The translations under genes and the position numbers were made by a program. Of a stretch of 64,000 bases of DNA, positions 1 through 64,000 are shown piece by piece. The stretch's first letter is position 1, and the number at the start of each line of letters is the position of its first letter. Below the pieces are notes generated by a model that was not told the origin of the DNA, ran no database searches, and worked only from the letters and a program-made list of their open reading frames with translations. Origin of the DNA: Clostridiaceae bacterium (GTDB lineage: Bacteria; Bacillota; Clostridia; Lachnospirales; Lachnospiraceae); assembly GCA_902363735.1 (NCBI GenBank), contig CABJBA010000010.1, positions 162,508 to 226,507 of the forward strand, in the 5' to 3' direction.

Positions 1-891
1 TAATTCTTCAAAGTCGTAAGGCATCAGGGACCACTTATCTCCGTCCTTGTAATCCACCTTTAAATGATGGAAATTAAAGCACATCTTCAGTTGTCTTTCC
101 TCAGGGGCCGTATATTGGATGCAGTGGTCCATGGTGGTGGAGGACATCTCCCCCACAGTAATCATATCTTCTGAATCCAGTCCCGTATCCTCTACCATTT
201 CCCTTAAGTATTCATGAATCCGGGGACCATCGGTATAAAACCGGCGGCCATCCCCTTCCTCATCATTTTCCCATTGGTCAGGCTTTGACACCAGATTAAT
301 GACATCAAAACGGAATCCTTTGATTCCCTTTTCTTTCCAAAAACCTATGACCTTTTTCACTTCTTCCCTCACTGCGGGATTATCCCAGTTTAAATCCGCC
401 TGGGTCCGGTCGAAGAGGTGCAGATAGTATTTTCCCAGCTCCTCTACATACTCCCATGCACTTCCCCCGAATTTAGACTGCCAGTTGGTAGGCAGATTTT
501 CCCTCTCACCATCCCGGAAGAAATAATAATCCTGAAATTCCTTTTCTCCCTTTAAGGCTTTCTGAAACCACTCATGGCTGGTGGAGGTGTGGTTAAAAAC
601 CATATCAAACATCAGTGCCATTCCACGCTGGCCTGCCTCTGCTACCAGACTCACCAAATCCTCCATAGTGCCAAACATAGGGGCAATCCGGTAATAATCC
701 TGGATATCATAGCCGTTATCATTTTGAGGTGACAGGAAAAATGGAGTCAGCCAAAGATAATCCACTCCCAGCTTTTTTAAATAATCCAGTCTGTCAACGA
801 TTCCCTTCAAATCCCCTATTCCATCCCCATTGGTATCCTGAAAAGATTTGGGATAGATCTGATATACACATGATTTCCTGAATTTCTGCAT
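1..891 (-). CDS. treC: Alpha,alpha-phosphotrehalase (GH13), C-terminal part outside the window
   Basis: Cytoplasmic trehalose-6-phosphate hydrolase, which would split the phosphorylated sugar brought in by the PTS permease next door into glucose and glucose 6-phosphate. The 297 visible residues are the N-terminal part of a GH13 barrel: the opening YQIYPKSFQDTNGDGIGDL, then DMVFNHTS, the nucleophile Asp196 in GFRFD, and the acid/base Glu248 in TVGEMSS. The ATG at 891 abuts the treP stop codon with no spacer, so translation is probably coupled. The GH13 subfamily contains several alpha-glucosidases; the trehalose-6-P call rests on treP and treR context. The C-terminal half lies beyond position 1. 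Confidence 0.9.
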   Translation of the reverse strand, partial: MQKFRKSCVYQIYPKSFQDTNGDGIGDLKGIVDRLDYLKKLGVDYLWLTPFFLSPQNDNGYDIQDYYRIAPMFGTMEDLVSLVAEAGQRGMALMFDMVFNHTSTSHEWFQKALKGEKEFQDYYFFRDGERENLPTNWQSKFGGSAWEYVEELGKYYLHLFDRTQADLNWDNPAVREEVKKVIGFWKEKGIKGFRFDVINLVSKPDQWENDEEGDGRRFYTDGPRIHEYLREMVEDTGLDSEDMITVGEMSSTTMDHCIQYTAPEERQLKMCFNFHHLKVDYKDGDKWSLMPYDFEEL

Positions 892-2301
892 TTACTGAAC
901 TCCCTTCTTTCTCCCCAAAGTAACGGTAATGATAAACGGCACTGCAATGGCAATCAGCATACACATTCCAAAGACAGGCATGTGCTGAGGCTGAATGGAC
1001 AGGATTCCGGGAATCCCTCCCACTCCGATGGAGTTAGCCATGACATTCATTCCCACCGAAACCGTTGCTGCCAAAGCGGAACCAGTCATAGCTGCCAGGA
1101 AAGGATATCCTCTCTTTAAATTCACACCAAAGATAGCCGGCTCCGTAACTCCCAGATAACAGGAGATGCAGGCAGGAACCGAAATCTGTTTTGCTTCTTT
1201 GTTTTTTCTCTGAAGATAGATCATAGCTAATACGGAAGACCCCTGTGCAATGTTTGACAAGGCAATCATGGGCCATAACATGGTTCCGCCGAATTCAGCC
1301 ATCAGCTGTAAGTCAATGGCATTTGTCATATGGTGAAGCCCGGTAATGACAAGGGGGGCATAGACAAAGCCGAATAAGGTTGCAAACAGCCAGCGGAAGC
1401 TGGAGGTCAGTCCTGCATAAACAACTTTTGAAATCCAGGAGCCTATAGTCCAGCCAATGGGCCCTACCACTGCATGAGCGGCAATAACTGCCAGAATCAG
1501 GGAAAAAAACGGAACCACGATCATGGAAACTGCCTGGGGCGTAATTTTCTTAAAGAACCGCTCCAGATAAACCAGTACAAAACCTGCAAGAATCGCTGGA
1601 ATTACCTGTGCCTGATAGCCGATCATTCCCATTTTTACGAAGCCAAAATCCCAATATGGAACTTCTGCGCCTGAAGCCATGCCATATGCATTTAAAAGCT
1701 GAGGAGAAACCAGGGTCAGGCCCAGAACAATTCCCAGTATCTGAGTGGTGCCCATCTTTCTTGTAACGGACCACGTAATACCAACAGGCAGAAAATGAAA
1801 GACAGCCTCACCGATGAGCCACAGAAAGCTGTGAACACCTGCCCAGAAGACGGAGGCCTGAATTAGAGTCTCGGTTCCGCCGTTCATGAACTTGATCTCT
1901 CCGATGATGTTTCGAAAGCCAAGAATCAAACCTCCCACGATTATGGCAGGAATTAAAGGAGCAAAAATCTCAGCAATATCTGCCACAGATCGCTGTAAAA
2001 GATTCATATTCCCTTTTGCCTCACTTTTTACCGCGTCCTTGGATACCCCTTCTATACCTGATACTGCTGTAAAATCATTATAAAACAATTGTACATCATT
2101 TCCTATAATGACCTGAAACTGTCCTGCCTGGGTAAAAGTTCCCTTTACGCTTTCCAGGGCTTCGATCTTCTGCGTATCCGCTTTTTCCGCATTAATCAGT
2201 ACAAAACGCATCCTGGTCATACAGTGGGATACCGCGCTGATATTCTCCTTACCTCCCACATACTCCAATAGTTTTTTTCCGTCGCTTTCATACTTTCCCA
2301 T
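892..2301 (-). CDS. treP: PTS trehalose transporter subunit EIIBC
   Basis: Membrane permease that imports trehalose and phosphorylates it to trehalose 6-phosphate. An N-terminal EIIB domain carries the phospho-cysteine at about residue 27 (SHCMTRMRF), followed by a GIIGxD-like stretch and, from about residue 105, a many-helix EIIC domain (LIPAIIVGG and GVTEPAIFG motifs). No EIIA domain is present, so a EIIA-Glc protein elsewhere must donate phosphate. The start at 2301 is preceded by AAGGAG at good spacing; in-frame ATGs at 2319 and 2337 lack this. Length is 469 aa. It is first in the treP-treC operon and sits just behind a repressible promoter. Confidence 0.9.
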   Translation of the reverse strand: MGKYESDGKKLLEYVGGKENISAVSHCMTRMRFVLINAEKADTQKIEALESVKGTFTQAGQFQVIIGNDVQLFYNDFTAVSGIEGVSKDAVKSEAKGNMNLLQRSVADIAEIFAPLIPAIIVGGLILGFRNIIGEIKFMNGGTETLIQASVFWAGVHSFLWLIGEAVFHFLPVGITWSVTRKMGTTQILGIVLGLTLVSPQLLNAYGMASGAEVPYWDFGFVKMGMIGYQAQVIPAILAGFVLVYLERFFKKITPQAVSMIVVPFFSLILAVIAAHAVVGPIGWTIGSWISKVVYAGLTSSFRWLFATLFGFVYAPLVITGLHHMTNAIDLQLMAEFGGTMLWPMIALSNIAQGSSVLAMIYLQRKNKEAKQISVPACISCYLGVTEPAIFGVNLKRGYPFLAAMTGSALAATVSVGMNVMANSIGVGGIPGILSIQPQHMPVFGMCMLIAIAVPFIITVTLGRKKGVQ

Positions 2302-2341
2302 ACCAACACTCCTTTCCATACATGTCTTCACGTTCACTTTA

Positions 2342-2395
2342 ACTTATACGTTATATTTACAATCAAACTATAACATATACGTATACCTTTGTCAA
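2342..2395 (-). promoter_or_regulatory. treP promoter with two TreR-type operators
   Basis: On the minus strand a -35 TTGACA (2390-2395) and -10 TATAGT (2367-2372) are separated by exactly 17 bp. The palindrome TATACGTATA (2376-2385) fills the spacer, and a second, imperfect copy (TTATACGTTATA, about 2343-2354) lies just after the expected transcription start. The same palindrome occupies the same position in the treR promoter, so both are probably bound by TreR. Confidence 0.85.
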
Positions 2396-2412
2396 CATGC
2401 TGGAAAACCTTT

Positions 2413-3126
2413 TTACAGCTTCCGGCGGGCAAAATCCACAAACTTAAACTTGTCCGGCCGGTGGCGTGATTCCGTATATTGAAACAAGGTGGAATCATCC
2501 AGATACGTATAGCTTTTCACCACTACCACCATGTCATAGATTCCCATGTCCAACAGGCGGTAATCCTCATTTACGGCACTATGAACCGTGATTTCTTTCA
2601 TAGCAAATCCAATTTTAAGTCCCAGTTCATACTCCAGATATTCATAAACAGAATCTTTAGCCGCCCGCAAAGGAAGGTTCTCTACCACCTTTCTGGAAAA
2701 GTAATCCTTGTCAATGATAATCTTTTCTCCCTCAATTTCCCTTACCCGTTCCAGTAAATAAGCTTCATCTTCCGGTCCGATCTGCAGGGCTTCCATAAGC
2801 TTTTTATCGTTTTTTACAATCTCCAGGTTCTCCACATATGTTTTGGGCTTTGAATCGGAAAAACGGTAAATTTCCTTAAAACTTGCAATCTCTGAAACCG
2901 GGAAATGAAACTTATTTTTACCCAGAACTTCTGCCGCTTTTCCCCTGGCCTTTTTAATATATCCATCCTGGGCCAAAAGTTCCAGGGCCTTACGGACAGT
3001 GTCGCGGGAGACATGATAAACTTCCATCATATCTCCTTCGGCGGGAAGCTTAGCGCCGGGCTGGTACTCTCCCCGTTCTATTTTCTCAAGAAGCTGCTTA
3101 TACAGGTTTTTATATTTGCTTTCCAT
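2413..3126 (-). CDS. treR: GntR-family (HutC/UTRA) trehalose operon repressor
   Basis: Transcriptional repressor of 237 aa. Residues 1-70 form a winged helix-turn-helix of the GntR type (KLPAEGDMM, VSRDTVRKALELLAQDGYI), followed by a UTRA effector domain that in TreR proteins senses trehalose 6-phosphate. It lies upstream of treP on the same strand. The start at 3126 has a GAGGAAAT ribosome-binding site; a longer frame opens at 3210, but that position is inside the promoter -35, so it cannot be the real start. The operator between -35 and -10 implies autoregulation. Ligand identity is inferred from the neighbours. Confidence 0.88.
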   Translation of the reverse strand: MESKYKNLYKQLLEKIERGEYQPGAKLPAEGDMMEVYHVSRDTVRKALELLAQDGYIKKARGKAAEVLGKNKFHFPVSEIASFKEIYRFSDSKPKTYVENLEIVKNDKKLMEALQIGPEDEAYLLERVREIEGEKIIIDKDYFSRKVVENLPLRAAKDSVYEYLEYELGLKIGFAMKEITVHSAVNEDYRLLDMGIYDMVVVVKSYTYLDDSTLFQYTESRHRPDKFKFVDFARRKL

Positions 3127-3181
3127 ATATTTATTTCCTCGCTTTATCTGGCTTTGCAGTTGATACTGCGGATCTCTTTTC

Positions 3182-3210
3182 ATTTTAACATATACGTATA
3201 TCCTAGTCAA
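3182..3210 (-). promoter_or_regulatory. treR promoter with internal TreR operator
   Basis: Minus-strand -35 TTGACT (3205-3210), 17-bp spacer, -10 TAAAAT (3182-3187). The perfect 10-bp palindrome TATACGTATA lies at 3191-3200, in the spacer. The architecture duplicates the treP promoter, supporting negative autoregulation. Confidence 0.83.
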
Positions 3211-3700
3211 ACAGAGGATAGGTTATACAAAAAGGTTGGCCAAATTCCATATATGCCAGAGCATGAATACTAAAAAAATCACCGTGCCGGTAATTGTAGC
3301 CTGCCTTTCCTGCCTCCCCTGGATAAAAGCTTTTTCAGGGAACGGAGAGCACGCCCGGCTTTTACCCGCTCTTCCGGTTTCCCCCCCATCCGCCTCTGTT
3401 TTCTTTGTCATCTATATTAATAGGAAGAGAAGGGTACTGAGCCTTTAATTGGTCAATGGCACTCTTTGCCATTTTTCTCCTGCCATCTGAATCCGGTTCA
3501 TCAGATCTCCCCCTTCTCTCATTTACTCCCCATAGTGGTGTTCTTATCTTTCATATCGGCAAATTTTGTAAAATATAAAGCCATATGTAACACTATGATT
3601 ATGATTCCCCTTTTTTCTTGTAACTGCAATTGGGCAAACTTTCTGTTTTTTAATCACATGGGATTACACAATCAGAAGGGGGGGATGTGTTTTTGGAATT
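3211..3700. other. Intergenic stretch without a convincing gene
   Basis: About 490 bp between the treR promoter and the HD-GYP promoter. The only open frames are short. A 36-codon minus-strand frame at 3362-3472 starts MAKSAIDQLKAQYPSL and has AGGAG four to five bases upstream, and an overlapping 62-codon frame (3223-3411) ends in one hydrophobic segment. Neither resembles a family I know. They may be remnants of a lost gene, or noise. I see no RNA gene or repeat here. Confidence 0.5.
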
Positions 3701-3749
3701 TTGTTTGAAAAAACTGTATTTTTTTGCCAAAACATGGTATGATTTGACA

Positions 3750-3758
3750 TGTTATAAT
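3750..3758 (+). promoter_or_regulatory. Extended -10 promoter of the HD-GYP gene
   Basis: TGTTATAAT (TG at 3750-3751, TATAAT at 3753-3758) is a full extended -10 element, 33 bp before the ATG at 3792. No good -35 lies at standard spacing (TTGCCA at 3724 is 23 bp away), which is tolerated at extended -10 promoters. Confidence 0.55.
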
Positions 3759-3791
3759 CTCAGAACGGTAATTAATCAGGAGGATTCACAA

Positions 3792-5123
3792 ATGAAAATG
3801 CAATACACTAATACTTTAAACAATAAAAGTATTATCGGCATAATGCGCCGCTTTTGCAGCAACATCGAGCCCCGGCTCACGGAACACGGTTCCCGGGTTG
3901 CCTATATCGTTTTTCGAATGCTTCACAAAGCAGAGTTGTGTTCTGCCACAGAGCTGCGGGACTACTGCCTCCTTGCTCATATCCACGATATCGGAGCATA
4001 CAAAACCGAAGAAATTTCCAGAATACTTCAATTTGAAACTCATAATGTCTGGGGGCATTGCTCCTATGGTTATCTGTTTATCCGGTATTTTTCTCCGCTC
4101 AAAAAGCTGGCTCCCGCAATCCTCTTTCACCATACAGCCTGGAACTTACTGGAGGCCCAGGCAGAGCTGACTTCTTCTATAAAAAATGTGGCCCAGATCA
4201 TTCATATTGCAGACCGGATCGATATTTCCATGTCAGTGGAGAAGAACTCCTGGAAAGATACCCGTAATTCACTGATCAAAGGAAAAGGAACAACATATGC
4301 CCCTCACCTGGTAGACTTAGCGGCAAAGCTCAACCTGACTCAGACCATAGAAGAGGAGCAGAGAACAGACCCTGATTACTTTGACTTTTTAACCAGCATC
4401 CCTCTTTCCACCAATAATACTACGGACTATTTAAAAATGCTGGTATTTCTCATTGACTTTCGAAGTTCTTACACCGCAACACACACCATAACCACCACCA
4501 GCATCAGCTATGAGCTGGCTCTGCTCCTTAACCTTCCGGAGTCTCAGATCAATCAGGTTCTTTGCGGTTCTTTGCTTCACGACTTAGGGAAAATAGCCAT
4601 TCCCCTGGAAATCCTTGAGTTTCCGGGAAAACTAAGTTCCCAGGCCATGTCCATTATGATGACCCACGTAGATCTGACAGAAGAAATTTTCGGAGGAGCA
4701 ATTGATGAAACCATTCAGCGGATTTCCCTGCGCCACCATGAGAAATTAGACGGCTCCGGCTATCCCAGGGGACTTACTGCCAAGGAACTTACTGTTGCCG
4801 AGCGCCTTGTTGCCATCGCTGATATTATCAGCGCCCTCACCGGGAAAAGAAGCTATAAGGATTCTTTCCCAAAGAATAAAATCACCGACATACTTAGAAA
4901 TCAGAAAAATGCCGGTCTTTTAGACCCTTACATCGTGGACCTGACCATAAAAAATCTGGATATGATTCTTGACAACACATACGACCGCTGCACCCCCATA
5001 CTAAGCGTATATGACAAGCTGAATGAAGAGTACGAATCCATTCTTCAATTACATACCCTGGAGGACAAACTAAATTTCATTCTTTCTCTCCAGGACCCGG
5101 ATCTAGAACCGGTATGGCCATAA
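3792..5123 (+). CDS. Dual HD-domain protein with C-terminal HD-GYP (c-di-GMP phosphodiesterase-like)
   Basis: Cytoplasmic signalling protein of 443 aa without visible membrane segments. The N-terminal half has a degenerate HD domain (EHGSRVAY, AHIHDIGAYK, HHTAW). The C-terminal half is a full HD-GYP domain: HDLGKIAIP, RHHEKLDGSGYPRGL with an intact GYP, and IADIISALTGKRSY. HD-GYP domains hydrolyse cyclic di-GMP or related cyclic dinucleotides, so this could oppose the GGDEF protein at 19056-20096. The start at 3792 follows CAGGAGG; a frame open from 3687 has no ribosome-binding site. There is no receiver domain, so the signal input may be the N-terminal HD domain. Confidence 0.85.
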   Translation: MKMQYTNTLNNKSIIGIMRRFCSNIEPRLTEHGSRVAYIVFRMLHKAELCSATELRDYCLLAHIHDIGAYKTEEISRILQFETHNVWGHCSYGYLFIRYFSPLKKLAPAILFHHTAWNLLEAQAELTSSIKNVAQIIHIADRIDISMSVEKNSWKDTRNSLIKGKGTTYAPHLVDLAAKLNLTQTIEEEQRTDPDYFDFLTSIPLSTNNTTDYLKMLVFLIDFRSSYTATHTITTTSISYELALLLNLPESQINQVLCGSLLHDLGKIAIPLEILEFPGKLSSQAMSIMMTHVDLTEEIFGGAIDETIQRISLRHHEKLDGSGYPRGLTAKELTVAERLVAIADIISALTGKRSYKDSFPKNKITDILRNQKNAGLLDPYIVDLTIKNLDMILDNTYDRCTPILSVYDKLNEEYESILQLHTLEDKLNFILSLQDPDLEPVWP

Positions 5124-5127
5124 AAAA

Positions 5128-5170
5128 GAGGCAGCCGCAAAATAAATTTTCGGCTGCCCTTACTTTTTCT
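5128..5170. terminator. Bidirectional terminator between HD-GYP gene and tyrS
   Basis: Stem GGCAGCCG (5130-5137) pairs with CGGCTGCC (5151-5158). A run of A lies before it and T-rich sequence after it, so it can serve the two convergent genes. Confidence 0.85.
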
Positions 5171-5174
5171 TCTA

Positions 5175-6398
5175 TTATTTCAAAATCACTCTTACAAATT
5201 TCTTCTTTCCCCGTTTTACCACAAGTCCCTGGCCTGATAACTGCTCTCTGGTAAAGAACGCCTTAATATCAGAAACAGCCTCTCCTTCTACAGTCACTCC
5301 GCCCTGCTCCACATTTCGTCTTGCTTCGGAACGGGTGGAAGACAATCCGGATTTTTGAAGGATGGTCAGAATATCCACAGATCCCTCTTTAAAATCTTCC
5401 TCTTCCAGCTCACAGGTAGGCATGCTTTCTGCATTGCCTCCGGCAAACAGCTCTCTGGCACTCTTTTGGGCTTCTTCCGCTGCTTCTTCTCCGTGAACCA
5501 GATTGGTCAGCTCAAATGCCAGGATTTCCTTTGCCTGATTCAGCTGGCTGCCCTCCCACTGATCCATTTCATCGATTTGCTCTAAAGGAAGGAAGGTCAG
5601 CATACGCAGGCATTTTAACACATCTGCGTCACCAATATTTCTCCAGTACTGATAGAAGTCAAAGGTTGAGGTCTTTGACCGATCAAGCCATACCGCTCCC
5701 GACTGGGTCTTACCCATCTTTTTACCTTCAGAGTTTAACAGCAGGGTGATGGTCATGGCGTGAGCATCCTTACCTAACTTACGACGGATCAATTCGGTTC
5801 CTCCAAGCATATTGCTCCACTGATCATCTCCTCCGAATTGCATATTACAGCCATAGCGGTTGAATAACTCATAAAAATCATAGCTCTGCATAATCATATA
5901 GTTAAACTCCAAAAAGCTCAGACCCTTTTCCATACGCTGCTTATAGCACTCAGCCGTCAGCATCCGGTTGACTGAAAAATGGGGGCCAACTTCCCGGAGA
6001 AAATCAATATAATTTAATTCCAAGAGCCAGTCTGCATTATTGACCATCAGAGCCTTTCCTTCGGAAAAGTCAATAAAACGGCTCATCTGCTCCCTGAAGC
6101 AGTCACAGTTATGCTGGATGATTTCATCTGTCATCATCTGGCGCATATCACTGCGGCCTGAGGGATCTCCAACCATGCCTGTTCCTCCGCCGATCAGGGC
6201 GATAGGCTTGTTGCCTGCCTCCTGAAGACGCTTCATCAAACACAATGCCATAAAATGGCCTACATGCAGACTGTCTGCCGTGGGGTCAAAACCAATATAA
6301 AATATGGCTTTCCCTTCGTTGATCATTTTGCTGATCTCTTCTTCATTTGTCACCTGGGCAATCAGCCCTCTGGCTCTTAGCTCTTCATAGATTTTCAT
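5175..6398 (-). CDS. tyrS: Tyrosyl-tRNA synthetase
   Basis: Class I aminoacyl-tRNA synthetase charging tRNA-Tyr, 407 aa, the usual length for the bacterial TyrS type. The ATP-binding HIGH motif appears as HVGH after FDPTADSL, tyrosine-site residues follow (QSYDFYELF, GGDDQWSN), and the KMSKS loop is KMGKT. The last ~65 residues form an S4 RNA-binding domain. The start at 6398 has AAAAGGAG upstream; the frame extends to 6479 but that part is the T-box terminator. Expression is controlled by the T-box leader just upstream. Confidence 0.96.
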   Translation of the reverse strand: MKIYEELRARGLIAQVTNEEEISKMINEGKAIFYIGFDPTADSLHVGHFMALCLMKRLQEAGNKPIALIGGGTGMVGDPSGRSDMRQMMTDEIIQHNCDCFREQMSRFIDFSEGKALMVNNADWLLELNYIDFLREVGPHFSVNRMLTAECYKQRMEKGLSFLEFNYMIMQSYDFYELFNRYGCNMQFGGDDQWSNMLGGTELIRRKLGKDAHAMTITLLLNSEGKKMGKTQSGAVWLDRSKTSTFDFYQYWRNIGDADVLKCLRMLTFLPLEQIDEMDQWEGSQLNQAKEILAFELTNLVHGEEAAEEAQKSARELFAGGNAESMPTCELEEEDFKEGSVDILTILQKSGLSSTRSEARRNVEQGGVTVEGEAVSDIKAFFTREQLSGQGLVVKRGKKKFVRVILK

Positions 6399-6427
6399 GC
6401 TGCTTCTCCTTTTCTCTTTTTGGACAA

Positions 6428-6716
6428 AAAATAAGCCCCGTCCTGTCAAAAGGACGAGGCTGAAGTCTCGCGTTACCACCTTAAGTTTATAAACAGCTCA
6501 CGCTGCTTACCTCTTTGAGTACCGATAAGATACTCTAGCACAATAACGGGTGCGGGAATCCGTCACAGCCTACTGGGCAGCTTTGCCGTTTGGTGTGAAG
6601 CTCAAAGATGTATTCACAATCCACTTTCCATGCGCCTCTCATCTGCCGGCTGCTTTCTGTCTGGTCCCTGCATTGCTACTTGTTCTTATCAAAGCTTTTT
6701 GTTAAATATGAAATTA
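6428..6716 (-). ncRNA. T-box riboswitch leader (tyrosine specifier)
   Basis: A leader RNA of about 290 nt that reads the charging state of tRNA-Tyr. The conserved T-box AAGGTGGTAACGCG is at 6470-6483. The specifier loop reads GAATACA with TAC (Tyr) at 6610-6612, which matches the downstream gene. The terminator stem GCCTCGTCC/GGACGGGGC followed by T-rich sequence lies at about 6429-6460. Uncharged tRNA-Tyr is expected to stabilise the antiterminator and let tyrS be transcribed. Confidence 0.95.
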
Positions 6717-6722
6717 TTGACT

Positions 6723-6751
6723 AGTATATGAGGTTTTATCTGGTTTGTCAA
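6723..6751 (-). promoter_or_regulatory. tyrS / T-box promoter
   Basis: Minus-strand -35 TTGACA (6746-6751), 17-bp spacer, -10 TATACT (6723-6728). Transcription should start near 6716, giving the T-box leader its 5' end. Confidence 0.88.
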
Positions 6752-6764
6752 GAACCTTTTTTAT

Positions 6765-7055
6765 CTAAAACCCGAAATCTTCATATCCCCGAATCATGGG
6801 ATAAGGATCACAGCATTGAAACGGTGCGGTTATAGTTCCCTTCACATAAGGGCTGAAGCCCGGACGGCGAAAGTTTCCCTTTGTTGTATTTTTAATCAGT
6901 CTGCTGCTTTTTCCTATTTCTCCGATGTAATTTCCATTCCTGTCATAAATTTCTTTACCATAGAATTTTCCAAGAATTATTCCGTCACAGGCAGTTAAGT
7001 AATTTCCCTGTCTTACACCGATATAGCTTCCTTCCCAATTCCAATACTTTTCCAT
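6765..7055 (-). CDS. Small protein resembling the 4-fold beta-flower family
   Basis: A 96-aa soluble protein rich in Gly, Tyr and Asn with repeated short strands (YIGVRQGNYL, GKFYGKEIYDRNGNYIGEIG). This short-strand repeat pattern recalls small proteins annotated as 4-fold beta flower; I am moderately sure of the resemblance and know no function. The start has AAGGAAGGG upstream. It stands alone between the tyrS promoter and the divergent DAHP synthase gene. Confidence 0.6.
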   Translation of the reverse strand: MEKYWNWEGSYIGVRQGNYLTACDGIILGKFYGKEIYDRNGNYIGEIGKSSRLIKNTTKGNFRRPGFSPYVKGTITAPFQCCDPYPMIRGYEDFGF

Positions 7056-7225
7056 AGAAATACACCCTTCCTTTTGTTATTCCCTGCAATCATACACTAT
7101 TTTTTTACAAAAAGGAACACCTAAGGGATGCACATTGCCAAATTTTTAAGGAATACTGGATTTTTCCTGTGTTCTGTTATATAATCAACAGAAAAATAAA
7201 TCAGAAACATACACAGGAGGACATT

Positions 7226-8254
7226 ATGGGATTTCAATATATTAATAATCTGCCTAGCCCGGAAGAAATCAAGGAACAATTCCCGCTGCCGGCGGAATCG
7301 GCAGCACGAAAAACAGAACGGGATCAGGCTATCAGTGATGTGCTCACTGGAAAAAGTGATAAATTCCTTGTTATTGTCGGCCCCTGTTCTGCAGACAATG
7401 AAGATTCTGTTTCTGATTATGCAAACCGCCTGATAAAAGTACAGGAGCAGACAAAAGACCGTCTGATTATCATTCCAAGAATCTATACCAATAAGCCCAG
7501 GACCACGGGGGAAGGTTATAAAGGAATGCTTCATCAGCCTGATCCGGAGAAAAAGCCGGACCTGCGTGAAGGCCTTATTGCCATCCGTAAGATGCATATG
7601 AAGGTTCTTATAGAAACCGGCTTATCCACAGCCGACGAAATGCTTTACCCTGAAAACTTAGGATATCTTGACGATATTATGTCCTACATCGCCATTGGTG
7701 CCCGTTCTGTTGAAAATCAGCAGCATCGGCTGACTTCCAGCGCCTGTGACGTTGCTGTTGGCATGAAAAACCCTACCAGCGGCGACATGTCTGTTATGCT
7801 CAACTCTGTTGTGGCAGCCCAGCATCACCACGATTTCACCTACAGAGGCTGGGAAGTGAGAAGCAATGGCAATCCTCTGGCTCACACCATTTTAAGAGGT
7901 GCAGTCAACAAACACGGTCAGTGTATCCCCAACTATCACTACGAGGACTTATCTCTTCTTCATGAGATGTACAGCGAACGTGACTTGGAGAATCCTGCCT
8001 GTATCGTAGATGCCAACCATTCCAATTCTAATAAAAAATACAAAGAACAGATCCGTATTTCCAAGGAAGTCCTTCACAGCAGAAAGCATTCTCCTGAAAT
8101 CTGTGCTCTGGTAAAGGGCCTGATGATCGAAAGCTACATCGAGCCGGGAAGCCAGAAGGTTGGTGAGCACTGCTACGGAAAATCTATTACAGATCCATGT
8201 CTGGGTTGGGAAGATTCTGAACGTCTTATCTATGAAATTGCAGAAAATGTATGA
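7226..8254 (+). CDS. 3-deoxy-7-phosphoheptulonate (DAHP) synthase, type I
   Basis: First enzyme of the shikimate pathway: condenses phosphoenolpyruvate and erythrose 4-phosphate to DAHP. The 342-aa product shows the type I-alpha signatures: IVGPCSADNEDS, PRTTGEGYKGM (PEP/E4P binding), GARSVENQQHR, GMKNPTSGD and VDANHSNS. This is the AroF/AroG/AroH class of enteric bacteria, not the AroA(Q) class of Bacillus. The start at 7226 has CAGGAGG; the upstream frame to 7169 lacks one. A TATAAT at about 7187 is the likely -10. No T-box or leader peptide is visible. It is monocistronic. Confidence 0.93.
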   Translation: MGFQYINNLPSPEEIKEQFPLPAESAARKTERDQAISDVLTGKSDKFLVIVGPCSADNEDSVSDYANRLIKVQEQTKDRLIIIPRIYTNKPRTTGEGYKGMLHQPDPEKKPDLREGLIAIRKMHMKVLIETGLSTADEMLYPENLGYLDDIMSYIAIGARSVENQQHRLTSSACDVAVGMKNPTSGDMSVMLNSVVAAQHHHDFTYRGWEVRSNGNPLAHTILRGAVNKHGQCIPNYHYEDLSLLHEMYSERDLENPACIVDANHSNSNKKYKEQIRISKEVLHSRKHSPEICALVKGLMIESYIEPGSQKVGEHCYGKSITDPCLGWEDSERLIYEIAENV

Positions 8255-8306
8255 CTTTAAATTCTAAACAGTTTAAGCCCGGATATTAGAAAGTCCTGAA
8301 TTAATA

Positions 8307-8334
8307 TTGACAACAGCAAAAAAGATGATATACT
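8307..8334 (+). promoter_or_regulatory. Promoter of the nucleoside ABC operon
   Basis: TTGACA (8307-8312) and TATACT (8329-8334) with a 16-bp spacer. Transcription would start near 8341, only about 20 nt before a terminator-like hairpin and about 90 nt before the lipoprotein ATG. Confidence 0.75.
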
Positions 8335-8359
8335 AATCCATATTTATAAAGAAATGACA

Positions 8360-8400
8360 AAAGCGTCGGATATGTCCAAGTGACATCCGGCGCTTTTTGA
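8360..8400 (+). terminator. Terminator-like hairpin in the leader of the BMP operon
   Basis: AAAGCGTCGGAT...GTC pairs with GAC...ATCCGGCGCTTT (8360-8376 with 8382-8396) with one small bulge and a 5-nt loop, followed by a T run (8394-8398) and a T-rich stretch. It may end the DAHP synthase transcript, yet it lies downstream of the promoter at 8307-8334, so it could also attenuate the following operon. Confidence 0.75.
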
Positions 8401-8432
8401 TTTTTAATACCAAATTGTCAAGGAGGAAAGTT

Positions 8433-9719
8433 ATGAAAATGAAGAAATTAACAGGACTGGCATTAGTGGGGCTCACTGCCCTGGCCTTATCGGCATGCGG
8501 AAGCTCCTCAGGCACAGGAACCTCGGCAGCCGGCGGCGAAACAACAACCGCCAAAGCAACAGAGACGGCCCAGACAGAGTCATCAAGCAGTGGGGATCAG
8601 ACGGCTGGAAGCTTAAAGCCAATAGCTAAAGAAGATTTAAAGGTAGGCTTTATTTATATCGGTGACGAAAATGAAGGTTATACAGCCGCACATTACAAGG
8701 GTGCCACAGACATGAAGGCTGCACTTGGCTTATCCGATGACCAGGTTATTGTAAAATGGAATATCCCTGAGGATGAAACTGCCAGAGATGCAGCTATGGA
8801 TTTGGCTGATCAGGGCTGCAACATTATTTTTGCCAACAGTTTTGGCCATGAGTCTTATATTCTGGAAGCTGCCAAGGAGTACCCTGATGTACAGTTCTGC
8901 CATGCCACCGGATATCAGGCTGCTTTAAGCGGGCTGGAAAATATGCATAACTATTTCACCAATGTTTATGAGTCCCGTTATGTTTCTGGAGTTGTAGCAG
9001 GACTTAAGCTGAACCAGATGATTGAAGATGGCAAAATAAGCAAGGATGCCGCAAAGGTGGGATATGTGGGGGCTTATCCTTTTGCTGAGGTTATCAGCGG
9101 CTATACCTCTTTCTTCTTAGGTGTGCGCTCCGTATGCCCGGAAGCTGTCATGGAAGTAAAATACACCAACAGCTGGTCCAGCTTTGACTTGGAAAAAGAG
9201 GCAGCGGATGCCCTGATCTCCAACGGCTGCGTGCTCATAAGCCAGCATGCGGACACCACCGGCGCTCCTACTGCCAGTGAGGCAGCCGGAGTTCCCTGCG
9301 TAGGCTACAACATTTCCATGACCGCAACTGCTCCTAAAACTGCCCTGACTTCTGCCGCAATTGATTGGGCTCCATATGTGACTTATGCGGTTCAGAGCGT
9401 TATGGACGGAAAAACCTTTGAGACAGACTGGTGCCAGGGCTATAAAGAAGGTGCAAACTCTATCACAGAGCTTAATAAGTCTGTAATCGCTCCGGGAACT
9501 GAGGAAAAGGTAAAGGAAGTGGAAAGCGCTATTATTGCCGGAAACCTTCACGTATTTGATACTTCTACCTTCACAGTAGGCGGTCAGAAGCTGGATACCT
9601 ATAAGAAAGACGGAATTGATGTGGAATATATTTCAGACGGATATTTCCATGAATCCACATACGGTTCCGCACCTGCATTTGACATATTGATTGACGGAAT
9701 TACGACCATTGACAATTAA
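8433..9719 (+). CDS. BMP-family nucleoside-binding lipoprotein
   Basis: Extracellular substrate-binding subunit of an ABC importer, 428 aa. A signal peptide ends in the lipobox LSAC (Cys near residue 21), followed by a Ser/Thr/Gly-rich linker. The mature domain begins LKVGFIYIGDENEGYT, the hallmark of the BMP/Med/PnrA family of purine nucleoside receptors, with ADQGCNIIFANSFGHE and VGYVGAYPFAEV further on. The start at 8433 follows AAGGAGG. ATPase and two permeases follow on the same strand after a hairpin that probably reduces read-through, giving more binding protein than transporter. Confidence 0.9.
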   Translation: MKMKKLTGLALVGLTALALSACGSSSGTGTSAAGGETTTAKATETAQTESSSSGDQTAGSLKPIAKEDLKVGFIYIGDENEGYTAAHYKGATDMKAALGLSDDQVIVKWNIPEDETARDAAMDLADQGCNIIFANSFGHESYILEAAKEYPDVQFCHATGYQAALSGLENMHNYFTNVYESRYVSGVVAGLKLNQMIEDGKISKDAAKVGYVGAYPFAEVISGYTSFFLGVRSVCPEAVMEVKYTNSWSSFDLEKEAADALISNGCVLISQHADTTGAPTASEAAGVPCVGYNISMTATAPKTALTSAAIDWAPYVTYAVQSVMDGKTFETDWCQGYKEGANSITELNKSVIAPGTEEKVKEVESAIIAGNLHVFDTSTFTVGGQKLDTYKKDGIDVEYISDGYFHESTYGSAPAFDILIDGITTIDN

Positions 9720-9745
9720 TTATAAAAGGAAATGAGTCGGATCAG

Positions 9746-9777
9746 AAAGCGGAGCCAGATCCTCTGGCCCGCTTTTT
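9746..9777 (+). terminator. Partial terminator after the binding-protein gene
   Basis: AAAGCGG-GCCAGA and TCTGGC-CGCTTTTT form a strong stem-loop with a T run, between the lipoprotein and ATPase genes. Such hairpins usually protect and over-express the first gene of ABC operons. Confidence 0.8.
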
Positions 9778-9833
9778 ACTGTTATTAAAAGAACTGGAAA
9801 AATCAGGAAATCATAAATACGGAGGTTAGCCGT

Positions 9834-11363
9834 GTGAACGAAAATTATGCCATTGAATTAAAAAATATCACCAAGCGGTTTGGAAAAACAATTGCCAATG
9901 ATAAGGTCTGCCTGTCTGTAAAAAAGGGGGAGATTTTGTCTATTCTTGGCGAAAACGGAAGTGGAAAGACCACTCTTATGAATATGATCTCCGGAATCTA
10001 CTACCCTGATGAAGGACAGATTTCCATTGGCGGAAAAGACGTTGCCATCCGCTCTCCCAGGGATTCTTTTGATCTGGGAATCGGCATGATCCACCAGCAT
10101 TTTAAGTTGGTGGAGGTGCTCAGTGCGGCGGAAAACATTATCCTGGGGCTGCCCGGCAAAGAACTTCTGGACCGGAAGACCATTACAGATAAGATTAACA
10201 GCCTTACCGCCAGATATGGTTTTGAGTTAGACCCCAATCAGAAAATATACACCATGTCGGTCTCACAGAAGCAGACCGTGGAAATTGTCAAGATGCTTTA
10301 TCGGGGCGTAGATATCCTGATACTGGATGAACCCACCGCTGTCCTGACTCCCCAAGAGGCACAGCGGCTCTTTGCCGTCCTTCGCAACATGCGCAAAGCT
10401 GGCCATTCCATCATCATTATCACCCACAAGCTCCATGAGGTTTTAGAGCTATCCGACCGGGTATCCGTGCTTCGCAAAGGACAGTACATCGGGACTGTAG
10501 AGACTGCAAAAGCCACGGAAGAATCCCTGACGGAAATGATGGTAGGAAAAAAAGTGGTCTTAAATATAGAACGCCCTGAGCCAAAATCTCCCAGGAAGCG
10601 ACTGGAGATAAGGGGGCTGACCTGCATTGGCAGGGAGGGCGCCAAAGCCCTGGAAGATGCTTCATTTACTGCCGTCAGCGGTGAAATTTTGGGCATTGCA
10701 GGAGTGGCGGGAAGCGGCCAAAGGGAACTTTTAGAATCCATTGCCGGGCTCACTCAAGCTGCATCCGGCTCCATTACATATTATCCTCCGGAGGGAGGTG
10801 AAAAGGAACTGACTGCCATGTCCGCTGCTGAAATATCCAGAGCCGGGGTTAGGCTTTCCTTTGTGCCGGAAGACCGGCTTGGCATGGGACTGGTAGGGTC
10901 CATGGATTTAACGGATAACATTATGCTGAGAAGTTATCAAAAAGGCCGTTCCTTCTTTACAGACAGAAAAGAGCCCAAAACCCTGGCGGAAAAGCTTATC
11001 AAAGATCTTGAAATAGCCACTCCCGGTACCGCCATTCCGGTACGGAAGCTATCAGGCGGAAATGTACAGAAAGTTCTGGTTGGAAGAGAGATATCCTCAT
11101 CTCCCGCCGTTCTCCTGGTGGCCTACCCGGTCAGAGGGCTTGACATCCATTCCTCATACACCATCTATCGTCTGCTCAATGAACAGAAAAAACGGGGAAC
11201 CGCTGTTCTGTGTGTGGGCGAAGATTTAGACGTACTCATGGAGCTGTGCGACCGGATTCTGGTCATGTGCGGCGGGAAAATCACAGGCATTGTGGATGGT
11301 CGGACAGCCGTCAAGGAGGAAATCGGAAGACTGATGACAAAAGCAGGAGGTGAAAGCCGATGA
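9834..11363 (+). CDS. Nucleoside ABC importer ATPase (two nucleotide-binding domains)
   Basis: Cytoplasmic energising subunit, 509 aa, with two fused ABC domains. The first has Walker A GENGSGKTT, Q-loop GMIHQHFKLVE and Walker B DILILDEPTAVL, but its signature is weak (MSVSQKQ). The second has a degenerate Walker A (GVAGSGQRELLE), signature LSGGNVQK and Walker B-like LLVAYPVRGLD. One competent site per domain pair is normal for the BMP-associated class (NupO/YufO). The start is GTG at 9834, eight bases after GGAGG. The 3' end overlaps the next gene by 4 bp (ATGA), so the two are translationally coupled. Confidence 0.9.
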   Translation: MNENYAIELKNITKRFGKTIANDKVCLSVKKGEILSILGENGSGKTTLMNMISGIYYPDEGQISIGGKDVAIRSPRDSFDLGIGMIHQHFKLVEVLSAAENIILGLPGKELLDRKTITDKINSLTARYGFELDPNQKIYTMSVSQKQTVEIVKMLYRGVDILILDEPTAVLTPQEAQRLFAVLRNMRKAGHSIIIITHKLHEVLELSDRVSVLRKGQYIGTVETAKATEESLTEMMVGKKVVLNIERPEPKSPRKRLEIRGLTCIGREGAKALEDASFTAVSGEILGIAGVAGSGQRELLESIAGLTQAASGSITYYPPEGGEKELTAMSAAEISRAGVRLSFVPEDRLGMGLVGSMDLTDNIMLRSYQKGRSFFTDRKEPKTLAEKLIKDLEIATPGTAIPVRKLSGGNVQKVLVGREISSSPAVLLVAYPVRGLDIHSSYTIYRLLNEQKKRGTAVLCVGEDLDVLMELCDRILVMCGGKITGIVDGRTAVKEEIGRLMTKAGGESR

Positions 11364-12469
11364 ACAAGATAAGAGAACCGTTTTTCCTCATGTCAAAACG
11401 GGAGTCCATAGAACCCTGGAAGGCATGGTCTATCCGGATCGCAGCCGTCCTTTTATCCTTAATTGTCTGCGCAGTCGTGATCGTAGCCCTTACCGGACTT
11501 AATCCCGTAGAAGTTTACAGAGGGATTTTTGATGGGGCAGTAGGCACAAAACGGCGGGCTTGGATGACCGTCCGGGATACACTGGTACTATTGTGTATTG
11601 CTGTGGGTATTACTCCCGCCTTTAAAATGAGGTTCTGGAACATAGGTGCCGAGGGACAGGTGCTCATAGGGGGCGTTGCATCAGCGGCCATGATGATTCA
11701 TCTGGGAAATACCCTTCCTCCTCTTGTGCTGTTTCCTCTCATGCTACTGGGAAGCGCCGCAGCGGCCATGGCATGGGCTTTCATTCCCGCCCTTTTTAAG
11801 GCTTTCTGGAACACCAACGAAACCCTGTTCACCCTGATGATGAATTATGTGGCCATGCAGGCAGTCACCTTCGGAATCATCTTTTGGGAAAACCCCAAAG
11901 GTTCTAATTCTGTTGGAACTATCAACTCGTCCACCAAGGGCGGCTGGCTTCCCAGGCTGTTTGATATGGAATACGGGTGGAATCTGGTAATCGTCCTGGC
12001 ATTAACCGCAGCCATGTTTATTTACTTAAAATACAGCAAACACGGATATGAGATCTCTGTGGTCGGTGAAAGCGAGAACACAGCCCGCTATGCGGGAATC
12101 AATGTAAAAAGAGTTATATTGCGTACCATGGCTCTTTCCGGGGCTTTATGCGGAATTGCAGGCTTTATCATAGTCAGCGGTGCCAGCCATACGATCTCAA
12201 CCAGCACTGCCGGAGGGCGTGGCTTTACGGCCATCATCGTATCCTGGCTCAGCAAATTCAATACCTTTGCCATGATCCTGGTTTCTTTTTTCCTGGTGTT
12301 CATGCAAAAAGGAGCCGGGCAGATTGCTTCCCAGTTCAATTTAAATGAAAACGCTTCCGATGTCATCACCGGTATTATTCTGTTTTTTATTCTGGGTTGT
12401 GAATTCTTTATAGATTATCAGGTGAAAATCAGGGGCAGGAAACACCCTTTGGCAGATAGAGAGGAGTAA
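11360..12469 (+). CDS. Nucleoside ABC importer permease 1 (NupP/YufP-like)
   Basis: Integral membrane permease of 369 aa with roughly ten hydrophobic segments. Family signs are the FKMRFWNIGAEGQVLIGG segment, NETLFTLMMNYVA, and the cytoplasmic coupling loop VVGESENTARYAGINVKR. It pairs with the following permease to form the channel. It overlaps the ATPase gene by 4 bp and has AGGAGGTGAAAG as ribosome-binding site. Confidence 0.88.
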   Translation: MNKIREPFFLMSKRESIEPWKAWSIRIAAVLLSLIVCAVVIVALTGLNPVEVYRGIFDGAVGTKRRAWMTVRDTLVLLCIAVGITPAFKMRFWNIGAEGQVLIGGVASAAMMIHLGNTLPPLVLFPLMLLGSAAAAMAWAFIPALFKAFWNTNETLFTLMMNYVAMQAVTFGIIFWENPKGSNSVGTINSSTKGGWLPRLFDMEYGWNLVIVLALTAAMFIYLKYSKHGYEISVVGESENTARYAGINVKRVILRTMALSGALCGIAGFIIVSGASHTISTSTAGGRGFTAIIVSWLSKFNTFAMILVSFFLVFMQKGAGQIASQFNLNENASDVITGIILFFILGCEFFIDYQVKIRGRKHPLADREE

Positions 12470-12474
12470 AAATT

Positions 12475-13455
12475 ATGGGATTATTAGTCATATTCATTCA
12501 AAAAGCTATCGGCCAGGGCATCGGCATCCTATACGGGGCTCTGGGAGAGATCCTGACAGAAAAATCCGGAAACTTAAATCTGGGAATACCCGGCATGATG
12601 TATATGGGGGGTATTGCAGGGCTTATAGGTGCATTTTTATATGAGAATTCTTCCGCCTCTCCAAACGGCTTGACAGGGATTATTATTTCTTTTCTCTGCG
12701 CATTTTTCTGTGCCGCATTTGGAGGGCTGATCTACAGCGTCCTGACCATCACCTTAAGGGCTAATCAAAACGTAACCGGCCTGGCCCTGACCACCTTTGG
12801 AGTGGGTTTTGGAAACTTTTTCGGTGGCTCTTTGGCAAAGCTTTCCGGTGGAGTGGGGCAGCTTTCCGTGGCTGTGACAGGTGCGGCATTTAAAACCCCC
12901 ATTCCTGTGCTGTCAAAGCTGGGGCCCATAGGACAGATGCTGTTTTCCTATGGCTTTCTGACCTATCTGGGGATTATTCTTGCCATACTCCTGACCTTAT
13001 TTTTAAGCAAGACAAAGAAGGGCTTAAATTTAAGGGCTGTGGGTGAAAGTCCTGCCACTGCTGATGCGGCAGGCATCCATGTGACTGCCTATAAATATCT
13101 GGCCACCTCCATCGGAGGCGGGATCAGCGGCCTGGGAGGTTTATATTTCGTAATGGAATACTCCGGAGGAACCTGGACCAACAACGGCTTTGGGGACAGA
13201 GGGTGGCTGGCAATTGCTTTGGTCATCTTCGCTCTCTGGAAGCCGGTAAATGCCATCTGGGGCTCACTGCTCTTTGGCGGTCTTTACATCCTCTATCTTT
13301 ATATTCCGGGCCTGAACCGGGGAGCTCAGGAAATATTCAAAGCTCTTCCCTATGTGGTCACCATTATTGTTCTGATCATAACCAGCCTGAGAAAAAAAAG
13401 GGAGCACCAGCCTCCGGCCAGCCTGGGCCTGTCCTACTTCCGGGAGGACCGGTAA
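12475..13455 (+). CDS. Nucleoside ABC importer permease 2 (NupQ/YufQ-like)
   Basis: Second membrane permease, 326 aa, about nine hydrophobic segments. It has GEILTEKSGNLNLGIPGMMY near the start, typical of this family, and the coupling loop AVGESPATADAAGIHVTAYK. It lies 5 bp after the first permease with GAGGAG upstream. Last gene of the operon; a terminator follows at about 13505. Confidence 0.88.
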   Translation: MGLLVIFIQKAIGQGIGILYGALGEILTEKSGNLNLGIPGMMYMGGIAGLIGAFLYENSSASPNGLTGIIISFLCAFFCAAFGGLIYSVLTITLRANQNVTGLALTTFGVGFGNFFGGSLAKLSGGVGQLSVAVTGAAFKTPIPVLSKLGPIGQMLFSYGFLTYLGIILAILLTLFLSKTKKGLNLRAVGESPATADAAGIHVTAYKYLATSIGGGISGLGGLYFVMEYSGGTWTNNGFGDRGWLAIALVIFALWKPVNAIWGSLLFGGLYILYLYIPGLNRGAQEIFKALPYVVTIIVLIITSLRKKREHQPPASLGLSYFREDR

Positions 13456-13504
13456 TGAGCCAGTAACACCCGGAGTATGCATAAATCCGGCATTTTCCAG
13501 ATAT

Positions 13505-13566
13505 AATGTCCTTGCAGGGATTAAGAAGCTGCTTCTGCTTTTAATAATCAGCAAGGACATTTTTTA
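13505..13566 (+). terminator. Terminator of the nucleoside ABC operon
   Basis: AATGTCCTTGC (13505-13515) pairs with GCAAGGACATT (about 13551-13561), followed by TTTTT. The loop is long and holds a smaller inner hairpin (AGAAGC/GCTTCT). Confidence 0.75.
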
Positions 13567-13731
13567 CATATTTTAAATTTTTCTCTTGTTTTTCTAATAA
13601 TTAATGGTAAAATAGAGTTAGAATCAGTTATTTGATTCTCATCCTGTTGATACCAAGCGAACCCCTCATGTAGTTGCAGACAAACGTTCACACCGGGTTT
13701 TATCCGGACACCAGGAAAAGGAGGCATGCAT

Positions 13732-13977
13732 ATGCGGACGAAACAAGTCGATATCATGCTGCGTTGCACCCCTATTCCTCTGGCGCTTTTGATCAACACG
13801 GCCAATTCTTTTGATTGTGATATCTATATTGATTATGGCTTAACAAAAGTAAATGTCAAGGACTATGCAGAGATGAAGAAAGGGCTTAACACGCAGAAAC
13901 GTAATTTACAATTTTCTTTCGATGGCATTGATGAACAAGCCGCGGAAGGACGGATCGGGATGCTGTTTCAGCCATGA
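13732..13977 (+). CDS. HPr-like protein lacking the phosphorylatable histidine
   Basis: An 81-aa protein that lines up by eye over its length with the HPr fold (ALLINTANSFDCDIYIDYGLTKVNVKDY and FDGIDEQAA match HPr strands and helices). The active-site His of HARP is missing: the place reads CTPIPLA. The regulatory Ser46 position (VNLKS in Bacillus HPr) reads VNVKD. It therefore cannot act in PTS phosphotransfer through His and may be a regulatory, Crh-like protein with a fixed negative charge. The start at 13732 is 7 nt after AAGGAGG; an in-frame ATG at 13726 is too close. A likely extended -10 (TGGTAAAAT, about 13604-13612) gives a leader of about 110 nt with two small hairpins. Confidence 0.7.
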   Translation: MRTKQVDIMLRCTPIPLALLINTANSFDCDIYIDYGLTKVNVKDYAEMKKGLNTQKRNLQFSFDGIDEQAAEGRIGMLFQP

Positions 13978-14012
13978 TCGGTCAGAAAGGAACGAAACAT
14001 GACCCACCCATC

Positions 14013-14058
14013 AAAAGAGAGTTGACACCAGAAAAAACTGGCTGTCAACTCTCTTTTT
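14013..14058. terminator. Terminator between the HPr-like gene and uppP
   Basis: AAGAGAGTTGACA...CCAG pairs with CTGG...TGTCAACTCTC, followed by TTTTT on the plus strand and by T-rich sequence on the minus strand. It lies between convergent genes and may work both ways. Confidence 0.85.
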
Positions 14059-14091
14059 ACACCGCTGAACAGGGGCATTTTCACCTGCATT

Positions 14092-14925
14092 TTAACCCAG
14101 AAGGGCCGTAACAATAAAATACAAAAGCACCACTGCTCCCAAAATGATCCTGTAATACCCAAAGAATTTAAAGTCATGGTGTCTGATATATTCCATCAAA
14201 AACCGAATGGCATAAACAGAAACCACAAAAGCGATGACCATGCCCAAAAGGAGATAGAAAACCTGGGAGCCGGTAAAGTTCATCCCGTATTTTACGATCT
14301 TCAAAAAGCTGGCACCAAACATAATGGGAATTCCCAGAAAAAAGGAAAATTCCGCAGAAGCCGACCGGGAACATCCCAGGATCATAGCTCCTAAAATAGT
14401 AGCTCCCGAACGGGAAGTACCTGGAATCAGGGCCAAAAGCTGGAATAATCCTATAGAAAGGGCAGTCTGATAAGAAATATCCCCTGTCTTCTTCACCTCA
14501 AAGCTTTTATACTGGTTTCTGTTTTCAATAACCAGAAATAAAACGCCGTAGATGACCAGAGTGGCTGCCACCACATACCCGTTCATCAGGTATTCTTCAA
14601 GAATGTCATCCACCAAAAAACCGATCACTGCCGCCGGAATACAAGCGAGAACAATCTTGGACCACAAAACCAGGGTAGCCTGCTTCTGGGCTGGCTTTTT
14701 TCCTGGTGAAAAGGGATTTAATTTTTCAAAGTATAAGACCACCACCGCCAAGATGGCCCCCAGCTGTATCACCACCAAAAACATGTTTTTAAAATCAGAG
14801 GGCTGGTTTAAATGGATGATCTCATCTACCAGGATCATATGTCCTGTACTGCTGATGGGAAGCCATTCTGTAAATCCCTCTACGATTCCAAGAACAATCA
14901 CCTTTAAAATCTCAACAAAATTCAT
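14092..14925 (-). CDS. uppP: Undecaprenyl-diphosphate phosphatase
   Basis: Integral membrane enzyme (277 aa, about eight helices) that dephosphorylates undecaprenyl pyrophosphate so the lipid carrier can be reused in cell-wall synthesis; it also confers bacitracin tolerance. BacA-family motifs are [16 protein letters not shown] at the N terminus and [12 protein letters not shown] in the second half, holding the conserved Glu, Ser and Arg. It is the last gene of a run hisH-hisF-ung-uppP, 18 bp after ung. Confidence 0.95.
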
Positions 14926-14943
14926 TGTGTTTCCCCTGTCTTC

Positions 14944-15618
14944 TTAAATATTTTCAATCTGCCAGTCAATGGGCTCCAGTCCGTTATCCTGTAAGTAGGC
15001 ATTGGTCTTGCTGAAATGCCTGCAGCCGAAAAATCCCCTGTATGCCGAAAGCGGGCTGGGATGAGGGGCCTCTAAAATCAGATGCTTGGGGTTAGTCAGC
15101 ATGGTCTTCTTGTTTTGAGCCGGACGTCCCCACAATAGAAATACCATGGGACGGTCTTGTTCGTTAAGGATTTGGATGGCTGCATCTGTAAACTTCTCCC
15201 AGCCAATTCCCTGATGGGAATTGGCCGCATGAGCCCGTACCGTGAGAACTGTGTTTAAAAGCATAACTCCCTGGTCCGCCCATTTCTTCAAAAACCCGTT
15301 ATTTGGTATCTCACATCCTAAATCCTCCCGAAGTTCCTGATAAATATTCACCAGAGAAGGTGGAGTATCCACTTCTGGCTTTACAGAAAAGCACATGCCA
15401 TGGGCCTGCCCGTTGTTATGGTAAGGGTCCTGGCCCAGAATCACCACCTTGACTTTGGAAAGAGGAGTGACCTCAAAGGCATTGAATATGTCATCCGGTT
15501 CAGGAAACACGGTTCCGGTTTCATACTCATGCCTCACCTTTTGATAAAGTTCCTTGTAATATGGCTTTTTAAACTCCCTGCTTAAGGGCTCCAGCCAATC
15601 GTTCTGTATTGCTCCCAT
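14944..15618 (-). CDS. ung: Uracil-DNA glycosylase
   Basis: Base-excision repair enzyme that removes uracil from DNA, 224 aa, normal for family 1 UDG. The water-activating loop is VVILGQDPYHNNGQAHG (catalytic Asp), and the minor-groove loop is APHPSPLSAYRGFFGC with the catalytic His. The start at 15618 has AAAGGAGA upstream; the frame continues to 15675 into the hisF end without a ribosome-binding site. Gap to hisF is 31 bp, so it is probably read from the hisH promoter. Confidence 0.96.
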   Translation of the reverse strand: MGAIQNDWLEPLSREFKKPYYKELYQKVRHEYETGTVFPEPDDIFNAFEVTPLSKVKVVILGQDPYHNNGQAHGMCFSVKPEVDTPPSLVNIYQELREDLGCEIPNNGFLKKWADQGVMLLNTVLTVRAHAANSHQGIGWEKFTDAAIQILNEQDRPMVFLLWGRPAQNKKTMLTNPKHLILEAPHPSPLSAYRGFFGCRHFSKTNAYLQDNGLEPIDWQIENI

Positions 15619-15649
15619 GTTTATCTCTCCTTTGTTTCTAACGCGGTTT

Positions 15650-16411
15650 CTAAAGCCTGACCGGTACTCCTTCACTGCTTAAATAACGCTTTAGCTCCAT
15701 AATTTCCAATTCCTTGTAATGAAACAGGGAGGCTGCCAGGGCAGCATCTGCCTTTCCTTCCGTCAGGGCACGGCGGAAATGTTCCATAGTCCCCGCCCCT
15801 CCCGATGCGATGACAGGAACGGAAACCAGATCCGCTATGATGCGGTTTAATTCATCATCATATCCTGCCTTAGTTCCGTCACAGTCCATACTGGTCAGCA
15901 AAATTTCCCCCGCTCCAAGGCGGTCGGCTTCTGCCGCCCACTCCACCGCATCAAGACCTGTATCTACACGGCCTCCATTTTTAAACACGTTCCAGCCCTT
16001 GCCATCGGTTCTCCTTCTGGCATCAATGGCTACTACTACACACTGACGCCCGAATTTATCCGCTGCATCGGAAATCAGGCGGGGCGTATTGACAGCAGAA
16101 GAATTAATAGATATTTTATCGGCTCCCTCCCGAAGAAGCATCTTAAAATCCTCTACCGTGCGGATTCCTCCTCCTACGGTAAAGGGTATAAATACCCGCT
16201 CTGCCACCCGGCGCACCATATCCACCACTGTGTTGCGGTTGTCAGAAGAAGCGGTGATATCCAGAAATACCAGTTCATCAGCCCCTGCCTTATCATAGGC
16301 GGCTCCGATTTCCACCGGATCCCCGGCATCCTGCAGATTTACAAAATTAACACCCTTTACCACCCTTCCGTTATGTACATCCAGGCATGGAATAATTCTC
16401 TTTGTCAGCAT
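15650..16411 (-). CDS. hisF: Imidazole glycerol phosphate synthase, cyclase subunit
   Basis: Beta/alpha-barrel subunit (253 aa) that closes the imidazole ring in histidine synthesis, using ammonia from HisH, and releases AICAR. Catalytic Asp residues are seen in [14 protein letters not shown] and [13 protein letters not shown]; phosphate-binding loops are VGGGIRT and ASGGAG. It lies 12 bp after hisH. Other his genes are absent from this window. Confidence 0.96.
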
Positions 16412-16423
16412 CGGTTACCTCCT

Positions 16424-17032
16424 TTAGGTCAGCTCGATGAAATTTTTTAAGATCTTCAAACCGGTATTCCCGCTTTTTTCCGGGTGAAACTGGCAGGCAA
16501 ATACGTTTTCCCGTTCCACAGAAGCAGCAAATTTAACCCCGTATTCGGCAGTTGCTGCCACATGGGATTCCTGGCCTGCTCCTAAATAGTATGAATGGAC
16601 AAAATACACATATGCCCCTGATTCCAGTCCTTTAAAAAGTCTTGCTCCCGGCTTAATATCCAGGTTGTTCCAGCCCATATGAGGCACTTTAAGTCCTGGC
16701 GCATCGGGAAATCTCACAAACTCTCCCGGAAACAGCGAAAGCCCCTTCACTCCCGGACTTTCGGAACTGCCTTCAAAAAAAAGCTGAAATCCCACACAAA
16801 TTCCAAGAAGAGGCGTTCCCTTTTCTGCCACCTGGCGTATTATCTCTGCCAGCCCATATTGATGAAGCTTTTCCATGGAGGCTCCAAAGTTTCCCACGCC
16901 CGGCAGTATCACCTTGTCAGCAGAAAGAATGGTTTCTTTATCCCGGCTCACCACCGGATTTTCCCCCAATGCGGTCAGGGCTTTTTCCACACTTTTTAAG
17001 TTTCCAGCATCGTAGTCAATTATCGCTATCAT
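16424..17032 (-). CDS. hisH: Imidazole glycerol phosphate synthase, glutamine amidotransferase subunit
   Basis: Class I glutaminase subunit (202 aa) that supplies ammonia to HisF. The triad is visible: nucleophile Cys in LLGICVGFQ, and His and Glu in CQFHPEKSG. The start ATG at 17032 (MIAIIDYDAGN) sits behind AGAGGTGG; an upstream in-frame GTG at 17041 is part of that ribosome-binding site. First gene of the hisH-hisF-ung-uppP run. Confidence 0.95.
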   Translation of the reverse strand: MIAIIDYDAGNLKSVEKALTALGENPVVSRDKETILSADKVILPGVGNFGASMEKLHQYGLAEIIRQVAEKGTPLLGICVGFQLFFEGSSESPGVKGLSLFPGEFVRFPDAPGLKVPHMGWNNLDIKPGARLFKGLESGAYVYFVHSYYLGAGQESHVAATAEYGVKFAASVERENVFACQFHPEKSGNTGLKILKNFIELT

Positions 17033-17062
17033 GGGCTCCACCTCTTTACGCCTTTTTTCAAC

Positions 17063-17091
17063 ATTTTAACACAGGTTCTGACAATTCACAA
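17063..17091 (-). promoter_or_regulatory. Promoter of the hisHF-ung-uppP operon
   Basis: Minus-strand -35 TTGTGA (17086-17091), 17-bp spacer, -10 TAAAAT (17063-17068) with a TG one base upstream (extended -10). No T-box for histidine is seen between it and hisH. Confidence 0.65.
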
Positions 17092-17103
17092 CGGAAAAAG
17101 TCC

Positions 17104-17718
17104 TTATAAACAGCGAAAAAACTCCCCGGAATTTTCCGAAATCCCCTCTGCCCTCTCCTTTATTTCTTCCGGAAGCTGAGAGAATTTTCCGTGAATACGG
17201 TACATGCGGGACTTTCTGTTGACTGATATGGTTTTCTCAAAGGGCCATCGGATAACTGTAGGAGTTTTAAAGCCCACACCCAGTTCCAGAAGCAGAAGCT
17301 TTTTGTTAAGCGTACCCGCCAGCCAGCCGGTGTATGCATTCCACTGGGGAAGATACCCTTCCTCAATGTAGTTTTCCGCTTCAATGGTATTACCGGTCAG
17401 AGGCGATTTGCAATAAGGGCAAATATCATCAGCCACTTCCCCCGGCTCCCATATATTCTTTGTACAGGACTTTGAACATTGCCTCCAGGTTACATTTCCG
17501 CAGGGAGCAGTAATTCGGCCCGGATCCAAAGAGGACTTTAATATCTCTCCATCCGTAACAGTGGTTATGATAAAATAATCTTTTCCCTCTATGAGCTTGG
17601 CCATTTTTCCATAAAGGCTCTGGATATCCGGCAAGGCTTCCTTGTTCCACTCCTCACCAATGCCGATTAAAAGTTTGTCACAAGCTGCTATTTCATTCAA
17701 TATTCGATTTTCTTCCAT
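17104..17718 (-). CDS. Degenerate sirtuin-like protein
   Basis: A 204-aa cytoplasmic protein with scattered sirtuin (Sir2) features: an opening ACDKLLIGIGEEW like the NAD-binding loop, then IITTVTDGEILKSSLDPGRI, then APCGNVTWRQCSKSC and DDICPYCKSPL, which would be the zinc-binding cysteines, and LLLLELGVGFKTP near the end. Key residues differ: the TQN motif reads TTVTD and the catalytic His of HG is Cys (PCG). It may bind NAD or ADP-ribose without deacylating, or have another role. The family call is by eye. It is a single gene with AAGGTGG upstream. Confidence 0.55.
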   Translation of the reverse strand: MEENRILNEIAACDKLLIGIGEEWNKEALPDIQSLYGKMAKLIEGKDYFIITTVTDGEILKSSLDPGRITAPCGNVTWRQCSKSCTKNIWEPGEVADDICPYCKSPLTGNTIEAENYIEEGYLPQWNAYTGWLAGTLNKKLLLLELGVGFKTPTVIRWPFEKTISVNRKSRMYRIHGKFSQLPEEIKERAEGISENSGEFFRCL

Positions 17719-17868
17719 TATACTTATCCACCTTTTTTACATTTCCTCTTTGATTATAAACCAGCAAACTCTTAATGAAAAGATAAAAATTCTTCCCTTG
17801 CGGCAAACTCTCGGTTTATGCTATACTTATCCATACATTCTAATAACAAAAAAGGAAGTCAGCGTACC

Positions 17869-18300
17869 ATGAATAAATGGAACAGGCGCTCCCCCCTCAC
17901 AGGGGCCTGCGCCGCAATTGCAGTTCTTGCGCTGCTGTTGGTGATCTATTCCGTAACAGGGCCGGTTCCCATGGCAGGAACAAAACGTATATCCATTGAC
18001 GTGATATATAAAGACGGGTCCAGAGATCATTACCGGATCACTACAGAAGCCAGATTTCTCTTAGATGCCCTTAAGCTTATTCCAGATCTTAAGGTAGAGG
18101 GTACTACTTCAGACGAAGAAGGGCTTTTAGTCACCGCTGTAAACGGCAGGGAAGCAGATATTCAAAAAGGTGAGGCTTACTGGGAACTTTTCTGCAACGG
18201 AGAGCCAGCCAGTTACGGAGTATCCATGCAGCCCATCAAGGACGGAGAAGCCTACACCTTTCAATATACGAAAATTCAGAAAAAACCAGACAAGACCTAA
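17869..18300 (+). CDS. DUF4430-like membrane-anchored or secreted protein
   Basis: A 143-aa protein with one N-terminal hydrophobic segment (residues ~12-30, signal peptide or anchor) and an extracellular domain. The pattern IYKDGSRDHYRI, ARFLLDALK, VTAVNGREAD, YWELFCNGEPASYGVS, IKDGEAYTFQY fits the DUF4430 fold, found at the C terminus of transcobalamin-like and surface proteins. Function unknown. The start at 17869 has AAAGGAAG upstream; the frame open to 17818 lacks one. Confidence 0.7.
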   Translation: MNKWNRRSPLTGACAAIAVLALLLVIYSVTGPVPMAGTKRISIDVIYKDGSRDHYRITTEARFLLDALKLIPDLKVEGTTSDEEGLLVTAVNGREADIQKGEAYWELFCNGEPASYGVSMQPIKDGEAYTFQYTKIQKKPDKT

Positions 18301-18307
18301 GACGCAA

Positions 18308-18339
18308 AAAGGAGCCGCATATGACGGCTCTTTGTTTTT
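18308..18339. terminator. Terminator between convergent DUF4430 and C39-like genes
   Basis: GAGCCG (18312-18317) pairs with CGGCTC (18325-18330), flanked by AAAAAGG and CTTTGTTTTT. Likely works in both directions. Confidence 0.8.
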
Positions 18340-18340
18340 G

Positions 18341-18961
18341 TCAGATAAAATATTCGATCGTATCAGATGCCTTCTTCTGAGTGTCTTTGTTAAAAATAAT
18401 GGTGGCTTCCCTTATTTCCACCGGACCAAGAGCATAAGGTTCCTTTCCCGTGCTGTTGAGCATATCCCACCCAACACTGCGGTTTCTGCTGTAAGGCATG
18501 TCCGTAACCAGCTCTATCTCCTTCTGCTTGAACGTCTTTTTTCTGAAATAGGGATCAAACAAATAAACCTTGTCCTGGTCAGTTCCTGTCAAAAGCACAT
18601 AATGCCAGCAGCCATACATAACCCTGGCTACCACTGCACCGCCCTGCTGCAGGGCATATATTATCTTGCTGTTTTCCCCTATATATACCTCTTCACCCAT
18701 CAGATATTCACTCTGAACCGGAAATTTTTTCACCTTCCCGAACTGGTTGAGCCAGTTGCTCAAAAACATCATAGCCATTTGTGAGGTTCCGCTTTTCCCA
18801 AACTCTCCCTTCAGGTTATAGGAATCCAAACAAAAAAGCATGGTGTGTTTTATAATATCCGGAGGTACCTGCTCTCTCCGGAAAAGATAGCTCATTGCAT
18901 TAAATACGGTGGTGGGGCCGCAATCATATTCCGTAACCTGGTAATTCAGTGGGTTTTTCAT
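18341..18961 (-). CDS. Peptidase C39-like cysteine protease-fold protein
   Basis: A 206-aa protein with the C39 (bacteriocin-processing-like) arrangement: Cys14 in TEYDCGPTTVFNAM, His in YGCWHYVLLTG and Asp in VYLFDPYF. No signal peptide or transporter domains are seen, so it is not a bacteriocin ABC exporter; a cytoplasmic protease or peptidase-like role is possible. A good ribosome-binding site (GAGGAG) precedes the start. No bacteriocin precursor is evident nearby. Confidence 0.7.
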   Translation of the reverse strand: MKNPLNYQVTEYDCGPTTVFNAMSYLFRREQVPPDIIKHTMLFCLDSYNLKGEFGKSGTSQMAMMFLSNWLNQFGKVKKFPVQSEYLMGEEVYIGENSKIIYALQQGGAVVARVMYGCWHYVLLTGTDQDKVYLFDPYFRKKTFKQKEIELVTDMPYSRNRSVGWDMLNSTGKEPYALGPVEIREATIIFNKDTQKKASDTIEYFI

Positions 18962-19055
18962 CTTGTATTTATCTCCTCAGATCATATGCATCCTATTCTA
19001 TCTCAATTCACTGAATTTTTCCAGATATATTTTAATGCAGACAAGACTCCTTCCC

Positions 19056-20096
19056 TTAAACAGAAACTTCCTCCGCCTGATGCAGGCAGGCCTGGTTGCG
19101 CCCCTGGCTTTTAGCCAGGTATAATGCCTGATCGGCCTGGAGCAGCATATCCTGGAGCAGATGCTCCTGACCTGCCGGAGAATGCCCTACTCCAATGCTT
19201 ACTGTGGTCCTTATGATGCAGTTCCGGTAAAAAACAGGTGTATTTTCAATATTTTTACAAAGCATCTCTGCTGCTGCATGAGCCTGGGAAGGAGAAAACC
19301 CTTTAAGAAGAGCTATCATTTCCTCTCCTCCGTAACGTCCCACTATATTCTCCCCGCCAAAACTTTCCTTTAAAATCCGTCCAAGAGCCTTTAGCACCGC
19401 ATCCCCGCATTGATGGCCGTAGGTGTCATTAACCGTTTTAAAATAATCCACGTCAATCATCAGCAGGGCATAGGAACAGCCTTTTTCCTCCTCTACCAAC
19501 AAGGCAGACAGCCGAAAAAAGGCACCCCGGTTATAAATGTTCATCAGAGAGTCAAAAGCTGCCTGGATATAAAGCTGCTTCAACAGCTTTTCCCTTTCCG
19601 TGATATCATGAAGAATGATGCAGACTCCGCTCCCTCTCCCCTCCCGCCGGATATGAGTATGGGTAACCTCATAAACCCGTCTCCTTCCTCCTGACTGAAC
19701 CTGCAGTTCTCCGCTTTTTTTTAATTTTTCATCATCCTTGATGGCCTCTCCCGGCCTTAAATCATTGAGTTCCGGAAATAGAAGTCTGGCTGACTGGTTC
19801 GCATCCAGAAAACGAAACCGGCTGTCACAGACAATAAATGCATCCTTCATATCCTCCACAACCTGGGCACGGGCCAAAGCCTCCACACTAAGAGGCCTTT
19901 GGTTCCACCTCCTGTAAATCAGGACAGCGGTCAAAAAGAAGATGGCAACAGTAAAATAATACAAAACCCCCGGATAAGCGGGAGAGCCTAAAGTAAGATC
20001 ATTTGAGATATTTTCTCTATGAGTGAAAAAAAGCCGTGAAAGCCGGTAAGCATGCACGGAAGTTGCAGTCGTAAAAAGTCTTACAAAAAAACTCAT
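19056..20096 (-). CDS. Membrane-anchored PAS-GGDEF diguanylate cyclase
   Basis: A 346-aa protein. One clear membrane segment (VLYYFTVAIFFLTAVLIY, ~residues 48-66) is followed by a PAS domain (DAFIVCDSRFRFLDANQSA ... IILHDITEREKLL) and a GGDEF domain (DSLMNIYNRGAFF, MIDVDYFKTVNDTYGHQCGD, GRYGGEEMIALL). The signature is GGEEM, so the active Glu pair is present and the usual Phe is Met; it probably makes c-di-GMP. No inhibitory RxxD site is seen. The N terminus looks like the tail of a 7TM sensor region with most helices missing, though a good GGAGGGG site precedes the start at 20096. Confidence 0.8.
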   Translation of the reverse strand: MSFFVRLFTTATSVHAYRLSRLFFTHRENISNDLTLGSPAYPGVLYYFTVAIFFLTAVLIYRRWNQRPLSVEALARAQVVEDMKDAFIVCDSRFRFLDANQSARLLFPELNDLRPGEAIKDDEKLKKSGELQVQSGGRRRVYEVTHTHIRREGRGSGVCIILHDITEREKLLKQLYIQAAFDSLMNIYNRGAFFRLSALLVEEEKGCSYALLMIDVDYFKTVNDTYGHQCGDAVLKALGRILKESFGGENIVGRYGGEEMIALLKGFSPSQAHAAAEMLCKNIENTPVFYRNCIIRTTVSIGVGHSPAGQEHLLQDMLLQADQALYLAKSQGRNQACLHQAEEVSV

Positions 20097-20225
20097 ATTT
20101 ATATCCCCTCCACACAAATTCTCCGTTTTCCTGCTGCGGAAAATCTGTTTTTATCCTGCCGCAATAAAATCCCTGAAAAAAATATATACTTTTTGCTTAA
20201 ATGGAAACCTTTTACTTTTAATCAC

Positions 20226-20282
20226 TTTAGATGTATATTATTTTATTTTACATCTAATAATAGTTTTTGTAAATACATCTTA
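20226..20282. promoter_or_regulatory. Repeated ACATCT motifs upstream of the XRE gene (candidate operators)
   Basis: TTTAGATGTA (20226-20235) and TACATCTAA (20249-20257) form an inverted repeat; a further copy TACATCTTA lies at 20274-20282. The sequence is very AT-rich and lies between the divergent GGDEF and XRE genes. Autoregulation by the XRE protein is inferred from position only. Confidence 0.45.
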
Positions 20283-20323
20283 TGTTGGTTTGATATTATT
20301 TTTTACAAAAAAGAGGCGTATAA

Positions 20324-20713
20324 ATGAAAAACACAATAGAACTTCTTCGCGGCTTGAGGGAAGACAAAGATTTAAAACAATCGGACATTGCCAATTTAAT
20401 TGGTACTACCCAGCAGCAATACTCCAAATATGAAACAGGAGAAAGCGAGCTGCCCCTCAGGGCTCTTTCCATTCTGGCGGAACATTACCATGTGTCAGCC
20501 GACTATCTTATGGGCAGAACCGACTCCAGAGATGGAATTGCTGCCCTGAACAAAAAAATCATAGACAATATTACAGCCGGAAGCCTGTTATCTGATGTGA
20601 TCTCCTTAAACACAGCAGGTAGAAGAGCTGTGATGGATTACATCTTTCTGCAAAAATTAAAGCAAAAGTACGAAGCAGGGGGGAAACATACAAAAAAGAA
20701 GACCGGGGCATAA
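20324..20713 (+). CDS. XRE-family helix-turn-helix regulator
   Basis: A 129-aa DNA-binding protein. Residues 5-60 form a Cro/C1-type helix-turn-helix (LRGLREDKDLKQSDIANLI, QQQYSKYETGESELPLRALSILA, YHVSADYLMGRTD). The C-terminal half is short and charged and could mediate dimers. No toxin gene or phage gene is adjacent. The ribosome-binding site is weak (AAGAGGCG). Candidate operators lie directly upstream. Confidence 0.8.
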   Translation: MKNTIELLRGLREDKDLKQSDIANLIGTTQQQYSKYETGESELPLRALSILAEHYHVSADYLMGRTDSRDGIAALNKKIIDNITAGSLLSDVISLNTAGRRAVMDYIFLQKLKQKYEAGGKHTKKKTGA

Positions 20714-20732
20714 GCCTTGGTCTTCTTTTTTC
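20696..20732 (+). terminator. Terminator overlapping the end of the XRE gene
   Basis: AGAAGACC (about 20697-20704) pairs with GGTCTTCT (20719-20726) followed by TTTTTTCT. The 5' arm lies within the last codons of the XRE gene. Confidence 0.8.
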
Positions 20733-21659
20733 TCAGGGATAGAACTGGGAGTAGACTCCTCCTGGAACCGCTCCTCCTCTTGCAGAGGCCATCTCACTAA
20801 CTGTAACAAGCTGATACCCTGCTTCCACAAGCCTTGGTATAATCTCAAGGGCTGCAGCCCCTGTCTGGGAATACAGTTCGTGCATCAGCACAATATCTCC
20901 GTCACGGACCCTGCCCAAGACTGCTTCCACAGTCTTACCTGCATTTCTCGTCTTCCAGTCCAGAGTATCAATGCTCCACATAATAGCAGGAGCCTGGACA
21001 TGGGCAAGGGAGGCACTGCTCATAAATCCGCCCGGAGGCCTGAAAAGAGTGGGGCGCACCCCTGCCGCCGCCTGTACTGCATCACTGCATCGGTTCACCT
21101 GGCTCTGGATCTGCTCTCCGCTCAACTTTGTTATATATTTATGGTCATAGGTGTGATTTCCTATCTCATGGCCTTCTGCAACCATCCGCTGCAGCTCCGC
21201 TTGATAAGCCGAAACCCTGCTGCCTACTACAAAAAATGTTGCCTTTCCTCCGTAAAGGGCCAGACAGTCCATAATCTGATTGCCCACCGGAGCATATGGT
21301 CCATCATCAAAAGTCAGGGCCACCATAGGCTTTGCAGGATCAATCTGACGTCCTGCTGGAATCTGCTCCTGGGACTCCTGAGCACCCTGAGCTTCCTGAC
21401 CTTCTCCCTCCAGCCTGACTTCTTCCCCTTTCTCCGGCGTCTGTCCCTGGCTTCCCGGCTGGTCTGAAACATTCCCGTCTTCATCCACCCACCGGGCCAC
21501 ACCCGGACCAAGATTTTCATCAATCCAGCCGCGCCGGACCTCTGTCCGGTCCTGATCCGCCCCGACCTCCTCTGCCATGGCTGGAAATGCAGAGGAGGCT
21601 GCAAATGTCACAAACAGTCCGGCCATCAGGCCAAAGCCCCATTGTACTAATCTTTTCAT
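20733..21659 (-). CDS. Secreted polysaccharide deacetylase (NodB homology domain)
   Basis: Exported 308-aa protein. A signal peptide ends near AMA-EE (residue ~29), then a low-complexity Glu/Gln/Gly-rich linker, then a carbohydrate esterase 4 domain: MVALTFDDGPY with the catalytic and metal Asp, GHEIGNHTYDHKY with metal His residues, RPPGGFMS, and VLMHELY in the last motif. It probably removes acetyl groups from peptidoglycan or another wall glycan, outside the cell. AAAGAGG precedes the start. It lies last on the strand behind the Fe-S/DRTGG/PHP operon, 26 bp after the PHP gene, so cotranscription is possible. Confidence 0.9.
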   Translation of the reverse strand: MKRLVQWGFGLMAGLFVTFAASSAFPAMAEEVGADQDRTEVRRGWIDENLGPGVARWVDEDGNVSDQPGSQGQTPEKGEEVRLEGEGQEAQGAQESQEQIPAGRQIDPAKPMVALTFDDGPYAPVGNQIMDCLALYGGKATFFVVGSRVSAYQAELQRMVAEGHEIGNHTYDHKYITKLSGEQIQSQVNRCSDAVQAAAGVRPTLFRPPGGFMSSASLAHVQAPAIMWSIDTLDWKTRNAGKTVEAVLGRVRDGDIVLMHELYSQTGAAALEIIPRLVEAGYQLVTVSEMASARGGAVPGGVYSQFYP

Positions 21660-21685
21660 ATTCCTCTTTTTTTACCCGAATGCAT

Positions 21686-22393
21686 TTAAAGCAGCGCCCG
21701 GATCACTCCTTCCACGGTTTTTTCTTCTACTTCTATGGTAAATATAGATTCCTGAATGTCCTGTAAGTAATGGGCATCGGAATTGGTAATAATCTGGCAA
21801 CTCTCCAGATATGGATTTGCCTTTTTAAGCTCCAAAAGCTTGTGTGTATCTTTCACCTCTGCCGTCTGAAACTGGCTGTCAGGGGGAACAAAACCCAAGT
21901 TGGAAATCAGACTGTTTGACGCCTTTTCTATATGGGCCGGAAACATGACACCTTCAAAGGACCGTACCAGTTCCCACAAATTGTCAAAGGATATCTGAGT
22001 GCTGTTAATAAGAAGATTGGGTACCGTTCCACAGGGCAAATCTTCCTTATTATATACCTGCTGCCTGCCAAATATTTCCTCCCTGTTGGGAAAGGGAATC
22101 AGCCGCCCGTACACATATTCATCAAACTTCATAGCCTTTTCAAGGTTGGGAAATAAGCATACCGCATGAACCTCTTCCAAGGTACAGATCTCCATTCCGG
22201 GCAAAAAAAGTATCCCATATTCTTTGGCAAAATATTCTGCAGCCGGGCAATTCTTACAGGAGTTATGATCCGTCAGGGCGATTACATCAAGGCCTTTTAA
22301 AGCCGCCATTGCGGCGATATTAGCCGGTGTCATATCCTCATTCCCGCACGGTGATAAGCAGGAATGAATATGAAGGTCATAAAACAGTTTCAT
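21686..22393 (-). CDS. PHP-domain metal-dependent phosphoesterase
   Basis: A 235-aa cytoplasmic protein with PHP motifs: DLHIHSCLSPCG, DVIALTDHNSC, FLPGMEICTLEEVHAV, FPAHIEKAS and ITNSDAHYL. The His/Asp set for three metals is intact. PHP proteins outside DNA polymerase hydrolyse phosphate esters such as histidinol phosphate or nucleotides. The start ATG at 22393 is one base after the stop of the DRTGG gene, so translation is coupled. Its place in the Fe-S/ATPase operon suggests a signalling role, which is inference. Confidence 0.85.
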   Translation of the reverse strand: MKLFYDLHIHSCLSPCGNEDMTPANIAAMAALKGLDVIALTDHNSCKNCPAAEYFAKEYGILFLPGMEICTLEEVHAVCLFPNLEKAMKFDEYVYGRLIPFPNREEIFGRQQVYNKEDLPCGTVPNLLINSTQISFDNLWELVRSFEGVMFPAHIEKASNSLISNLGFVPPDSQFQTAEVKDTHKLLELKKANPYLESCQIITNSDAHYLQDIQESIFTIEVEEKTVEGVIRALL

Positions 22394-22394
22394 A

Positions 22395-22727
22395 TCAGGG
22401 CAGCCTTTGCCGGACCATATAAGCGGCCTCAAAAACAGGCAGTTCCGTTTTCATCACCGTGATTCCCTGGTTCTCCGCCTTTTTCAAAGCCACTTCATCA
22501 AGAACCATGCCCTCTGCCATAACCAGACAGGAGGCGCCTGCAAGGGCCGCAACTGCAAGGGTATTCATATTTCCCATGACCGTAACCCACACACACCCCT
22601 CTGGCGCCCTCCCCATGGCAATGCTTAAGAGATCGCAGCAAAAAGGCTTTGTAATCTCCCTGTCAAGGACATCTCCTTTGTTTATCAATTCAAATAATCC
22701 GCTGTCAATCAGTTCCCTTACCGTCAT
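22395..22727 (-). CDS. DRTGG-domain protein (operon copy 2)
   Basis: A 110-aa protein built almost only of a DRTGG-type domain (MTVRELIDSGLFELINKGDV ... VTVMGNMNTLAVAALAGASCLVMAEG ... AENQGITVMKTEL). DRTGG domains occur with CBS domains and in phosphotransacetylase, where they are thought to bind regulatory ligands. The start at 22727 (MTVREL) overlaps the end of the Fe-S protein gene by 23 bp. A related domain is encoded at the head of the same operon (24657-25007). Confidence 0.75.
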   Translation of the reverse strand: MTVRELIDSGLFELINKGDVLDREITKPFCCDLLSIAMGRAPEGCVWVTVMGNMNTLAVAALAGASCLVMAEGMVLDEVALKKAENQGITVMKTELPVFEAAYMVRQRLP

Positions 22728-24117
22728 TGCCCTTTCTCCCCTTTTTCCGGTCCAGCAAAGTGATCTCATCAGAAATCCTCTGTATATATTTTGTCAGGAC
22801 CTTAAACTTCTCATAGCTTTCCCTGTCTCCCTCCACAATGTCAGCCGCCAGCCTGGAAACCTCCTCTGACAGCTTGTGCACATTGTTTCTTAAAAAATAA
22901 ATGCAGTCTGATTCCTCGGCCTCTCCCCTTACAATGTCTTCTGCCAGAGCCTTGCAGGATGGAGCGCCGCAGGAGCCGCAGTCCAGACCGGGCAGCTTCT
23001 TTAAAATCCGCTCTGCCTGGTTTAAGCGCACAAAACTTTCCATCATGGTATCGCCCAGATGGAATACAGGCTCATATTGAACCTGTCTGGTCCATTTAAC
23101 CAGAGCCTCTGATCCCATCTTCATGTGGCTTCTGGCCACAGGCATGTATTTGCGCAGACGTTTTAATTTCACCTCCGCCACATAGGGGTTTTCCACGGTG
23201 AGGACTCCGCCGACACAGCCTCCGCTGCAGGCGTTTAACTCCACAAATTTTAAGTTTGTAAACTTCTGATCCTCCATATCCTCCAAAACCCTAATAACAT
23301 TTTCAATTCCATCAGCAGCCAGATAATCCTCTGTAAAAAGCCCGCTGGCCTCTCCTCCGCTTCGTCCCCAGCTAATACCGATCTTTCCGGAACTTCCAAG
23401 TTCAGGCGGGTCTTCTCCCACGGCCTTCATGCAGGAAAGAAGCTGGGGGTAAATGTCTTTTATTGCCAGGACCTTATCCAACTCGCTGCGATCCGTTCCC
23501 AGAGGAGACTTGGCATAAGTCACCTTGGAAGGGCAGGGTGAGATAAATATGATTCCTATTTCCCCCCGTTCCAGCCCGGTCTTTTCCATTGCTTTTTGGA
23601 CTGCAAGGATAGCAGCCACCTCCACCGGGGGATTTAAAGGCAGAAGATTGGGGATTAAATTGGGAAACTTTGCCCGGATCAGGCGCACCACCGATGGACA
23701 TGCCGTGCTGATGACCGGAAGACGTTCCGGATTTTTACTTAAGTATTCCCTGCTGGCCTCGCTGACCAACTCAGCCGCAGCACTCACTTCAAATATATCA
23801 TCAAAGCCCATTAACAGCAAGGCATTTAAAACAATATTCACATCATCCAGATTGTTGAACTGACTGTAAAGAGAAGGGGCTGGAAGAGCTACCGTATATT
23901 TATAAGGCTTTATATCTTCCATCCTGTCATAGACCGAAAGCTTTGCATGGTGGGGACAGACCCGTATGCATTCTCCACAGTCAATGCAGAATTTATTATT
24001 GATCTGTGCCTTACCGTTTCTCACCCGGATGGCCTGGGTAGGGCACCGCTTGATGCAATTGATGCAGCCCATACAAAGGTCTGGATCAAGTCTTACCGAA
24101 TGATAAAATTTATCCAC
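22705..24117 (-). CDS. Divergent [FeFe]-hydrogenase-like Fe-S protein (putative sensor)
   Basis: A 470-aa protein. Residues ~12-57 form two [4Fe-4S] ferredoxin motifs (CMGCINCIKRCP, CIDCGECIRVCP). The middle is a hydrogenase large-subunit-like domain with variant active-site motifs: L1 is STACPSV, L2 is ISPCPSK, L3 is ELNACSGGCVGG. Cysteines for the cubane remain, but the proton-relay Cys before the ligand is Ala. The C terminus adds a further Fe-S motif (LDCGSCGAPSC ... SDC). Such proteins are thought to sense H2 or redox state, not turn it over. The GTG start at 24117 has GAGGTG upstream; longer ATG starts at 24135 and 24198 run through the hairpin repeats. It is flanked by an anti-sigma-type ATPase gene and a DRTGG gene. 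Confidence 0.85.
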   Translation of the reverse strand: MDKFYHSVRLDPDLCMGCINCIKRCPTQAIRVRNGKAQINNKFCIDCGECIRVCPHHAKLSVYDRMEDIKPYKYTVALPAPSLYSQFNNLDDVNIVLNALLLMGFDDIFEVSAAAELVSEASREYLSKNPERLPVISTACPSVVRLIRAKFPNLIPNLLPLNPPVEVAAILAVQKAMEKTGLERGEIGIIFISPCPSKVTYAKSPLGTDRSELDKVLAIKDIYPQLLSCMKAVGEDPPELGSSGKIGISWGRSGGEASGLFTEDYLAADGIENVIRVLEDMEDQKFTNLKFVELNACSGGCVGGVLTVENPYVAEVKLKRLRKYMPVARSHMKMGSEALVKWTRQVQYEPVFHLGDTMMESFVRLNQAERILKKLPGLDCGSCGAPSCKALAEDIVRGEAEESDCIYFLRNNVHKLSEEVSRLAADIVEGDRESYEKFKVLTKYIQRISDEITLLDRKKGRKGNDGKGTD

Positions 24118-24129
24118 CTTTTCACCTCG

Positions 24130-24219
24130 TTTCATAGTACCGCCCATGCTTTTTGGGCATAATGGTATACCCGCAGGGTGTTTCATAGTACTGCCCATGC
24201 TTTCTGGGCATAATGGTAT
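24130..24219 (-). repeat. Tandem 39-bp hairpin repeat, two copies
   Basis: Copies at 24130-24168 and 24181-24219 match at 37 of 39 positions with a period of 51. Each contains a hairpin on the minus-strand RNA (TGCCCA or GCCCA, 6-7 nt loop, TGGGC). They lie between the ATPase stop and the ribosome-binding site of the Fe-S protein gene, so they form paired stem-loops in the intercistronic RNA. Function unknown; an mRNA-processing or translational-control role is possible. Confidence 0.85.
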
Positions 24220-24234
24220 GTTCCTGCGTTAAGC

Positions 24235-24657
24235 TCACAAGTTTACCGCCATCCGGATGGTGGTTCCTTTATCTAAAACCGTATTAATTTCCATTTCATC
24301 TGAATACCGTTTCATATTGGGAAGGCCCATACCTGCTCCGAATCCCAGGGAGCGTACAGCATCGGGGGCTGTAGAATATCCTGCCTGCATGGCCAGTTCC
24401 ACATCGGGTATTCCAGGGCCTACATCAGCCAGGATCATCTCGATCCTCTCCGTGCTCACATTGACTGTAATATCTCCTCCCCGGGCATGAATAACCATAT
24501 TGATCTCTCCCTCATACATGGCAATTGCTACCTTACGGATTGCTTCCGGAACTACCCCCATACTCTTTAACTTGCTTTTCACGTCACTGCTGGCTTCTCC
24601 TGCTCTGGTAAAATCCTCAGGAGATATTTTATATTGAAATGTGATCATGTCCTCCAT
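24235..24657 (-). CDS. Anti-sigma/RsbT-type ATP-binding protein (GHKL)
   Basis: A 140-aa single-domain ATPase of the RsbW/RsbT/SpoIIAB type: N-box AMYEGEINMVIHA, G1 box LADVGPGIPD, G2 region LGFGAGMGLPNMKRY, G3 GTTIRM. Such proteins phosphorylate Ser/Thr on partner proteins or bind sigma factors. No anti-anti-sigma (STAS) gene is next to it; the Fe-S sensor follows. The ATG at 24657 overlaps the preceding stop codon by one base and has GGAGGT upstream. A phosphatase of the matching SpoIIE type is encoded at 32569-33750. Confidence 0.85.
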   Translation of the reverse strand: MEDMITFQYKISPEDFTRAGEASSDVKSKLKSMGVVPEAIRKVAIAMYEGEINMVIHARGGDITVNVSTERIEMILADVGPGIPDVELAMQAGYSTAPDAVRSLGFGAGMGLPNMKRYSDEMEINTVLDKGTTIRMAVNL

Positions 24658-25007
24658 CACACTCTACCTCCACGTAAACCTGCCTGATAAAGCATTCCGC
24701 AGGCCGAAAACATCCGGTGGTCTGTGGAGAGGATAACCAAACCTCTCTCTTCCGCCATTTTAAGAATGGACTCATCCGGCTTTTTCCCCCTGACAAAGAC
24801 AATGCAGGCAATATCCAGCATCTCTGCCGTCCGGATGACCTGGGGATTACAGAGGCCGGTGAGAAGGACCGAGTGGTCTTTGGAAAAAGCCAGTACATCG
24901 CTCATCATATCCGATCCGCAGGCGCTTCGGATCATATCTTCTAAATTATTTTCTCCAACCAGAACCCGTGCCTCCAGTATGTCTCTTACATCTTTTATAG
25001 TCATCAT
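24657..25007 (-). CDS. DRTGG-domain protein (operon copy 1)
   Basis: A 116-aa protein of a single DRTGG-type domain (VRDILEARVLVGENNLEDM ... SVLLTGLCNPQVIRTAEMLDIACIVFVRGKKPDE ... GLVILSTDHRMF). It is the first gene of the operon DRTGG-ATPase-Fe-S protein-DRTGG-PHP and is transcribed away from the hydrogenase operon. A GGAGAG site precedes the start. It is probably a ligand-binding regulatory module; the ligand is unknown. Confidence 0.75.
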   Translation of the reverse strand: MMTIKDVRDILEARVLVGENNLEDMIRSACGSDMMSDVLAFSKDHSVLLTGLCNPQVIRTAEMLDIACIVFVRGKKPDESILKMAEERGLVILSTDHRMFSACGMLYQAGLRGGRV

Positions 25008-25163
25008 ACCGCTCTCCTCTGCTTTTTACCTTACGGTTTATGTGTTTACTGACAATATTCATAATTATATCATAGTTTTTTTAGTCAGCATAGGAATATA
25101 AGTGCATAACTCTGTTATTTTTTTGTCATTACTCATCAAACTATGGATTTTTTATCAATAACA

Positions 25164-25172
25164 TGGTAGAAT
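25164..25172 (+). promoter_or_regulatory. Extended -10 promoter of the hydrogenase operon
   Basis: TGGTAGAAT (TG 25164-25165, TAGAAT 25167-25172) lies 41 bp before the NuoE-like ATG in the divergent intergenic region. No clear -35 and no good Rex-type palindrome were found here. Confidence 0.5.
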
Positions 25173-25212
25173 ATCATATACATTGCATAAACATTTTTAA
25201 GGAGGCTATCAA

Positions 25213-25707
25213 ATGGCTTGTAAAAAACAAGGTGTCCAGTTTAACGGCACAAAGGAGCAAGAAGAAGCTTTAAAAGAAGCAATTGCTCTGCTTAACGACA
25301 CAAAGGGATCTCTTATGCCTATCATGCAGAAGGCACAGGGGATCTACGGTTATCTTCCCATCGAAGTTCAAACCATGATTTCTGATGAAACAGGAATTCC
25401 ACTGGAAAAAATTTACGGTGTAGCAACTTTTTATTCTCAGTTTGCACTTCAGCCAAAGGGCAAATACCAGGTATCCGTTTGTCTGGGAACTGCCTGCTAT
25501 GTAAAAGGCTCCGGGGACATCTTCCACAAGATTGAAGACATCCTTAAAATCACCAACGGACAATGCACACCTGACGGCAAATTTTCCCTTGACTCCTGCC
25601 GCTGTGTGGGGGCCTGCGGCCTTGCACCCGTCATGATGGTAAACAGTGATGTTTACGGAAGGCTTGCCCCTGAAGATGTTCCGGGTATTCTTGCCAAGTA
25701 TGAATAG
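25213..25707 (+). CDS. hydC: Bifurcating hydrogenase subunit HydC (NuoE-like, [2Fe-2S])
   Basis: A 164-aa electron-transfer subunit of the NADH/ferredoxin-dependent hydrogenase. The thioredoxin-like [2Fe-2S] fold is shown by GVATFYSQF, CLGTACYVKGS (two ligands) and CRCVGACGLAPVM (two ligands). It is the first gene of an operon with an ATPase gene, a ferredoxin-like protein, HydB and HydA, all on the plus strand with short gaps. AAGGAGG precedes the start. Confidence 0.93.
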   Translation: MACKKQGVQFNGTKEQEEALKEAIALLNDTKGSLMPIMQKAQGIYGYLPIEVQTMISDETGIPLEKIYGVATFYSQFALQPKGKYQVSVCLGTACYVKGSGDIFHKIEDILKITNGQCTPDGKFSLDSCRCVGACGLAPVMMVNSDVYGRLAPEDVPGILAKYE

Positions 25708-25719
25708 GACTTTTGGTAT

Positions 25720-26277
25720 ATGATGACAGAGATTTCTTTAAATATTTTGGATGTGGCGGAGAATTCCACGCAGGCGGGGGCCTCACTGGTCACCATTTCC
25801 GTTGCCGCAGATATTGCAGCAGACTTACTGACAGTCACCATTAAAGACAACGGCTGCGGTATGACGAAGGAACTGAAAGAACAGGTAACTGATCCTTTTT
25901 TTACCACCCGAAAGACCAGAAAAGTAGGCCTTGGCATCCCATTTTTTAAATATGCGGCGGAAAGCACGGGAGGCAGTTTTTCCATTGAATCGGAGCCTGG
26001 AAGGGGAACTGTGGTCACGGCTGTATTCGGTCTGTCCCACATTGACCGAATGCCTCTTGGAGATATTAACAACACCATTGAAACATTGATCACTTGTCAT
26101 CCAAATACAGATTTTCTCTACATTTACCGTTATAATGACAGTTCTTTTGAACTGGATACCAGAAGCTTCCGGGAAATACTGGGAGAAATCCCCTTTGACA
26201 TGCCAGAGGTGAGGACTTACATAAATGAATATCTCAGTGAAAACAAATCAGAGACAGACGGTGGCGCGGCCCTGTAG
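25720..26277 (+). CDS. Histidine-kinase-like ATP-binding protein inside the hydrogenase operon
   Basis: A 185-aa soluble protein with a HATPase domain in residues 1-115: N-box LNILDVAENSTQAGA, G1 IKDNGCGMTKE, G2 KVGLGIPFFKYAAESTGG, then GRGTVV. No histidine-phosphotransfer domain or sensor is attached. The C-terminal 70 residues are unassigned. It sits 12 bp after hydC and 24 bp before the next Fe-S gene, so it is coexpressed with the hydrogenase. It may be a protein kinase acting on the complex or its regulators; this is inference. Confidence 0.8.
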   Translation: MMTEISLNILDVAENSTQAGASLVTISVAADIAADLLTVTIKDNGCGMTKELKEQVTDPFFTTRKTRKVGLGIPFFKYAAESTGGSFSIESEPGRGTVVTAVFGLSHIDRMPLGDINNTIETLITCHPNTDFLYIYRYNDSSFELDTRSFREILGEIPFDMPEVRTYINEYLSENKSETDGGAAL

Positions 26278-26301
26278 GCCCGTCAGGATTGGAGGAATAA
26301 C

Positions 26302-26679
26302 ATGAAAACTCTTGAAGAATTAAAAGCAATTCGGGAGAAGATGCAAAATCAGGTAACCATGCGGGAAGAAGACCATGGACGCACGCGTGTTTTAGTGGGA
26401 ATGGCAACCTGTGGCATTGCCAGCGGTGCAAGACCTGTTATTAATAAATTATCAGACCTGGTTCAGGAAAATCATATGAACGACCGGTTTTCTGTCATAC
26501 AGACAGGATGTATCGGTTTATGCCAGTACGAGCCTATTGTAGAGATCTTAGAGCCAGGAAAGGATAAGGTCACTTATATTAAGATGACACCTGAAAAGGC
26601 AGAAGAAGTTTACAAAGAGCATCTGCTGGGAGGACACATTCTTCAAAACTACACGTTGGCTTCTGCTGACATCAAATAA
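26302..26679 (+). CDS. Thioredoxin-like [2Fe-2S] ferredoxin protein
   Basis: A 125-aa protein with an N-terminal helix and a thioredoxin-like ferredoxin fold: ligands in MATCGIASGA and QTGCIGLCQYEP. This matches the stand-alone version of the N-terminal domain of HydB. Only Cys at four positions (one plus one, then two) are seen when both segments are counted loosely: the first segment has a single Cys, so cluster binding is likely weak or altered. It lies 12 bp before hydB with GGAGGAAT upstream. Confidence 0.8.
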   Translation: MKTLEELKAIREKMQNQVTMREEDHGRTRVLVGMATCGIASGARPVINKLSDLVQENHMNDRFSVIQTGCIGLCQYEPIVEILEPGKDKVTYIKMTPEKAEEVYKEHLLGGHILQNYTLASADIK

Positions 26680-26691
26680 GGAGGAAACAAG

Positions 26692-28479
26692 ATGTATCGT
26701 TCACATGTATTGGTTTGCGGCGGAACAGGATGTACTTCCTCCGGATGCCAGCAGATTATGGTCAGATTAAAAGATGAGTTAAAGAAACAGGATTTAGCAG
26801 AAGAAATATCTGTAGTACAGACAGGCTGCCACGGCCTTTGCGCATTGGGCCCCATTATGATCGTCTATCCCGATGCAGCCTTTTATTCCATGGTAAAGGA
26901 AGATAACATTCCTGAAATTGTATCCGAGCACTTATTAAAAGGACGTCCTGTAGAACGTCTGCTTTACGATGAGACAGTCACTCCTGCCGGAATCAAGTCC
27001 TTAAGTGATACAGACTTCTATAAAAAGCAGCACCGGGTGGCTCTTCGCAACTGCGGTGTTATAAATCCGGAAAATATCGAAGAATATATCGGCACCAATG
27101 GATATCAGGCTCTTGGAAAAGTTCTTACAGAAATGACTCCTGATGATGTCATTAAGACTTTGTTAGACAGCGGTTTAAGGGGCCGAGGCGGAGCAGGTTT
27201 TCCTACAGGCTTAAAATGGAAGCTGGCAAAGCAGAATGATGCGGACCAGAAATACGTCTGCTGTAATGCAGACGAAGGTGACCCAGGTGCATTTATGGAC
27301 CGTTCCGTTTTAGAAGGCGATCCTCATGCCCTTTTGGAGGCCATGACCATTGCAGGCTATGCCATCGGTGCTTCCCAAGGTTTTATTTACGTCCGTGCGG
27401 AGTATCCCATTGCTGTGGAACGTCTGAAGCTGGCCATCGCACAGGCAAGAGAGATGGAGCTCTTAGGCGAGGATATCTTTGGCAGCGGCTTCTCCTTTGA
27501 TATTGATCTTCGTTTAGGTGCAGGCGCATTTGTCTGCGGCGAAGAAACGGCCCTTATGGTTTCCATCGAAGGTAACCGGGGGGAGCCAAGACCCCGTCCC
27601 CCGTTTCCGGCTCAGAAAGGTCTCTTTGGCAAACCAACTATCTTAAATAACGTGGAAACCTACGCCAATATCCCTCAGATTATCTTAAACGGTTCCGATT
27701 GGTTTGCTTCTATGGGTACGGAAAAATCCAAGGGAACAAAAGTATTTGCTTTAGGCGGAAAAATTCACAACACCGGACTGGTGGAGGTTCCCATGGGAAC
27801 CACTCTCCGTGAAATCATCGAAGAGATCGGCGGCGGCATTCCAAACGGCAAAAAGTTTAAGGCGGCACAGACCGGCGGACCTTCCGGCGGCTGTATTCCG
27901 GCAGAGCATTATGATATCCCCATTGACTATGACAACCTCCTTTCCATCGGTTCCATGATGGGCTCCGGCGGTCTGATCGTTATGGATGAAACCGACTGTA
28001 TGGTGGATATTGCCAAGTTCTTCCTGGAATTTACCGTAGAAGAATCCTGCGGCAAATGTACTCCATGCCGGATCGGAACCAAGCGTATGCTGGAAGTCCT
28101 TGAAAAGATCACCAACGGACAGGCAAAGCTGGAGGATTTGGACCACTTAGAAGAGCTGTGCTACTACATAAAGGAAAACTCGGCCTGCGGCTTAGGACAG
28201 ACAGCTCCAAACCCGGTTCTATCCACCCTGAAATTCTTCCGGGATGAGTACAATTCCCATATTATTGACAAAACCTGCCCGGCTGGCGTCTGCAAGGCCC
28301 TGCTCTCCTATCACATTGATGCTGACAAGTGCAAGGGCTGTACTATCTGCGCCAGAAACTGTCCGGTTAACGCAATCTCCGGTTCTGTCAAGAACCCCCA
28401 CGTCATTGATCCTGAAACATGTATCAAGTGCGGTGTATGTATGGAGAAATGCAAATTTGACGCTGTTTATAAGAGATAA
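26692..28479 (+). CDS. hydB: Bifurcating hydrogenase subunit HydB (NuoF-like)
   Basis: A 595-aa flavoprotein that exchanges electrons with NAD(H) and probably houses the bifurcation site. Domains in order: N-terminal thioredoxin-like [2Fe-2S] (CGGTGCTSSGC, TGCHGLCALGP), FMN/NADH-binding NuoF core (LRGRGGAGFPTGLKWK, CNADEGDPGAFMDR, GAGAFVCGEETAL), a [4Fe-4S] site (ESCGKCTPCRIG), and two C-terminal ferredoxin clusters (CKGCTICARNCP, CIKCGVCMEKCK). The length is typical of HydB in trimeric hydrogenases. AAGGAGG precedes the start. Confidence 0.95.
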   Translation: MYRSHVLVCGGTGCTSSGCQQIMVRLKDELKKQDLAEEISVVQTGCHGLCALGPIMIVYPDAAFYSMVKEDNIPEIVSEHLLKGRPVERLLYDETVTPAGIKSLSDTDFYKKQHRVALRNCGVINPENIEEYIGTNGYQALGKVLTEMTPDDVIKTLLDSGLRGRGGAGFPTGLKWKLAKQNDADQKYVCCNADEGDPGAFMDRSVLEGDPHALLEAMTIAGYAIGASQGFIYVRAEYPIAVERLKLAIAQAREMELLGEDIFGSGFSFDIDLRLGAGAFVCGEETALMVSIEGNRGEPRPRPPFPAQKGLFGKPTILNNVETYANIPQIILNGSDWFASMGTEKSKGTKVFALGGKIHNTGLVEVPMGTTLREIIEEIGGGIPNGKKFKAAQTGGPSGGCIPAEHYDIPIDYDNLLSIGSMMGSGGLIVMDETDCMVDIAKFFLEFTVEESCGKCTPCRIGTKRMLEVLEKITNGQAKLEDLDHLEELCYYIKENSACGLGQTAPNPVLSTLKFFRDEYNSHIIDKTCPAGVCKALLSYHIDADKCKGCTICARNCPVNAISGSVKNPHVIDPETCIKCGVCMEKCKFDAVYKR

Positions 28480-28496
28480 TGGAGGAAACTTGTATC

Positions 28497-30242
28497 ATGG
28501 AGAATATTACAGTAAAAATCAATGGTATGGATGTAAGTGCTCCCGCAGGCTCCACCATTTTAGAGGCTGCCAGACTTGCACATGTTGATATACCGACTTT
28601 ATGCTTTTTAAAAGATATTAACGAAATCGCTGCCTGCCGGATCTGTACGGTAGAAGTAGGCGGAGGAAAGCTGGCTCCAGCCTGTGTATACCCTATTAAT
28701 CCGGGCATGGAGATAAAGACCAACACACCAAAGGTGAGGGACTACAGAAAGAAAACGCTTCAATTAATTCTTTCCAACCACAACCGCTCCTGTTTATCCT
28801 GCATCCGCAGCGGTGAATGCGAGCTTCAGACCATGTGTAAGGAAATGGGCGTGGATATAGAAGATTACTACGACGGCGCTAAGACACCTTCTGAGTTGGA
28901 TGAAAGCGCTGTTCATATGGTGCGGGACAACAGCAAGTGTATTCTGTGCCGCCGCTGCACCGCTGTCTGTGAAAAGACTCAGGAAATCGGTGTAATCGGA
29001 CCCAATGACCGGGGATTTGCCACATTCATCGGCTCTGCCTTTGATATGGGACTTGGCGAAACAAGCTGCGTCTCCTGCGGCCAGTGTATTGCCGTCTGTC
29101 CTACGGGAGCCCTTTATGAAAAGAGCAATGCCGGCGAGATTCTGGCCGCCATTGCAGACCCCGCAAAGCATGTGGTTGTTCAGACCGCTCCTTCTGTCCG
29201 TGCAGGCCTTGGAGAGGAATTTGGTTATCCCATCGGGACCAATACAGAAGGTCAAATGGTAGCCTCCCTCAGAAGGCTTGGCTTTGACAGCGTATTTGAT
29301 ACTAACTTCGGCGCTGACTTAACCATTATGGAAGAAGCCCACGAATTTCTTCACAGAGTACAAAACGGAGGCGTTCTTCCTCTGATCACCTCATGTTCTC
29401 CTGGTTGGGTTAAATACTGCGAGCATTATTTCCCTGATATGACGGAGAACTTATCCTCCTGTAAATCTCCCCAGCAGATGTTCGGGGCAGTTGTCAAATC
29501 CTATTATGCGGAAAAAATGGGCTTAAAACCGGAGGATATCGTATCCGTCAGCGTAATGCCCTGTACTGCCAAGAAATTTGAAGTGGGCAGAGAAGATCAG
29601 GATGCCAACGGTGTTCCGGATGTGGACTATACCTTAACCACCAGAGAACTTGCCAGAATGATCAAACAGGCCGGAATCCGTTTCACCAGCCTTCCGAAAG
29701 AAGACTTTGACACCCCTCTGGGTATCAGTACCGGTGCAGCTACCATTTTTGGCGCTACCGGCGGCGTTATGGAGGCTGCTTTAAGAACTGCAGTGGAGAC
29801 CCTGACCGGAGAAGAACTGGAAAAACCTGACTTTGCCGATGTCCGGGGGACCCAAGGAATTAAAGAAGCTACTTACAATGTAGCTGGCATGGAGGTGAAG
29901 GTAGCAGTCGCCTCCGGTCTTGGCAATGCGAGAGAGCTTCTAAACCGGGTAAAATCCGGGGCTGCAGACTACCATTTTATTGAGATTATGGGTTGCCCAG
30001 GCGGCTGTGTAAACGGAGGCGGTATGCCACAGCAGCCAGGCCATATCCGCAATACAGTTGACATAAAGGTCCTGAGAGCAAAGGTTCTGTATGATGATGA
30101 CGCAGGAAAGACTTTTCGCAAATCTCATGAGAATCCTGCTATCAAAGAATTATATGAAAGTTACCTGGGAGCACCCGGCAGCAAAAGGGCCCATCATCTG
30201 CTTCACACAACTTATGTGAAAAGAGAAATAAACAAAATCTGA
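28497..30242 (+). CDS. hydA: [FeFe] hydrogenase catalytic subunit HydA
   Basis: A 581-aa catalytic subunit producing or oxidising H2. N-terminal [2Fe-2S] domain (INEIAACRICTVEVGG), His-Cys cluster (HNRSCLSCIRSGECELQ), two [4Fe-4S] clusters (CILCRRCTAVCE, CVSCGQCIAVCP), then the H-cluster domain with L1 TSCSPGWVKYCE, L2 MPCTAKKFE and L3 EIMGCPGGCVNGGG. L1 has Ser where many monomeric clostridial enzymes have a second Cys. The start at 28497 is preceded by GGAGGAAAC; an ATG at 28479 overlapping the hydB stop is less likely. Maturation genes hydEFG are not in this window. Confidence 0.96.
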   Translation: MENITVKINGMDVSAPAGSTILEAARLAHVDIPTLCFLKDINEIAACRICTVEVGGGKLAPACVYPINPGMEIKTNTPKVRDYRKKTLQLILSNHNRSCLSCIRSGECELQTMCKEMGVDIEDYYDGAKTPSELDESAVHMVRDNSKCILCRRCTAVCEKTQEIGVIGPNDRGFATFIGSAFDMGLGETSCVSCGQCIAVCPTGALYEKSNAGEILAAIADPAKHVVVQTAPSVRAGLGEEFGYPIGTNTEGQMVASLRRLGFDSVFDTNFGADLTIMEEAHEFLHRVQNGGVLPLITSCSPGWVKYCEHYFPDMTENLSSCKSPQQMFGAVVKSYYAEKMGLKPEDIVSVSVMPCTAKKFEVGREDQDANGVPDVDYTLTTRELARMIKQAGIRFTSLPKEDFDTPLGISTGAATIFGATGGVMEAALRTAVETLTGEELEKPDFADVRGTQGIKEATYNVAGMEVKVAVASGLGNARELLNRVKSGAADYHFIEIMGCPGGCVNGGGMPQQPGHIRNTVDIKVLRAKVLYDDDAGKTFRKSHENPAIKELYESYLGAPGSKRAHHLLHTTYVKREINKI

Positions 30243-30250
30243 TTCATTAA

Positions 30251-30292
30251 AACGCGCCTTTGCCAGATCATAAAACCTGGTAAAGGCGCTTG
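30251..30292. terminator. Hairpin between hydA and bioY (convergent)
   Basis: GCGCCTTTGCCAG (30254-30266) pairs with CTGGTAAAGGCGC (30277-30289). A T tract follows on the minus strand (GTTTTAATG) and a weak one on the plus strand, so it serves the convergent ends. Confidence 0.75.
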
Positions 30293-30298
30293 CTTCAC

Positions 30299-30856
30299 CT
30301 ACAGGAAAGCTTGAATTCCCAACAGATGTTTCCTGAACTTTACTCCAAACAGTATGGCTATAATCATTTTAATCAGATCACCGGGTATAAAGGGAATGAT
30401 TCCGGCAAACATAGCTTCCACAAAATTCATACCAGTCTGGTAAACCAGCCATGCAGTCCCAATTCCATAACAGACCATAGTTCCTGTTATCATTCCGGCA
30501 AGGCATAAATACCATCGGTTTGTGAATCTGTCAATGACTTTCCCTGCAATGATAGCCATAGGAATAAATCCAATTAAGTAGCCTCCTGTCGGACCAAATA
30601 ATTTCCCTGCACCTCCGGAAAACCCCGAAAATACAGGCATGCCTACAAGCCCGATCAGCAGATAAGTCAAATAACTTATTACGGTTCTTTTAGTCCCCAG
30701 AACATACAGAGAAATGTAAATCACCAAATTGGTCAATGAAATCGGTACAGCGCCGATTGGAATTGAACATGGGGCCAGAATACAGATAACTGCTGTCATA
30801 ACACCAGAAGCTGCAAGCATAAAAACAGACGAGTTGTTTTCCCTGACTTTATTCAT
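30299..30856 (-). CDS. bioY: Biotin transporter substrate-binding subunit BioY
   Basis: A 185-aa membrane S-component of an ECF-type biotin importer with about six helices. BioY family signs are ISLTNLVIYISLYVLG, YLLIGLVGMPVFSGFSGGAGKLFGPTGGYLIGF and the C-terminal FIPGDLIKM. It overlaps the end of bioB by 8 bp, so it is cotranscribed with it under BirA control. The ECF energising genes lie elsewhere. Confidence 0.93.
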   Translation of the reverse strand: MNKVRENNSSVFMLAASGVMTAVICILAPCSIPIGAVPISLTNLVIYISLYVLGTKRTVISYLTYLLIGLVGMPVFSGFSGGAGKLFGPTGGYLIGFIPMAIIAGKVIDRFTNRWYLCLAGMITGTMVCYGIGTAWLVYQTGMNFVEAMFAGIIPFIPGDLIKMIIAILFGVKFRKHLLGIQAFL

Positions 30857-31835
30857 ATTCGAATCCCATCTCTCTCAGCATAGTTATATCCTGTTCTATA
30901 CTATTTCCCACTGTTGTAAGCATATTTCCTGTTATTGTAGCATTTACTCCGGAGCGGAAGAGTCTTTTCCCTCCGTCTTTAAAGTATTTCCTTCCTGCTC
31001 CCATGCGAATATAGGCCTGAGGATTCAGATAACGGAACATTGCCGCCGTACGGATAATATCATGTTCAGTCAGAGGTGTCAGATTTTCAAAAGGAGTTCC
31101 TTTAATGGGAATCAGTGCATTAATAGGAATAGATTCAATTTCTAACTCAGATAAGGATAAGGCCATATCTATCCGGTCCTTCCAGGTTTCTCCCATGCCA
31201 ATAATACCACCGGAGCAAATGGATAATCCCGCCGCTCTGGCAGACTTGATTCCTGATATCTTGTCTGAATAAGTATGAGTTGTACATATATGTGGAAAAT
31301 AGCGTTCTGAGGTTTCAATATTCTCATGGTACATCTCAACCCCCACTTCCCTTAACCTGGGAAAAGCCTCTGGTTCCAACAGTCCCAGGGACGCACACAG
31401 CTTAATACTGCATTCCTTATGTAATCTTCGATAGATGTGAATGATCCTGTCCAGATCCTTTCCCTCTACTCTGCGGCCCGCTGTTACAATAGAATATTTA
31501 TGAACACCGGCGGACTCTTTTTCCCTGCAATCGGCTAAAATCTCTTCCTCTTCAACCAAATCATATTCCTCACACCCGGTCCGGTTAAAGGAGGACTGCG
31601 TACAAAACTTGCAGTCCTCACTGCAGCTTCCTGATCTTCCATTGATAATACTGCACAAGTCCACTCTGTTTTTGCATAATGCTTTTCTTATTTCATCAGC
31701 CCCGTCCACCAGATCTTCCAGATTGGCATATTCAAAAAATGAGAGGTCATCTTCTCTTGTAAGACGCTTCCCTTTGATAATTTCCTGCGCAAGCTCTTTC
31801 ATTGTCTTTTCTCTATATGCATCATCAGTAATCAT
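30849..31835 (-). CDS. bioB: Biotin synthase
   Basis: Radical-SAM enzyme (328 aa) inserting sulfur into dethiobiotin. The radical-SAM cluster motif is CSEDCKFCTQ; HENIETSERYFPHICTTHTY, CSGGIIGMGE and NALIPIKGTPFENL are typical of BioB. Two start choices exist; 31835 has AAAGGG at good spacing, while the ATG at 31850 lacks a site. bioA, D and F are not nearby, so the cell may take up dethiobiotin or keep the other genes elsewhere. Confidence 0.93.
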   Translation of the reverse strand: MITDDAYREKTMKELAQEIIKGKRLTREDDLSFFEYANLEDLVDGADEIRKALCKNRVDLCSIINGRSGSCSEDCKFCTQSSFNRTGCEEYDLVEEEEILADCREKESAGVHKYSIVTAGRRVEGKDLDRIIHIYRRLHKECSIKLCASLGLLEPEAFPRLREVGVEMYHENIETSERYFPHICTTHTYSDKISGIKSARAAGLSICSGGIIGMGETWKDRIDMALSLSELEIESIPINALIPIKGTPFENLTPLTEHDIIRTAAMFRYLNPQAYIRMGAGRKYFKDGGKRLFRSGVNATITGNMLTTVGNSIEQDITMLREMGFEYE

Positions 31836-31871
31836 GCATTTCCCTTTCATTTTATCTTACACAATGTCCTT

Positions 31872-31925
31872 ATTATACAAATGTATTTTTGTATTGTCAA
31901 CCTCATTTTTTTATTGGTTAACAAT
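31872..31925 (-). promoter_or_regulatory. bioBY promoter with BirA operator
   Basis: Minus-strand -35 TTGACA (31895-31900), 17-bp spacer, -10 TATAAT (31872-31877). The half-sites TTGTCAAC (31894-31901) and GTTAACAA (31917-31924) are separated by 15 bp, the standard geometry of a BirA box, and overlap the -35. Biotin-loaded BirA would repress bioB-bioY. Confidence 0.85.
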
Positions 31926-32014
31926 ATAAGAATGCCAATGGCTTCAGAAAATCATTTAAGAATTATGCATGGATTACCAAGAAACCTCCATACTAAGACT
32001 GGAGGTGATAAAAC

Positions 32015-32188
32015 ATGAGCCCAAAAGAATTAAACTATATCGAGGACGCTCTCGGACACGAAAAATTTTTAAAAACCCAGTGCCAGGATGCGGCACAGAA
32101 TCTTCAGGACCCTGAATTAAAGGCCTGCGCACAGCAGCTTTTACAAAAGCATCAGCAGATCTTTGATAGTTTCTATAACTTAGTGTAA
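32015..32188 (+). CDS. Small spore-coat-associated protein (57 aa)
   Basis: A 57-aa helical protein (MSPKELNYIEDALGHEKFL ... DPELKACAQQLLQKHQQIFD) with GGAGGTG upstream. It lies 13 bp before a CotF-type coat protein gene and resembles short proteins commonly paired with CotF in Clostridia. It is too short for most gene-finder cut-offs. Probably made in the mother cell during sporulation; no sporulation sigma-factor promoter could be assigned with confidence. Confidence 0.75.
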   Translation: MSPKELNYIEDALGHEKFLKTQCQDAAQNLQDPELKACAQQLLQKHQQIFDSFYNLV

Positions 32189-32201
32189 GGAGGAATCACT
32201 T

Positions 32202-32447
32202 ATGGATGACAAGTGTATTATGGAGAACCTGCTGCACACAGCCAAAGGTGTGTGCAGCTTATATCTGCATGGAACCATTGAGTCCCCTACGATGAACGTG
32301 CATCAGGCATTTGACAGCGCATTAAATGACAGCTTATGCATGCAGGATGACATTTACAAAAAGATGTCCTCAAAGGGATGGTATACCACAGAACCGGCTG
32401 AGCAGCAAAAAATTACCAAAGTAAAAAACCAGTTTGCAGGCATGTAA
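32202..32447 (+). CDS. CotF-family spore coat protein
   Basis: An 81-aa protein with the CotF-type pattern ENLLHTAKGVCSLYLHGTIES ... VHQAFDSALNDSLCMQDDIYKKM ... KGWYTTEPAEQQKI. The fold is a helical bundle. It is the second gene of a two-gene coat operon; AAGGAGG precedes it and a strong terminator follows. This supports an endospore-forming host. Confidence 0.85.
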   Translation: MDDKCIMENLLHTAKGVCSLYLHGTIESPTMNVHQAFDSALNDSLCMQDDIYKKMSSKGWYTTEPAEQQKITKVKNQFAGM

Positions 32448-32451
32448 CTGA

Positions 32452-32500
32452 AAAAAGCTATGGGAATCCTTTACAGAGGGATTTCCCATAGCTTTTTTTG
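32452..32500 (+). terminator. Terminator of the coat-protein operon
   Basis: AAAAAGCTATGGGAAT (32453-32468) pairs with ATTTCCCATAGCTTTTTTT (about 32481-32499) across a short loop; a strong rho-independent terminator. Confidence 0.88.
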
Positions 32501-32568
32501 CTTGATTTACACGGTTTTCTCTGACTGTACCGCTTCCTGCTTGGCGATGTGTATCTTTCAGAACATGC

Positions 32569-33750
32569 TTAATAATAAGTTACTGTAACTTTTTTCCCCA
32601 TCTCTCCTGCGGTTTGCTTTAACTGCTCCACCAGATTCTGCCGGATACCTAAATCAAAGGGCAGTCCCGGATTCTGGTAAGCGATGTTAATGGCTCTTCC
32701 CACATATAAATGAAGCTCCGTACAATCCTCTATGATCATCTTAGCTGCCATGGATGCGCCGTTTGCACGGTCCAGTTCCAGAAAAAATTCTTCCGATACA
32801 GACTCATTCTTTACATAGCTTTTCAAAAGCTGCAGGACCCTGTTTAAGGTTAAGACCCCCTCTGTTACCAACTCAATGCCCTCCATATAAGCAATAGGGG
32901 GAATTTCCGAATCATTGTAATCCAGGGAAACATCCAGCTTCTTTCCGGTTACTCTGGATACAATATTTGCACTGGTTCCTCCGCAGACAATTCTCTTTAC
33001 CCCGTCTTCTCCGGAAAGAAAATCCTTAACAATCCCAATGTCATCCTTTTGGCTCTTAGGAGGCCCTGTCAGCAAGTGGACCGGTTTCCTGTCAATAACC
33101 CGCATAACTGCCACTGTAGTGTCATCTCCCGGCCTGAACTGATAAAGTTCATCGCAGGCTCTGCATAACGCAGAAGCCAGACGGACTGCAGATACGGTCA
33201 GGCGGTACTGCTTTACCGCATAAGCTGCCAAGTCATCCCACTGCCAGCCAAAGTTCAATAGCTGACCGACTCCCGCATGAATGGTTCCATCGCTCATCAG
33301 AATCAGAGCGTCTCCTTTTTTTACATGAAAACGGTATTCATTGATCTGTTTATCCCGGATGACTCTGGAATTCTTGGGGATAGAAACCAGACTTCCACTG
33401 CGGATAAAAACACATCCCGGATTGTCAAATTCCACGAGGTAGGCTTCCCCGCTGTTAAACACCTGAAGAATACTGAAGGTGGAATAAGCCACCTGACGCA
33501 CCTGACACACCGGAAGAGTCTCCACAATGGTTTCCACGCACTCCTCTAAAGTGGCTCCGTTTAAAAACATGGTTCCCAGGATCTTGGAGGTCATGGTAGC
33601 CAGAATATTGGCCTTTACCCCACTGCCCATGCCGTCGGCAAGGATCAGGATGTGGGAATCACCTGTTTGCAGGATCTCCACCTTGTCTCCGCATAATATT
33701 TCGCTGAATTTATTTAAGCTTTTGTATGCAACATCAACCGTAACTCCCAT
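32569..33750 (-). CDS. SpoIIE/PP2C-type serine/threonine phosphatase
   Basis: A 393-aa protein. Residues ~1-215 form a PP2C-like SpoIIE phosphatase domain: GDKVEILQTGDSHILILADGMGSGVKA with metal-binding Asp residues, LMSDGTIHAG and RPGDDTTVAVMR. The remaining ~180 residues (VNGxx-free, KRIVCGGTSANIVSR) are found in similar clostridial proteins and have no role known to me. The ATG at 33750 overlaps the stop of the PAS-hydrogenase gene by one base, so they are made together. It probably dephosphorylates a target under control of that sensor. It lacks the SpoIIE membrane region, so it is not the sporulation SpoIIE itself. Confidence 0.85.
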   Translation of the reverse strand: MGVTVDVAYKSLNKFSEILCGDKVEILQTGDSHILILADGMGSGVKANILATMTSKILGTMFLNGATLEECVETIVETLPVCQVRQVAYSTFSILQVFNSGEAYLVEFDNPGCVFIRSGSLVSIPKNSRVIRDKQINEYRFHVKKGDALILMSDGTIHAGVGQLLNFGWQWDDLAAYAVKQYRLTVSAVRLASALCRACDELYQFRPGDDTTVAVMRVIDRKPVHLLTGPPKSQKDDIGIVKDFLSGEDGVKRIVCGGTSANIVSRVTGKKLDVSLDYNDSEIPPIAYMEGIELVTEGVLTLNRVLQLLKSYVKNESVSEEFFLELDRANGASMAAKMIIEDCTELHLYVGRAINIAYQNPGLPFDLGIRQNLVEQLKQTAGEMGKKVTVTYY

Positions 33751-35483
33751 TACCTGACCTCGCTTTCGCTTCCCTCTTCCAATAAGGACCGGCAAAGCTT
33801 CGTTAATGTGGTTTTCGTTTCGGCTGTCGTCTCTCCCAGAAGACCGGCAATTTCCTGAGCCACCATCATCTGCTTGCGAATAACCTCCTGGGCCAGTTCA
33901 ATGGTCTCCAGCTTTTTTTCATACTCCTGCCTTGCCTGTTCCTCAGCCTTGGTGATATCAATAAAAGTAGCCAGCACCACATCTTCTTTTCCAATATATA
34001 CAATATTTTGAAGAGTGGAAAAACGGTATTCCCCGTAGGTCACCTTTTTGCCGTGAATATTTTGGTGAGAATTATAAACCCATTGAAAATCAGAAGGGTC
34101 AATCAGCTCATATAAATACATATCCAAAGCTTCCTGCCGGTTCTTTCCAAAATACTTCTCTCCCACTGCAGAATACTCCAGAATTTTCATATCCTTATCT
34201 ACGATCAAAACAATATTGGGAGAGGTTTCCATAACCAGATTGGATAGGGATTCCGCTTTTTCGTTCATAAATGGGATGCACATGTTAAGTTCCGCCTTTT
34301 TCTGGAACACCGCCACCGCCTTTTCCCTGCATGTGGAATAGCCGCAGGCACCGCAGTTTAGCTCATCCTCAGGCCTGGTCTTTCCAATCTGCTTTAATAT
34401 GTTCTGAATCTGAACCTCCGTAGGCATACGTTCCCTGGGAGCCCGGTCTGTAAACCGCTTCTCAAAGGAAATGGCTTCCAGAACTTCATGAACCTCTTCT
34501 TCAGGCACCGGTTCTCTTTTTATGGACTCTTCCATATCCAGCTTTACCTTAAACCGGGATATACCTCCCGTGTCCACTGCCGGGCCCTTAATACATCCTC
34601 CGGAGCACATGTTCATCTCAATAAAACACCCCCGGATATCTCCCCTCTCCATGCTCTCGCACAGATCAATGCAATTTCTGGAGCCATGAACATAAAACTT
34701 CCGGTATCCATCCTTTTCCTTTTGCCCGGCCAGAACAGAATTCACCACTCCATTAGTGACCGGGTAAAGTCGGTTAACTCTGGGATCAAAGCTGGCAAAG
34801 GGAATATCTTCACAGTCCTCTATGGAAATATCCTCCTCAGAAAGCCACTGCAAAACATCATTGAAGTTTAAGACAGCGTCAATGTACTCACCGTGGCGTA
34901 CATCCTTAGACTCCTTTTTCTTAGCAATACAGGGGCCTAAAAATACCACTTTCACCTCAGGCCCCATCTCCTCTTTGATCAGTTTTCCGTGGGCAATCAT
35001 GGGAGATACCACCGGAGCCATATAAGGGATCAGCCTGGGATAGTAAATTTCAATCAGGTCATTGACGCTGGGGCAGCAGGTGGTAATGATGTTTTCCATC
35101 TCCCCCTCTTTTAAAAGTCTGGCATACTCCGCCGTGACAAGAGCCGCACCCTCCGCAGTTTCCCGGACATCGGCAAAGCCCAGATTCCTTAAAGCTCCAT
35201 TTACCTGACCAATGGACTTATAAGGCAGCAGACCCATATAGGAGGGTGCCAGAGAAACCACCACTGGAGCACCTGACTTTATATAGCCTTTGACCAGCTC
35301 CAAATCGCTGATCAGGGTTTTGGCGGACTGAGGACAGACCTTCATGCATTTTCCGCATAAAATACACTTATCCTCCATGATCTCAGCCCGCTCATCTTTA
35401 ATCATGACTGCCTTGACTTCACAGTTGCGGACACATTTATAACAGTGTTTGCATTTGATGGACTTGAAATCAATGATCCCCAT
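33750..35483 (-). CDS. PAS-containing divergent [FeFe] hydrogenase (putative sensory HydS)
   Basis: A 577-aa protein: two ferredoxin clusters at the N terminus (CKHCYKCVRNCE, CILCGKCMKVCP), an H-cluster-like domain (L1 ITTCCPSV, L2 LGPCIAKK, L3 EMNMCSGGCIKG), an extra Fe-S motif (LNCGACGYSTC), a PAS domain (~residues 415-520, ETSPNIVLIVDKDMKIL) and a C-terminal coiled coil. The cubane cysteines are kept, while the Met of L2 and the Trp of L1 are changed. This architecture fits the group C (PAS) sensory hydrogenases described in Firmicutes, and the adjacent phosphatase fits too. GGAGG precedes the start. Confidence 0.88.
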   Translation of the reverse strand: MGIIDFKSIKCKHCYKCVRNCEVKAVMIKDERAEIMEDKCILCGKCMKVCPQSAKTLISDLELVKGYIKSGAPVVVSLAPSYMGLLPYKSIGQVNGALRNLGFADVRETAEGAALVTAEYARLLKEGEMENIITTCCPSVNDLIEIYYPRLIPYMAPVVSPMIAHGKLIKEEMGPEVKVVFLGPCIAKKKESKDVRHGEYIDAVLNFNDVLQWLSEEDISIEDCEDIPFASFDPRVNRLYPVTNGVVNSVLAGQKEKDGYRKFYVHGSRNCIDLCESMERGDIRGCFIEMNMCSGGCIKGPAVDTGGISRFKVKLDMEESIKREPVPEEEVHEVLEAISFEKRFTDRAPRERMPTEVQIQNILKQIGKTRPEDELNCGACGYSTCREKAVAVFQKKAELNMCIPFMNEKAESLSNLVMETSPNIVLIVDKDMKILEYSAVGEKYFGKNRQEALDMYLYELIDPSDFQWVYNSHQNIHGKKVTYGEYRFSTLQNIVYIGKEDVVLATFIDITKAEEQARQEYEKKLETIELAQEVIRKQMMVAQEIAGLLGETTAETKTTLTKLCRSLLEEGSESEVR

Positions 35484-35485
35484 GA

Positions 35486-35725
35486 TTATAACCTCCCTGT
35501 GATTTCTTTTTCAAAAAACTCCTTTGTATCCTCCGGCTTTAAAGAATAAACCTCCCCATCCAAAGTAATACAGACGCCGCTTACGCAGTTGCCGCTACAA
35601 AATGCTCCGTTTAAATCGACCTGGCCTTCAAGGCCATTCTCCTTTACAAGGCCCTGAAGCTGGGTAATAATTTCTCTGGATCCCTTTAGGTGACATGCAC
35701 TTCCAATACAGATTGTTACTCTCAT
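35486..35725 (-). CDS. Small thioredoxin-like [2Fe-2S] protein
   Basis: A 79-aa protein equal to the cluster-binding core of NuoE: ligands in CIGSACHLKGS and GAFCSGNCVSGVC. It lies 2 bp before the PAS-hydrogenase gene in the same operon and probably passes electrons to it. CGGAGGG precedes the start; the promoter with a Rex-like palindrome lies just upstream. Confidence 0.85.
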   Translation of the reverse strand: MRVTICIGSACHLKGSREIITQLQGLVKENGLEGQVDLNGAFCSGNCVSGVCITLDGEVYSLKPEDTKEFFEKEITGRL

Positions 35726-35777
35726 GAATATTCTCCCTCCGAATTACATTCATCTCTGCAAGTAATCCTTTTCGGCC

Positions 35778-35806
35778 ATTATCCCACATTGTTATATCGT
35801 TATCAA
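35778..35806 (-). promoter_or_regulatory. Sensory-hydrogenase operon promoter with Rex-like palindrome
   Basis: Minus-strand -35 TTGATA (35801-35806), 17-bp spacer, -10 GATAAT (35778-35783) with a TG one base upstream. TTGTTATATCGTTATCAA (35789-35806) matches 12 of 14 fixed positions of the clostridial Rex consensus TTGTTAA-N4-TTAACAA and covers the -35 and most of the spacer, as expected for a repressor that senses NADH/NAD+. Confidence 0.65.
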
Positions 35807-35813
35807 TATAATT

Positions 35814-37586
35814 TTATCGATTACCTGTATTTTCTGACATGCAGGTAATCATTACCTCCTCAATTCTCTGTTCCTCCACATTAATCAGTCCGTATGTATT
35901 GAGCCGAAGCTTGGGAATGACTGGAAGACTGGCAAAGGCAAGGGTCATAAAGGGATCAATTTCTTCTCCGATTCCAAGGTCTCTTGCATGGGCTTTTAAC
36001 TCTTCCAGCTTTTCATCCACCCACCAGGCAGGCTCTTCGCTCATAAGCCCGGCAATGGGTAAAGGAAGCTCTCCTAAGACCTTTCCATCAGCCACAATTG
36101 CCAGACCACCCCGGTTCTTTCTCACAGTGTTTCCGGCCAGAGCCATATCTTCATCATTGGTTCCTGCTAAAATCAGGTTGTGGGAATCATGGGCAATGCT
36201 GGTGGCTACTGCTCCCCGCTTTAATCCATACCCTCCTAAAAATCCCAGCCCCATATGTCCTGTATTGTGATGACGTTCCAGAACTGCCATTTTCACAATA
36301 TCCCGTTCCACATTGACACCGGGTGCAGCCCCCTCCTGCTCCGTCCAGGGGACCAAAAGCTCTGTTGTGGTCAGTTCTCCCGGAGTCAGGCAGAGAACCC
36401 GGATGGTATCTCCCTTTTTTTCCAGATACAGGTCCTGAGGAGAAATTTCCTTCATCCGGAAGGAATCTCCGACTCTGGCAGGTGTTTCTACACTACGTTT
36501 TTCTGCTGCCAGAATCTCTTCCTTCATTACGCCGTTTTCTGCAACCAGCTTACCGTTTTTATAAACTTGTCTGACTTCAAAATTTTCCAAATCTGAAACC
36601 ACTAAAAGATTTGCCTTATACCCCGGTGCAATGGCTCCCACCTGGGAAAGTCCGAAGTACTGGGCTGCATGGAGGGAACCCATAATAATTGCGCGGATAG
36701 GATCGGCTCCCAGACTCACCGCCCGCCTTATAATGTAATCCAAGTGACCCAGTCTGGTTAAATCTCCCGGATGCTTATCATCAGTCACCAGCATACAGCG
36801 TCGGTAATAAGGCTCTTTAAACAGCGGAATAAGGGCTTCTAAGTTCCGTGCAGCAGTGCCTTCCCGGATCATGACCCACTGACCTCTTCTGATTTTTTCT
36901 ATAGCCTCTCCTGCATCGCTGCATTCATGGTCAGACTGTACCCCTGCAGCCACATAAGCGTTTAAATCCCGGCCAAAAAGTCCAGGTGCATGGCCGTCAA
37001 TCAGCATCTTTCTCTTCCTGGCATCCTCCACTTTATCAAGAATTCCTCCGTCAGCTCTTACGGTTCCATAAGAATTCATCAGTTCTGCCAGTCCCAGAAC
37101 CCGCTCATCATCATAGAGGGGAGCCAGAGCCTCCGCATTTAAAATGGCCCCAGACTCGTCAAGCCCTGTTGCCGGCACGCAGGAAGGAAGCATAAAGTAC
37201 ACATCAAGAGTGAGTCCTTTAGTCCGTTCCATCATAAAACGGATTCCCTCCGTTCCCGCCACATTGGCGATTTCATGAGGATCCGTAATGACAGCCTGGG
37301 TTCCGTGAGGCACCACGGCTTTTTCAAACTCCCCCGGAGCCACCATAGAGCTTTCTAAATGAATGTGTCCGTCAATCAGTCCTGGGCAGACGACCTGGCC
37401 CCCCAGCTCGATCTCCGTCTGTCCTTCATAATCCCCTATTCCCACAATATATCCGTCTTCTATGGCAATGTCCCCTGTTTCCAGCTCTGCTGTAAACACA
37501 TTGACCACCTTTGCATGCTTTAACACCAGAGATGCTTTTTTTGCTCCTGACGCTGCAAGTATCCGTTCTGCCAGCATCCGTTCCAT
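35814..37586 (-). CDS. ade: Adenine deaminase
   Basis: Converts adenine to hypoxanthine and ammonia; 590 aa, amidohydrolase superfamily, full length for Ade. Metal and catalytic motifs: CPGLIDGHIHLESS, VVPHGTQAVITDPHEIANV, LIDGHAPG, GVQSDHECSD and the late LVTDDKHPGDL. The C-terminal region has HNTGHMGLGFLGGYGLKRGAVATSIAHDSHNL, typical of the family. The start at 37586 has AAAGGAGGG. It follows punA by 16 bp; both serve purine salvage. A terminator is not evident before the [2Fe-2S] gene. Confidence 0.95.
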   Translation of the reverse strand: MERMLAERILAASGAKKASLVLKHAKVVNVFTAELETGDIAIEDGYIVGIGDYEGQTEIELGGQVVCPGLIDGHIHLESSMVAPGEFEKAVVPHGTQAVITDPHEIANVAGTEGIRFMMERTKGLTLDVYFMLPSCVPATGLDESGAILNAEALAPLYDDERVLGLAELMNSYGTVRADGGILDKVEDARKRKMLIDGHAPGLFGRDLNAYVAAGVQSDHECSDAGEAIEKIRRGQWVMIREGTAARNLEALIPLFKEPYYRRCMLVTDDKHPGDLTRLGHLDYIIRRAVSLGADPIRAIIMGSLHAAQYFGLSQVGAIAPGYKANLLVVSDLENFEVRQVYKNGKLVAENGVMKEEILAAEKRSVETPARVGDSFRMKEISPQDLYLEKKGDTIRVLCLTPGELTTTELLVPWTEQEGAAPGVNVERDIVKMAVLERHHNTGHMGLGFLGGYGLKRGAVATSIAHDSHNLILAGTNDEDMALAGNTVRKNRGGLAIVADGKVLGELPLPIAGLMSEEPAWWVDEKLEELKAHARDLGIGEEIDPFMTLAFASLPVIPKLRLNTYGLINVEEQRIEEVMITCMSENTGNR

Positions 37587-37602
37587 AAGAAATACCCTCC
37601 TT

Positions 37603-38433
37603 TTATTTTCCGGCAAATCCTGTTATGGAAGCCGTAATCAACCGTTTAAACTGCGGAGCAACCCGGTCCGCAGTTTCCTGTACTTCTGTATGGCTTAAGG
37701 GCTGGTCTAAAATGCCGCAGGCCATGTTGGTAATACAGGAAATGCCGCACACCTCCATGCCCATATGCCTTGCTGCTGCTGCCTCGCAGGCTGTACTCAT
37801 GCCCACCGCATCAGCCCCTAATATACGGCACATGGAAACCTCTGACGGTGATTCATAGGCAGGCCCTGTAAGCTGCATGTAAACTCCTTCTCTGAGGCCG
37901 ATTCCCTCTTCCTTTGCAGCATCTTTAATGATCTGCTGCAGTTTCCTGCTGTAAACCTGGCTCATATCAGGGAATCTGGGGCCCAGTTCCTCTATGTTCG
38001 TTCCTAAAAGAGGGGATGGGACAAAGGTGGATATATGATCCCGGATCAGCATAAAATCTCCCGGATCAAAGTCCTTATTGACCCCTCCTGCCGCATTGGT
38101 CAGAAACAAGGTCTTAGCCCCCATAAGCCCCATAAGTCTGGCCGGCAGCACCACATCAGTCATGGGATACCCTTCATAGTAGTGAACCCTTCCCTGCATG
38201 ATCACCACCGGAACCTGATTCACATATCCGAACACAAATCTGCCCTTATGTCCGGCAACTGTTGAAACAGGAAACCCTTCGATGTCCTTGTATTCAATAG
38301 AGTCAGTTACTTTAATCTCCTCCGCATACTCCCCAAGCCCGGAACCGAGAATCAAAGCCGTCTCCGGAATAAAGTCCGTCTTTTCTCTCACGCTTTTCAG
38401 GCAATTTTCCAACTTTGTATATACCTCATTCAT
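37603..38433 (-). CDS. punA: Purine-nucleoside phosphorylase (type II, trimeric)
   Basis: Phosphorolysis of inosine and guanosine to base and ribose 1-phosphate; 276 aa. Motifs: LILGSGLGEYAE, VAGHKGRFVFG, QGRVHYYEGYPM, FLTNAAGGVN, YMQLTGPAYESPSE, DAVGMSTACEAAAARHMGMEV and SCITNMACG. The start at 38433 follows AAGGGAGAAAAGG; the frame open to 38532 overlaps the promoter. First gene of the punA-ade salvage operon, which would feed bases delivered by nucleoside importers such as the one at 8433-13455. Confidence 0.94.
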   Translation of the reverse strand: MNEVYTKLENCLKSVREKTDFIPETALILGSGLGEYAEEIKVTDSIEYKDIEGFPVSTVAGHKGRFVFGYVNQVPVVIMQGRVHYYEGYPMTDVVLPARLMGLMGAKTLFLTNAAGGVNKDFDPGDFMLIRDHISTFVPSPLLGTNIEELGPRFPDMSQVYSRKLQQIIKDAAKEEGIGLREGVYMQLTGPAYESPSEVSMCRILGADAVGMSTACEAAAARHMGMEVCGISCITNMACGILDQPLSHTEVQETADRVAPQFKRLITASITGFAGK

Positions 38434-38477
38434 ATGCCCTTTTCTCCCTTCTAAATGATGCATAAATAATGTTAATA

Positions 38478-38503
38478 CAGATGTTTTCAGTATACCACAT
38501 CTG
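38478..38503 (-). promoter_or_regulatory. punA promoter -10 flanked by an inverted repeat
   Basis: CAGATGT (38478-38484) and ACATCTG (38497-38503) are a perfect 7-bp inverted repeat surrounding the minus-strand extended -10 TGGTATACT (-10 hexamer at 38489-38494). A repressor bound here would block punA-ade transcription; its identity is unknown. It does not resemble a PurR box as I know it. Confidence 0.55.
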
Positions 38504-38525
38504 AAGACATATCTGTATCTATATT

Positions 38526-38577
38526 TTGACATTTACAGGGAAATAATGGTATACTGAGCCTGTCCGAAAGGACAGAA
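38526..38577 (+). promoter_or_regulatory. Promoter and 5' hairpin of the SsuA-type ABC operon
   Basis: TTGACA (38526-38531), 18-bp spacer with an extended TGG, and TATACT (38550-38555). Transcription should begin near 38562, so the message starts almost directly with the tetraloop hairpin CTGTCC-GAAA-GGACAG (38561-38576), which may protect the 5' end. Confidence 0.75.
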
Positions 38578-38590
38578 AGTGAGGAGTATT

Positions 38591-39661
38591 ATGAGAAAAA
38601 TATTATCAGTATTAACGGCTCTTGCCATGACAGCCGCCGTTTTAACCGGCTGTGCAAAAGGAGGGGCAGAAACCGCGGCAGTTTCTTCCGGAGCAGAAAC
38701 CACTGCTTCTGTGACAACAGCAGAAAGTTCTTCCGAAGCTTCCAGTACAGAAGAGGCTCCAAAAACCAACACTTTAAAAATCGGTTCTTTAAAAGGGCCT
38801 ACTTCCATGGGGCTTGTGGAATTAATGGACAAGTCTGAAAAGGGTGAATCAGAAGGCTCTTATGAATTTACCATGGTAACTGCACCTGATGAGCTTCTGG
38901 GGAAAATTGCGTCAGGAGAACTTGACATTGCACTGGTGCCTGCAAACATGGCTTCCATTATCTACAGCAAGACCAATCAGGGAATCAGCGTCATAAACAT
39001 TAATACCCTGGGAGTACTTTACGGAGTTTCCTCTGACAGCTCCATTTCAACCGTAGCAGATTTAAAGGGAAAGACTGTATATTTAACCGGAAAAGGAGCC
39101 ACACCGGATTATACCTTGCGCCATTTGCTTGAAAAAAGCGGACTGAGTGACAGCGATGTTACTCTGGAATATAAATCAGAAGCGGCTGAAGTAGCAGCCA
39201 TTTTAAAGGAAAATCCGGAAGCAGTGGGACTCCTTCCACAGCCTTTTGTAACGGTGGCTCTGGCTCAGAATGATGCGCTGAAAATCGTTTTGGATCTGTC
39301 AGTGGAATGGGATGCTGATGAAACTGAAGACAGCGGAAGACTGGTGACCGGAGTGACCATCTGCCGGAACGATGTTTTAAAGGATCAAAAAGAGGCTGTT
39401 GAAACCTTTATGGCCGAGCATTTCATCTCTGCCGACTTTGCCAATTCCAAAGTGGCTGAAGCCGCCGTTCTGGTAGCAGAAGCCGGAATCATTGAAAAGG
39501 CTCCTATTGCAGAAAAAGCCATTCCCTACTGCGGCATCGTCTGCATAGACGGAGGGTATATGAAATCCATGTTAAGCGGATACTTAAAGGTTCTATTTGA
39601 TATGGACCCGGCTTCTGTGGGAGGAACTCTTCCGGATGATAACTTTTATTATCTGCCGTAA
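38591..39661 (+). CDS. ABC importer substrate-binding lipoprotein (NMT1/SsuA-like)
   Basis: A 356-aa lipoprotein with lipobox LTGC (Cys near residue 21) and a Ser/Thr/Ala-rich linker. The mature part resembles the NMT1/SsuA periplasmic-binding fold: LKIGSLKGPTSMGLVELM, GELDIALVPANMASIIY, GKTVYLTGKGATPDYTLRHLL, VGLLPQPFVTVAL. Members carry sulfonates, nitrate, thiamine precursors or other small molecules; the substrate here cannot be told. No TPP riboswitch is seen upstream, which speaks against thiamine. GAGGAG precedes the start at 38591. Confidence 0.85.
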   Translation: MRKILSVLTALAMTAAVLTGCAKGGAETAAVSSGAETTASVTTAESSSEASSTEEAPKTNTLKIGSLKGPTSMGLVELMDKSEKGESEGSYEFTMVTAPDELLGKIASGELDIALVPANMASIIYSKTNQGISVININTLGVLYGVSSDSSISTVADLKGKTVYLTGKGATPDYTLRHLLEKSGLSDSDVTLEYKSEAAEVAAILKENPEAVGLLPQPFVTVALAQNDALKIVLDLSVEWDADETEDSGRLVTGVTICRNDVLKDQKEAVETFMAEHFISADFANSKVAEAAVLVAEAGIIEKAPIAEKAIPYCGIVCIDGGYMKSMLSGYLKVLFDMDPASVGGTLPDDNFYYLP

Positions 39662-39697
39662 TTTAGAAAAAGCGCAACTGGTAAAAAGGAGACTTCT

Positions 39698-40471
39698 ATG
39701 ATAAAAACAACAGCCCGGCCTTTAAAAAAGACCATTATCATCCTCTTCTGGCTTATGGTATGGCAGGCAGCAAGCCTGGCTGTGCATAACAGCATTATAC
39801 TGGTAGGCCCCTTAGAAGTTGGCAGGTCCTTATGGAACCAGGGGGCCATGCCGGGCTTTTGGAAAACCATATTTCTCTCCTTTGGAAAGATCAGCCTTGG
39901 TTTTTTTATGGCTTTTTCCTCAGCAATCCTGGCAGGAGGCCTCTCCTGCCGTTTTCCTCTTTTTAAAGATTTTCTGGAGCCGCCTGTATCCTTAATGAAG
40001 TCAGTTCCTGTTGCGTCCTTTGTCATCCTTGCGCTGATCTGGACCGGCTCTGAAAACCTGTCTGTTTTTATCTCCTTCCTGGTTGTATTTCCAATGATCT
40101 ACATTAATACCAGGGCAGGATTTATGAGCACTGATCCCCGGCTTCTTGAAATGGCAAAGGTCTTTCACATGTCTTCTGGAAAAAAGCTTATTTTTATCTA
40201 CCGCCCCGCCCTTTTGCCTTATCTCATCAGCGGCTGCAGGACAGCACTTGGCATGGGCTGGAAATCGGGCATTGCCGCAGAAGTCATCGGAGTGCCGGGA
40301 TATTCCATTGGAGAAAAGCTGTACATGGCTAAAATTTACTTAAGCACCGGAGACTTATTCGCCTGGACTCTGGTAATTATTGTAATCAGCGTATTTCTTG
40401 AAAAATTCGTGCTGTGGCTTTTGGGACTGGCTGTCCCTGAACCGGAACGCCGCAAGAGAAAGGAAGGGTAA
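39698..40471 (+). CDS. ABC importer permease (SsuC/TauC-like)
   Basis: A 257-aa membrane permease with about six helices. The coupling loop is seen as MAKVFHMSSGKKLIFIYRPALLPYL, followed by the family-typical GCRTALGMGWKSGIAAEVIG. It lies 36 bp after the binding-protein gene with AAAAAGGAG upstream and 3 bp before the ATPase gene. Confidence 0.88.
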   Translation: MIKTTARPLKKTIIILFWLMVWQAASLAVHNSIILVGPLEVGRSLWNQGAMPGFWKTIFLSFGKISLGFFMAFSSAILAGGLSCRFPLFKDFLEPPVSLMKSVPVASFVILALIWTGSENLSVFISFLVVFPMIYINTRAGFMSTDPRLLEMAKVFHMSSGKKLIFIYRPALLPYLISGCRTALGMGWKSGIAAEVIGVPGYSIGEKLYMAKIYLSTGDLFAWTLVIIVISVFLEKFVLWLLGLAVPEPERRKRKEG

Positions 40472-40474
40472 TTC

Positions 40475-41053
40475 ATGGAGCTTAAGATAAAGGGTCTGTC
40501 AAAAACCTTTGGAAATCTCAACGTATTAAACCAGGTAAATGTGACCCTTCCGTCAGGTCCCATCCACTGCCTCATGGGCCCATCCGGTTCAGGTAAAACC
40601 ACATTTCTCCGGATTCTTATGGGACTTGAGGAGGCCGATTCCGGCACAATAGAAGGGCTTCGCGGCAAAAAGGTCTCCGCCGTGTTTCAGGAAGACCGGC
40701 TGTGCGAGGCCTTCTGTCCGGTGGACAATGTAGCTATGGTTCTTCCCGGCTCCGCCTCCCGGAATAAAAAGCAGGCCTATGAAGAACTTTTATGCCTGCT
40801 GCCTGAAGAATCCCTTTCCCGGCCTGTATCTACCTTAAGCGGCGGTATGAAGCGCCGTGTGGCGATTGTAAGGGCCTTATCTGCCCCGTCAGACATGCTG
40901 CTGATGGATGAACCCTTTAGCGGGCTTGACGAAGCCACCAAGGGCTTAGTAATCCGGCATATGTTAAACCGCTCCGCCGGAAAGCTGGTCATTGTAAGCA
41001 CTCATCAGGAAGAAGATGTGGACCGTTTAAACGGAATCATGGTAAGACTTTAA
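40475..41053 (+). CDS. ABC importer ATPase (short, SsuB/TauB-like)
   Basis: A 192-aa ATPase with Walker A GPSGSGKTT, Q-loop VFQEDRLCEAF, signature LSGGMKRRVAIVRAL, Walker B MLLMDEPFSGLD and the H-loop His in VIVSTHQEED. It ends soon after the H-loop, shorter than the usual 240-260 aa, so no C-terminal regulatory extension exists. All catalytic motifs are intact. Last gene of the three-gene importer operon. Confidence 0.9.
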   Translation: MELKIKGLSKTFGNLNVLNQVNVTLPSGPIHCLMGPSGSGKTTFLRILMGLEEADSGTIEGLRGKKVSAVFQEDRLCEAFCPVDNVAMVLPGSASRNKKQAYEELLCLLPEESLSRPVSTLSGGMKRRVAIVRALSAPSDMLLMDEPFSGLDEATKGLVIRHMLNRSAGKLVIVSTHQEEDVDRLNGIMVRL

Positions 41054-41057
41054 AATA

Positions 41058-41118
41058 AGCCCCTGAAGCTGCGGAATTAAATCAATTTCCACGGCTTCAG
41101 GGGCCCTTCTTTTTTTAT
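41058..41118. terminator. Bidirectional terminator after the ABC ATPase gene
   Basis: GCCCCTGAAGC (41059-41069) pairs with GCTTCAGGGGC (41094-41104) with further inner pairing (GGAAtT/AATTTCC), followed by CTTCTTTTTTT. It lies between convergent genes. Confidence 0.88.
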
Positions 41119-41816
41119 TTCAATTTCAATGTATCAAGAGCTGCTTCAACCTGGCCTTCTATATCGCTGCCTTCAGACTCAATAGTTCCTGCTGCACTGA
41201 TGTACTTTTTGGCTGCTGCATCATAAGAACCTGATATGGCGTAATAGCGGAGTCCGTCATCAGGAGTCTTATAGCGGATAGCATAGCGGAAGGTCTGGCT
41301 TCCGTTGCTGCCGTTTTCCACCTTGTAGCTGACAAATTCCATGTCCTCTCCACGGTTGATCTGCTCCTTGTATTCTTCCATAGTATCCGGATAAACTTCA
41401 CGGGCCTCTCCCGCATCGTCGCCTTCTACATAAACGATCTCTATACTGTCACTGCCGTTAGGAGAAGCAAAACTTGCCACACTCTCATCGCTGTCTTCAT
41501 CAATAATCCAGCCCTGAGGCGGTGTAATCTGGTACTTTCCTGACTTAGAAGTAAATACACCTGCATCTAAGGTTCCTGCTTCGGGTGCACCCTTTGGTGA
41601 TTCTGAGGCCTCTGTGCCCTCTTCCACTTTTCCGTTCACTTCTGTTCCCTCTTCTGATCCTGTTTCTTCCTCAGACCCGCCCGTTGTATCCTGGGAGCCT
41701 GCCTCCGAAGAAGTTTCTGTTCCTGCTTTTGTATTATCTTTGGAGCCGCAGGCCGACGCTGCCATCATGACTGCCATCGCAACAACCATTGCTGCCAATA
41801 TTTTGTTTTTTCTCAT
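41115..41816 (-). CDS. Lipoprotein with acidic linker and PsbP/DcrB-like domain
   Basis: A 233-aa exported lipoprotein: lipobox ASAC (Cys about residue 23), a Ser/Glu/Gly/Thr-rich linker to about residue 85, then a compact domain (SGKYQITPPQGWIIDEDSDE ... YEIVYVEG-like strand ... ISAAGTIESEG) similar in outline to PsbP/DcrB-like domains. Function unknown; probably anchored to the outer face of the membrane. An extended -10 (TGATATAAT, hexamer 41862-41867 on the minus strand) and AAGGAGG precede it. Confidence 0.7.
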   Translation of the reverse strand: MRKNKILAAMVVAMAVMMAASACGSKDNTKAGTETSSEAGSQDTTGGSEEETGSEEGTEVNGKVEEGTEASESPKGAPEAGTLDAGVFTSKSGKYQITPPQGWIIDEDSDESVASFASPNGSDSIEIVYVEGDDAGEAREVYPDTMEEYKEQINRGEDMEFVSYKVENGSNGSQTFRYAIRYKTPDDGLRYYAISGSYDAAAKKYISAAGTIESEGSDIEGQVEAALDTLKLK

Positions 41817-41938
41817 ATAGATTATTCCTCCTTATTTGATTCATTTCTGGTAACGATGAGGATTATATCATTCTGGAATGGAAAAGTACAGGGGATTAAA
41901 GGAACTGAAAGAAAGATAAAAAATTCTTAATAACTTCC

Positions 41939-42406
41939 TCAGAAATGCCCGGGCTGCTCCAATTCCAGCAGTTTTATCTTTTTATCCAGCCCACCGCCAT
42001 AGCCTACCAGACTTCCTCCGGCTCCAATAACCCTGTGGCAGGGGATAATAACGGGAATGGGATTCCGGTTATTTGCCATTCCAACTGCCCTGCATGCCTT
42101 GGGGTTTCCGATTGATGCCGCAACCTCTCCATAACTCCTGGTCTGTCCATAAGGTATGGAACGCAAAGCCTCCCATACTCTTCTTTGAAATTCTGTTCCC
42201 CCAGGATTTAGGGGAAGGTCAAACTCCTGCCTTTTTCCCGAAAAATATTCATTTAGCTGCTCCGCCGTCCTGTCCGTTAAGTCCGTATGCCTTCTGACCG
42301 CATCCTTAGGTTCTTTTTCGCCGAAATCTATGGCTAAAAGACTTTCCTCACTGCACACAATGGTAAGTATTCCTATATTGGTTTCACACGTTTCCCAGAA
42401 CTTCAT
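41939..42406 (-). CDS. ogt: Methylated-DNA--protein-cysteine methyltransferase
   Basis: Suicide DNA-repair protein of 155 aa that moves the methyl group from O6-methylguanine to its own Cys. The active site is IPCHRVIGAGGSLVGYGGGLDKK; FQRRVWEALRSIPYGQTRSYGEVA is the helix-turn-helix that binds DNA. No Ada-type regulatory domain is attached. GAAGGAA precedes the start; an extended -10 (TGTTATAAT on the minus strand, near 42475-42483) is a likely promoter. Confidence 0.94.
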   Translation of the reverse strand: MKFWETCETNIGILTIVCSEESLLAIDFGEKEPKDAVRRHTDLTDRTAEQLNEYFSGKRQEFDLPLNPGGTEFQRRVWEALRSIPYGQTRSYGEVAASIGNPKACRAVGMANNRNPIPVIIPCHRVIGAGGSLVGYGGGLDKKIKLLELEQPGHF

Positions 42407-42765
42407 ATTACATTCCTTCTCTCTTCCTTAGTTTTATTTCACGGTGTAATCTTTCCGCCTGAATCTGGTTTTTCATTATAACACACGGAACTTTAAAAGA
42501 GATATATCTTTCCCGAATTCCTCATAATTCTTTTACTTTATTTATGAAATATTTATGGGCTGGTCAAACTTAAGTCACATTTCTGCCGTATACTTATTCT
42601 TGTAAGGAACTCCCCCCTTTTAATATTGACTTTTTATTTTTCATACTCAACCGGCAGGATCATCTTTGATGGCCTGCCGGTTCCTCCATTTCATGGACTT
42701 AATCCCCTGATAAAGCAATGAAAACAGGCCCTTAAATAAACCTGAATTTTTTTTCAAAAATATTG
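42407..42765. other. Non-coding stretch between ogt and the tRNA cluster
   Basis: No credible coding frame. It holds the ogt promoter region and one strong hairpin: AACCGGCAGG (42649-42658) pairs with CCTGCCGGTT (42673-42682) with an inner CATC/GATG stem. No T run follows, so it is not a normal terminator; a structured RNA or a protein-binding inverted repeat is possible. Confidence 0.6.
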
Positions 42766-42794
42766 TTGACAAAACTATATTCATCATATATAAT
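42766..42794 (+). promoter_or_regulatory. Promoter of the tRNA cluster
   Basis: Consensus -35 TTGACA (42766-42771), 17-bp spacer, consensus -10 TATAAT (42789-42794), 29 bp before tRNA-Pro. This is the strongest promoter match in the window and suits stable RNA. Confidence 0.92.
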
Positions 42795-42823
42795 AACTCT
42801 TGCGTTGCGGAAAAGCAATTCAT

Positions 42824-42898
42824 CGGGGTGTGGCTCAGTTTGGCTAGAGTACCTGGTTTGGGACCAGGGGGTCGCAGGTTCGAATCCTGTCACCCCGA
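42824..42898 (+). tRNA. tRNA-Pro (TGG)
   Basis: Acceptor CGGGGTG/CACCCCG plus A; anticodon loop TTTGGGA gives TGG; T-arm GGTTCGAATCC. CCA is not encoded. Confidence 0.95.
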
Positions 42899-42946
42899 TT
42901 GAGAAAAGCATTATTTTAATAATTCAATTCTCTTCGTAATTTCCGC

Positions 42947-43017
42947 GCGGGTGTAGTTCAATGGTAGAACACTAGCCTTCCAAGCTAGATACGTGGGTTC
43001 GATTCCCATCACCCGCT
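42947..43017 (+). tRNA. tRNA-Gly (TCC)
   Basis: Acceptor GCGGGTG/CACCCGC; anticodon loop CTTCCAA gives TCC; T-arm GGGTTCGATTCCC. CCA is not encoded. Confidence 0.95.
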
Positions 43018-43020
43018 CTT

Positions 43021-43094
<74 letters not shown>

Positions 43095-43126
43095 TTTCAC
43101 ATCTCAAACCAAAGGTGTGAAATTAT

Positions 43127-43201
43127 GGTGGGTATGGCGAAGTTGGTTATCGCGCCAGATTGTGGCTCTGGAGGCCCAGGGTTCGAATCCCTGTACTCAC
43201 C
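43127..43201 (+). tRNA. tRNA-His (GTG)
   Basis: Acceptor GTGGGTA/TACTCAC with an extra 5' G (-1) opposite C73, the identity element of tRNA-His; anticodon loop TTGTGGC gives GTG. Confidence 0.95.
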
Positions 43202-43241
43202 TTTCCCTTATAGGGAATTTTTTTTTATCAGCATATGCTAT

Positions 43242-43313
43242 TGGGCTATCGCCAAGCGGTAAGGCACAGGACTTTGACTCCTGCATTCGTTGGTTCAAAT
43301 CCAACTAGCCCAG
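43242..43313 (+). tRNA. tRNA-Gln (TTG)
   Basis: Acceptor TGGGCTA/TAGCCCA; anticodon loop CTTTGAC gives TTG; T-arm TGGTTCAAATCCA. Confidence 0.95.
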
Positions 43314-43316
43314 TAT

Positions 43317-43389
43317 GGGATACTAGCTCAGGTGGTAGAGCACTTGACTTTTAATCAAGTTGTCCGGGGTTCGAATCCCCGGTGTCTCA
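43317..43389 (+). tRNA. tRNA-Lys (TTT)
   Basis: Acceptor GGGATAC/GTGTCTC with G-T pairs; anticodon loop CTTTTAA gives TTT; T-arm GGGGTTCGAATCCCC. Confidence 0.94.
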
Positions 43390-43402
43390 TTGTTTTGCGT
43401 TT

Positions 43403-43482
43403 GCGGGTATGGCGGAATTGGCAGACGCGCCAGATTTAGGTTCTGGTGGGAGACCGTGCAGGTTCAAGTCCTGTTACCCGCA
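43403..43482 (+). tRNA. tRNA-Leu (TAG)
   Basis: Acceptor GCGGGTA/TACCCGC; anticodon loop TTTAGGT gives TAG; a long variable arm (TGGGAGACCGT region) marks it as a class II tRNA. Confidence 0.95.
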
Positions 43483-43499
43483 GTTATACATATGATAAA

Positions 43500-43550
43500 G
43501 AAACACCGGATTCCTCATAGCTATGAGGTTTTCCGGTGTTTTTATTTTTC
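43500..43550 (+). terminator. Terminator of the tRNA cluster
   Basis: AAACACCGGA-CCTCAT pairs with ATGAGG-TCCGGTGTTT, followed by a T-rich tail; a strong hairpin 18 bp after tRNA-Leu. Confidence 0.9.
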
Positions 43551-43614
43551 TGATAAGACTTTTATCTTCAATTCATCTGTTTTAATACATTCTTTTTACA
43601 GCATTTATTAATCA

Positions 43615-43643
43615 TTGACAAAACATTAACGAAATGATACCAT
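43615..43643 (+). promoter_or_regulatory. Likely promoter of the SDR gene
   Basis: TTGACA (43615-43620), 17-bp spacer, TACCAT (43638-43643), overlapping a small palindrome TACC-ATTAC-GGTA (43638-43650). The -10 is weak. Confidence 0.5.
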
Positions 43644-43685
43644 TACGGTAGTGCAGTACAATCATAAATAAAGGAGATGCTTATT

Positions 43686-44432
43686 ATGAGTAAAGTTGCA
43701 ATTATTACTGGCGGTTCAAGAGGTATTGGCGAAGCCATGACTCTTAAGCTTGGAGAAATGGGATTCAATGTTGTTATTAATTATCGCAGTGAAAGCAGCA
43801 AAAAACTAAGTGACGATTTATCTGAAAAATTAGCAAAAGAATATGGAGTTGAATCCATTGTTGTGAAAGCTGATGTTTCAAAGTATGCTGATTGCGAGAA
43901 ACTTGTAAAAGCTAGCGTTGATAGGTTTGGCAGCAAAATCGATGTTCTTATTAATAACGCTGGTATTACAAATAACTGTAATTTTATTGATTTGACAGAA
44001 GAAGCTTATACCAATGTCATTAACACGAATCTTATGAGTTTCTTACATATGTGTCATTTAGCTCTTCCTTATATGGTAGACCTTGAAGAAGGTTCAAGCA
44101 TCATCAACACTTCTTCTATCGGAGGACTGATGGGTGTTGCAAATCAAGGGGACTATTGTGCAGCAAAAGCAGGTGTTATTGGCCTGACTCGTGCTCTTGC
44201 ATTGGAATTCGCTTCCCGTAAAGTTAAAGTCAATGCTATTGCCCCTGGTATGATTATGACTGACATGCTCCGCGGAGTAAATCAGGATGAACTCAAAGCA
44301 CTTGCCACTACTATCCCTATGGGCTATATCGGTGACATTTCCGATATTGCAGGTTGCATGGAGTATATCATTAAAGCTTCCTATCTTACCGGACAGGTTA
44401 TATCTCCAAATGGCGGAGTAATTATGCCATAA
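43686..44432 (+). CDS. Short-chain dehydrogenase/reductase (FabG-like)
   Basis: A 248-aa NAD(P)H-dependent oxidoreductase of the classical SDR type: cofactor motif TGGSRGIGEA, NNAG in INNAGITNN, catalytic Ser in INTSSIGG and YCAAKAG (Tyr-x3-Lys). It resembles 3-oxoacyl-ACP reductases, but no fatty-acid genes are near, so the substrate is open. The start at 43686 has AAAGGAGATGC upstream. Its AT-rich codons differ from the genes before the tRNA cluster. Confidence 0.85.
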   Translation: MSKVAIITGGSRGIGEAMTLKLGEMGFNVVINYRSESSKKLSDDLSEKLAKEYGVESIVVKADVSKYADCEKLVKASVDRFGSKIDVLINNAGITNNCNFIDLTEEAYTNVINTNLMSFLHMCHLALPYMVDLEEGSSIINTSSIGGLMGVANQGDYCAAKAGVIGLTRALALEFASRKVKVNAIAPGMIMTDMLRGVNQDELKALATTIPMGYIGDISDIAGCMEYIIKASYLTGQVISPNGGVIMP

Positions 44433-44585
44433 TATTTATAAATCATTTCAGACAGCGTATGGAACGATCTTGCCGGATATATACTTTTTCCGGAATTCCT
44501 CTACGCTGTCTTGTTATTTTGGCACTTAAGCCATGTCCTGTCAGACCATCTGCCTTTATTGAGCATTGATATTTACTGCAGAGTT

Positions 44586-45149
44586 TCACTTTGCTTCATC
44601 AATCTTCTTAATGGTATCTTCACGGATAGCTTGCCGTAAAGATTTCAAATAATCGGAGAACTCAACCTTATCTTCTGCATAGGTTAAATTAAGCTGGTAT
44701 TCTTTCGGAATCCAAGTAGACAAGTCAGACTCGTTATGCTGTATCACTGCTTCAAGGCCGTCAATAGCTTTATAAATCTGGGCTTCGACTGTTTTACGCT
44801 CTGCCATTTCCTCATACAGTTCTCGCATTTCTGTTTCATATTCTTTTGGCAATGAGCTGACCCAGCTATAAAGCAGTTTTTCTTCCAGCTCCTCGTGGGC
44901 CTTGTTCTTTTCAAAAGCTGGAATATCTCCAGTAAAGCATTCCCCCAAATCGTGAATAATGCACATTCTGATAACTTTATCCATATCGGCTTCAGGAAAC
45001 TCATCTCTCATAAAGAAAGCCATCAATGTCATCAGCCAGCTGTGTTCTGCAACACTCTCGCGCCTCCCTTTGGAAGTATAGCAATGGCGGGTTGTATCTT
45101 TCAGCTTTACAGCCACTAATATTATATCCAATAATCGTCTTACTTCCAT
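44586..45149 (-). CDS. HD-domain phosphohydrolase (YfbR/HDDC2-like)
   Basis: A 187-aa HD-superfamily protein: RRESVAEHSWLMTLMA with first His, IIHDLGECFTGDIPAF with the HD pair, and a later AIDGLEAVIQHNESD. This pattern is that of YfbR-type 5'-deoxyribonucleotidases, which hydrolyse dNMPs. The start at 45149 (MEVRRLL) lies after AAGGA at proper spacing; the ATG at 45155 is too close. Single gene with AT-rich codons. Confidence 0.8.
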   Translation of the reverse strand: MEVRRLLDIILVAVKLKDTTRHCYTSKGRRESVAEHSWLMTLMAFFMRDEFPEADMDKVIRMCIIHDLGECFTGDIPAFEKNKAHEELEEKLLYSWVSSLPKEYETEMRELYEEMAERKTVEAQIYKAIDGLEAVIQHNESDLSTWIPKEYQLNLTYAEDKVEFSDYLKSLRQAIREDTIKKIDEAK

Positions 45150-45319
45150 ATTCATTCCTTCCCATAAATTCTGTCATTCCAGAATAAGCACTAACCACAA
45201 TATTACGTTAGCTTTGTACAATAAGTTCACTCTCCATCATAATTCATAAGTTTTTTATAAATCAGCATATTTTTAATGTAAGCACATAAACTATCATAAA
45301 TAAACATGGAGCGTATAAT

Positions 45320-45784
45320 ATGAAATCATTAAACAAAAGTGCCTTAATTATTTCGATTCTTATCCCTTTGGCAGTTGGATCTTTGTCTGCTCTTTTAAGC
45401 GGAAACATGTCGATTTATGCCACTCTTAATAAACCCTCATTTAGCCCTCCTTCCAATATATTTCCCATTGTATGGACAATTCTTTATATTCTCATGGGAA
45501 TTTCTGCATACATCATTTTTGTATCAGGAAATGAAAACTCAGCCAATGCTCTAAAAATATATGCACTGCAGCTATTTTTTAACTTTTGTTGGAGTATTAT
45601 CTTTTTTGGTTTATCACAATATTTATTTGCCTTATTATGGCTTATCATATTAATTATTCTAATAATCATAATGATACAACAGTTTTATAAAATTAATCCG
45701 GTTGCTGCATATTTACAAATTCCTTATCTTATATGGTGTATATTTGCTGCATTCCTAAACTATAAAATTTATATTATGAATTAA
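45320..45784 (+). CDS. tspO: TspO/MBR-family membrane protein
   Basis: A 154-aa protein with five membrane helices. TspO signs are TLNKPSFSPPSNIFPIVWTILYILMGISAYI near helix 1-2 and FNFCWSIIFFGLSQY. TspO proteins bind porphyrins and affect stress and tetrapyrrole responses; role here unknown. GGAGCG precedes the start. The sequence is strongly AT-rich. Confidence 0.88.
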   Translation: MKSLNKSALIISILIPLAVGSLSALLSGNMSIYATLNKPSFSPPSNIFPIVWTILYILMGISAYIIFVSGNENSANALKIYALQLFFNFCWSIIFFGLSQYLFALLWLIILIILIIIMIQQFYKINPVAAYLQIPYLIWCIFAAFLNYKIYIMN

Positions 45785-45846
45785 GCAATCACACTCTGAC
45801 CGAGATCTAATCCCGGTCAGTTTTGTATCCTTCAGTAAATTATTGC

Positions 45847-46110
45847 TCAATCAGTTTCTGCTTCCACATAGGATACTCCAGTCTGGTTAGAAGCCCATTT
45901 AGTCATGGCAGTGACCGCTTCCGTCATCAGCCCCTTACCCTCGTATTCTTTTTTTATTCCCTATCCAATTTCAACACTCCCATGATCATTCAGACCTTTG
46001 AAACACAAATCTCCGACTATCTGTTTGCTGTCTTTTAGCTGCATGACCCATATTGTATATCAAACCCGCTGGTCAGGGTTCGCTATACAGCCAGCAAGTT
46101 TAACATTCTT
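45847..46110 (-). pseudogene. Decayed GNAT acetyltransferase
   Basis: One minus-strand frame can be read as a C-terminal GNAT piece with in-frame stops: VKLAGCIANPDQRV-stop-YTIWVMQLKDSKQIVGD, then NDHGSVEIG-stop-GIKKEYEGKGLMTEAV, then WASNQTGVSYVEAETD-stop. The GYxIxxExxGKGLMTEAV core is the acetyl-CoA binding motif of RimJ-like acetyltransferases. No start or N-terminal part is left. It lies in the AT-rich patch after the tRNAs. Confidence 0.7.
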
Positions 46111-46281
46111 ACTTCTTTATTTACTTTTTTTGCCATAATATTTTTACAGATTATGTTCATAATAAGAATGTGTTAAACAAAGAACACACCATATAAACAA
46201 AGGTTTTAAGCAATGGATGGCAATGTGGAAATAACAATAGGTTGTTAATGAAGTATTGTTGACAGCTTAAGCCTTTGTGAG

Positions 46282-46320
46282 AAAAATGTCCTCATATTAA
46301 TCTTGAGGGCATTTTTCTTT
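46282..46320. terminator. Terminator downstream of the GNAT gene
   Basis: AAAAATGTCCTCA pairs with TGAGGGCATTTTT across a 9-nt loop, with T runs on both strands. It can end the minus-strand GNAT gene at 46337. About 170 bp to its left hold no other feature I can name. Confidence 0.8.
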
Positions 46321-46336
46321 GTATTCCTATATTTAC

Positions 46337-46801
46337 TTAAAACTTATTGACTTCATAATTACACATATAATCATTTTTATGTAAAACAACCGGCGTTATG
46401 GTGTCATTATAAAATTCTGTTTCTTCTCCCATGATTTTTCCGCCCATATTACAAATTACTTTTACAGTAACAGCTCTTGCGTCCATGTAGATATCTTCAA
46501 TCCCCTGGCAGAACAAATCCTCCAGAGAAAATCGGGCTAATTTTGTGCCAATACGCAGCCCTCTATAATTCTGCCTGGTTGCAAATCTTCCCCAATGTAC
46601 TTGATTGTTTTCTTTCCATGCAGCGACTGCTCCAACAATTGAAGTGCCTAATAAGGCACACCACCACTGAGGAGAGTTTTCATCAGATAAGGGGATCATT
46701 GCAGAAGGAATTTTTTGTTCTCCCGTAAATACCTCTTCCTGCAACTGCATAATATTCTCCATATCCAGATAAGTTGCTTTCCGCAATATAACCTCATTCA
46801 T
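46337..46801 (-). CDS. GNAT-family N-acetyltransferase
   Basis: A 154-aa protein with the GNAT outline: MNEVILRKATYLDMENIMQL at the N terminus, ALLGTSIVGAVAAWKE (strand pair), and RFATRQNYRGLRIGTKLARFSLEDL, which carries the acetyl-CoA loop in the variant form RGLRIGT. The substrate is unknown. GGAGG precedes the start. Intact, unlike the GNAT remnant beside it. Confidence 0.8.
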   Translation of the reverse strand: MNEVILRKATYLDMENIMQLQEEVFTGEQKIPSAMIPLSDENSPQWWCALLGTSIVGAVAAWKENNQVHWGRFATRQNYRGLRIGTKLARFSLEDLFCQGIEDIYMDARAVTVKVICNMGGKIMGEETEFYNDTITPVVLHKNDYMCNYEVNKF

Positions 46802-47014
46802 TTACCGGTTCCTCCATTGTCCGCTGGTTCCATTGCCCCTGTGTGTTATACAAATCATTTTCATCAACAGAATACCATTAAACTTGTTAATGATCAATAT
46901 TTAGTTTTCCTTTCACTTTTGGCAGGAACCTTTTATCAAACTCCTCCTCAACCGTGATTATAACAATATTACGGGTATTGTTATGCGCAAAAATGGAACA
47001 ATAGGCAAATTTAA

Positions 47015-47599
47015 CTATTCTGCTTGTAAATCACGCCATTTTATACCTAAATCCGGTACAGAGTATGCCTTCATTTTTTCCAAAAGATTATTGGGATCAC
47101 TGTCTACCAGAAAGAGCTTTGCGTTAGAGGGGTTCATAAACCCTTCTTGTATAGCTCGATCAATCATGTCAATGAGAGGATCAAAGAAATGGGACACATT
47201 TAAAATCCCTATTGGCTTACTATGAATCTTCAGCTGTGCCCAACTAAGTGTTTCTAATAACTCTTCATATGTTCCAACACCTCCGGGCAACGCAATAAAA
47301 CCATCCGATAAATCTGCCATTTTTTTCTTTCTTTCATGCATATCTGCAACTTCAATAAATTGAGTAAGATTTACATTTGCAATTTCTTTAGGGAAAAGAC
47401 CTTTTGGCATCACACCTATAACCTTTCCATTATTTTTAAGTACCTGATTGGACAATTCACCCATTAAACCTACATTAGAGCCGCCATAAACCAACTCAAT
47501 TTTGTTATGTGCCAGAATTTCTCCAAGCTGCAATGCAGTTATTTTATATTCAGGGTTGTTGCCGAAATTAGAACCTGAATAAACGCATATTCTATTCAA
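47015..47599 (-). CDS. LOG-family (TIGR00730-like) nucleotide phosphoribohydrolase
   Basis: A 194-aa Rossmann-fold protein: CVYSGSNFGNNPEY, VYGGSNVGLMGELSNQVL, GVMPKGLF and the diagnostic PGGVGTYEELLETLSW. Members cut the N-glycosidic bond of nucleoside monophosphates (cytokinin riboside 5'-monophosphate in plants; AMP and others in bacteria). The start is TTG at 47599 behind AGGAGG. Divergent from the LysR gene at 47786, which might control it. Confidence 0.88.
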   Translation of the reverse strand: MNRICVYSGSNFGNNPEYKITALQLGEILAHNKIELVYGGSNVGLMGELSNQVLKNNGKVIGVMPKGLFPKEIANVNLTQFIEVADMHERKKKMADLSDGFIALPGGVGTYEELLETLSWAQLKIHSKPIGILNVSHFFDPLIDMIDRAIQEGFMNPSNAKLFLVDSDPNNLLEKMKAYSVPDLGIKWRDLQAE

Positions 47600-47785
47600 T
47601 GCTTATCCTCCTATAAATTATCTGAAATTATTGTATAATACCCCCCCTGCTATAAGCAGTACAGCAATCCCATATTATCCCTCCTTTGTGACACTCTATT
47701 GACTCTGCTGTCTGCTCATATTATAATAAAAAACAAGATATAAGTAAAATCAAAAATAAATATAGGAGGTATATTAAAATATTAT

Positions 47786-48673
47786 ATGTCAATTAATTTG
47801 GAACTCTATAGAATTTTCTATACAACTGCCAAACTTGGAAGTATCTCTAAAGCGGCAAAAGAATTATATACGTCACAACCTGCAATAAGCCAAGCCATCA
47901 AGCAGCTTGAACAAAAGTTAGGCGGAGAATTGTTTTTCAGAAATGCAAGAGGTGTTTCCCTGACTATTGAGGGTGAGGTCTTATATCGTTATATCGAACA
48001 AGGTTATAACTTAATACAGGCAGGAGAACAAAAGTTTTCCGAACTTAAACGAATGATAGCCGGACAGTTGAGATTAGCTGTTTGCAGTGCTGTTTGTAAA
48101 CATGATTTACTGCAATATATCAGTCAATATAACCTTAACTATCCTGATGTTTATCTATCTATCAAAGATGCATCAAGTTATGAAATAGGCCAACTATTAG
48201 ACATGGGTAAGATTGATATAGGAATTATTAATCCTCAAAATCTTGACAGCGATAAATTCCATACAATCAAAACTTTAGAAATGCATGACTGCTTTGTTGT
48301 CGGCGAAAAGTATAAAGACTTATGCGGCACCCCGATTTCTATTCATATGCTATCGCAAAATTACCCCTTAATCATGCTTCAAAAAGGCGGCAACACAAGA
48401 ACATATATTGATGGATATTTTTTATCTCACGGGATTAATCTGGTTCCGCAAATTGAATTGAGTAACTTGGATTTGATAATTGAATTTACTATTAAAGGAC
48501 TGGGTGTAGCTTGTGTCATGGAAGAACATGTGCAAAAGGAACTAAAAAGCAATTCCCTATTTAAGCTTAGCATTCAGGAAAAGTTTCCTCTCCGAAGTTT
48601 GGAAGTTGTCGTTAAAAAGAATATGCCGCTTTCTACTGCGGCTAGTAAATTTATAGACTTGATAACCACATAA
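47786..48673 (+). CDS. LysR-family transcriptional regulator
   Basis: A 295-aa regulator: N-terminal winged helix-turn-helix (LYRIFYTTAKLGSISKAAKELYTSQPAISQAIKQLEQKL) and a C-terminal periplasmic-binding-like effector domain. The AGGAGG site lies about 15 nt before the ATG at 47786, longer than usual. Divergent orientation to the LOG gene (187 bp apart) is the common LysR arrangement, so that gene is the best target guess. Codon use is AT-rich. Confidence 0.88.
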   Translation: MSINLELYRIFYTTAKLGSISKAAKELYTSQPAISQAIKQLEQKLGGELFFRNARGVSLTIEGEVLYRYIEQGYNLIQAGEQKFSELKRMIAGQLRLAVCSAVCKHDLLQYISQYNLNYPDVYLSIKDASSYEIGQLLDMGKIDIGIINPQNLDSDKFHTIKTLEMHDCFVVGEKYKDLCGTPISIHMLSQNYPLIMLQKGGNTRTYIDGYFLSHGINLVPQIELSNLDLIIEFTIKGLGVACVMEEHVQKELKSNSLFKLSIQEKFPLRSLEVVVKKNMPLSTAASKFIDLITT

Positions 48674-48839
48674 AAATTCATCTGTAATCTTATATACCAG
48701 CTTGTCTGAAAACTGCAATTCCCCACATTTATTAAACGAAAAAACATACATTATTTAACTTAATTTCTTATATATTTATTTCATTTTATCACTATACGTT
48801 TCCCATATTCGTTATATAATTTTCTGGGAGGTGATAATC

Positions 48840-49034
48840 ATGAAACATTGGAAAAGCAAAATAGACCATTATGAAAATGAAGAATGGGACCACCTGGAGT
48901 CCCAAGCCAGGGAGACAAAGGCTCCCCCCGCCCCATCCGGAGAATTTGAAAGCATTATGGCCGAAATGGAGCGCAGGGGAATTGAACCCAGAGTCAGAGA
49001 AGAATTAAAAAGTTTAAAAAAATCCCCAAGGTAA
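48840..49034 (+). CDS. Small charged protein of unknown function (64 aa)
   Basis: A 64-aa protein, highly charged and probably helical (HWKSKIDHYENEEWDHLES ... GEFESIMAEMERRGIEPRVREELKSLKKSPR). It has a strong GGGAGGTGATAATC site before the ATG at 48840 and a TATAAT upstream near 48814. No family recognised. Convergent with the subtilase-like gene, whose stop lies 5 bp away. Confidence 0.6.
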   Translation: MKHWKSKIDHYENEEWDHLESQARETKAPPAPSGEFESIMAEMERRGIEPRVREELKSLKKSPR

Positions 49035-49039
49035 AGATT

Positions 49040-50719
49040 TTAAATCCTCATCTCAGAAAGTTGGGCAAAAATCCGTTCTGCATCAATCCGTCCGTATCCC
49101 CATATATTATTTGGATAATAGTCCGGGCTGTCGCGCCGGGCTCCCCGGACGATCACGCGGTTAATCTGGTTTCCGGTAATGGAGGTATAATTACCCTTGC
49201 TGTAAGACCATTCCATAACCATAGCCGCAATACCGGTTGCATGCGCTGCTGCTGCTCCTGTACCGGTTATGGTGCCGTACTGGTCTCCAGGTAGGGCACA
49301 GGACAACTGATAGCCCGGAGCGCCTATATCAGGCTTGATCTGCCCAAGACGTGTATAGCCTCTGCTTGATTCAGGAATGATGGTATCATTTAGCTGGTTA
49401 TAAGCCGTAACCGTAAGGGGATGCATGGCATCTCCCTGAGCGGTTATGGTAACATTGGGATCAGCATTTAAAAAAAATGTCTCATTGGTCAGCAGGTTGC
49501 CCGAAGGAAGCCAGCAGTGAAAAGAAAATGGCTCTCTCTCATCACTTGATACACGGAATTGCCATATTCCGGGATCAGCATTCTCAAACCGCAGTAAAAT
49601 GAGCTGATCTCCTGTCTCTTCTTCAAAGTTAATGTTATTGACCCATACAACGGACTGGCTTGACTGAAATACCATCTTCTGACATGCCCCGAATAATGGA
49701 TAAATGATCTGGGAAGCCTCCCTGCCTGGGGTGATAATTTCAATAGAAAGTCTGGAAGGCAGATAAGGCCATATTTCCATGAAAAATTTCTTGTCATAAC
49801 TTCCAACCTTGAGCTGAAAACTTCCCATATAGGGTTCCCTCTCAATGCGCCCAAAATAATGTCTTAAGCTGTTTCCTTCATTTCCGGCAGACACAACTAT
49901 GCCAATCATAGGCTGCTGTACCAGATAATCTAAGTACATGGAAGAAGCCCCCCTCCCGTCATGGCCGCCCTGGCTGCTGCCCATGGCAAGACAAATGACA
50001 ATTGGCCGGTTAATCCGTTTTGCCGTTGTGATCAGGTACCTGATTCCAAGTATAATGTCTGATTCCTGATAGCATAAAGCCTCCTCCGGTACTGAAAAAA
50101 GCTTTTTTAAATTATCCTTAGCTTCTTTTAACTTTACCACCATCAAATCTGCATCAGGAACCACTCCGCTGAAGGAATTTTCCACACTGGGTCTTCCCGC
50201 CACCACACTTGAGATAGCGGTTCCATGAAGATGTTCATCAACGGAGGGAACAATGGAAAGGGGATCCTCAGACATGAGGGCGAAATTAATAAGTTCTTTG
50301 GTATATTCTGCTCCAAAGGTAAAACCATAAGGCGGAACACTGCCCTTTATGGTCTGATCCCATATGGAGATAATTCTCGTTGTCCCGTCATAGTGCATAA
50401 ATGCAGGATGACGGTAATCAACGCCTGTATCCACAATCCCCACGATGACCCCTCTTCCAAAAAGAGCATGTTTGGGATCTCCCTGAATAAATTGAACTCC
50501 CGATTTTTCCACGCCGATAATTGACTCTAAGGTATAAAGGGCAGGAAAGTAATGATAGGAATTTTCTCCCAGATCACAAGCCTCCACCTCTTCCTTTCTG
50601 ATATGCAGCAAAGAATGCATTTCATTGAGCACCGTTATATTGTCCTCCGTATTGTACTGCGGAACCACGGAATTACTAACGATCAGGTCATAGTACCTGT
50701 TATCCAGTATCTTTTCCAT
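49040..50719 (-). CDS. Subtilase-fold (S8, Csp-like) protein with Ser replaced by Gly
   Basis: A 559-aa protein without signal peptide. It has the subtilase core: catalytic Asp in GIVDTGVDYRHPAF, catalytic His in HLHGTAISSVVAGR, oxyanion Asn in VSAGNEGN. The Ser motif GTSMAAPH is TGTGAAAAHATG, so the nucleophile Ser is Gly. A large insert (~residues 300-440) splits the domain, as in clostridial CspB-type proteins that take part in spore germination. It is therefore probably a pseudoprotease. GGAGG precedes the start. Single gene. Confidence 0.85.
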   Translation of the reverse strand: MEKILDNRYYDLIVSNSVVPQYNTEDNITVLNEMHSLLHIRKEEVEACDLGENSYHYFPALYTLESIIGVEKSGVQFIQGDPKHALFGRGVIVGIVDTGVDYRHPAFMHYDGTTRIISIWDQTIKGSVPPYGFTFGAEYTKELINFALMSEDPLSIVPSVDEHLHGTAISSVVAGRPSVENSFSGVVPDADLMVVKLKEAKDNLKKLFSVPEEALCYQESDIILGIRYLITTAKRINRPIVICLAMGSSQGGHDGRGASSMYLDYLVQQPMIGIVVSAGNEGNSLRHYFGRIEREPYMGSFQLKVGSYDKKFFMEIWPYLPSRLSIEIITPGREASQIIYPLFGACQKMVFQSSQSVVWVNNINFEEETGDQLILLRFENADPGIWQFRVSSDEREPFSFHCWLPSGNLLTNETFFLNADPNVTITAQGDAMHPLTVTAYNQLNDTIIPESSRGYTRLGQIKPDIGAPGYQLSCALPGDQYGTITGTGAAAAHATGIAAMVMEWSYSKGNYTSITGNQINRVIVRGARRDSPDYYPNNIWGYGRIDAERIFAQLSEMRI

Positions 50720-50841
50720 ATCTCGCCTCCTGCATGCTTAAGAGAGCATATGATACATTTTATGCAGCAGAACTCTTATAAATCCCCAAAATAAAAAGGC
50801 AGAAAACCCGCAAAGCGGATCTCCCACCTGTAAAATTGTTC

Positions 50842-51696
50842 TCATCCCTTAATTCCAGTTGATGCAATTCCTTCCACCAGATACTTCTGCATGGTCAGAA
50901 AGATGACAAAAATCGGAACCAGGGAAAAAGTTGCCATGGAAAACATGGCTCCCCAGTCTGAGCCTGCCGAAGGATCTGAGAACATTTTAAGAGCATAGCT
51001 GACCGGATACTTTAACGGATCGCTTAAATAGAGCAAAGCCGCCAGGAAATCATCCCATCTCCACATAAAGGAGAAAATAGCGCTTGTCACCAGAGACGGC
51101 TTAATAAGCGGAAGGATAATCCGGATAAATATGGAATAAATGGTGCATCCATCCATTCTGGCTGCCTCATCTAAGTCCATGGGAATTCCTCTGATAAACT
51201 GCACATTTAAAAAGATGAAAAAGCCTTGGCCAAAAAACTGAGGCACAATAATGGGAAGATAACTCCCAATCCAGCCCATCTGGTTAAAGATAATATACTG
51301 AGGAATCATGATTACCTGGAAAGGAAGCATCATGGCCAGCAGCATACAGGCAAACCAGATGTTCTTAAACTTAAAGTCAATCCGGGCAAAGCCGTACCCC
51401 ACAATGGCAGAGGAAATAACTGCTCCAACAGTGGAAAGGCCTGCAATGATAAAAGAATTTTTAAAAAATATGGAGAAACTGTAGCCTGCAAACCCTTTCC
51501 AGCCCGCTTTGTAGTTTTCAAGGGAAAACGTTTCGGGAAAAAGAGAAGTGGCAGTACGGAATATGTCATTGGTATTCTTAAAGGAACTCATCACCATCCA
51601 CAAAAGGGGATAGATCATCACAAATGCAAACAAAAAGGTAACTATGTGATAGATCACAGTGACGGCTATTCGTTTTTCTTTATATCCTGTATTCAT
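50842..51696 (-). CDS. Carbohydrate ABC permease (MalG/YesQ-like)
   Basis: A 284-aa inner-membrane permease with six helices. The EAA coupling loop is IPMDLDEAARMDGCTIYSIFIRIILPLIKP. It pairs with the MalF-like permease (51703-52632), whose stop lies 6 bp upstream. The start at 51696 has AAGGGTG. It is last of the three-gene sugar importer; no ATPase is in the cluster, so a shared MsmX/MsmK-type ATPase is needed. Confidence 0.9.
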   Translation of the reverse strand: MNTGYKEKRIAVTVIYHIVTFLFAFVMIYPLLWMVMSSFKNTNDIFRTATSLFPETFSLENYKAGWKGFAGYSFSIFFKNSFIIAGLSTVGAVISSAIVGYGFARIDFKFKNIWFACMLLAMMLPFQVIMIPQYIIFNQMGWIGSYLPIIVPQFFGQGFFIFLNVQFIRGIPMDLDEAARMDGCTIYSIFIRIILPLIKPSLVTSAIFSFMWRWDDFLAALLYLSDPLKYPVSYALKMFSDPSAGSDWGAMFSMATFSLVPIFVIFLTMQKYLVEGIASTGIKG

Positions 51697-51702
51697 ACTT
51701 CA

Positions 51703-52632
51703 TCACCCTTCTGCTTCATAATGTACCCACTTTTTCTGGGTCTTGAACAGTACCAGGGTTATCAGGCCCACCACCAGCACCATAAACCATGCCATGGCAC
51801 ATCCATAGCCCAATTTATTGTAGGTAAAGGAATTCTGGTACATATACACAGTATAGAACAGTGTTGCATCCCTTGGCTTTCCCTGGGTAATAATATAACT
51901 CTGGGTAAATGCCATGAAACCATTGATCAGCTGATTGATCAGGTTAAAGAAAATAGTAGGTGTCAGCATGGGAAGCGTAATCTTAAAAAAACGCTGAATG
52001 CCGTTTGCCCCATCTACAGTGGCTGCCTCATAAAGGCTTACAGGAATCTGCTTTAACCCTGACAAAAAGATGAGCATGGAGGAACCAAACTGCCACACTG
52101 CCAGAATAATCAAGGCCCACATAGCCGTATCCTGCCTTCCCAGCCATGCAATATCAGATGGCAGCCCGACAATTCCCATAAGTGCATTTACCACACCATC
52201 ACTTGCAAACATCCTTTTCCAAAGAATAGCCACCGCCACGCTGGAACCAATGATGGACGGCAGGTAATAAACAGCTCTGTAAAAACCTGACAGCCTGCTG
52301 CTCTTTACCAGGAGCATAGCCACAGCAAGAGCCATAAGAAGCCGGAGAGGAACAGAAAACAAAACATAATACATGGTCACGCCAAAAACTTTCCAGAACT
52401 TGGGATCAGCAGTAAACATGGTCACATAATTTTCCAGACCTATAAAAACCGGTGCTTTTAAAATATTATATCTGGTAAATGAAAACCCTAAAGATAAAAT
52501 CATGGGAACAGCCATAAAGGACAGAAAGCCTATAATGAAGGGCAGGATAAATATATATCCTGCAACCTTCGGTGTGTTTAATACCTGAACCATTGATTTT
52601 TTTCTCTTGGGGGCCATTTGATCATTCTTCAT
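51703..52632 (-). CDS. Carbohydrate ABC permease (MalF/YesP-like)
   Basis: A 309-aa membrane permease with about six helices (first VAGYIFILPFIIGFLSF). The EAA loop is IPVSLYEAATVDGANGIQRFFKITLPMLTP. GGAGGGGAT precedes the start at 52632. Second gene of the binding protein-permease-permease operon. Confidence 0.9.
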   Translation of the reverse strand: MKNDQMAPKRKKSMVQVLNTPKVAGYIFILPFIIGFLSFMAVPMILSLGFSFTRYNILKAPVFIGLENYVTMFTADPKFWKVFGVTMYYVLFSVPLRLLMALAVAMLLVKSSRLSGFYRAVYYLPSIIGSSVAVAILWKRMFASDGVVNALMGIVGLPSDIAWLGRQDTAMWALIILAVWQFGSSMLIFLSGLKQIPVSLYEAATVDGANGIQRFFKITLPMLTPTIFFNLINQLINGFMAFTQSYIITQGKPRDATLFYTVYMYQNSFTYNKLGYGCAMAWFMVLVVGLITLVLFKTQKKWVHYEAEG

Positions 52633-52658
52633 CGTATCCCCTCCGGATTGCTTTTTAT

Positions 52659-54002
52659 TTATTTCGCAGCTTCCTCCAGAATCTTTTTGGATTCTGCAAC
52701 AAACTGATCTGCAGCTTCTTCAGCGGTTGCGTCGCCGTAACGAATGGCTTCAACCATGGTTTTTCCTAATGCCTCCACTTCACCCTTTCCAGATGGATCC
52801 GGAACATCGATTGGAGTTGCAATTTCACCGACCTGGGAGATATAATCAAAAACGCTCTGAGAAATAGCCTCTGCCTTTGGCTTAATAGCAGCAGCAACTT
52901 CTGTATTAACCGGAATTCCTCTTTCAGCCATCAGGATTTCATTACACTCAATGCTGTTGACAAACCAGTCAATAAACTTGGCTGCTGCTTCCTTATTCTG
53001 AGAAGTCTCTGCCACTGAAAGGAACTGGCCTGGCTTTAAGTAAAGGGACTGAGTTTTTGCATTATCAATAATTGGATAATACGTCATTCCTAAATCTCTT
53101 CCAGCTGTATTGGATACAGCAATAAACTGATTGGAAAGAGCAAAGTCATTCCAGGTGGTTCCATCAATAATAGGCTTTGTTTCAACAATATCCATATTTT
53201 TTTCTGCAAGAAGATCTGGAGAAACAGCGAATTCTGCTGTTGCAAATTTTTCCACTGACTCAAAATACAGCTTCATGGAATCAGTGACGCCATTTCTGAG
53301 CTCGTCAAACATATAAGATTCGTTTCCTCTTGCAACCATGGCCATCATGTTGATCTGGCCGTCAAATGCTCCCTTAACGCCTGTTTTCTCATAGATAGTC
53401 TTGGAAACATCATACAATTCTTCAAATGTCAGCTGCTTGGAAAGGTCTACTCCAGCTTCTTCCACAACGGCTTTGTCATAGATCATAACAAGGGCATTGC
53501 TTCCTATACTCATGGCATAGCACTTGTCATCAATGGAACCGCTTTCGATTACGCTGTCAGGAATATTGGAGGTATCAATAACACCGCCGTCAATAAATTC
53601 AGATAAGTTAGCAAGCTGTCCGCTCTGCTGATACTGGTTTAAGTAGGAATAGTCCATCTGAAGGATGTCCGGAAGATTGCCTCCTGCTGCCATAGCAGAA
53701 AGTTTATCCCAGTAGCCCGTCCAGTCTGTAAATTCCACCTTAATTTCCACACCTGGATTCTGGCTCATGTATAAATCTACCGCTTTCTTTGTCACATCAT
53801 TTCTAAGCTGGTTTCCCCACCAGGTGAAATTCAGTGTCACCTTGTCCCCTGATGCTGCCGTCGTATCTGCTGACTCTGCTTTTGTGGTTGCTTCTGTTCC
53901 GGCAGTGGTTGCATCTGTTGTTTCTGCCTTCTTACCGCAGCCTGCTAAAGAAGATGCCAGAAGCACTGCTGCAAGAGTTGTTGCCAATAATCTTTTTTTC
54001 AT
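52659..54002 (-). CDS. Sugar ABC substrate-binding lipoprotein
   Basis: A 447-aa lipoprotein with lipobox LAGC (Cys about residue 22), a Thr/Ala-rich linker and a type-1 extracellular solute-binding domain (LNFTWWGNQLRNDVTKKAVDLY, GNLPDILQMDYSYLNQY, LSVAETSQNKEAAAKFIDWFVN). First gene of the importer operon. With the YesM/YesN-type regulators and the GH105 hydrolase opposite, the likely cargo is an unsaturated or plain oligosaccharide from pectin; this is inferred from context. Confidence 0.9.
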   Translation of the reverse strand: MKKRLLATTLAAVLLASSLAGCGKKAETTDATTAGTEATTKAESADTTAASGDKVTLNFTWWGNQLRNDVTKKAVDLYMSQNPGVEIKVEFTDWTGYWDKLSAMAAGGNLPDILQMDYSYLNQYQQSGQLANLSEFIDGGVIDTSNIPDSVIESGSIDDKCYAMSIGSNALVMIYDKAVVEEAGVDLSKQLTFEELYDVSKTIYEKTGVKGAFDGQINMMAMVARGNESYMFDELRNGVTDSMKLYFESVEKFATAEFAVSPDLLAEKNMDIVETKPIIDGTTWNDFALSNQFIAVSNTAGRDLGMTYYPIIDNAKTQSLYLKPGQFLSVAETSQNKEAAAKFIDWFVNSIECNEILMAERGIPVNTEVAAAIKPKAEAISQSVFDYISQVGEIATPIDVPDPSGKGEVEALGKTMVEAIRYGDATAEEAADQFVAESKKILEEAAK

Positions 54003-54180
54003 TTAAATAAAACCTCCCTTTCGATTTATGATAGTATTATTTTATGGCAAATGTGCACAATGGTAAAGTTAAAATATAGCTTTTTATGATTAAAAAAACG
54101 GCTTTTTGAGATTTCTACTGGTTTTTCAATTTCTTTTTTTACATATTTGCTATATAATAGGCTGGAGTGAGAAAGGGCCG

Positions 54181-55974
54181 ATGAGAATGAAAAAAAAATT
54201 AGCTTGGTTTAATAACCTATCCCTTTATAAAAAAATACTGATGCTTTTCCTTCTTGCCTTACTGGCACTCTGCATTGCCTTCCTGGCCAGTATCAGACTC
54301 ATGACCACCCGTTATAATGAAGAGCTGTACCGGACCAACGCTAACTCCTTAAAGCACGTGACTGCTTATTTGGAATCAGAAATGCTGGCAATCCAGACCA
54401 TATCCGACAACATGATCGGAGACCATATTCTTCAGGATAATTTGTCTTTTTTAGATGAAAACCCCTGGAGCAACCGCCGGGCTCTTGCCCGAAGGGATAT
54501 TTACCAACAGCTTTATTCCTACCTTTACAGAAGCAAATACATTACTTCTATTAATATCATTCTTCCTGACGAAACAAATATCTGCATGGGAAGCTCTGAT
54601 GATATCTTAAGCTTTGACAAAAAAGAGCTGGATGCCATACTGGACAGTTTTAAGGGCAGGGCCACTTGGACCGGCGGGATTTCTCCCGGAACCGGAACAG
54701 TGTGCGCCAGGCAAATCCTGAAGCTAAAGTATTTAAGCCTGCGGCCTCTGGCGGAACTTTACATTACAGTGGATATGGACAGCATGATCGAAGATGGACT
54801 TCAAAATTCTGGAAGCCAGGCAGAGGACTCCCGTTTTATCCTGATGTCCGGAGAAAAGAGAATCTACCCGGCAGAGGCATTTCACGAAGATTACTGCCTG
54901 AAAATCATTTCCCACAATACCCGCTGGAAAAACTCTTACTCCATCGCCACACTGGATAATAAAAAGGAATTTATCATTACAGGCCAGGGGGCATATAAGG
55001 GCTGGAATTACATTTATTTCAGGGATTATGATCCATTGTTTCAGAGAACCCGGCTGACAGGGGTGGAAATCCTGATTTTTACTATTTGCACTGCTTTGAT
55101 CACTGCAGTATGTGTCACCCTGGTTTTGCGCCACCTATTCCGCCACCTGGATTATCTTATTAAAAAAATCCAGCGCTTTGGCAGCGGTGAGGCTCCTGAA
55201 GCAGAGGATGAAGTCTATGATTACCAGAACCGCCAGGATGAAATCGGTCAGCTTCACCGAAGCTTTGACCAGATGACTCACAGTGTCAAGGTTCTCCGGG
55301 ATGAAAATTACGACAAGCAGCTTTTGGTAAGGGATTCTGCTATTAAAATGCTTCAGCAGCAGATTAATCCTCATTTTTTATACAACACCCTGGAAACCAT
55401 CAACTGGATGGCACAAAAATACGGAGCTGATGACATTTCCACCATGGTACGCTCCCTTGCCAGCTTGTTTAGAGCCTCCATTGCCGGACAGGAGGATATG
55501 ATTGCTCTTAGGGAGGAGTTGAAGGTACTGGATGATTACATACGGATACAGGAAGTGCGGTTTAAGGACAGGCTCAGCTTTGAACTGGAGGTTCCGGAAA
55601 ATATATCCAATATTTTTATTCCCAAACTGTCCATTCAGCCTCTGGTAGAAAACGCTTTAAAACATGCCATGGAGGACTCTGACGAGATGTGTATCATAAG
55701 GGTTACCATAATAGAACTGGAAGACCATTACGAAATAAGGGTGGCAAATACAGGATCTCGGTTTGAACCCGACCTTTTGCAAAAGATCAGAGAAAAGGAA
55801 ATTCTGCCTCAGGGATCCGGAGTAGGCCTTGAAAACATCAACTCCAGGCTGGGTCTGCTCTACGGCGAAGAATACGGCCTGCATTTTTACAACGAAAACC
55901 AAATGGCAGTGGTCTTGCTGACCATACCGAAAGAAAAAGGGGGGTCCTATGCTCAGACTGTTGATCGTCGATGA
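54181..55974 (+). CDS. YesM-type sensor histidine kinase
   Basis: A 597-aa membrane kinase. Two membrane segments (~residues 15-35 and ~300-322) bracket an extracellular sensor domain; HAMP follows (RHLFRHLDYLIKKIQRFG). The His-kinase family motif QQQINPHFLYNTLETINWMAQ holds the phospho-His, and the ATPase part has the N-box IQPLVENALKHAME and G-box GSGVGLENINSRL. The start at 54181 (MRMKKK) has AAAGGG; the frame open to 54106 lacks it. It overlaps the response-regulator gene by 26 bp. Confidence 0.9.
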   Translation: MRMKKKLAWFNNLSLYKKILMLFLLALLALCIAFLASIRLMTTRYNEELYRTNANSLKHVTAYLESEMLAIQTISDNMIGDHILQDNLSFLDENPWSNRRALARRDIYQQLYSYLYRSKYITSINIILPDETNICMGSSDDILSFDKKELDAILDSFKGRATWTGGISPGTGTVCARQILKLKYLSLRPLAELYITVDMDSMIEDGLQNSGSQAEDSRFILMSGEKRIYPAEAFHEDYCLKIISHNTRWKNSYSIATLDNKKEFIITGQGAYKGWNYIYFRDYDPLFQRTRLTGVEILIFTICTALITAVCVTLVLRHLFRHLDYLIKKIQRFGSGEAPEAEDEVYDYQNRQDEIGQLHRSFDQMTHSVKVLRDENYDKQLLVRDSAIKMLQQQINPHFLYNTLETINWMAQKYGADDISTMVRSLASLFRASIAGQEDMIALREELKVLDDYIRIQEVRFKDRLSFELEVPENISNIFIPKLSIQPLVENALKHAMEDSDEMCIIRVTIIELEDHYEIRVANTGSRFEPDLLQKIREKEILPQGSGVGLENINSRLGLLYGEEYGLHFYNENQMAVVLLTIPKEKGGSYAQTVDRR

Positions 55975-57460
55975 CGAGCAGATCATAAGAGAGTCTATTT
56001 CCCAGATGATCGACTACGGGTCCATAGGCTATGAGGTAATTGGAACGGCAAAAAACGGCATGGAGGCTTATAACATCATCTGCGACGACTACCCCGATGT
56101 AGTAATCACCGATATCCGTATGCCCATATTAAATGGTTTGGATTTAATCGATCGTTCCATCAAGCTGGATTCCAGAATTACCTTTATTCTGCTTTCCGGC
56201 TACAATGAATTTGAATACGCAAAGCAGGCCATGAAGTACGGAGTCCGCCATTATCTGTTAAAACCTACGGATAAAAATGAGCTGATTGAGTCTTTGACAG
56301 CCATCGGCAGGGAACGTCTTTTAGAGGAAGACGCAAGAAAGGTCCAGCAGCAGAAATTTTTAAGAAGTCTTCACACTCCTTTAGAACAAAGTTTTATCAT
56401 GGAGGCGCTGGAGCGCCAGGATTCCTTCTCCTCTGTCTTCCAGAAATACCGGGGACTTCTCGTGCTGCCTGCCGGATGCCGCTGTGCCTGCATCTGTTCT
56501 TTTGTTGAGGAAAATAACTTAAAACAATTTATTACTGATTTCAAAAAAGTTTTGGGAGCCTTTAAAATTTCTCTTCAGTTTTCCATTCTTTATGTAAAAA
56601 ATACAGTGATCCTCATATTTCCGGTTTCCACCCTGGCAGTTCAGGAGCGGATTGAAGAGGCCGTTTCCGGTTTTCAGTACCCTGGGCAATCGGTATCCTT
56701 TGAAGCTGACTTTCTTTTTAAAGAAAACGGAGAAAAACTGTTTCAGGATATCATTCATAAGATCTCCCGGTTTGAGCGGATTCTTCTTATGGGGGAAACA
56801 GGAGAAAGCCATGAAATCAGAAACAATATCGCTTCTCCCTGGATGGTGCGCCGGTTAGAAAATTCCCTTAGCTCTGCAACTGACACCAGTCAGGCTGCCC
56901 AGCTTCTCAAGTCTGTTTTTATGGATTCCATGCCTCTTTCTTCAGCCAGGAACCTGGCATTAAGCCTGTTCCTTCAGGGAGGTCTGGTGCAGGAAAGGCT
57001 GAGCACCGACGCTGCCTGCGATTTCTTCCGACGGGTCTATTCCTGCGATACCGTTTCAAGCCTTAGAAGGCTTCTTGAAACCGCCATTCTTCCCAGAAAG
57101 GAATCCGGCAGCCATAAGGCTGTTTCCAATATCTCACTTTTAAAAGCCTACATCATTCAGCATCTGGATTCAGAAAATCTGTCTTTAAAGTGGCTGGCAG
57201 AAAATTATCTTTTTGTGAGTGTAGGGTATTTAAGCAAGCAATTTATCAAAGAGGAGGGAATGCGGTTTTCTGATTATCTTAACAAGGAACGAATGGAGGA
57301 AGCCATCCGGCTTATGGCCTTTTACCGCAATGACAATATCAAGCTGATCGCCCGCCAGGTAGGCTTTGGCAGCAATCCCCAATACTTCAGTCAGGTGTTT
57401 AAGCGGTATACCGGGCTTCCCCCCACCGAATATATGGAACAGTTAAAAAATAAAGCTTAA
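55949..57460 (+). CDS. YesN-type AraC response regulator
   Basis: A 503-aa regulator: receiver domain (LLIVDDEQIIRESI, phospho-Asp in DVVITDIRMP, Lys in YLLKPTDKNEL), a middle region of unknown fold, and a C-terminal AraC helix-turn-helix (LSLKWLAENYLFVSVGYLSKQFIKEEG, IARQVGFGSNPQYFSQVFKRYTG). The AAAGGGGGG site precedes the ATG. It probably activates the divergent sugar importer and the GH105 gene that follows by 24 bp. Confidence 0.92.
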   Translation: MLRLLIVDDEQIIRESISQMIDYGSIGYEVIGTAKNGMEAYNIICDDYPDVVITDIRMPILNGLDLIDRSIKLDSRITFILLSGYNEFEYAKQAMKYGVRHYLLKPTDKNELIESLTAIGRERLLEEDARKVQQQKFLRSLHTPLEQSFIMEALERQDSFSSVFQKYRGLLVLPAGCRCACICSFVEENNLKQFITDFKKVLGAFKISLQFSILYVKNTVILIFPVSTLAVQERIEEAVSGFQYPGQSVSFEADFLFKENGEKLFQDIIHKISRFERILLMGETGESHEIRNNIASPWMVRRLENSLSSATDTSQAAQLLKSVFMDSMPLSSARNLALSLFLQGGLVQERLSTDAACDFFRRVYSCDTVSSLRRLLETAILPRKESGSHKAVSNISLLKAYIIQHLDSENLSLKWLAENYLFVSVGYLSKQFIKEEGMRFSDYLNKERMEEAIRLMAFYRNDNIKLIARQVGFGSNPQYFSQVFKRYTGLPPTEYMEQLKNKA

Positions 57461-57484
57461 TGCATAGAAAAAAGGAGAAAAATT

Positions 57485-58603
57485 ATGATTTCAAACCAAC
57501 TACTGCTTGAAAAGATCCACCTGGTTGTGGACAAACTGATGAACCTTGGAGGCTGTGACTCAGATAAGGACAAGACAGCCAGCAGTGCAGATACCAGCAA
57601 GGGATTCATCCAAAGGGACTTCGGCATCGAGGAATGGGACTGGCCCCAGGGCATAGGCTTATACGGTCTGTACAAGCTTCAGGAATTCTACAGTGACGGC
57701 AGGTACCTTCCCTTCTTTAATAAATGGTACAGAGGTCACCAGGAACATGGTCTTCCCTCTAAAAACATCAACACCACTGCCCCCTTTCTTCCCTTATCCT
57801 TCCTGTACGAAACTTTGGACAGCCCGGAGGAATATTATAACCTTTGTGTAAAAAGAGCCCAGTGGCTTATTAATGATCTTCCAAAAACTCAGGACAGGGG
57901 ATTCCAGCATGTGACAAGCGCCATTGGAAACAGGAATGGGGTGAGTTTAAACGAGGGGCAGCTCTGGATAGATACCTTGTTCATGGCAGTCCTGTTTTTA
58001 AACAAAATGGGACAGAAAACAGACAATGAAAGTTGGAAAGATGAAGCTGCCCATCAATTCCTGGTTCACATCAAATACTTATTTGACAAGCATACAGGTC
58101 TGTTTCACCATGGATTCCGTTTTGACGGAATGAATAATTTCGGCGGCATCTTTTGGTGCAGAGGCAACTCCTGGTTTACTTACGGGGTGATGGAGTACAT
58201 AGACACATGCGGAGATCAATTAAACCAGGGAGTAAAGGATTACTTAATTGATACCTTTAAATCCCAGGCAGCCGCTCTTTTAAAGCTTCAATCTTCCTCC
58301 GGACTGTGGTATACTGTTCTTACCGATGCTTCCAGCTATGAGGAAGTTTCAGGCTCTGCGGCCATTGCTGCAGGACTGCTTCGGGGAGTAAAGTCGGGGA
58401 TTCTGGACAATACCTTCGAAGCTGCTGCTGAAAAGGCCATTGAAGCTATCTGCGCCAATATTTCAGCCGACGGAACCGTTCTGGGCGTGTCTGCAGGAAC
58501 AGGAATCGGAATGGACCCGGATCATTACAAAAGCATCGCTGTTATGCCCATGGCCTATGGACAGGCCCTGGTACTGGCCGCGCTATGTGAAGCACTGAAA
58601 TAA
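57485..58603 (+). CDS. GH105 unsaturated glucuronyl/rhamnogalacturonyl hydrolase
   Basis: A 372-aa cytoplasmic (alpha/alpha)6-barrel hydrolase of the YteR/YesR class. It releases unsaturated galacturonate from the products of pectin (rhamnogalacturonan) lyases by hydrating the double bond. The catalytic Asp is in EGQLWIDTLFMAVLF; FFWCRGNSWFTYG-like and GLWYTVLTD segments are family-typical. No signal peptide, which fits intracellular action on imported oligosaccharides. AAAAGGAG precedes the start. GH88 is the main alternative. Confidence 0.85.
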   Translation: MISNQLLLEKIHLVVDKLMNLGGCDSDKDKTASSADTSKGFIQRDFGIEEWDWPQGIGLYGLYKLQEFYSDGRYLPFFNKWYRGHQEHGLPSKNINTTAPFLPLSFLYETLDSPEEYYNLCVKRAQWLINDLPKTQDRGFQHVTSAIGNRNGVSLNEGQLWIDTLFMAVLFLNKMGQKTDNESWKDEAAHQFLVHIKYLFDKHTGLFHHGFRFDGMNNFGGIFWCRGNSWFTYGVMEYIDTCGDQLNQGVKDYLIDTFKSQAAALLKLQSSSGLWYTVLTDASSYEEVSGSAAIAAGLLRGVKSGILDNTFEAAAEKAIEAICANISADGTVLGVSAGTGIGMDPDHYKSIAVMPMAYGQALVLAALCEALK

Positions 58604-58725
58604 GAATCCTGTCTTCCTAATTCTTAATAAATTTTAAGTTTTTACCCCCCATCCCTTAAGAATGGCAAGATATGATTAAGCTGGTTATTTATTAGACACA
58701 GATACATACATGTTGGGAGATTGCT

Positions 58726-59784
58726 ATGGAAATCATAAAACTTTTATTGACACTATTTGCCGCCTTTTTAGCCGGATCAGCCTTTATGCGCATGAAAGTT
58801 CCCGGCGGAATGCTGGTGGGCGGCATCGTAGGATCTGCCGCTTTGGGCATCATCTTTCAGGCCTCCTATGTTCCCGGGGCGGGCAAGGTTTTTGCCCAGA
58901 TTGTTGCCGGGGCTTTTATCGGCTCTGGTGTTAAAAAAAGTGAGTTAAAGAGCATTCCCCGCATCCTGCGCCCTGCCGCCCTGCTTCTCAGCCTTTACAT
59001 GGTCGCCAACATCGGCATGGGACTTTTAATATATGCTTCCAGCCCTGTGGATATTGTTACGGCATTTTTCAGCGCAGTTCCGGGAGGAATCAGCGATATT
59101 CCCATTATTGCGGCTGATATGGGCGCCAATGCACCTCAGGTAGCGGCTCTCCAGTTTGTCCGGCTGGTCATCGGAATCGGAGTTTTCCCGGGCATGATCA
59201 ATACATTCTGCAAAAAGGAAGCTTCCGTCTCCAAGACAGAGGAGGAAGCTGCTTCAAAATCACAGACAGCCGGTTCCCAAGAAGAAAGAAAGCTTCCCCA
59301 TGCCCTGATCACCTTTCTCATTGCCTCTGTCTGTGGAATTATAGGAAAGCTAAGCGGAATGCCAGCCGGCACTCTGGTCTTTTCCCTGGTCAGCGTCATT
59401 ACCCTGAAAATCTTCTGGGACAAGGCTTATCTGCCCGCCGGTGTCAAGCGGTTTGCCCAGCTTGTATCCGGAGCCTATATCGGCTGCTCTTTAGGCTGGA
59501 ACGATTTGCTGGAACTGCGTTATCTTGTCCTTCCCGCTATTATCCTTATAATTGGTTACTCGGCCTTCTGCTTTCTCATGGGAGAGCTTTTAAAACGGTT
59601 TTGCGGGATGTCCAGAAAGGAAGCCATGCTGGCCGCTACTCCTGCAGGAGCCAGTGATATGGCCCTGATCTCTTCTGATATTGGAGTTCAGAGTACGGAT
59701 TTAATACTGCTTCAAGTGCTGCGGCTGATTATTGTTACAGCGATTTTCCCCCAGGTTCTTCATATGATCTTGTTGATTATGTAA
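58726..59784 (+). CDS. AbrB-family membrane protein (pfam05145 type)
   Basis: A 352-aa membrane protein of about ten helices with an internal duplication: GSAFMRMKVPGGMLVGGIVGS plus VPGGISDIPIIAADMGAN in the first half, and GKLSGMPAGTLVFSLV plus TPAGASDMALISSDIG in the second. This is the AbrB/ammonia-monooxygenase-like family of putative transporters, unrelated to the AbrB DNA-binding regulator. Substrate unknown. GGGAG precedes the start. It stands alone, with a terminator after it. Confidence 0.8.
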   Translation: MEIIKLLLTLFAAFLAGSAFMRMKVPGGMLVGGIVGSAALGIIFQASYVPGAGKVFAQIVAGAFIGSGVKKSELKSIPRILRPAALLLSLYMVANIGMGLLIYASSPVDIVTAFFSAVPGGISDIPIIAADMGANAPQVAALQFVRLVIGIGVFPGMINTFCKKEASVSKTEEEAASKSQTAGSQEERKLPHALITFLIASVCGIIGKLSGMPAGTLVFSLVSVITLKIFWDKAYLPAGVKRFAQLVSGAYIGCSLGWNDLLELRYLVLPAIILIIGYSAFCFLMGELLKRFCGMSRKEAMLAATPAGASDMALISSDIGVQSTDLILLQVLRLIIVTAIFPQVLHMILLIM

Positions 59785-59834
59785 AAAAGGACTGTTATAA
59801 AAGATCTTTTCAATCTTTTATAACAGTCCTTTTT
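59785..59834. terminator. Long-stem bidirectional terminator
   Basis: AAAAAGGACTGTTATAAAAGAT pairs with its complement across a 7-nt loop (CTTTTCA), a stem of about 22 bp, with T runs on both strands. It separates convergent AbrB-type and GntR genes. Confidence 0.92.
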
Positions 59835-59843
59835 GTATATAGG

Positions 59844-60581
59844 TCAGCCTTTGACCAGGCCTCCCAGAAAATCATTTCCAAAAATTCTCATTCTTCCGGG
59901 CTTTGGGATTGCTTCAAAAAGCTCCGGATACTGCTCTCCCAGCTTCAGGGCATTATCATCAATATCCAGCAGATGACGGCTGGCCCTGTGGATCAACATT
60001 TCCTTATCTCTTTTCTTAATGGCTTCCAGCATCTCCTTATGATCTTCCAGCACATTCCGCTGATGAGTTTCATCTACACAGATAAGCTGGCGAAGACGCT
60101 GATAGTTGCCTGCAGCTCCCCAGATTAAATCTGCACAGTACTGCTTTTCACAGGCTGCAAAGAAATACTGGTGAAACTCGTCGTCAAGGGCCAGAAAGTC
60201 CCGCACATCCTGTTTTCCGCTGGCACTTTCCTGCTGTTCGACCAGGCTTTTTAAATCTGACATATTTCGTCTTGTATACCGTTCCAAAAATTCCTTTAAT
60301 ATATTAATCTCAACGCTGTACCGTACGTACTGCTCCTTCTGGGCCTTTTCCAGATTGATTCTGGAAATCATAATTCCTTTTTGAGGCAGGGTGGTAATAA
60401 GACCCTGTTGTTCCAGGCGGATTAATGCATCCCGCACCGGAGAGCGGCTTACGTTCATTTCCTCCGCAAGATCATTGATGGTAACAATGACTCCCGGCTG
60501 AATTCTCATCTCTATAATACTGCTTCCTAGTTCGCTGTAAATGTTATCTGCGGCTGTTTTCTTTTCTGGTTTCTTCAGCAA
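59844..60581 (-). CDS. GntR-family FCD-domain transcriptional regulator
   Basis: A 245-aa regulator: winged helix (INDLAEEMNVSRSPVRDALIRLEQQGLITTLPQKGIMIS) followed by an all-helical FCD ligand-binding domain (LDDEFHQYFFAAC, His-containing metal site). The start is TTG at 60581 behind GGGAGGAG. It has its own promoter and lies downstream of the transporter gene on the same strand; a GntR-like palindrome overlaps the transporter promoter, so that cluster is the probable target. Confidence 0.9.
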   Translation of the reverse strand: MLKKPEKKTAADNIYSELGSSIIEMRIQPGVIVTINDLAEEMNVSRSPVRDALIRLEQQGLITTLPQKGIMISRINLEKAQKEQYVRYSVEINILKEFLERYTRRNMSDLKSLVEQQESASGKQDVRDFLALDDEFHQYFFAACEKQYCADLIWGAAGNYQRLRQLICVDETHQRNVLEDHKEMLEAIKKRDKEMLIHRASRHLLDIDDNALKLGEQYPELFEAIPKPGRMRIFGNDFLGGLVKG

Positions 60582-60623
60582 CGGATGCTCCTCCCTTATA
60601 CATTTCTTCTGTATTAGTGGATT

Positions 60624-60652
60624 AATATATCACAGTTTTATAAAGAAGTCAA
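60624..60652 (-). promoter_or_regulatory. Promoter of the GntR gene
   Basis: Minus-strand -35 TTGACT (60647-60652), 17-bp spacer, -10 TATATT (60624-60629), about 40 bp before the TTG start. Confidence 0.78.
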
Positions 60653-60662
60653 ACAATATTTC

Positions 60663-61946
60663 TTATCGGCCAATGAGGAAATATCCGATCAGCACATTGA
60701 CTGCAAAGATTGCCCAGGACCATGGAAAATTGGTGCGTATATAGGCCTTTGCCTCCATCTTTGCATAGCTGATTCCCCACATGCTCCAGGACTGGGTTGG
60801 GCAGGAATTTGCTACAATAGCAACTGGCGGTACCAGGAAAAGAATAAACAGGAACGGATCTGTAAAGAATCCCGTAGCCTGAAGGATCGCCAGGGTTGCG
60901 GCTCCTGAACCAAATACCATCAGAGGTCCCCGGAACAGGCCAAGAGGCGCTACAATAATGAAGATGATGACAATAACCAGACCGGCCTGAGGAATAACAC
61001 CTCCCAGCAGCTCGCTGAGAATCGGAGATACCTGCTTTGCAGCAGTGCTGAAAATATTAACGCCGTAAAGCATACCAATCAGAAGTCCTACATCTGCAAT
61101 TCCATCATACAAAGTCTTTTGTACTTTTTCAATTGCCATCTTATAGGTTGCCATATTTCCTGTTAAAAGCAGTCCCAAAAAGATTCCGAGAAGGAAGGAG
61201 GGAACTGGCTTCCATTTAAAAATAGCTACCATGAAAATAGGAAGAAAAGGAATAATAGCTGCAATTCCTGGAATCGGCTTAGTCGCTGAAGCTGCAGGAG
61301 TAGCTGCCCATGCCCGGCTTCTTTTTCCCTTGGAGTAGTGGAACACGATGAATAAAAGCATAAATACAACATGAACAACGGTAGCCGCAATTCCAAAACG
61401 AATATAAACATTGTCATAAGTCATGGAAGGGAACAGAGCCAGCAACTGGTTCACATATCCAATATTTAAGTACATGCCTGCTGCAACAGACATCAGGTAA
61501 GATCCTACGGCAACATGTTTTTCCACGTTAAGGGAAAACAGAATGGGAAGTACGATCATACCGATCGCCATAACAGAGCCTACGCCAAATGCGCTGGTAA
61601 AAATAAGGGTGCAGACAATGGATACCATAAGAGTGGTGACCAGAGGCTTATCGCCCGCAAGCTCCACTGTTTTCTTAATAATAAAACCTGCAATTCCTGT
61701 ATCCACGATAACCCGGCCAAACCAGCTTCCGAATACAATGATGGCAATGGTGGGACCGTAATTTTCCACTGATGTCTGGAAAACTGTGTCTACGATGGTA
61801 CGGTATGGCACCCGGCCAATAATACACCAAACCAGAGCCATGAAAATAAAACCTACCAACAGGTTACCGCCCTTCATACAATATACGATAAGGCCTGCAA
61901 AGGATACGAGCAGAAGAATGCCCGCAATAATAATGTAGAGACTCAT
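60663..61946 (-). CDS. Ion-transporter-superfamily membrane transporter (GntP/CitMHS-like)
   Basis: A 427-aa protein with about twelve hydrophobic segments in two halves. Features such as YGPTIAIIVFGSWFGRVIVDTGIAGFIIK, TSAFGVGSVMAIGMIVLP and VANSCPTQSWSMWGISY recall gluconate- or citrate-type carriers of the ion-transporter superfamily. The substrate is unknown; the neighbouring hydantoinase suggests a cyclic amide or an organic acid. AAGGAGG precedes the start. Confidence 0.7.
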   Translation of the reverse strand: MSLYIIIAGILLLVSFAGLIVYCMKGGNLLVGFIFMALVWCIIGRVPYRTIVDTVFQTSVENYGPTIAIIVFGSWFGRVIVDTGIAGFIIKKTVELAGDKPLVTTLMVSIVCTLIFTSAFGVGSVMAIGMIVLPILFSLNVEKHVAVGSYLMSVAAGMYLNIGYVNQLLALFPSMTYDNVYIRFGIAATVVHVVFMLLFIVFHYSKGKRSRAWAATPAASATKPIPGIAAIIPFLPIFMVAIFKWKPVPSFLLGIFLGLLLTGNMATYKMAIEKVQKTLYDGIADVGLLIGMLYGVNIFSTAAKQVSPILSELLGGVIPQAGLVIVIIFIIVAPLGLFRGPLMVFGSGAATLAILQATGFFTDPFLFILFLVPPVAIVANSCPTQSWSMWGISYAKMEAKAYIRTNFPWSWAIFAVNVLIGYFLIGR

Positions 61947-62025
61947 ATAATTCCTCCTTTTTTATGTTGCATTCCATATGGATTCACCTGAAAAATCCGT
62001 TGCTTTATTATCCCACATGTGCGCA

Positions 62026-62073
62026 ACTAATATATTACAAACATTAGTATACCAGTATATATACAGATGTCCA
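62026..62073 (-). promoter_or_regulatory. Transporter promoter with GntR-type operator
   Basis: Minus-strand -35 TGGACA (62068-62073), 16-bp spacer, extended -10 TGGTATACT (hexamer 62046-62051). The palindrome TAGTATACCA (62045-62054) fits the GntR-family pattern TNGTNNACNA, and a further inverted repeat ACTAAT/ATTAGT (62026-62031 and 62043-62048) overlaps it. Repression by the FCD protein encoded downstream is likely. Confidence 0.65.
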
Positions 62074-62150
62074 TTGTAAATTTAAACGAAAAACCAATAA
62101 GTATTTTATACATTTTAACTAAAATTTTTATTCTTTTTTTATAATTTTTA

Positions 62151-62924
62151 TTATAATTCTATTTTTCTTCCTGCCAGCTCCATCATCTCTTCATACAAAC
62201 CGCTGGCCTCCTCCGGCGAATAGCCATATACCAAAAACACATCCATTAAATATGGGGAATAACCGATTCCTGTAATCTCCTGGGCAAACCCCATGGCTGC
62301 TATCTCACCAAGGGCGATGATATTGGAATCATTGTGAAGAAAGCCCAGGGACCAAAGCCTGATCTTTTCCGTTTTCGTAAAGATCTCCTCATGATACTGC
62401 TCTTCCACCCAGTGAAACAGCTCATGGGACAGAAGAAGCCGGCTCACATCCAGCTCCCTGGTAAGGACCTCTAAAACCCCTGGACTTTCAAACAGCTTTT
62501 CTGCCTTTTTCACCGCATCCATGTAAATGCAGATCTTATTAGGCACCCGGAATTCAGCAAAGAGCACACGGTCCGTCTTCTCCGGAAATTCCGGGAAGGA
62601 AACATCCATACTCATTGCCTTTGCCAGTTCCCTGGGGTCTTTGGTCTGATACTTGTCACAGATCTTGGTTGCATACTCCCTGCCGCAGGCCAGACTCTGT
62701 TCCATCCATCCCCTGCGCTGCACATCGTCAAACTTTCCGTTTAAGGGCTCTCTGGAAAATGCATATCCATACCACTCCTCCGGCGGAATATCTGCCAGGT
62801 CCGCCAGCATGTCCCCTAAGGGACGAACATCAAAGTGAGGGCGTTCATATCCCCTTCCCCCCTGCTTTCCGAAAAGTCCGTCCGCAATAGGTTTGAAAGC
62901 TGTTTGAAATTCTTCTTTTGTCAT
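62151..62924 (-). CDS. HExxH-containing protein between hydantoinase and transporter genes
   Basis: A 257-aa soluble protein with a zinc-metallopeptidase motif LLSHELFHWVEE (HExxH; possible third ligand Glu further on). No signal peptide. The rest (MTKEEFQTAFKPIADGLFGKQ ... VLFAEFRVPNKICIYMDAVKKAE) does not match a family I know. The start lies 5 bp after the hydantoinase stop, so the two are cotranscribed. It may be a peptidase-fold partner in the same catabolic route. Confidence 0.7.
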   Translation of the reverse strand: MTKEEFQTAFKPIADGLFGKQGGRGYERPHFDVRPLGDMLADLADIPPEEWYGYAFSREPLNGKFDDVQRRGWMEQSLACGREYATKICDKYQTKDPRELAKAMSMDVSFPEFPEKTDRVLFAEFRVPNKICIYMDAVKKAEKLFESPGVLEVLTRELDVSRLLLSHELFHWVEEQYHEEIFTKTEKIRLWSLGFLHNDSNIIALGEIAAMGFAQEITGIGYSPYLMDVFLVYGYSPEEASGLYEEMMELAGRKIEL

Positions 62925-62929
62925 GATTC

Positions 62930-64000
62930 TTAAATCTCCCTGTTAGAGGCTATGATCAGGATATCTTCATCCGGTTCCCGGTCTCCTAAATCCAGATTCA
63001 TCAGAAGCAGGATCTGCTCCAAGTCAATGGCGCTGTAATCCGTGACTCTGGGTCCAAAGCACACAAAGTAATCCGGACGGAGAACAGAGTCGGTCTTAAA
63101 TACGGCATGTTCTTTCCACAGCTTTTCTACTACCTCATGGTAATCCTTTGCCTTACACTTTTCTACGGCACCGTCAGAACACTGCACTTTGATAAATCCC
63201 TTGGTATCCACGATTCTAAGAGGTGTTTTTCCGTCTTTTTCCCCTTTATATACGTAGAACTTATCTGTCTGCTCTGCCAGCTTCACATTGGAAATCCTGG
63301 GACCAAAATCCTGTAAAGCCAGTTCGCAGGCTTCCGGTTCCTCACAGGCCTTTAACAGATCTGTGGTCTTTACCTCAGTGGAACCTGTGGCAATGGCTGT
63401 TACCTTACCGGTCTGATTGTCGATCTCGATGTGGATTTCTATGGTGTCCGGAGAAGCACCTGAGCTGACCGCTAAGTCTGCTGCTTCTTTCTTCAGCTCT
63501 CTGATGTCTTCCTGGGTCGGATTGGGGATGACACGTTCTACCACGTCACGAACCATGGCAAGAGCCACACCGATCGATGAAATTACTTCTGCATTTTCCG
63601 GAATGCTGTACTGAAGACCCATCTTGCCTGCACAGTAGGGAACTAAGGAAGCTGCTCCGCCGCCGCAGCCTACCAGTTTCATACTGTCATGGTCCAGTCC
63701 GTACTTGTCAGCCAGCATACTGATGGTGGCATTGACCTTTTCAAAATCCTTATCAAGAATCTGGGTTGCCAGTTCTTCTACGGTGATGCCCAGCTTGTCC
63801 GCTACCGGCTGCATGGCCTTTCTTGCGGAATTGGCATTTCCATGGGCAAAATACTTCTCATCAACCAGTCCTAATACATTGGCCGCACATGTATTGGTAA
63901 AACAGATGCGTTTTCCATTCTTCAGGAGCAAGATCACGTAATCGTTGGGATCGCCTTGTTTTGGACTAACCATTTCAATCTTAGGATCGACAATTTCTTC
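62930..64000 (-). CDS. Hydantoinase/oxoprolinase-family protein, N-terminal part outside window
   Basis: The visible 356 residues are the C-terminal part of a long open frame that continues past 64000 (the codons upstream of the internal ATG at 63973 stay open). Segments such as HGNANSARKAMQPVADKLGI, DSMKLVGCGGGAASLVPYCA and ISSIGVALAMVRDVVERVIP match the HyuA/oxoprolinase ATPase-like fold, which uses ATP to open cyclic amides such as hydantoins or 5-oxoproline. The last ~150 residues differ from standard HyuA. First seen gene of the cluster with HExxH protein, transporter and GntR. Confidence 0.8.
   Translation of the reverse strand, partial: EEIVDPKIEMVSPKQGDPNDYVILLLKNGKRICFTNTCAANVLGLVDEKYFAHGNANSARKAMQPVADKLGITVEELATQILDKDFEKVNATISMLADKYGLDHDSMKLVGCGGGAASLVPYCAGKMGLQYSIPENAEVISSIGVALAMVRDVVERVIPNPTQEDIRELKKEAADLAVSSGASPDTIEIHIEIDNQTGKVTAIATGSTEVKTTDLLKACEEPEACELALQDFGPRISNVKLAEQTDKFYVYKGEKDGKTPLRIVDTKGFIKVQCSDGAVEKCKAKDYHEVVEKLWKEHAVFKTDSVLRPDYFVCFGPRVTDYSAIDLEQILLLMNLDLGDREPDEDILIIASNREI

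Follow-up and report, generated by a model that had tools for sequence, protein, structure and literature searches.

The group D [FeFe]-hydrogenase homologues of Clostridia are encoded in a cassette of signalling-type genes that is kept together across the sampled genomes, even where the hydABC genes are unlinked, and whose ATPase and DRTGG motifs are, as judged from sequence comparison, invariant. In the window (the whole 64,000-nucleotide stretch analysed here), this cassette and a second module built on a group C homologue, both putative H2/redox-sensing modules, adjoin a single operon for a bifurcating-type hydrogenase. On the most likely reading, the hyd genes are under H2/redox control through two distinct arms, which converge in some cases.

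Gene content of the region

The hyd operon (plus strand, 25213-30242) comprises five genes in the order HydC-HATPase-HydD-HydB-HydA, and the cassette (minus strand, 25007-21686) runs divergently from it in the order DRTGG1, ATPase, group D hydrogenase, DRTGG2 and PHP (Table 1). The second module, consisting of a [2Fe-2S] protein, a PAS-hydrogenase and a SpoIIE phosphatase, occupies 35725-32569 on the minus strand. NuoE-like, NuoF-like and group A catalytic genes, the set that defines a bifurcating HydABC, occur in a single run at 25213-30242, and the enzyme is predicted from this gene content to be of the bifurcating type. Of 42 related loci, 41 have a HydB copy of 79-93% identity in their hyd operon, and HydA falls in its own clade in the hydrogenase tree (support 100/100). 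Between hydA and the second module lie bioY/bioB and two small CotF-like ORFs, named by inspection and absent from an earlier note on this DNA. That note had placed two putative sensor hydrogenases and their respective signalling partners around a HydCBA operon; this layout is supported, and every gene that it named is present with the expected domains, at its given coordinates or close to them, but the operon also holds the HATPase and HydD-like genes and the first module extends past the start given for it (22705) to take in DRTGG2 and PHP.

Table 1 Features of the hyd region, in window coordinates
Feature	Coordinates	Strand	Basis
PHP-domain metallo-phosphoesterase	21686..22393	-	PF02811, 33.1 bits
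DRTGG2, second DRTGG protein	22395..22727	-	PF07085, 21.6 bits (below cut-off of 25.2)
Group D/M2e-like [FeFe]-hydrogenase homologue	22705..24117	-	PF02906, PF04060, Fer4; ORF open to 24198
SpoIIAB/RsbW/RsbT-like GHKL ATPase, 141 aa	24235..24660	-	PF13581, 39.7 bits
DRTGG1, stand-alone DRTGG domain protein, 116 aa	24657..25007	-	PF07085, 38.9 bits
Divergent intergenic region, common to cassette and hyd operon	25008..25212	.	Conserved block upstream of hydC, judged by eye in relatives' sequences
HydC, NuoE-like 2Fe-2S	25213..25707	+	PF01257, 168 bits (Pfam)
HATPase of hyd operon, GHKL type, ENS motif	25720..26277	+	PF02518, 59.6 bits
HydD-like 2Fe-2S thioredoxin-fold protein	26302..26679	+	PF01257, 30.3 bits
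HydB, NuoF-like	26692..28479	+	ORF and homology to relatives' hyd operons
HydA, group A bifurcating-type catalytic subunit	28479..30242	+	ORF and homology
SpoIIE/PP2C serine phosphatase	32569..33750	-	PF07228, 60.9 bits
Group C/M2f-like PAS [FeFe]-hydrogenase homologue, 577 aa	33750..35483	-	PF02906, 184.5 bits
Small [2Fe-2S] thioredoxin-like protein, 79 aa, five cysteines	35486..35725	-	Domain name by inspection

Motifs of the group D cassette

DRTGG1 keeps D33, M35 and S36 in all 100 distinct sequences. The ATPase gene overlaps that of DRTGG1 by 4 bases, and its product keeps the N-box Glu/Asn and the G1/G2 positions in 103/103 sequences; it scores 59.3 bits against TIGR01925, below the cut-off of 135, and its best PDB relatives are the SpoIIAB chains 1til and 1l0o, with RsbW also among its relatives there. 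These features mark it as a probable Ser/Thr protein kinase; GHKL proteins also include non-kinase ATPases, which counts against this reading. The DRTGG2 gene overlaps the end of the group D gene, and its assignment, weak by Pfam alone, is supported by its fixed place and by a D-L-L-S motif whose D and S are kept in 78/79 sequences. In PHP, nine positions that we take to be metal ligands are kept in 85-86 of 87 sequences.

The group D protein combines N-terminal 2x[4Fe-4S], an H-domain and a C-terminal Cx2Cx4Cx16C FeS domain (C380, C383, C388 and C405 by alignment), and a Pfam scan found no PAS domain in it. Cassette hydrogenases form one group (23 rows, support 100/100) apart from groups C, A and B in a tree built without TamHydS. 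Each of the four presumed H-cluster cysteines is present, as in 77/77 aligned group D sequences; L1 reads TACP and L2 SPC, with C299 replaced by Ala and M353 by Ser (CpI numbering), and the M497 position, Leu in TamHydS according to excerpts on that protein, is Asn in the window protein (Asn in 44/77 and Leu in 14/77 of the aligned set). Because TamHydS turns over H2 reversibly, as described in excerpts from PMC8163306, a slow catalytic role of group D is possible, which counts against the sensor model proposed below. A separate alternative, favoured by the turnover of TamHydS and by the conserved Cys ligands, is that the protein is a minor uptake or evolving hydrogenase whose neighbours serve its maturation or turnover. 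We consider this alternative improbable, since the proton-transfer Cys position (A139 here) is Ala in 70 of the 77 sequences and the neighbours are of signalling type rather than known maturation proteins.

The group C module

In addition to its H-domain, the group C protein carries PF04060 (42.9 bits) and a PF00989 PAS domain (28.5 bits); the PAS domain lies after the H-domain and FeS domain, the arrangement that defines group C, and the protein falls in its own clade in the hydrogenase tree (support 98/95). It likewise has the four presumed H-cluster cysteines, as do all 31 group C sequences aligned, so the earlier report of retained cubane cysteines holds for both hydrogenase-like proteins. 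The accompanying report of altered L1 and L2 motifs stands for both motifs of the group D protein and for L2 of the group C protein (GPC), but not for its L1, which reads TTCCP and therefore retains the proton-transfer cysteine, a residue found in 10/31 aligned group C sequences and replaced by Ala in TmHydS (PMC10055695).

The SpoIIE gene directly follows the group C gene, and a group C gene is adjacent on the same strand at 53 of 56 SpoIIE loci. A structure model of the phosphatase (pLDDT 83.6) gave PP2C matches; towards its C-terminus the protein also carries a conserved domain (roughly residues 222-393), and the C-terminal part of the window protein matched 0 Pfam families. Several relatives have a group B hydrogenase gene after SpoIIE, which is absent at this place in the window.

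Conservation of the cassette across Clostridia

Among 196 Clostridia genomes, 99 encode a group D protein, and DRTGG1 and the ATPase are each found in 97 of these, which argues that the association is not due to chance; in the two others the group D gene lies at a contig end. Cassette gene order is kept both where hydABC lies elsewhere (loci L103-L107, L112 and L115) and where the cassette is embedded in that operon (L122, L136-L138 and L194). Of 52 region loci that hold a group D gene, 39 gave all five cassette genes in scans; the remaining 13 include several contig ends, region ends and genes missed by the scan. Neither PHP nor DRTGG2 is universal: other genes take the place of PHP, which is thus dispensable, in L113, L114 and L116, and DRTGG2 is likewise missing from L113 and L039.

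HydB is present in 97/99 group D genomes of the Clostridia sample and in 35/35 of a sample of 150 Lachnospiraceae genomes. For at least 62 of 100 group D loci, a listed HydB is no more than 15 kb away; the other 38 count against a model of hyd control. An alternative, which we regard as unlikely, is that the cassette controls the activity or assembly of HydABC and not its transcription, with the ATPase, DRTGG proteins and PHP acting as redox-gated or nucleotide-dependent regulators. In its favour, pyrophosphatases have DRTGG domains in their regulatory parts (weak matches to 3l2b and 3l31), a DNA-binding protein was looked for in the cassette and not found, and most hyd operons seen beside it carry their own HATPase gene. 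However, the cassette persists where the hydABC genes are unlinked, and 62 HydB-positive Clostridia genomes have no group D protein, so HydABC, if active there, presumably functions without the cassette.

Relationship between the two modules

At the cut-offs chosen for the Clostridia sample, group C is absent from 57/99 group D genomes and group D from 21/63 group C genomes, and there is no clear association within HydB-positive genomes (odds 1.6, P = 0.18, ignoring shared ancestry). In Lachnospiraceae, the neighbourhood search that the earlier note had called for finds both modules in 25 of 150 genomes, at most 16 kb apart in 10 of these, and their co-occurrence among the 74 HydB-positive genomes is pronounced (odds 17, P = 2.9e-7, again ignoring shared ancestry). 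Genome G298 (locus L176) has all seven genes from DRTGG1 to SpoIIE in the same direction, and in G102 (L135) the SpoIIE gene directly precedes DRTGG1. Across Clostridia, then, the two modules occur largely independently of each other, but in Lachnospiraceae they co-occur and cluster around one hyd operon; convergence there is therefore possible.

The earlier note had explained the region by a kinase (the ATPase) and a phosphatase (SpoIIE) opposed on a shared target, such as a DRTGG or PHP protein, so that both sensors set one phospho-switch. The Lachnospiraceae pattern and the gene orders of G298 and G102 favour this idea, but as a general rule it fails and we consider it doubtful overall: SpoIIE of this type is missing from 63/98 ATPase genomes, about 20 of 56 SpoIIE genomes lack DRTGG1 (21 have no strong match, of which G055, cut by a contig end, and G141, with a weak match, are doubtful), only 1 of 56 SpoIIE loci in the Clostridia sample is near a group D gene, and the modules show no clear association in HydB-positive Clostridia. 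With 21/56 SpoIIE genomes lacking a strong match, DRTGG1 is unlikely to be a general SpoIIE substrate.

Transcriptional output has support for group C. Six relatives, although not the window, encode fusions of the group C sensor with a PAS-sigma54-HTH activator; five of the six immediately precede hydC, and a -24/-12-like site accompanies each. These fusions support the earlier suggestion of control of gene expression for the group C class, and they resemble sigma-54 activators with hydrogenase domains (EBP architecture, PMC6615313) in using an H-domain as sensory input. No -24/-12 site scoring 9 or 10 of 10 was found in the window between 18000 and 40000.

Proposed mechanism and known systems

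From the genes, motifs, cassette, co-occurrence, linkage and fusions observed, we infer how H2 sensing, phosphorylation, targets and output might connect, and place the probability of two independent putative H2/redox modules, with hydABC as the output of the first, at roughly 0.4. The parts of the conserved cassette suggest a signalling route for this first arm: the group D H-cluster would sense H2 or redox state without a PAS domain and signal through the C-terminal [4Fe-4S] domain to the SpoIIAB/RsbT-like kinase of the same cassette, which would modify or bind a DRTGG partner, the invariant Ser of D-x-M-S being the candidate site. PHP, where present, might reset the signal or turn over a DRTGG-bound nucleotide, and the output would be hydABC expression or activity. 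In the second arm, the group C PAS sensor would gate the SpoIIE serine phosphatase, which would have its own substrate. Counting against the first arm, the cassette yielded neither a sigma factor nor a STAS antagonist nor a DNA-binding protein, and the invariant DRTGG Ser may be structural and not a phosphosite.

RsbRST and SpoIIAA-SpoIIAB-SpoIIE are partner-switching modules, and the region resembles them in pairing a SpoIIAB/RsbT-like GHKL protein, with N-box Glu and Asn and G1 and G2 boxes, with a SpoIIE phosphatase. It differs in that the cassette ATPase and SpoIIE are apart in most genomes, DRTGG proteins stand where the antagonist is expected in the cassette, and neither window module was found to hold a sigma factor or STAS antagonist; for STAS, the Pfam scan covered ten window proteins (cassette, HydC, HATPase, HydD, SpoIIE and group C). 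A more specific scheme, which we hold only tentatively and think unlikely as a whole, is a STAS-free partner switch in which a hydrogenase-gated kinase phosphorylates the DRTGG Ser, PHP opposes it or hydrolyses a nucleotide ligand, and in Lachnospiraceae the group C-SpoIIE arm converges on one divergent hyd promoter.

Excerpts from PMC3561251, PMC8163306 and PMC6776011 already describe the two sensor classes and their proximity to bifurcating hydrogenases and to a kinase or phosphatase. The group D proteins TamHydS, Cthe_0335 and Cphy_3798 (M2e), as presented in parts of PMC8163306 and PMC3561251, share with the window protein the H-domain without PAS, the C-terminal Cx2Cx4Cx16C, replacement of C299 and M353, a kinase-like ATPase neighbour and a nearby bifurcating hydrogenase; those parts describe no DRTGG pair or PHP for group D. 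TamHydS adjoins an AraC regulator in the same excerpts, whereas none was noticed at the window cassette. For group C (M2f), parts of PMC6776011, PMC11837493 and PMC13104023 describe PAS and C-terminal FeS domains in TmHydS, R. albus HydS and HfsB of Thermoanaerobacterium, and an adjacent serine phosphatase in the latter two, as in the window.

PMC8163306 asks by what route group D proteins, which lack PAS, pass on a signal, and a STAS-free partner switch, if true, would be the missing signal path of these sensory hydrogenases. A fixed partner set with invariant motifs, present in about half of 196 sampled Clostridia genomes, makes the question directly testable in vitro, and it bears on the tuning of H2 production in gut and biofuel Clostridia. 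The fusions with -24/-12-like sites before hydC offer a simple route to test transcriptional control by sensory hydrogenases.

Gene layout of the two putative sensor modules

The bifurcating-type hydrogenase (hyd) operon of the window is flanked by a group D module, or cassette, around HydS(D), a group D (M2e-like) [FeFe]-hydrogenase homologue without PAS, and by a group C module around HydS(C), a group C (M2f-like) PAS homologue. The window's HydS(D) is 83–87% identical to named Lacrimispora homologues and 95% identical to one further cluster, and the genome is that of a Lacrimispora-like Lachnospiraceae.

Features of the window, with strand and remarks
Feature	Position	Strand	Remark
PHP	21686-22393	-	fifth, last of cassette
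DRTGG2	22395-22727	-	fourth in transcription order
HydS(D), group D-like [FeFe]-hydrogenase homologue	22705-24117	-	third in transcription order
SpoIIAB/RsbT-like ATPase	24235-24660	-	second in transcription order
DRTGG1	24657-25007	-	first in transcription order
Block upstream of hydC	25008-25212		kept in Lacrimispora and relatives
HydC, HATPase, HydD-like, HydB, HydA	25213-30242		divergent from minus-strand cassette
HATPase	25720-26277		within hyd operon
bioY and bioB	30299-31850		beyond hyd operon; names by inspection only
Small CotF-like ORFs			after bioY/bioB; names by inspection only
SpoIIE phosphatase	32569-33750	-	
SpoIIE C-terminal domain	32569-33087		
HydS(C), PAS-hydrogenase	33750-35483	-	
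[2Fe-2S] gene	35486-35725	-	

The block upstream of hydC (ACTATxGATTTTTT...ACATGxTAxAATAT) resembles a -10 element with a poor -35 and is thus perhaps activator-dependent. The HATPase, retained in most hyd operons seen beside the cassette, has an ENS/AGA motif, which we take to be MutL-like, and an additional, conserved stretch at its C-terminus (HIDRMPLGD, LDTR). At three loci from relatives (L001, L002, L028) a group B hydrogenase gene lies directly 3' of SpoIIE; it is absent at the equivalent place in the window (30243-32569), where bioY-bioB and CotF-like ORFs stand instead.

A firm core within the cassette

In a set of 42 loci with relatives of the window's HydS(D), 38 carry all ten genes, in the order DRTGG1-ATPase-HydS(D)-DRTGG2-PHP divergent from HydC-HATPase-HydD-HydB-HydA; the exceptions are L025 and L042, which stop before PHP and HydA, respectively, L037, a piece without the hyd operon, and L039, which is without DRTGG2 and PHP though the piece extends further. 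Across 196 Clostridia genomes, HydS(D) was found in 99, DRTGG1 in 100, with a strong match in 98 of these, the ATPase in 98 and HydB in 159, and DRTGG1, the ATPase and HydB were each present in 97 of the 99 HydS(D) genomes. Among 100 HydS(D) loci there were 94 same-strand HydS(D)-DRTGG1 pairs ≤3 kb apart; a listed HydB lay ≤15 kb away at 62 loci and farther on the contig at 4, with none listed on the contig at 34.

Scanning recovered all five cassette genes at 39 of 52 region loci with a HydS(D) gene. Of the 13 loci left incomplete by the scan, inspection turned up the absent DRTGG at L110, L119 and L177, and contig or region ends truncate some others; the 13 also include L190 and L192. At L113, L114 and L116 other genes occupy the PHP place, and at L113 likewise the DRTGG2 place. 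Because these replacements are genuine, DRTGG1-ATPase-HydS(D) is the firm core, and DRTGG2 and PHP are usual but dispensable members. The cassette is retained at L103-L107, L112 and L115 although hydABC is located elsewhere, and at L122, L136-L138 and L194 it is part of the hyd operon itself, with hydC on one side and the HATPase gene on the other.

Two further loci carry cassette genes. A DRTGG1 copy at L175 (G061:C120, 6624-7423), without a nearby ATPase match and beside short HydA-matching fragments, resembles the degraded remains of a second hyd/cassette locus. L125 (G145:C82) carries a DRTGG1-ATPase pair without a hydrogenase, flanked by CoA-disulfide-reductase-like and methionine sulfoxide reductase-like genes (names by inspection).

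Conserved motifs

The four presumed H-cluster cysteine ligands are conserved in 77/77 aligned HydS(D) sequences (window included), and those of HydS(C) in 31/31 (sigma-54 fusions included). In HydS(D) the proton-transfer Cys is Ala in 70/77 and the M353 position Ser or Thr in 76/77, and in its Cx2Cx4Cx16C domain the first three Cys are conserved in 77/77 and the fourth is invariant in a 15-row alignment. The proton-transfer position of HydS(C) is Cys in 10/31, including the window protein, and Ala in 15/31. Residue numbers (C299, M353, M497) come from PMC8163306 and PMC10055695. In a 78-row tree each of the classes D, C, A and B forms a single group, as do the sigma-54 fusions, which join group C at 100/95.

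In the other cassette proteins, aligned from sequences of which many are closely related, the following are conserved: Glu and Asn of the N-box and the G1/G2 positions in the ATPase (103/103), D33, M35 and S36 of DRTGG1 (100/100), D and S of the DRTGG2 motif DLLS (78/79) and nine presumed PHP ligands (85-86/87).

SpoIIE and sigma-54 partners of HydS(C)

HydS(C) occurs in 63 and SpoIIE in 56 of the 196 Clostridia genomes, and at 53/56 SpoIIE loci (one per genome) the two genes are same-strand neighbours no more than 500 bases apart. Nine HydS(C) genomes are without SpoIIE at the cut-off; in four of them the adjoining SpoIIE is more divergent, and the other five have a sigma-54 fusion instead. 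SpoIIE contains a PP2C domain and a C-terminal domain, predicted to be Rossmann-like, that is conserved across 21 aligned proteins (GGT, LVTEGVLTL and NPAHQNP-like motifs); for the copy in the window, Pfam gave no family.

The six group C-sigma-54 fusions (L163-L168; G043, G062, G099, G042, G025, G027), of which the one in G025 is a second copy, are 873-881 aa long, with hydrogenase, FeS, PAS, sigma-54 AAA+ and HTH domains in the 4/6 scanned, and 5/6 lie directly upstream of hydC. At four of these five, a 9- or 10-of-10 -24/-12 match precedes the called start of hydC by 31-67 bases (20, 50, 13 and 0 of 2000 dinucleotide shuffles scoring as well), and 9-of-10 sites occur in 4/10 control loci as well. 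The fifth, L165, a near-identical relative of L163, shows an 8-of-10 site at a distance of 31 bases upstream of the likely in-frame start, its called start being too early for a shuffle value. At L164 a further 10-of-10 site precedes the fusion gene. Sigma-54 activators with a hydrogenase domain are an architecture already listed in PMC6615313, and PMC4324140 gives a histidine kinase with such a domain, Swol_1040.

Co-occurrence of the modules in Lachnospiraceae

The earlier note had the ATPase (as kinase) and SpoIIE (as phosphatase) acting oppositely on a shared target. Across Clostridia the modules proved only weakly associated (both in 42 genomes, D only in 57, C only in 21; odds 2.7, p 0.002; HydB-positive genomes only, odds 1.6, p 0.18), p-values that, like the one below, assume independent genomes where the genomes are in fact related. 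The ATPase occurred without SpoIIE in 63/98 genomes, and SpoIIE without a strong DRTGG1 match in 21/56, G055 (contig end) and G141 (weak match) being doubtful.

Lachnospiraceae show a pattern that differs from that of Clostridia at large: D was present in 35, C in 32 and both in 25 of 150 genomes, and the 74 HydB-positive ones comprised 25 with both, 10 with D only, 5 with C only and 34 with neither (odds 17, p 2.9e-7). The 25 genomes with both had them on one contig in 18, ≤16 kb apart in 10 and ≤70 kb in 16. HydS(D) lay ≤10 kb from the HydB place used in 30/35 loci, 27 of those divergent, and HydS(C) in 12/35. At L177, L180, L182 and L183, HydS(C)-SpoIIE comes immediately after HydA, and the D cassette points in the opposite direction (in the last three, two or three other ORFs lie within the divergent gap). 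L176 has seven sensor genes in series, DRTGG1-ATPase-HydS(D)-DRTGG2-PHP-HydS(C)-SpoIIE.

Relation to earlier work and proposed function

For A. thermocellus and C. phytofermentans, PMC3561251 (2012) tabulates bifurcating hydrogenases of type A1 beside group D and of type A8 beside group C, and it notes that a histidine/serine kinase often stands between sensor and bifurcating genes. In R. albus, a cluster with 111-fold regulation is connected by PMC6776011 with a group C sensor and a putative phosphatase, and PMC11837493 summarizes effects of hfsB (PAS hydrogenase) and hfsC (serine phosphatase) in Thermoanaerobacterium. No paper connecting DRTGG with hydrogenase in the cassette sense was found in the open-licence literature, the one paper that matched both terms being a D. 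vulgaris mutant study. Our analysis adds cassette integrity away from hydABC, motif invariance of the cassette proteins, D/C clustering in Lachnospiraceae and -24/-12-like promoter sites at sigma-54 fusions.

The nearest solved DRTGG structures, AF_1212 and pyrophosphatase regulatory domains, match with low scores, so a nucleotide-binding role appears as open as that of a phospho-acceptor. Beside the observed gene content, motifs, order, co-occurrence and fusions, we propose that H2 or redox state would be the input to the hydrogenase sensors, that the ATPase may be a kinase with DRTGG as its partner and PHP as a reset enzyme, and that the hyd genes would be the output.
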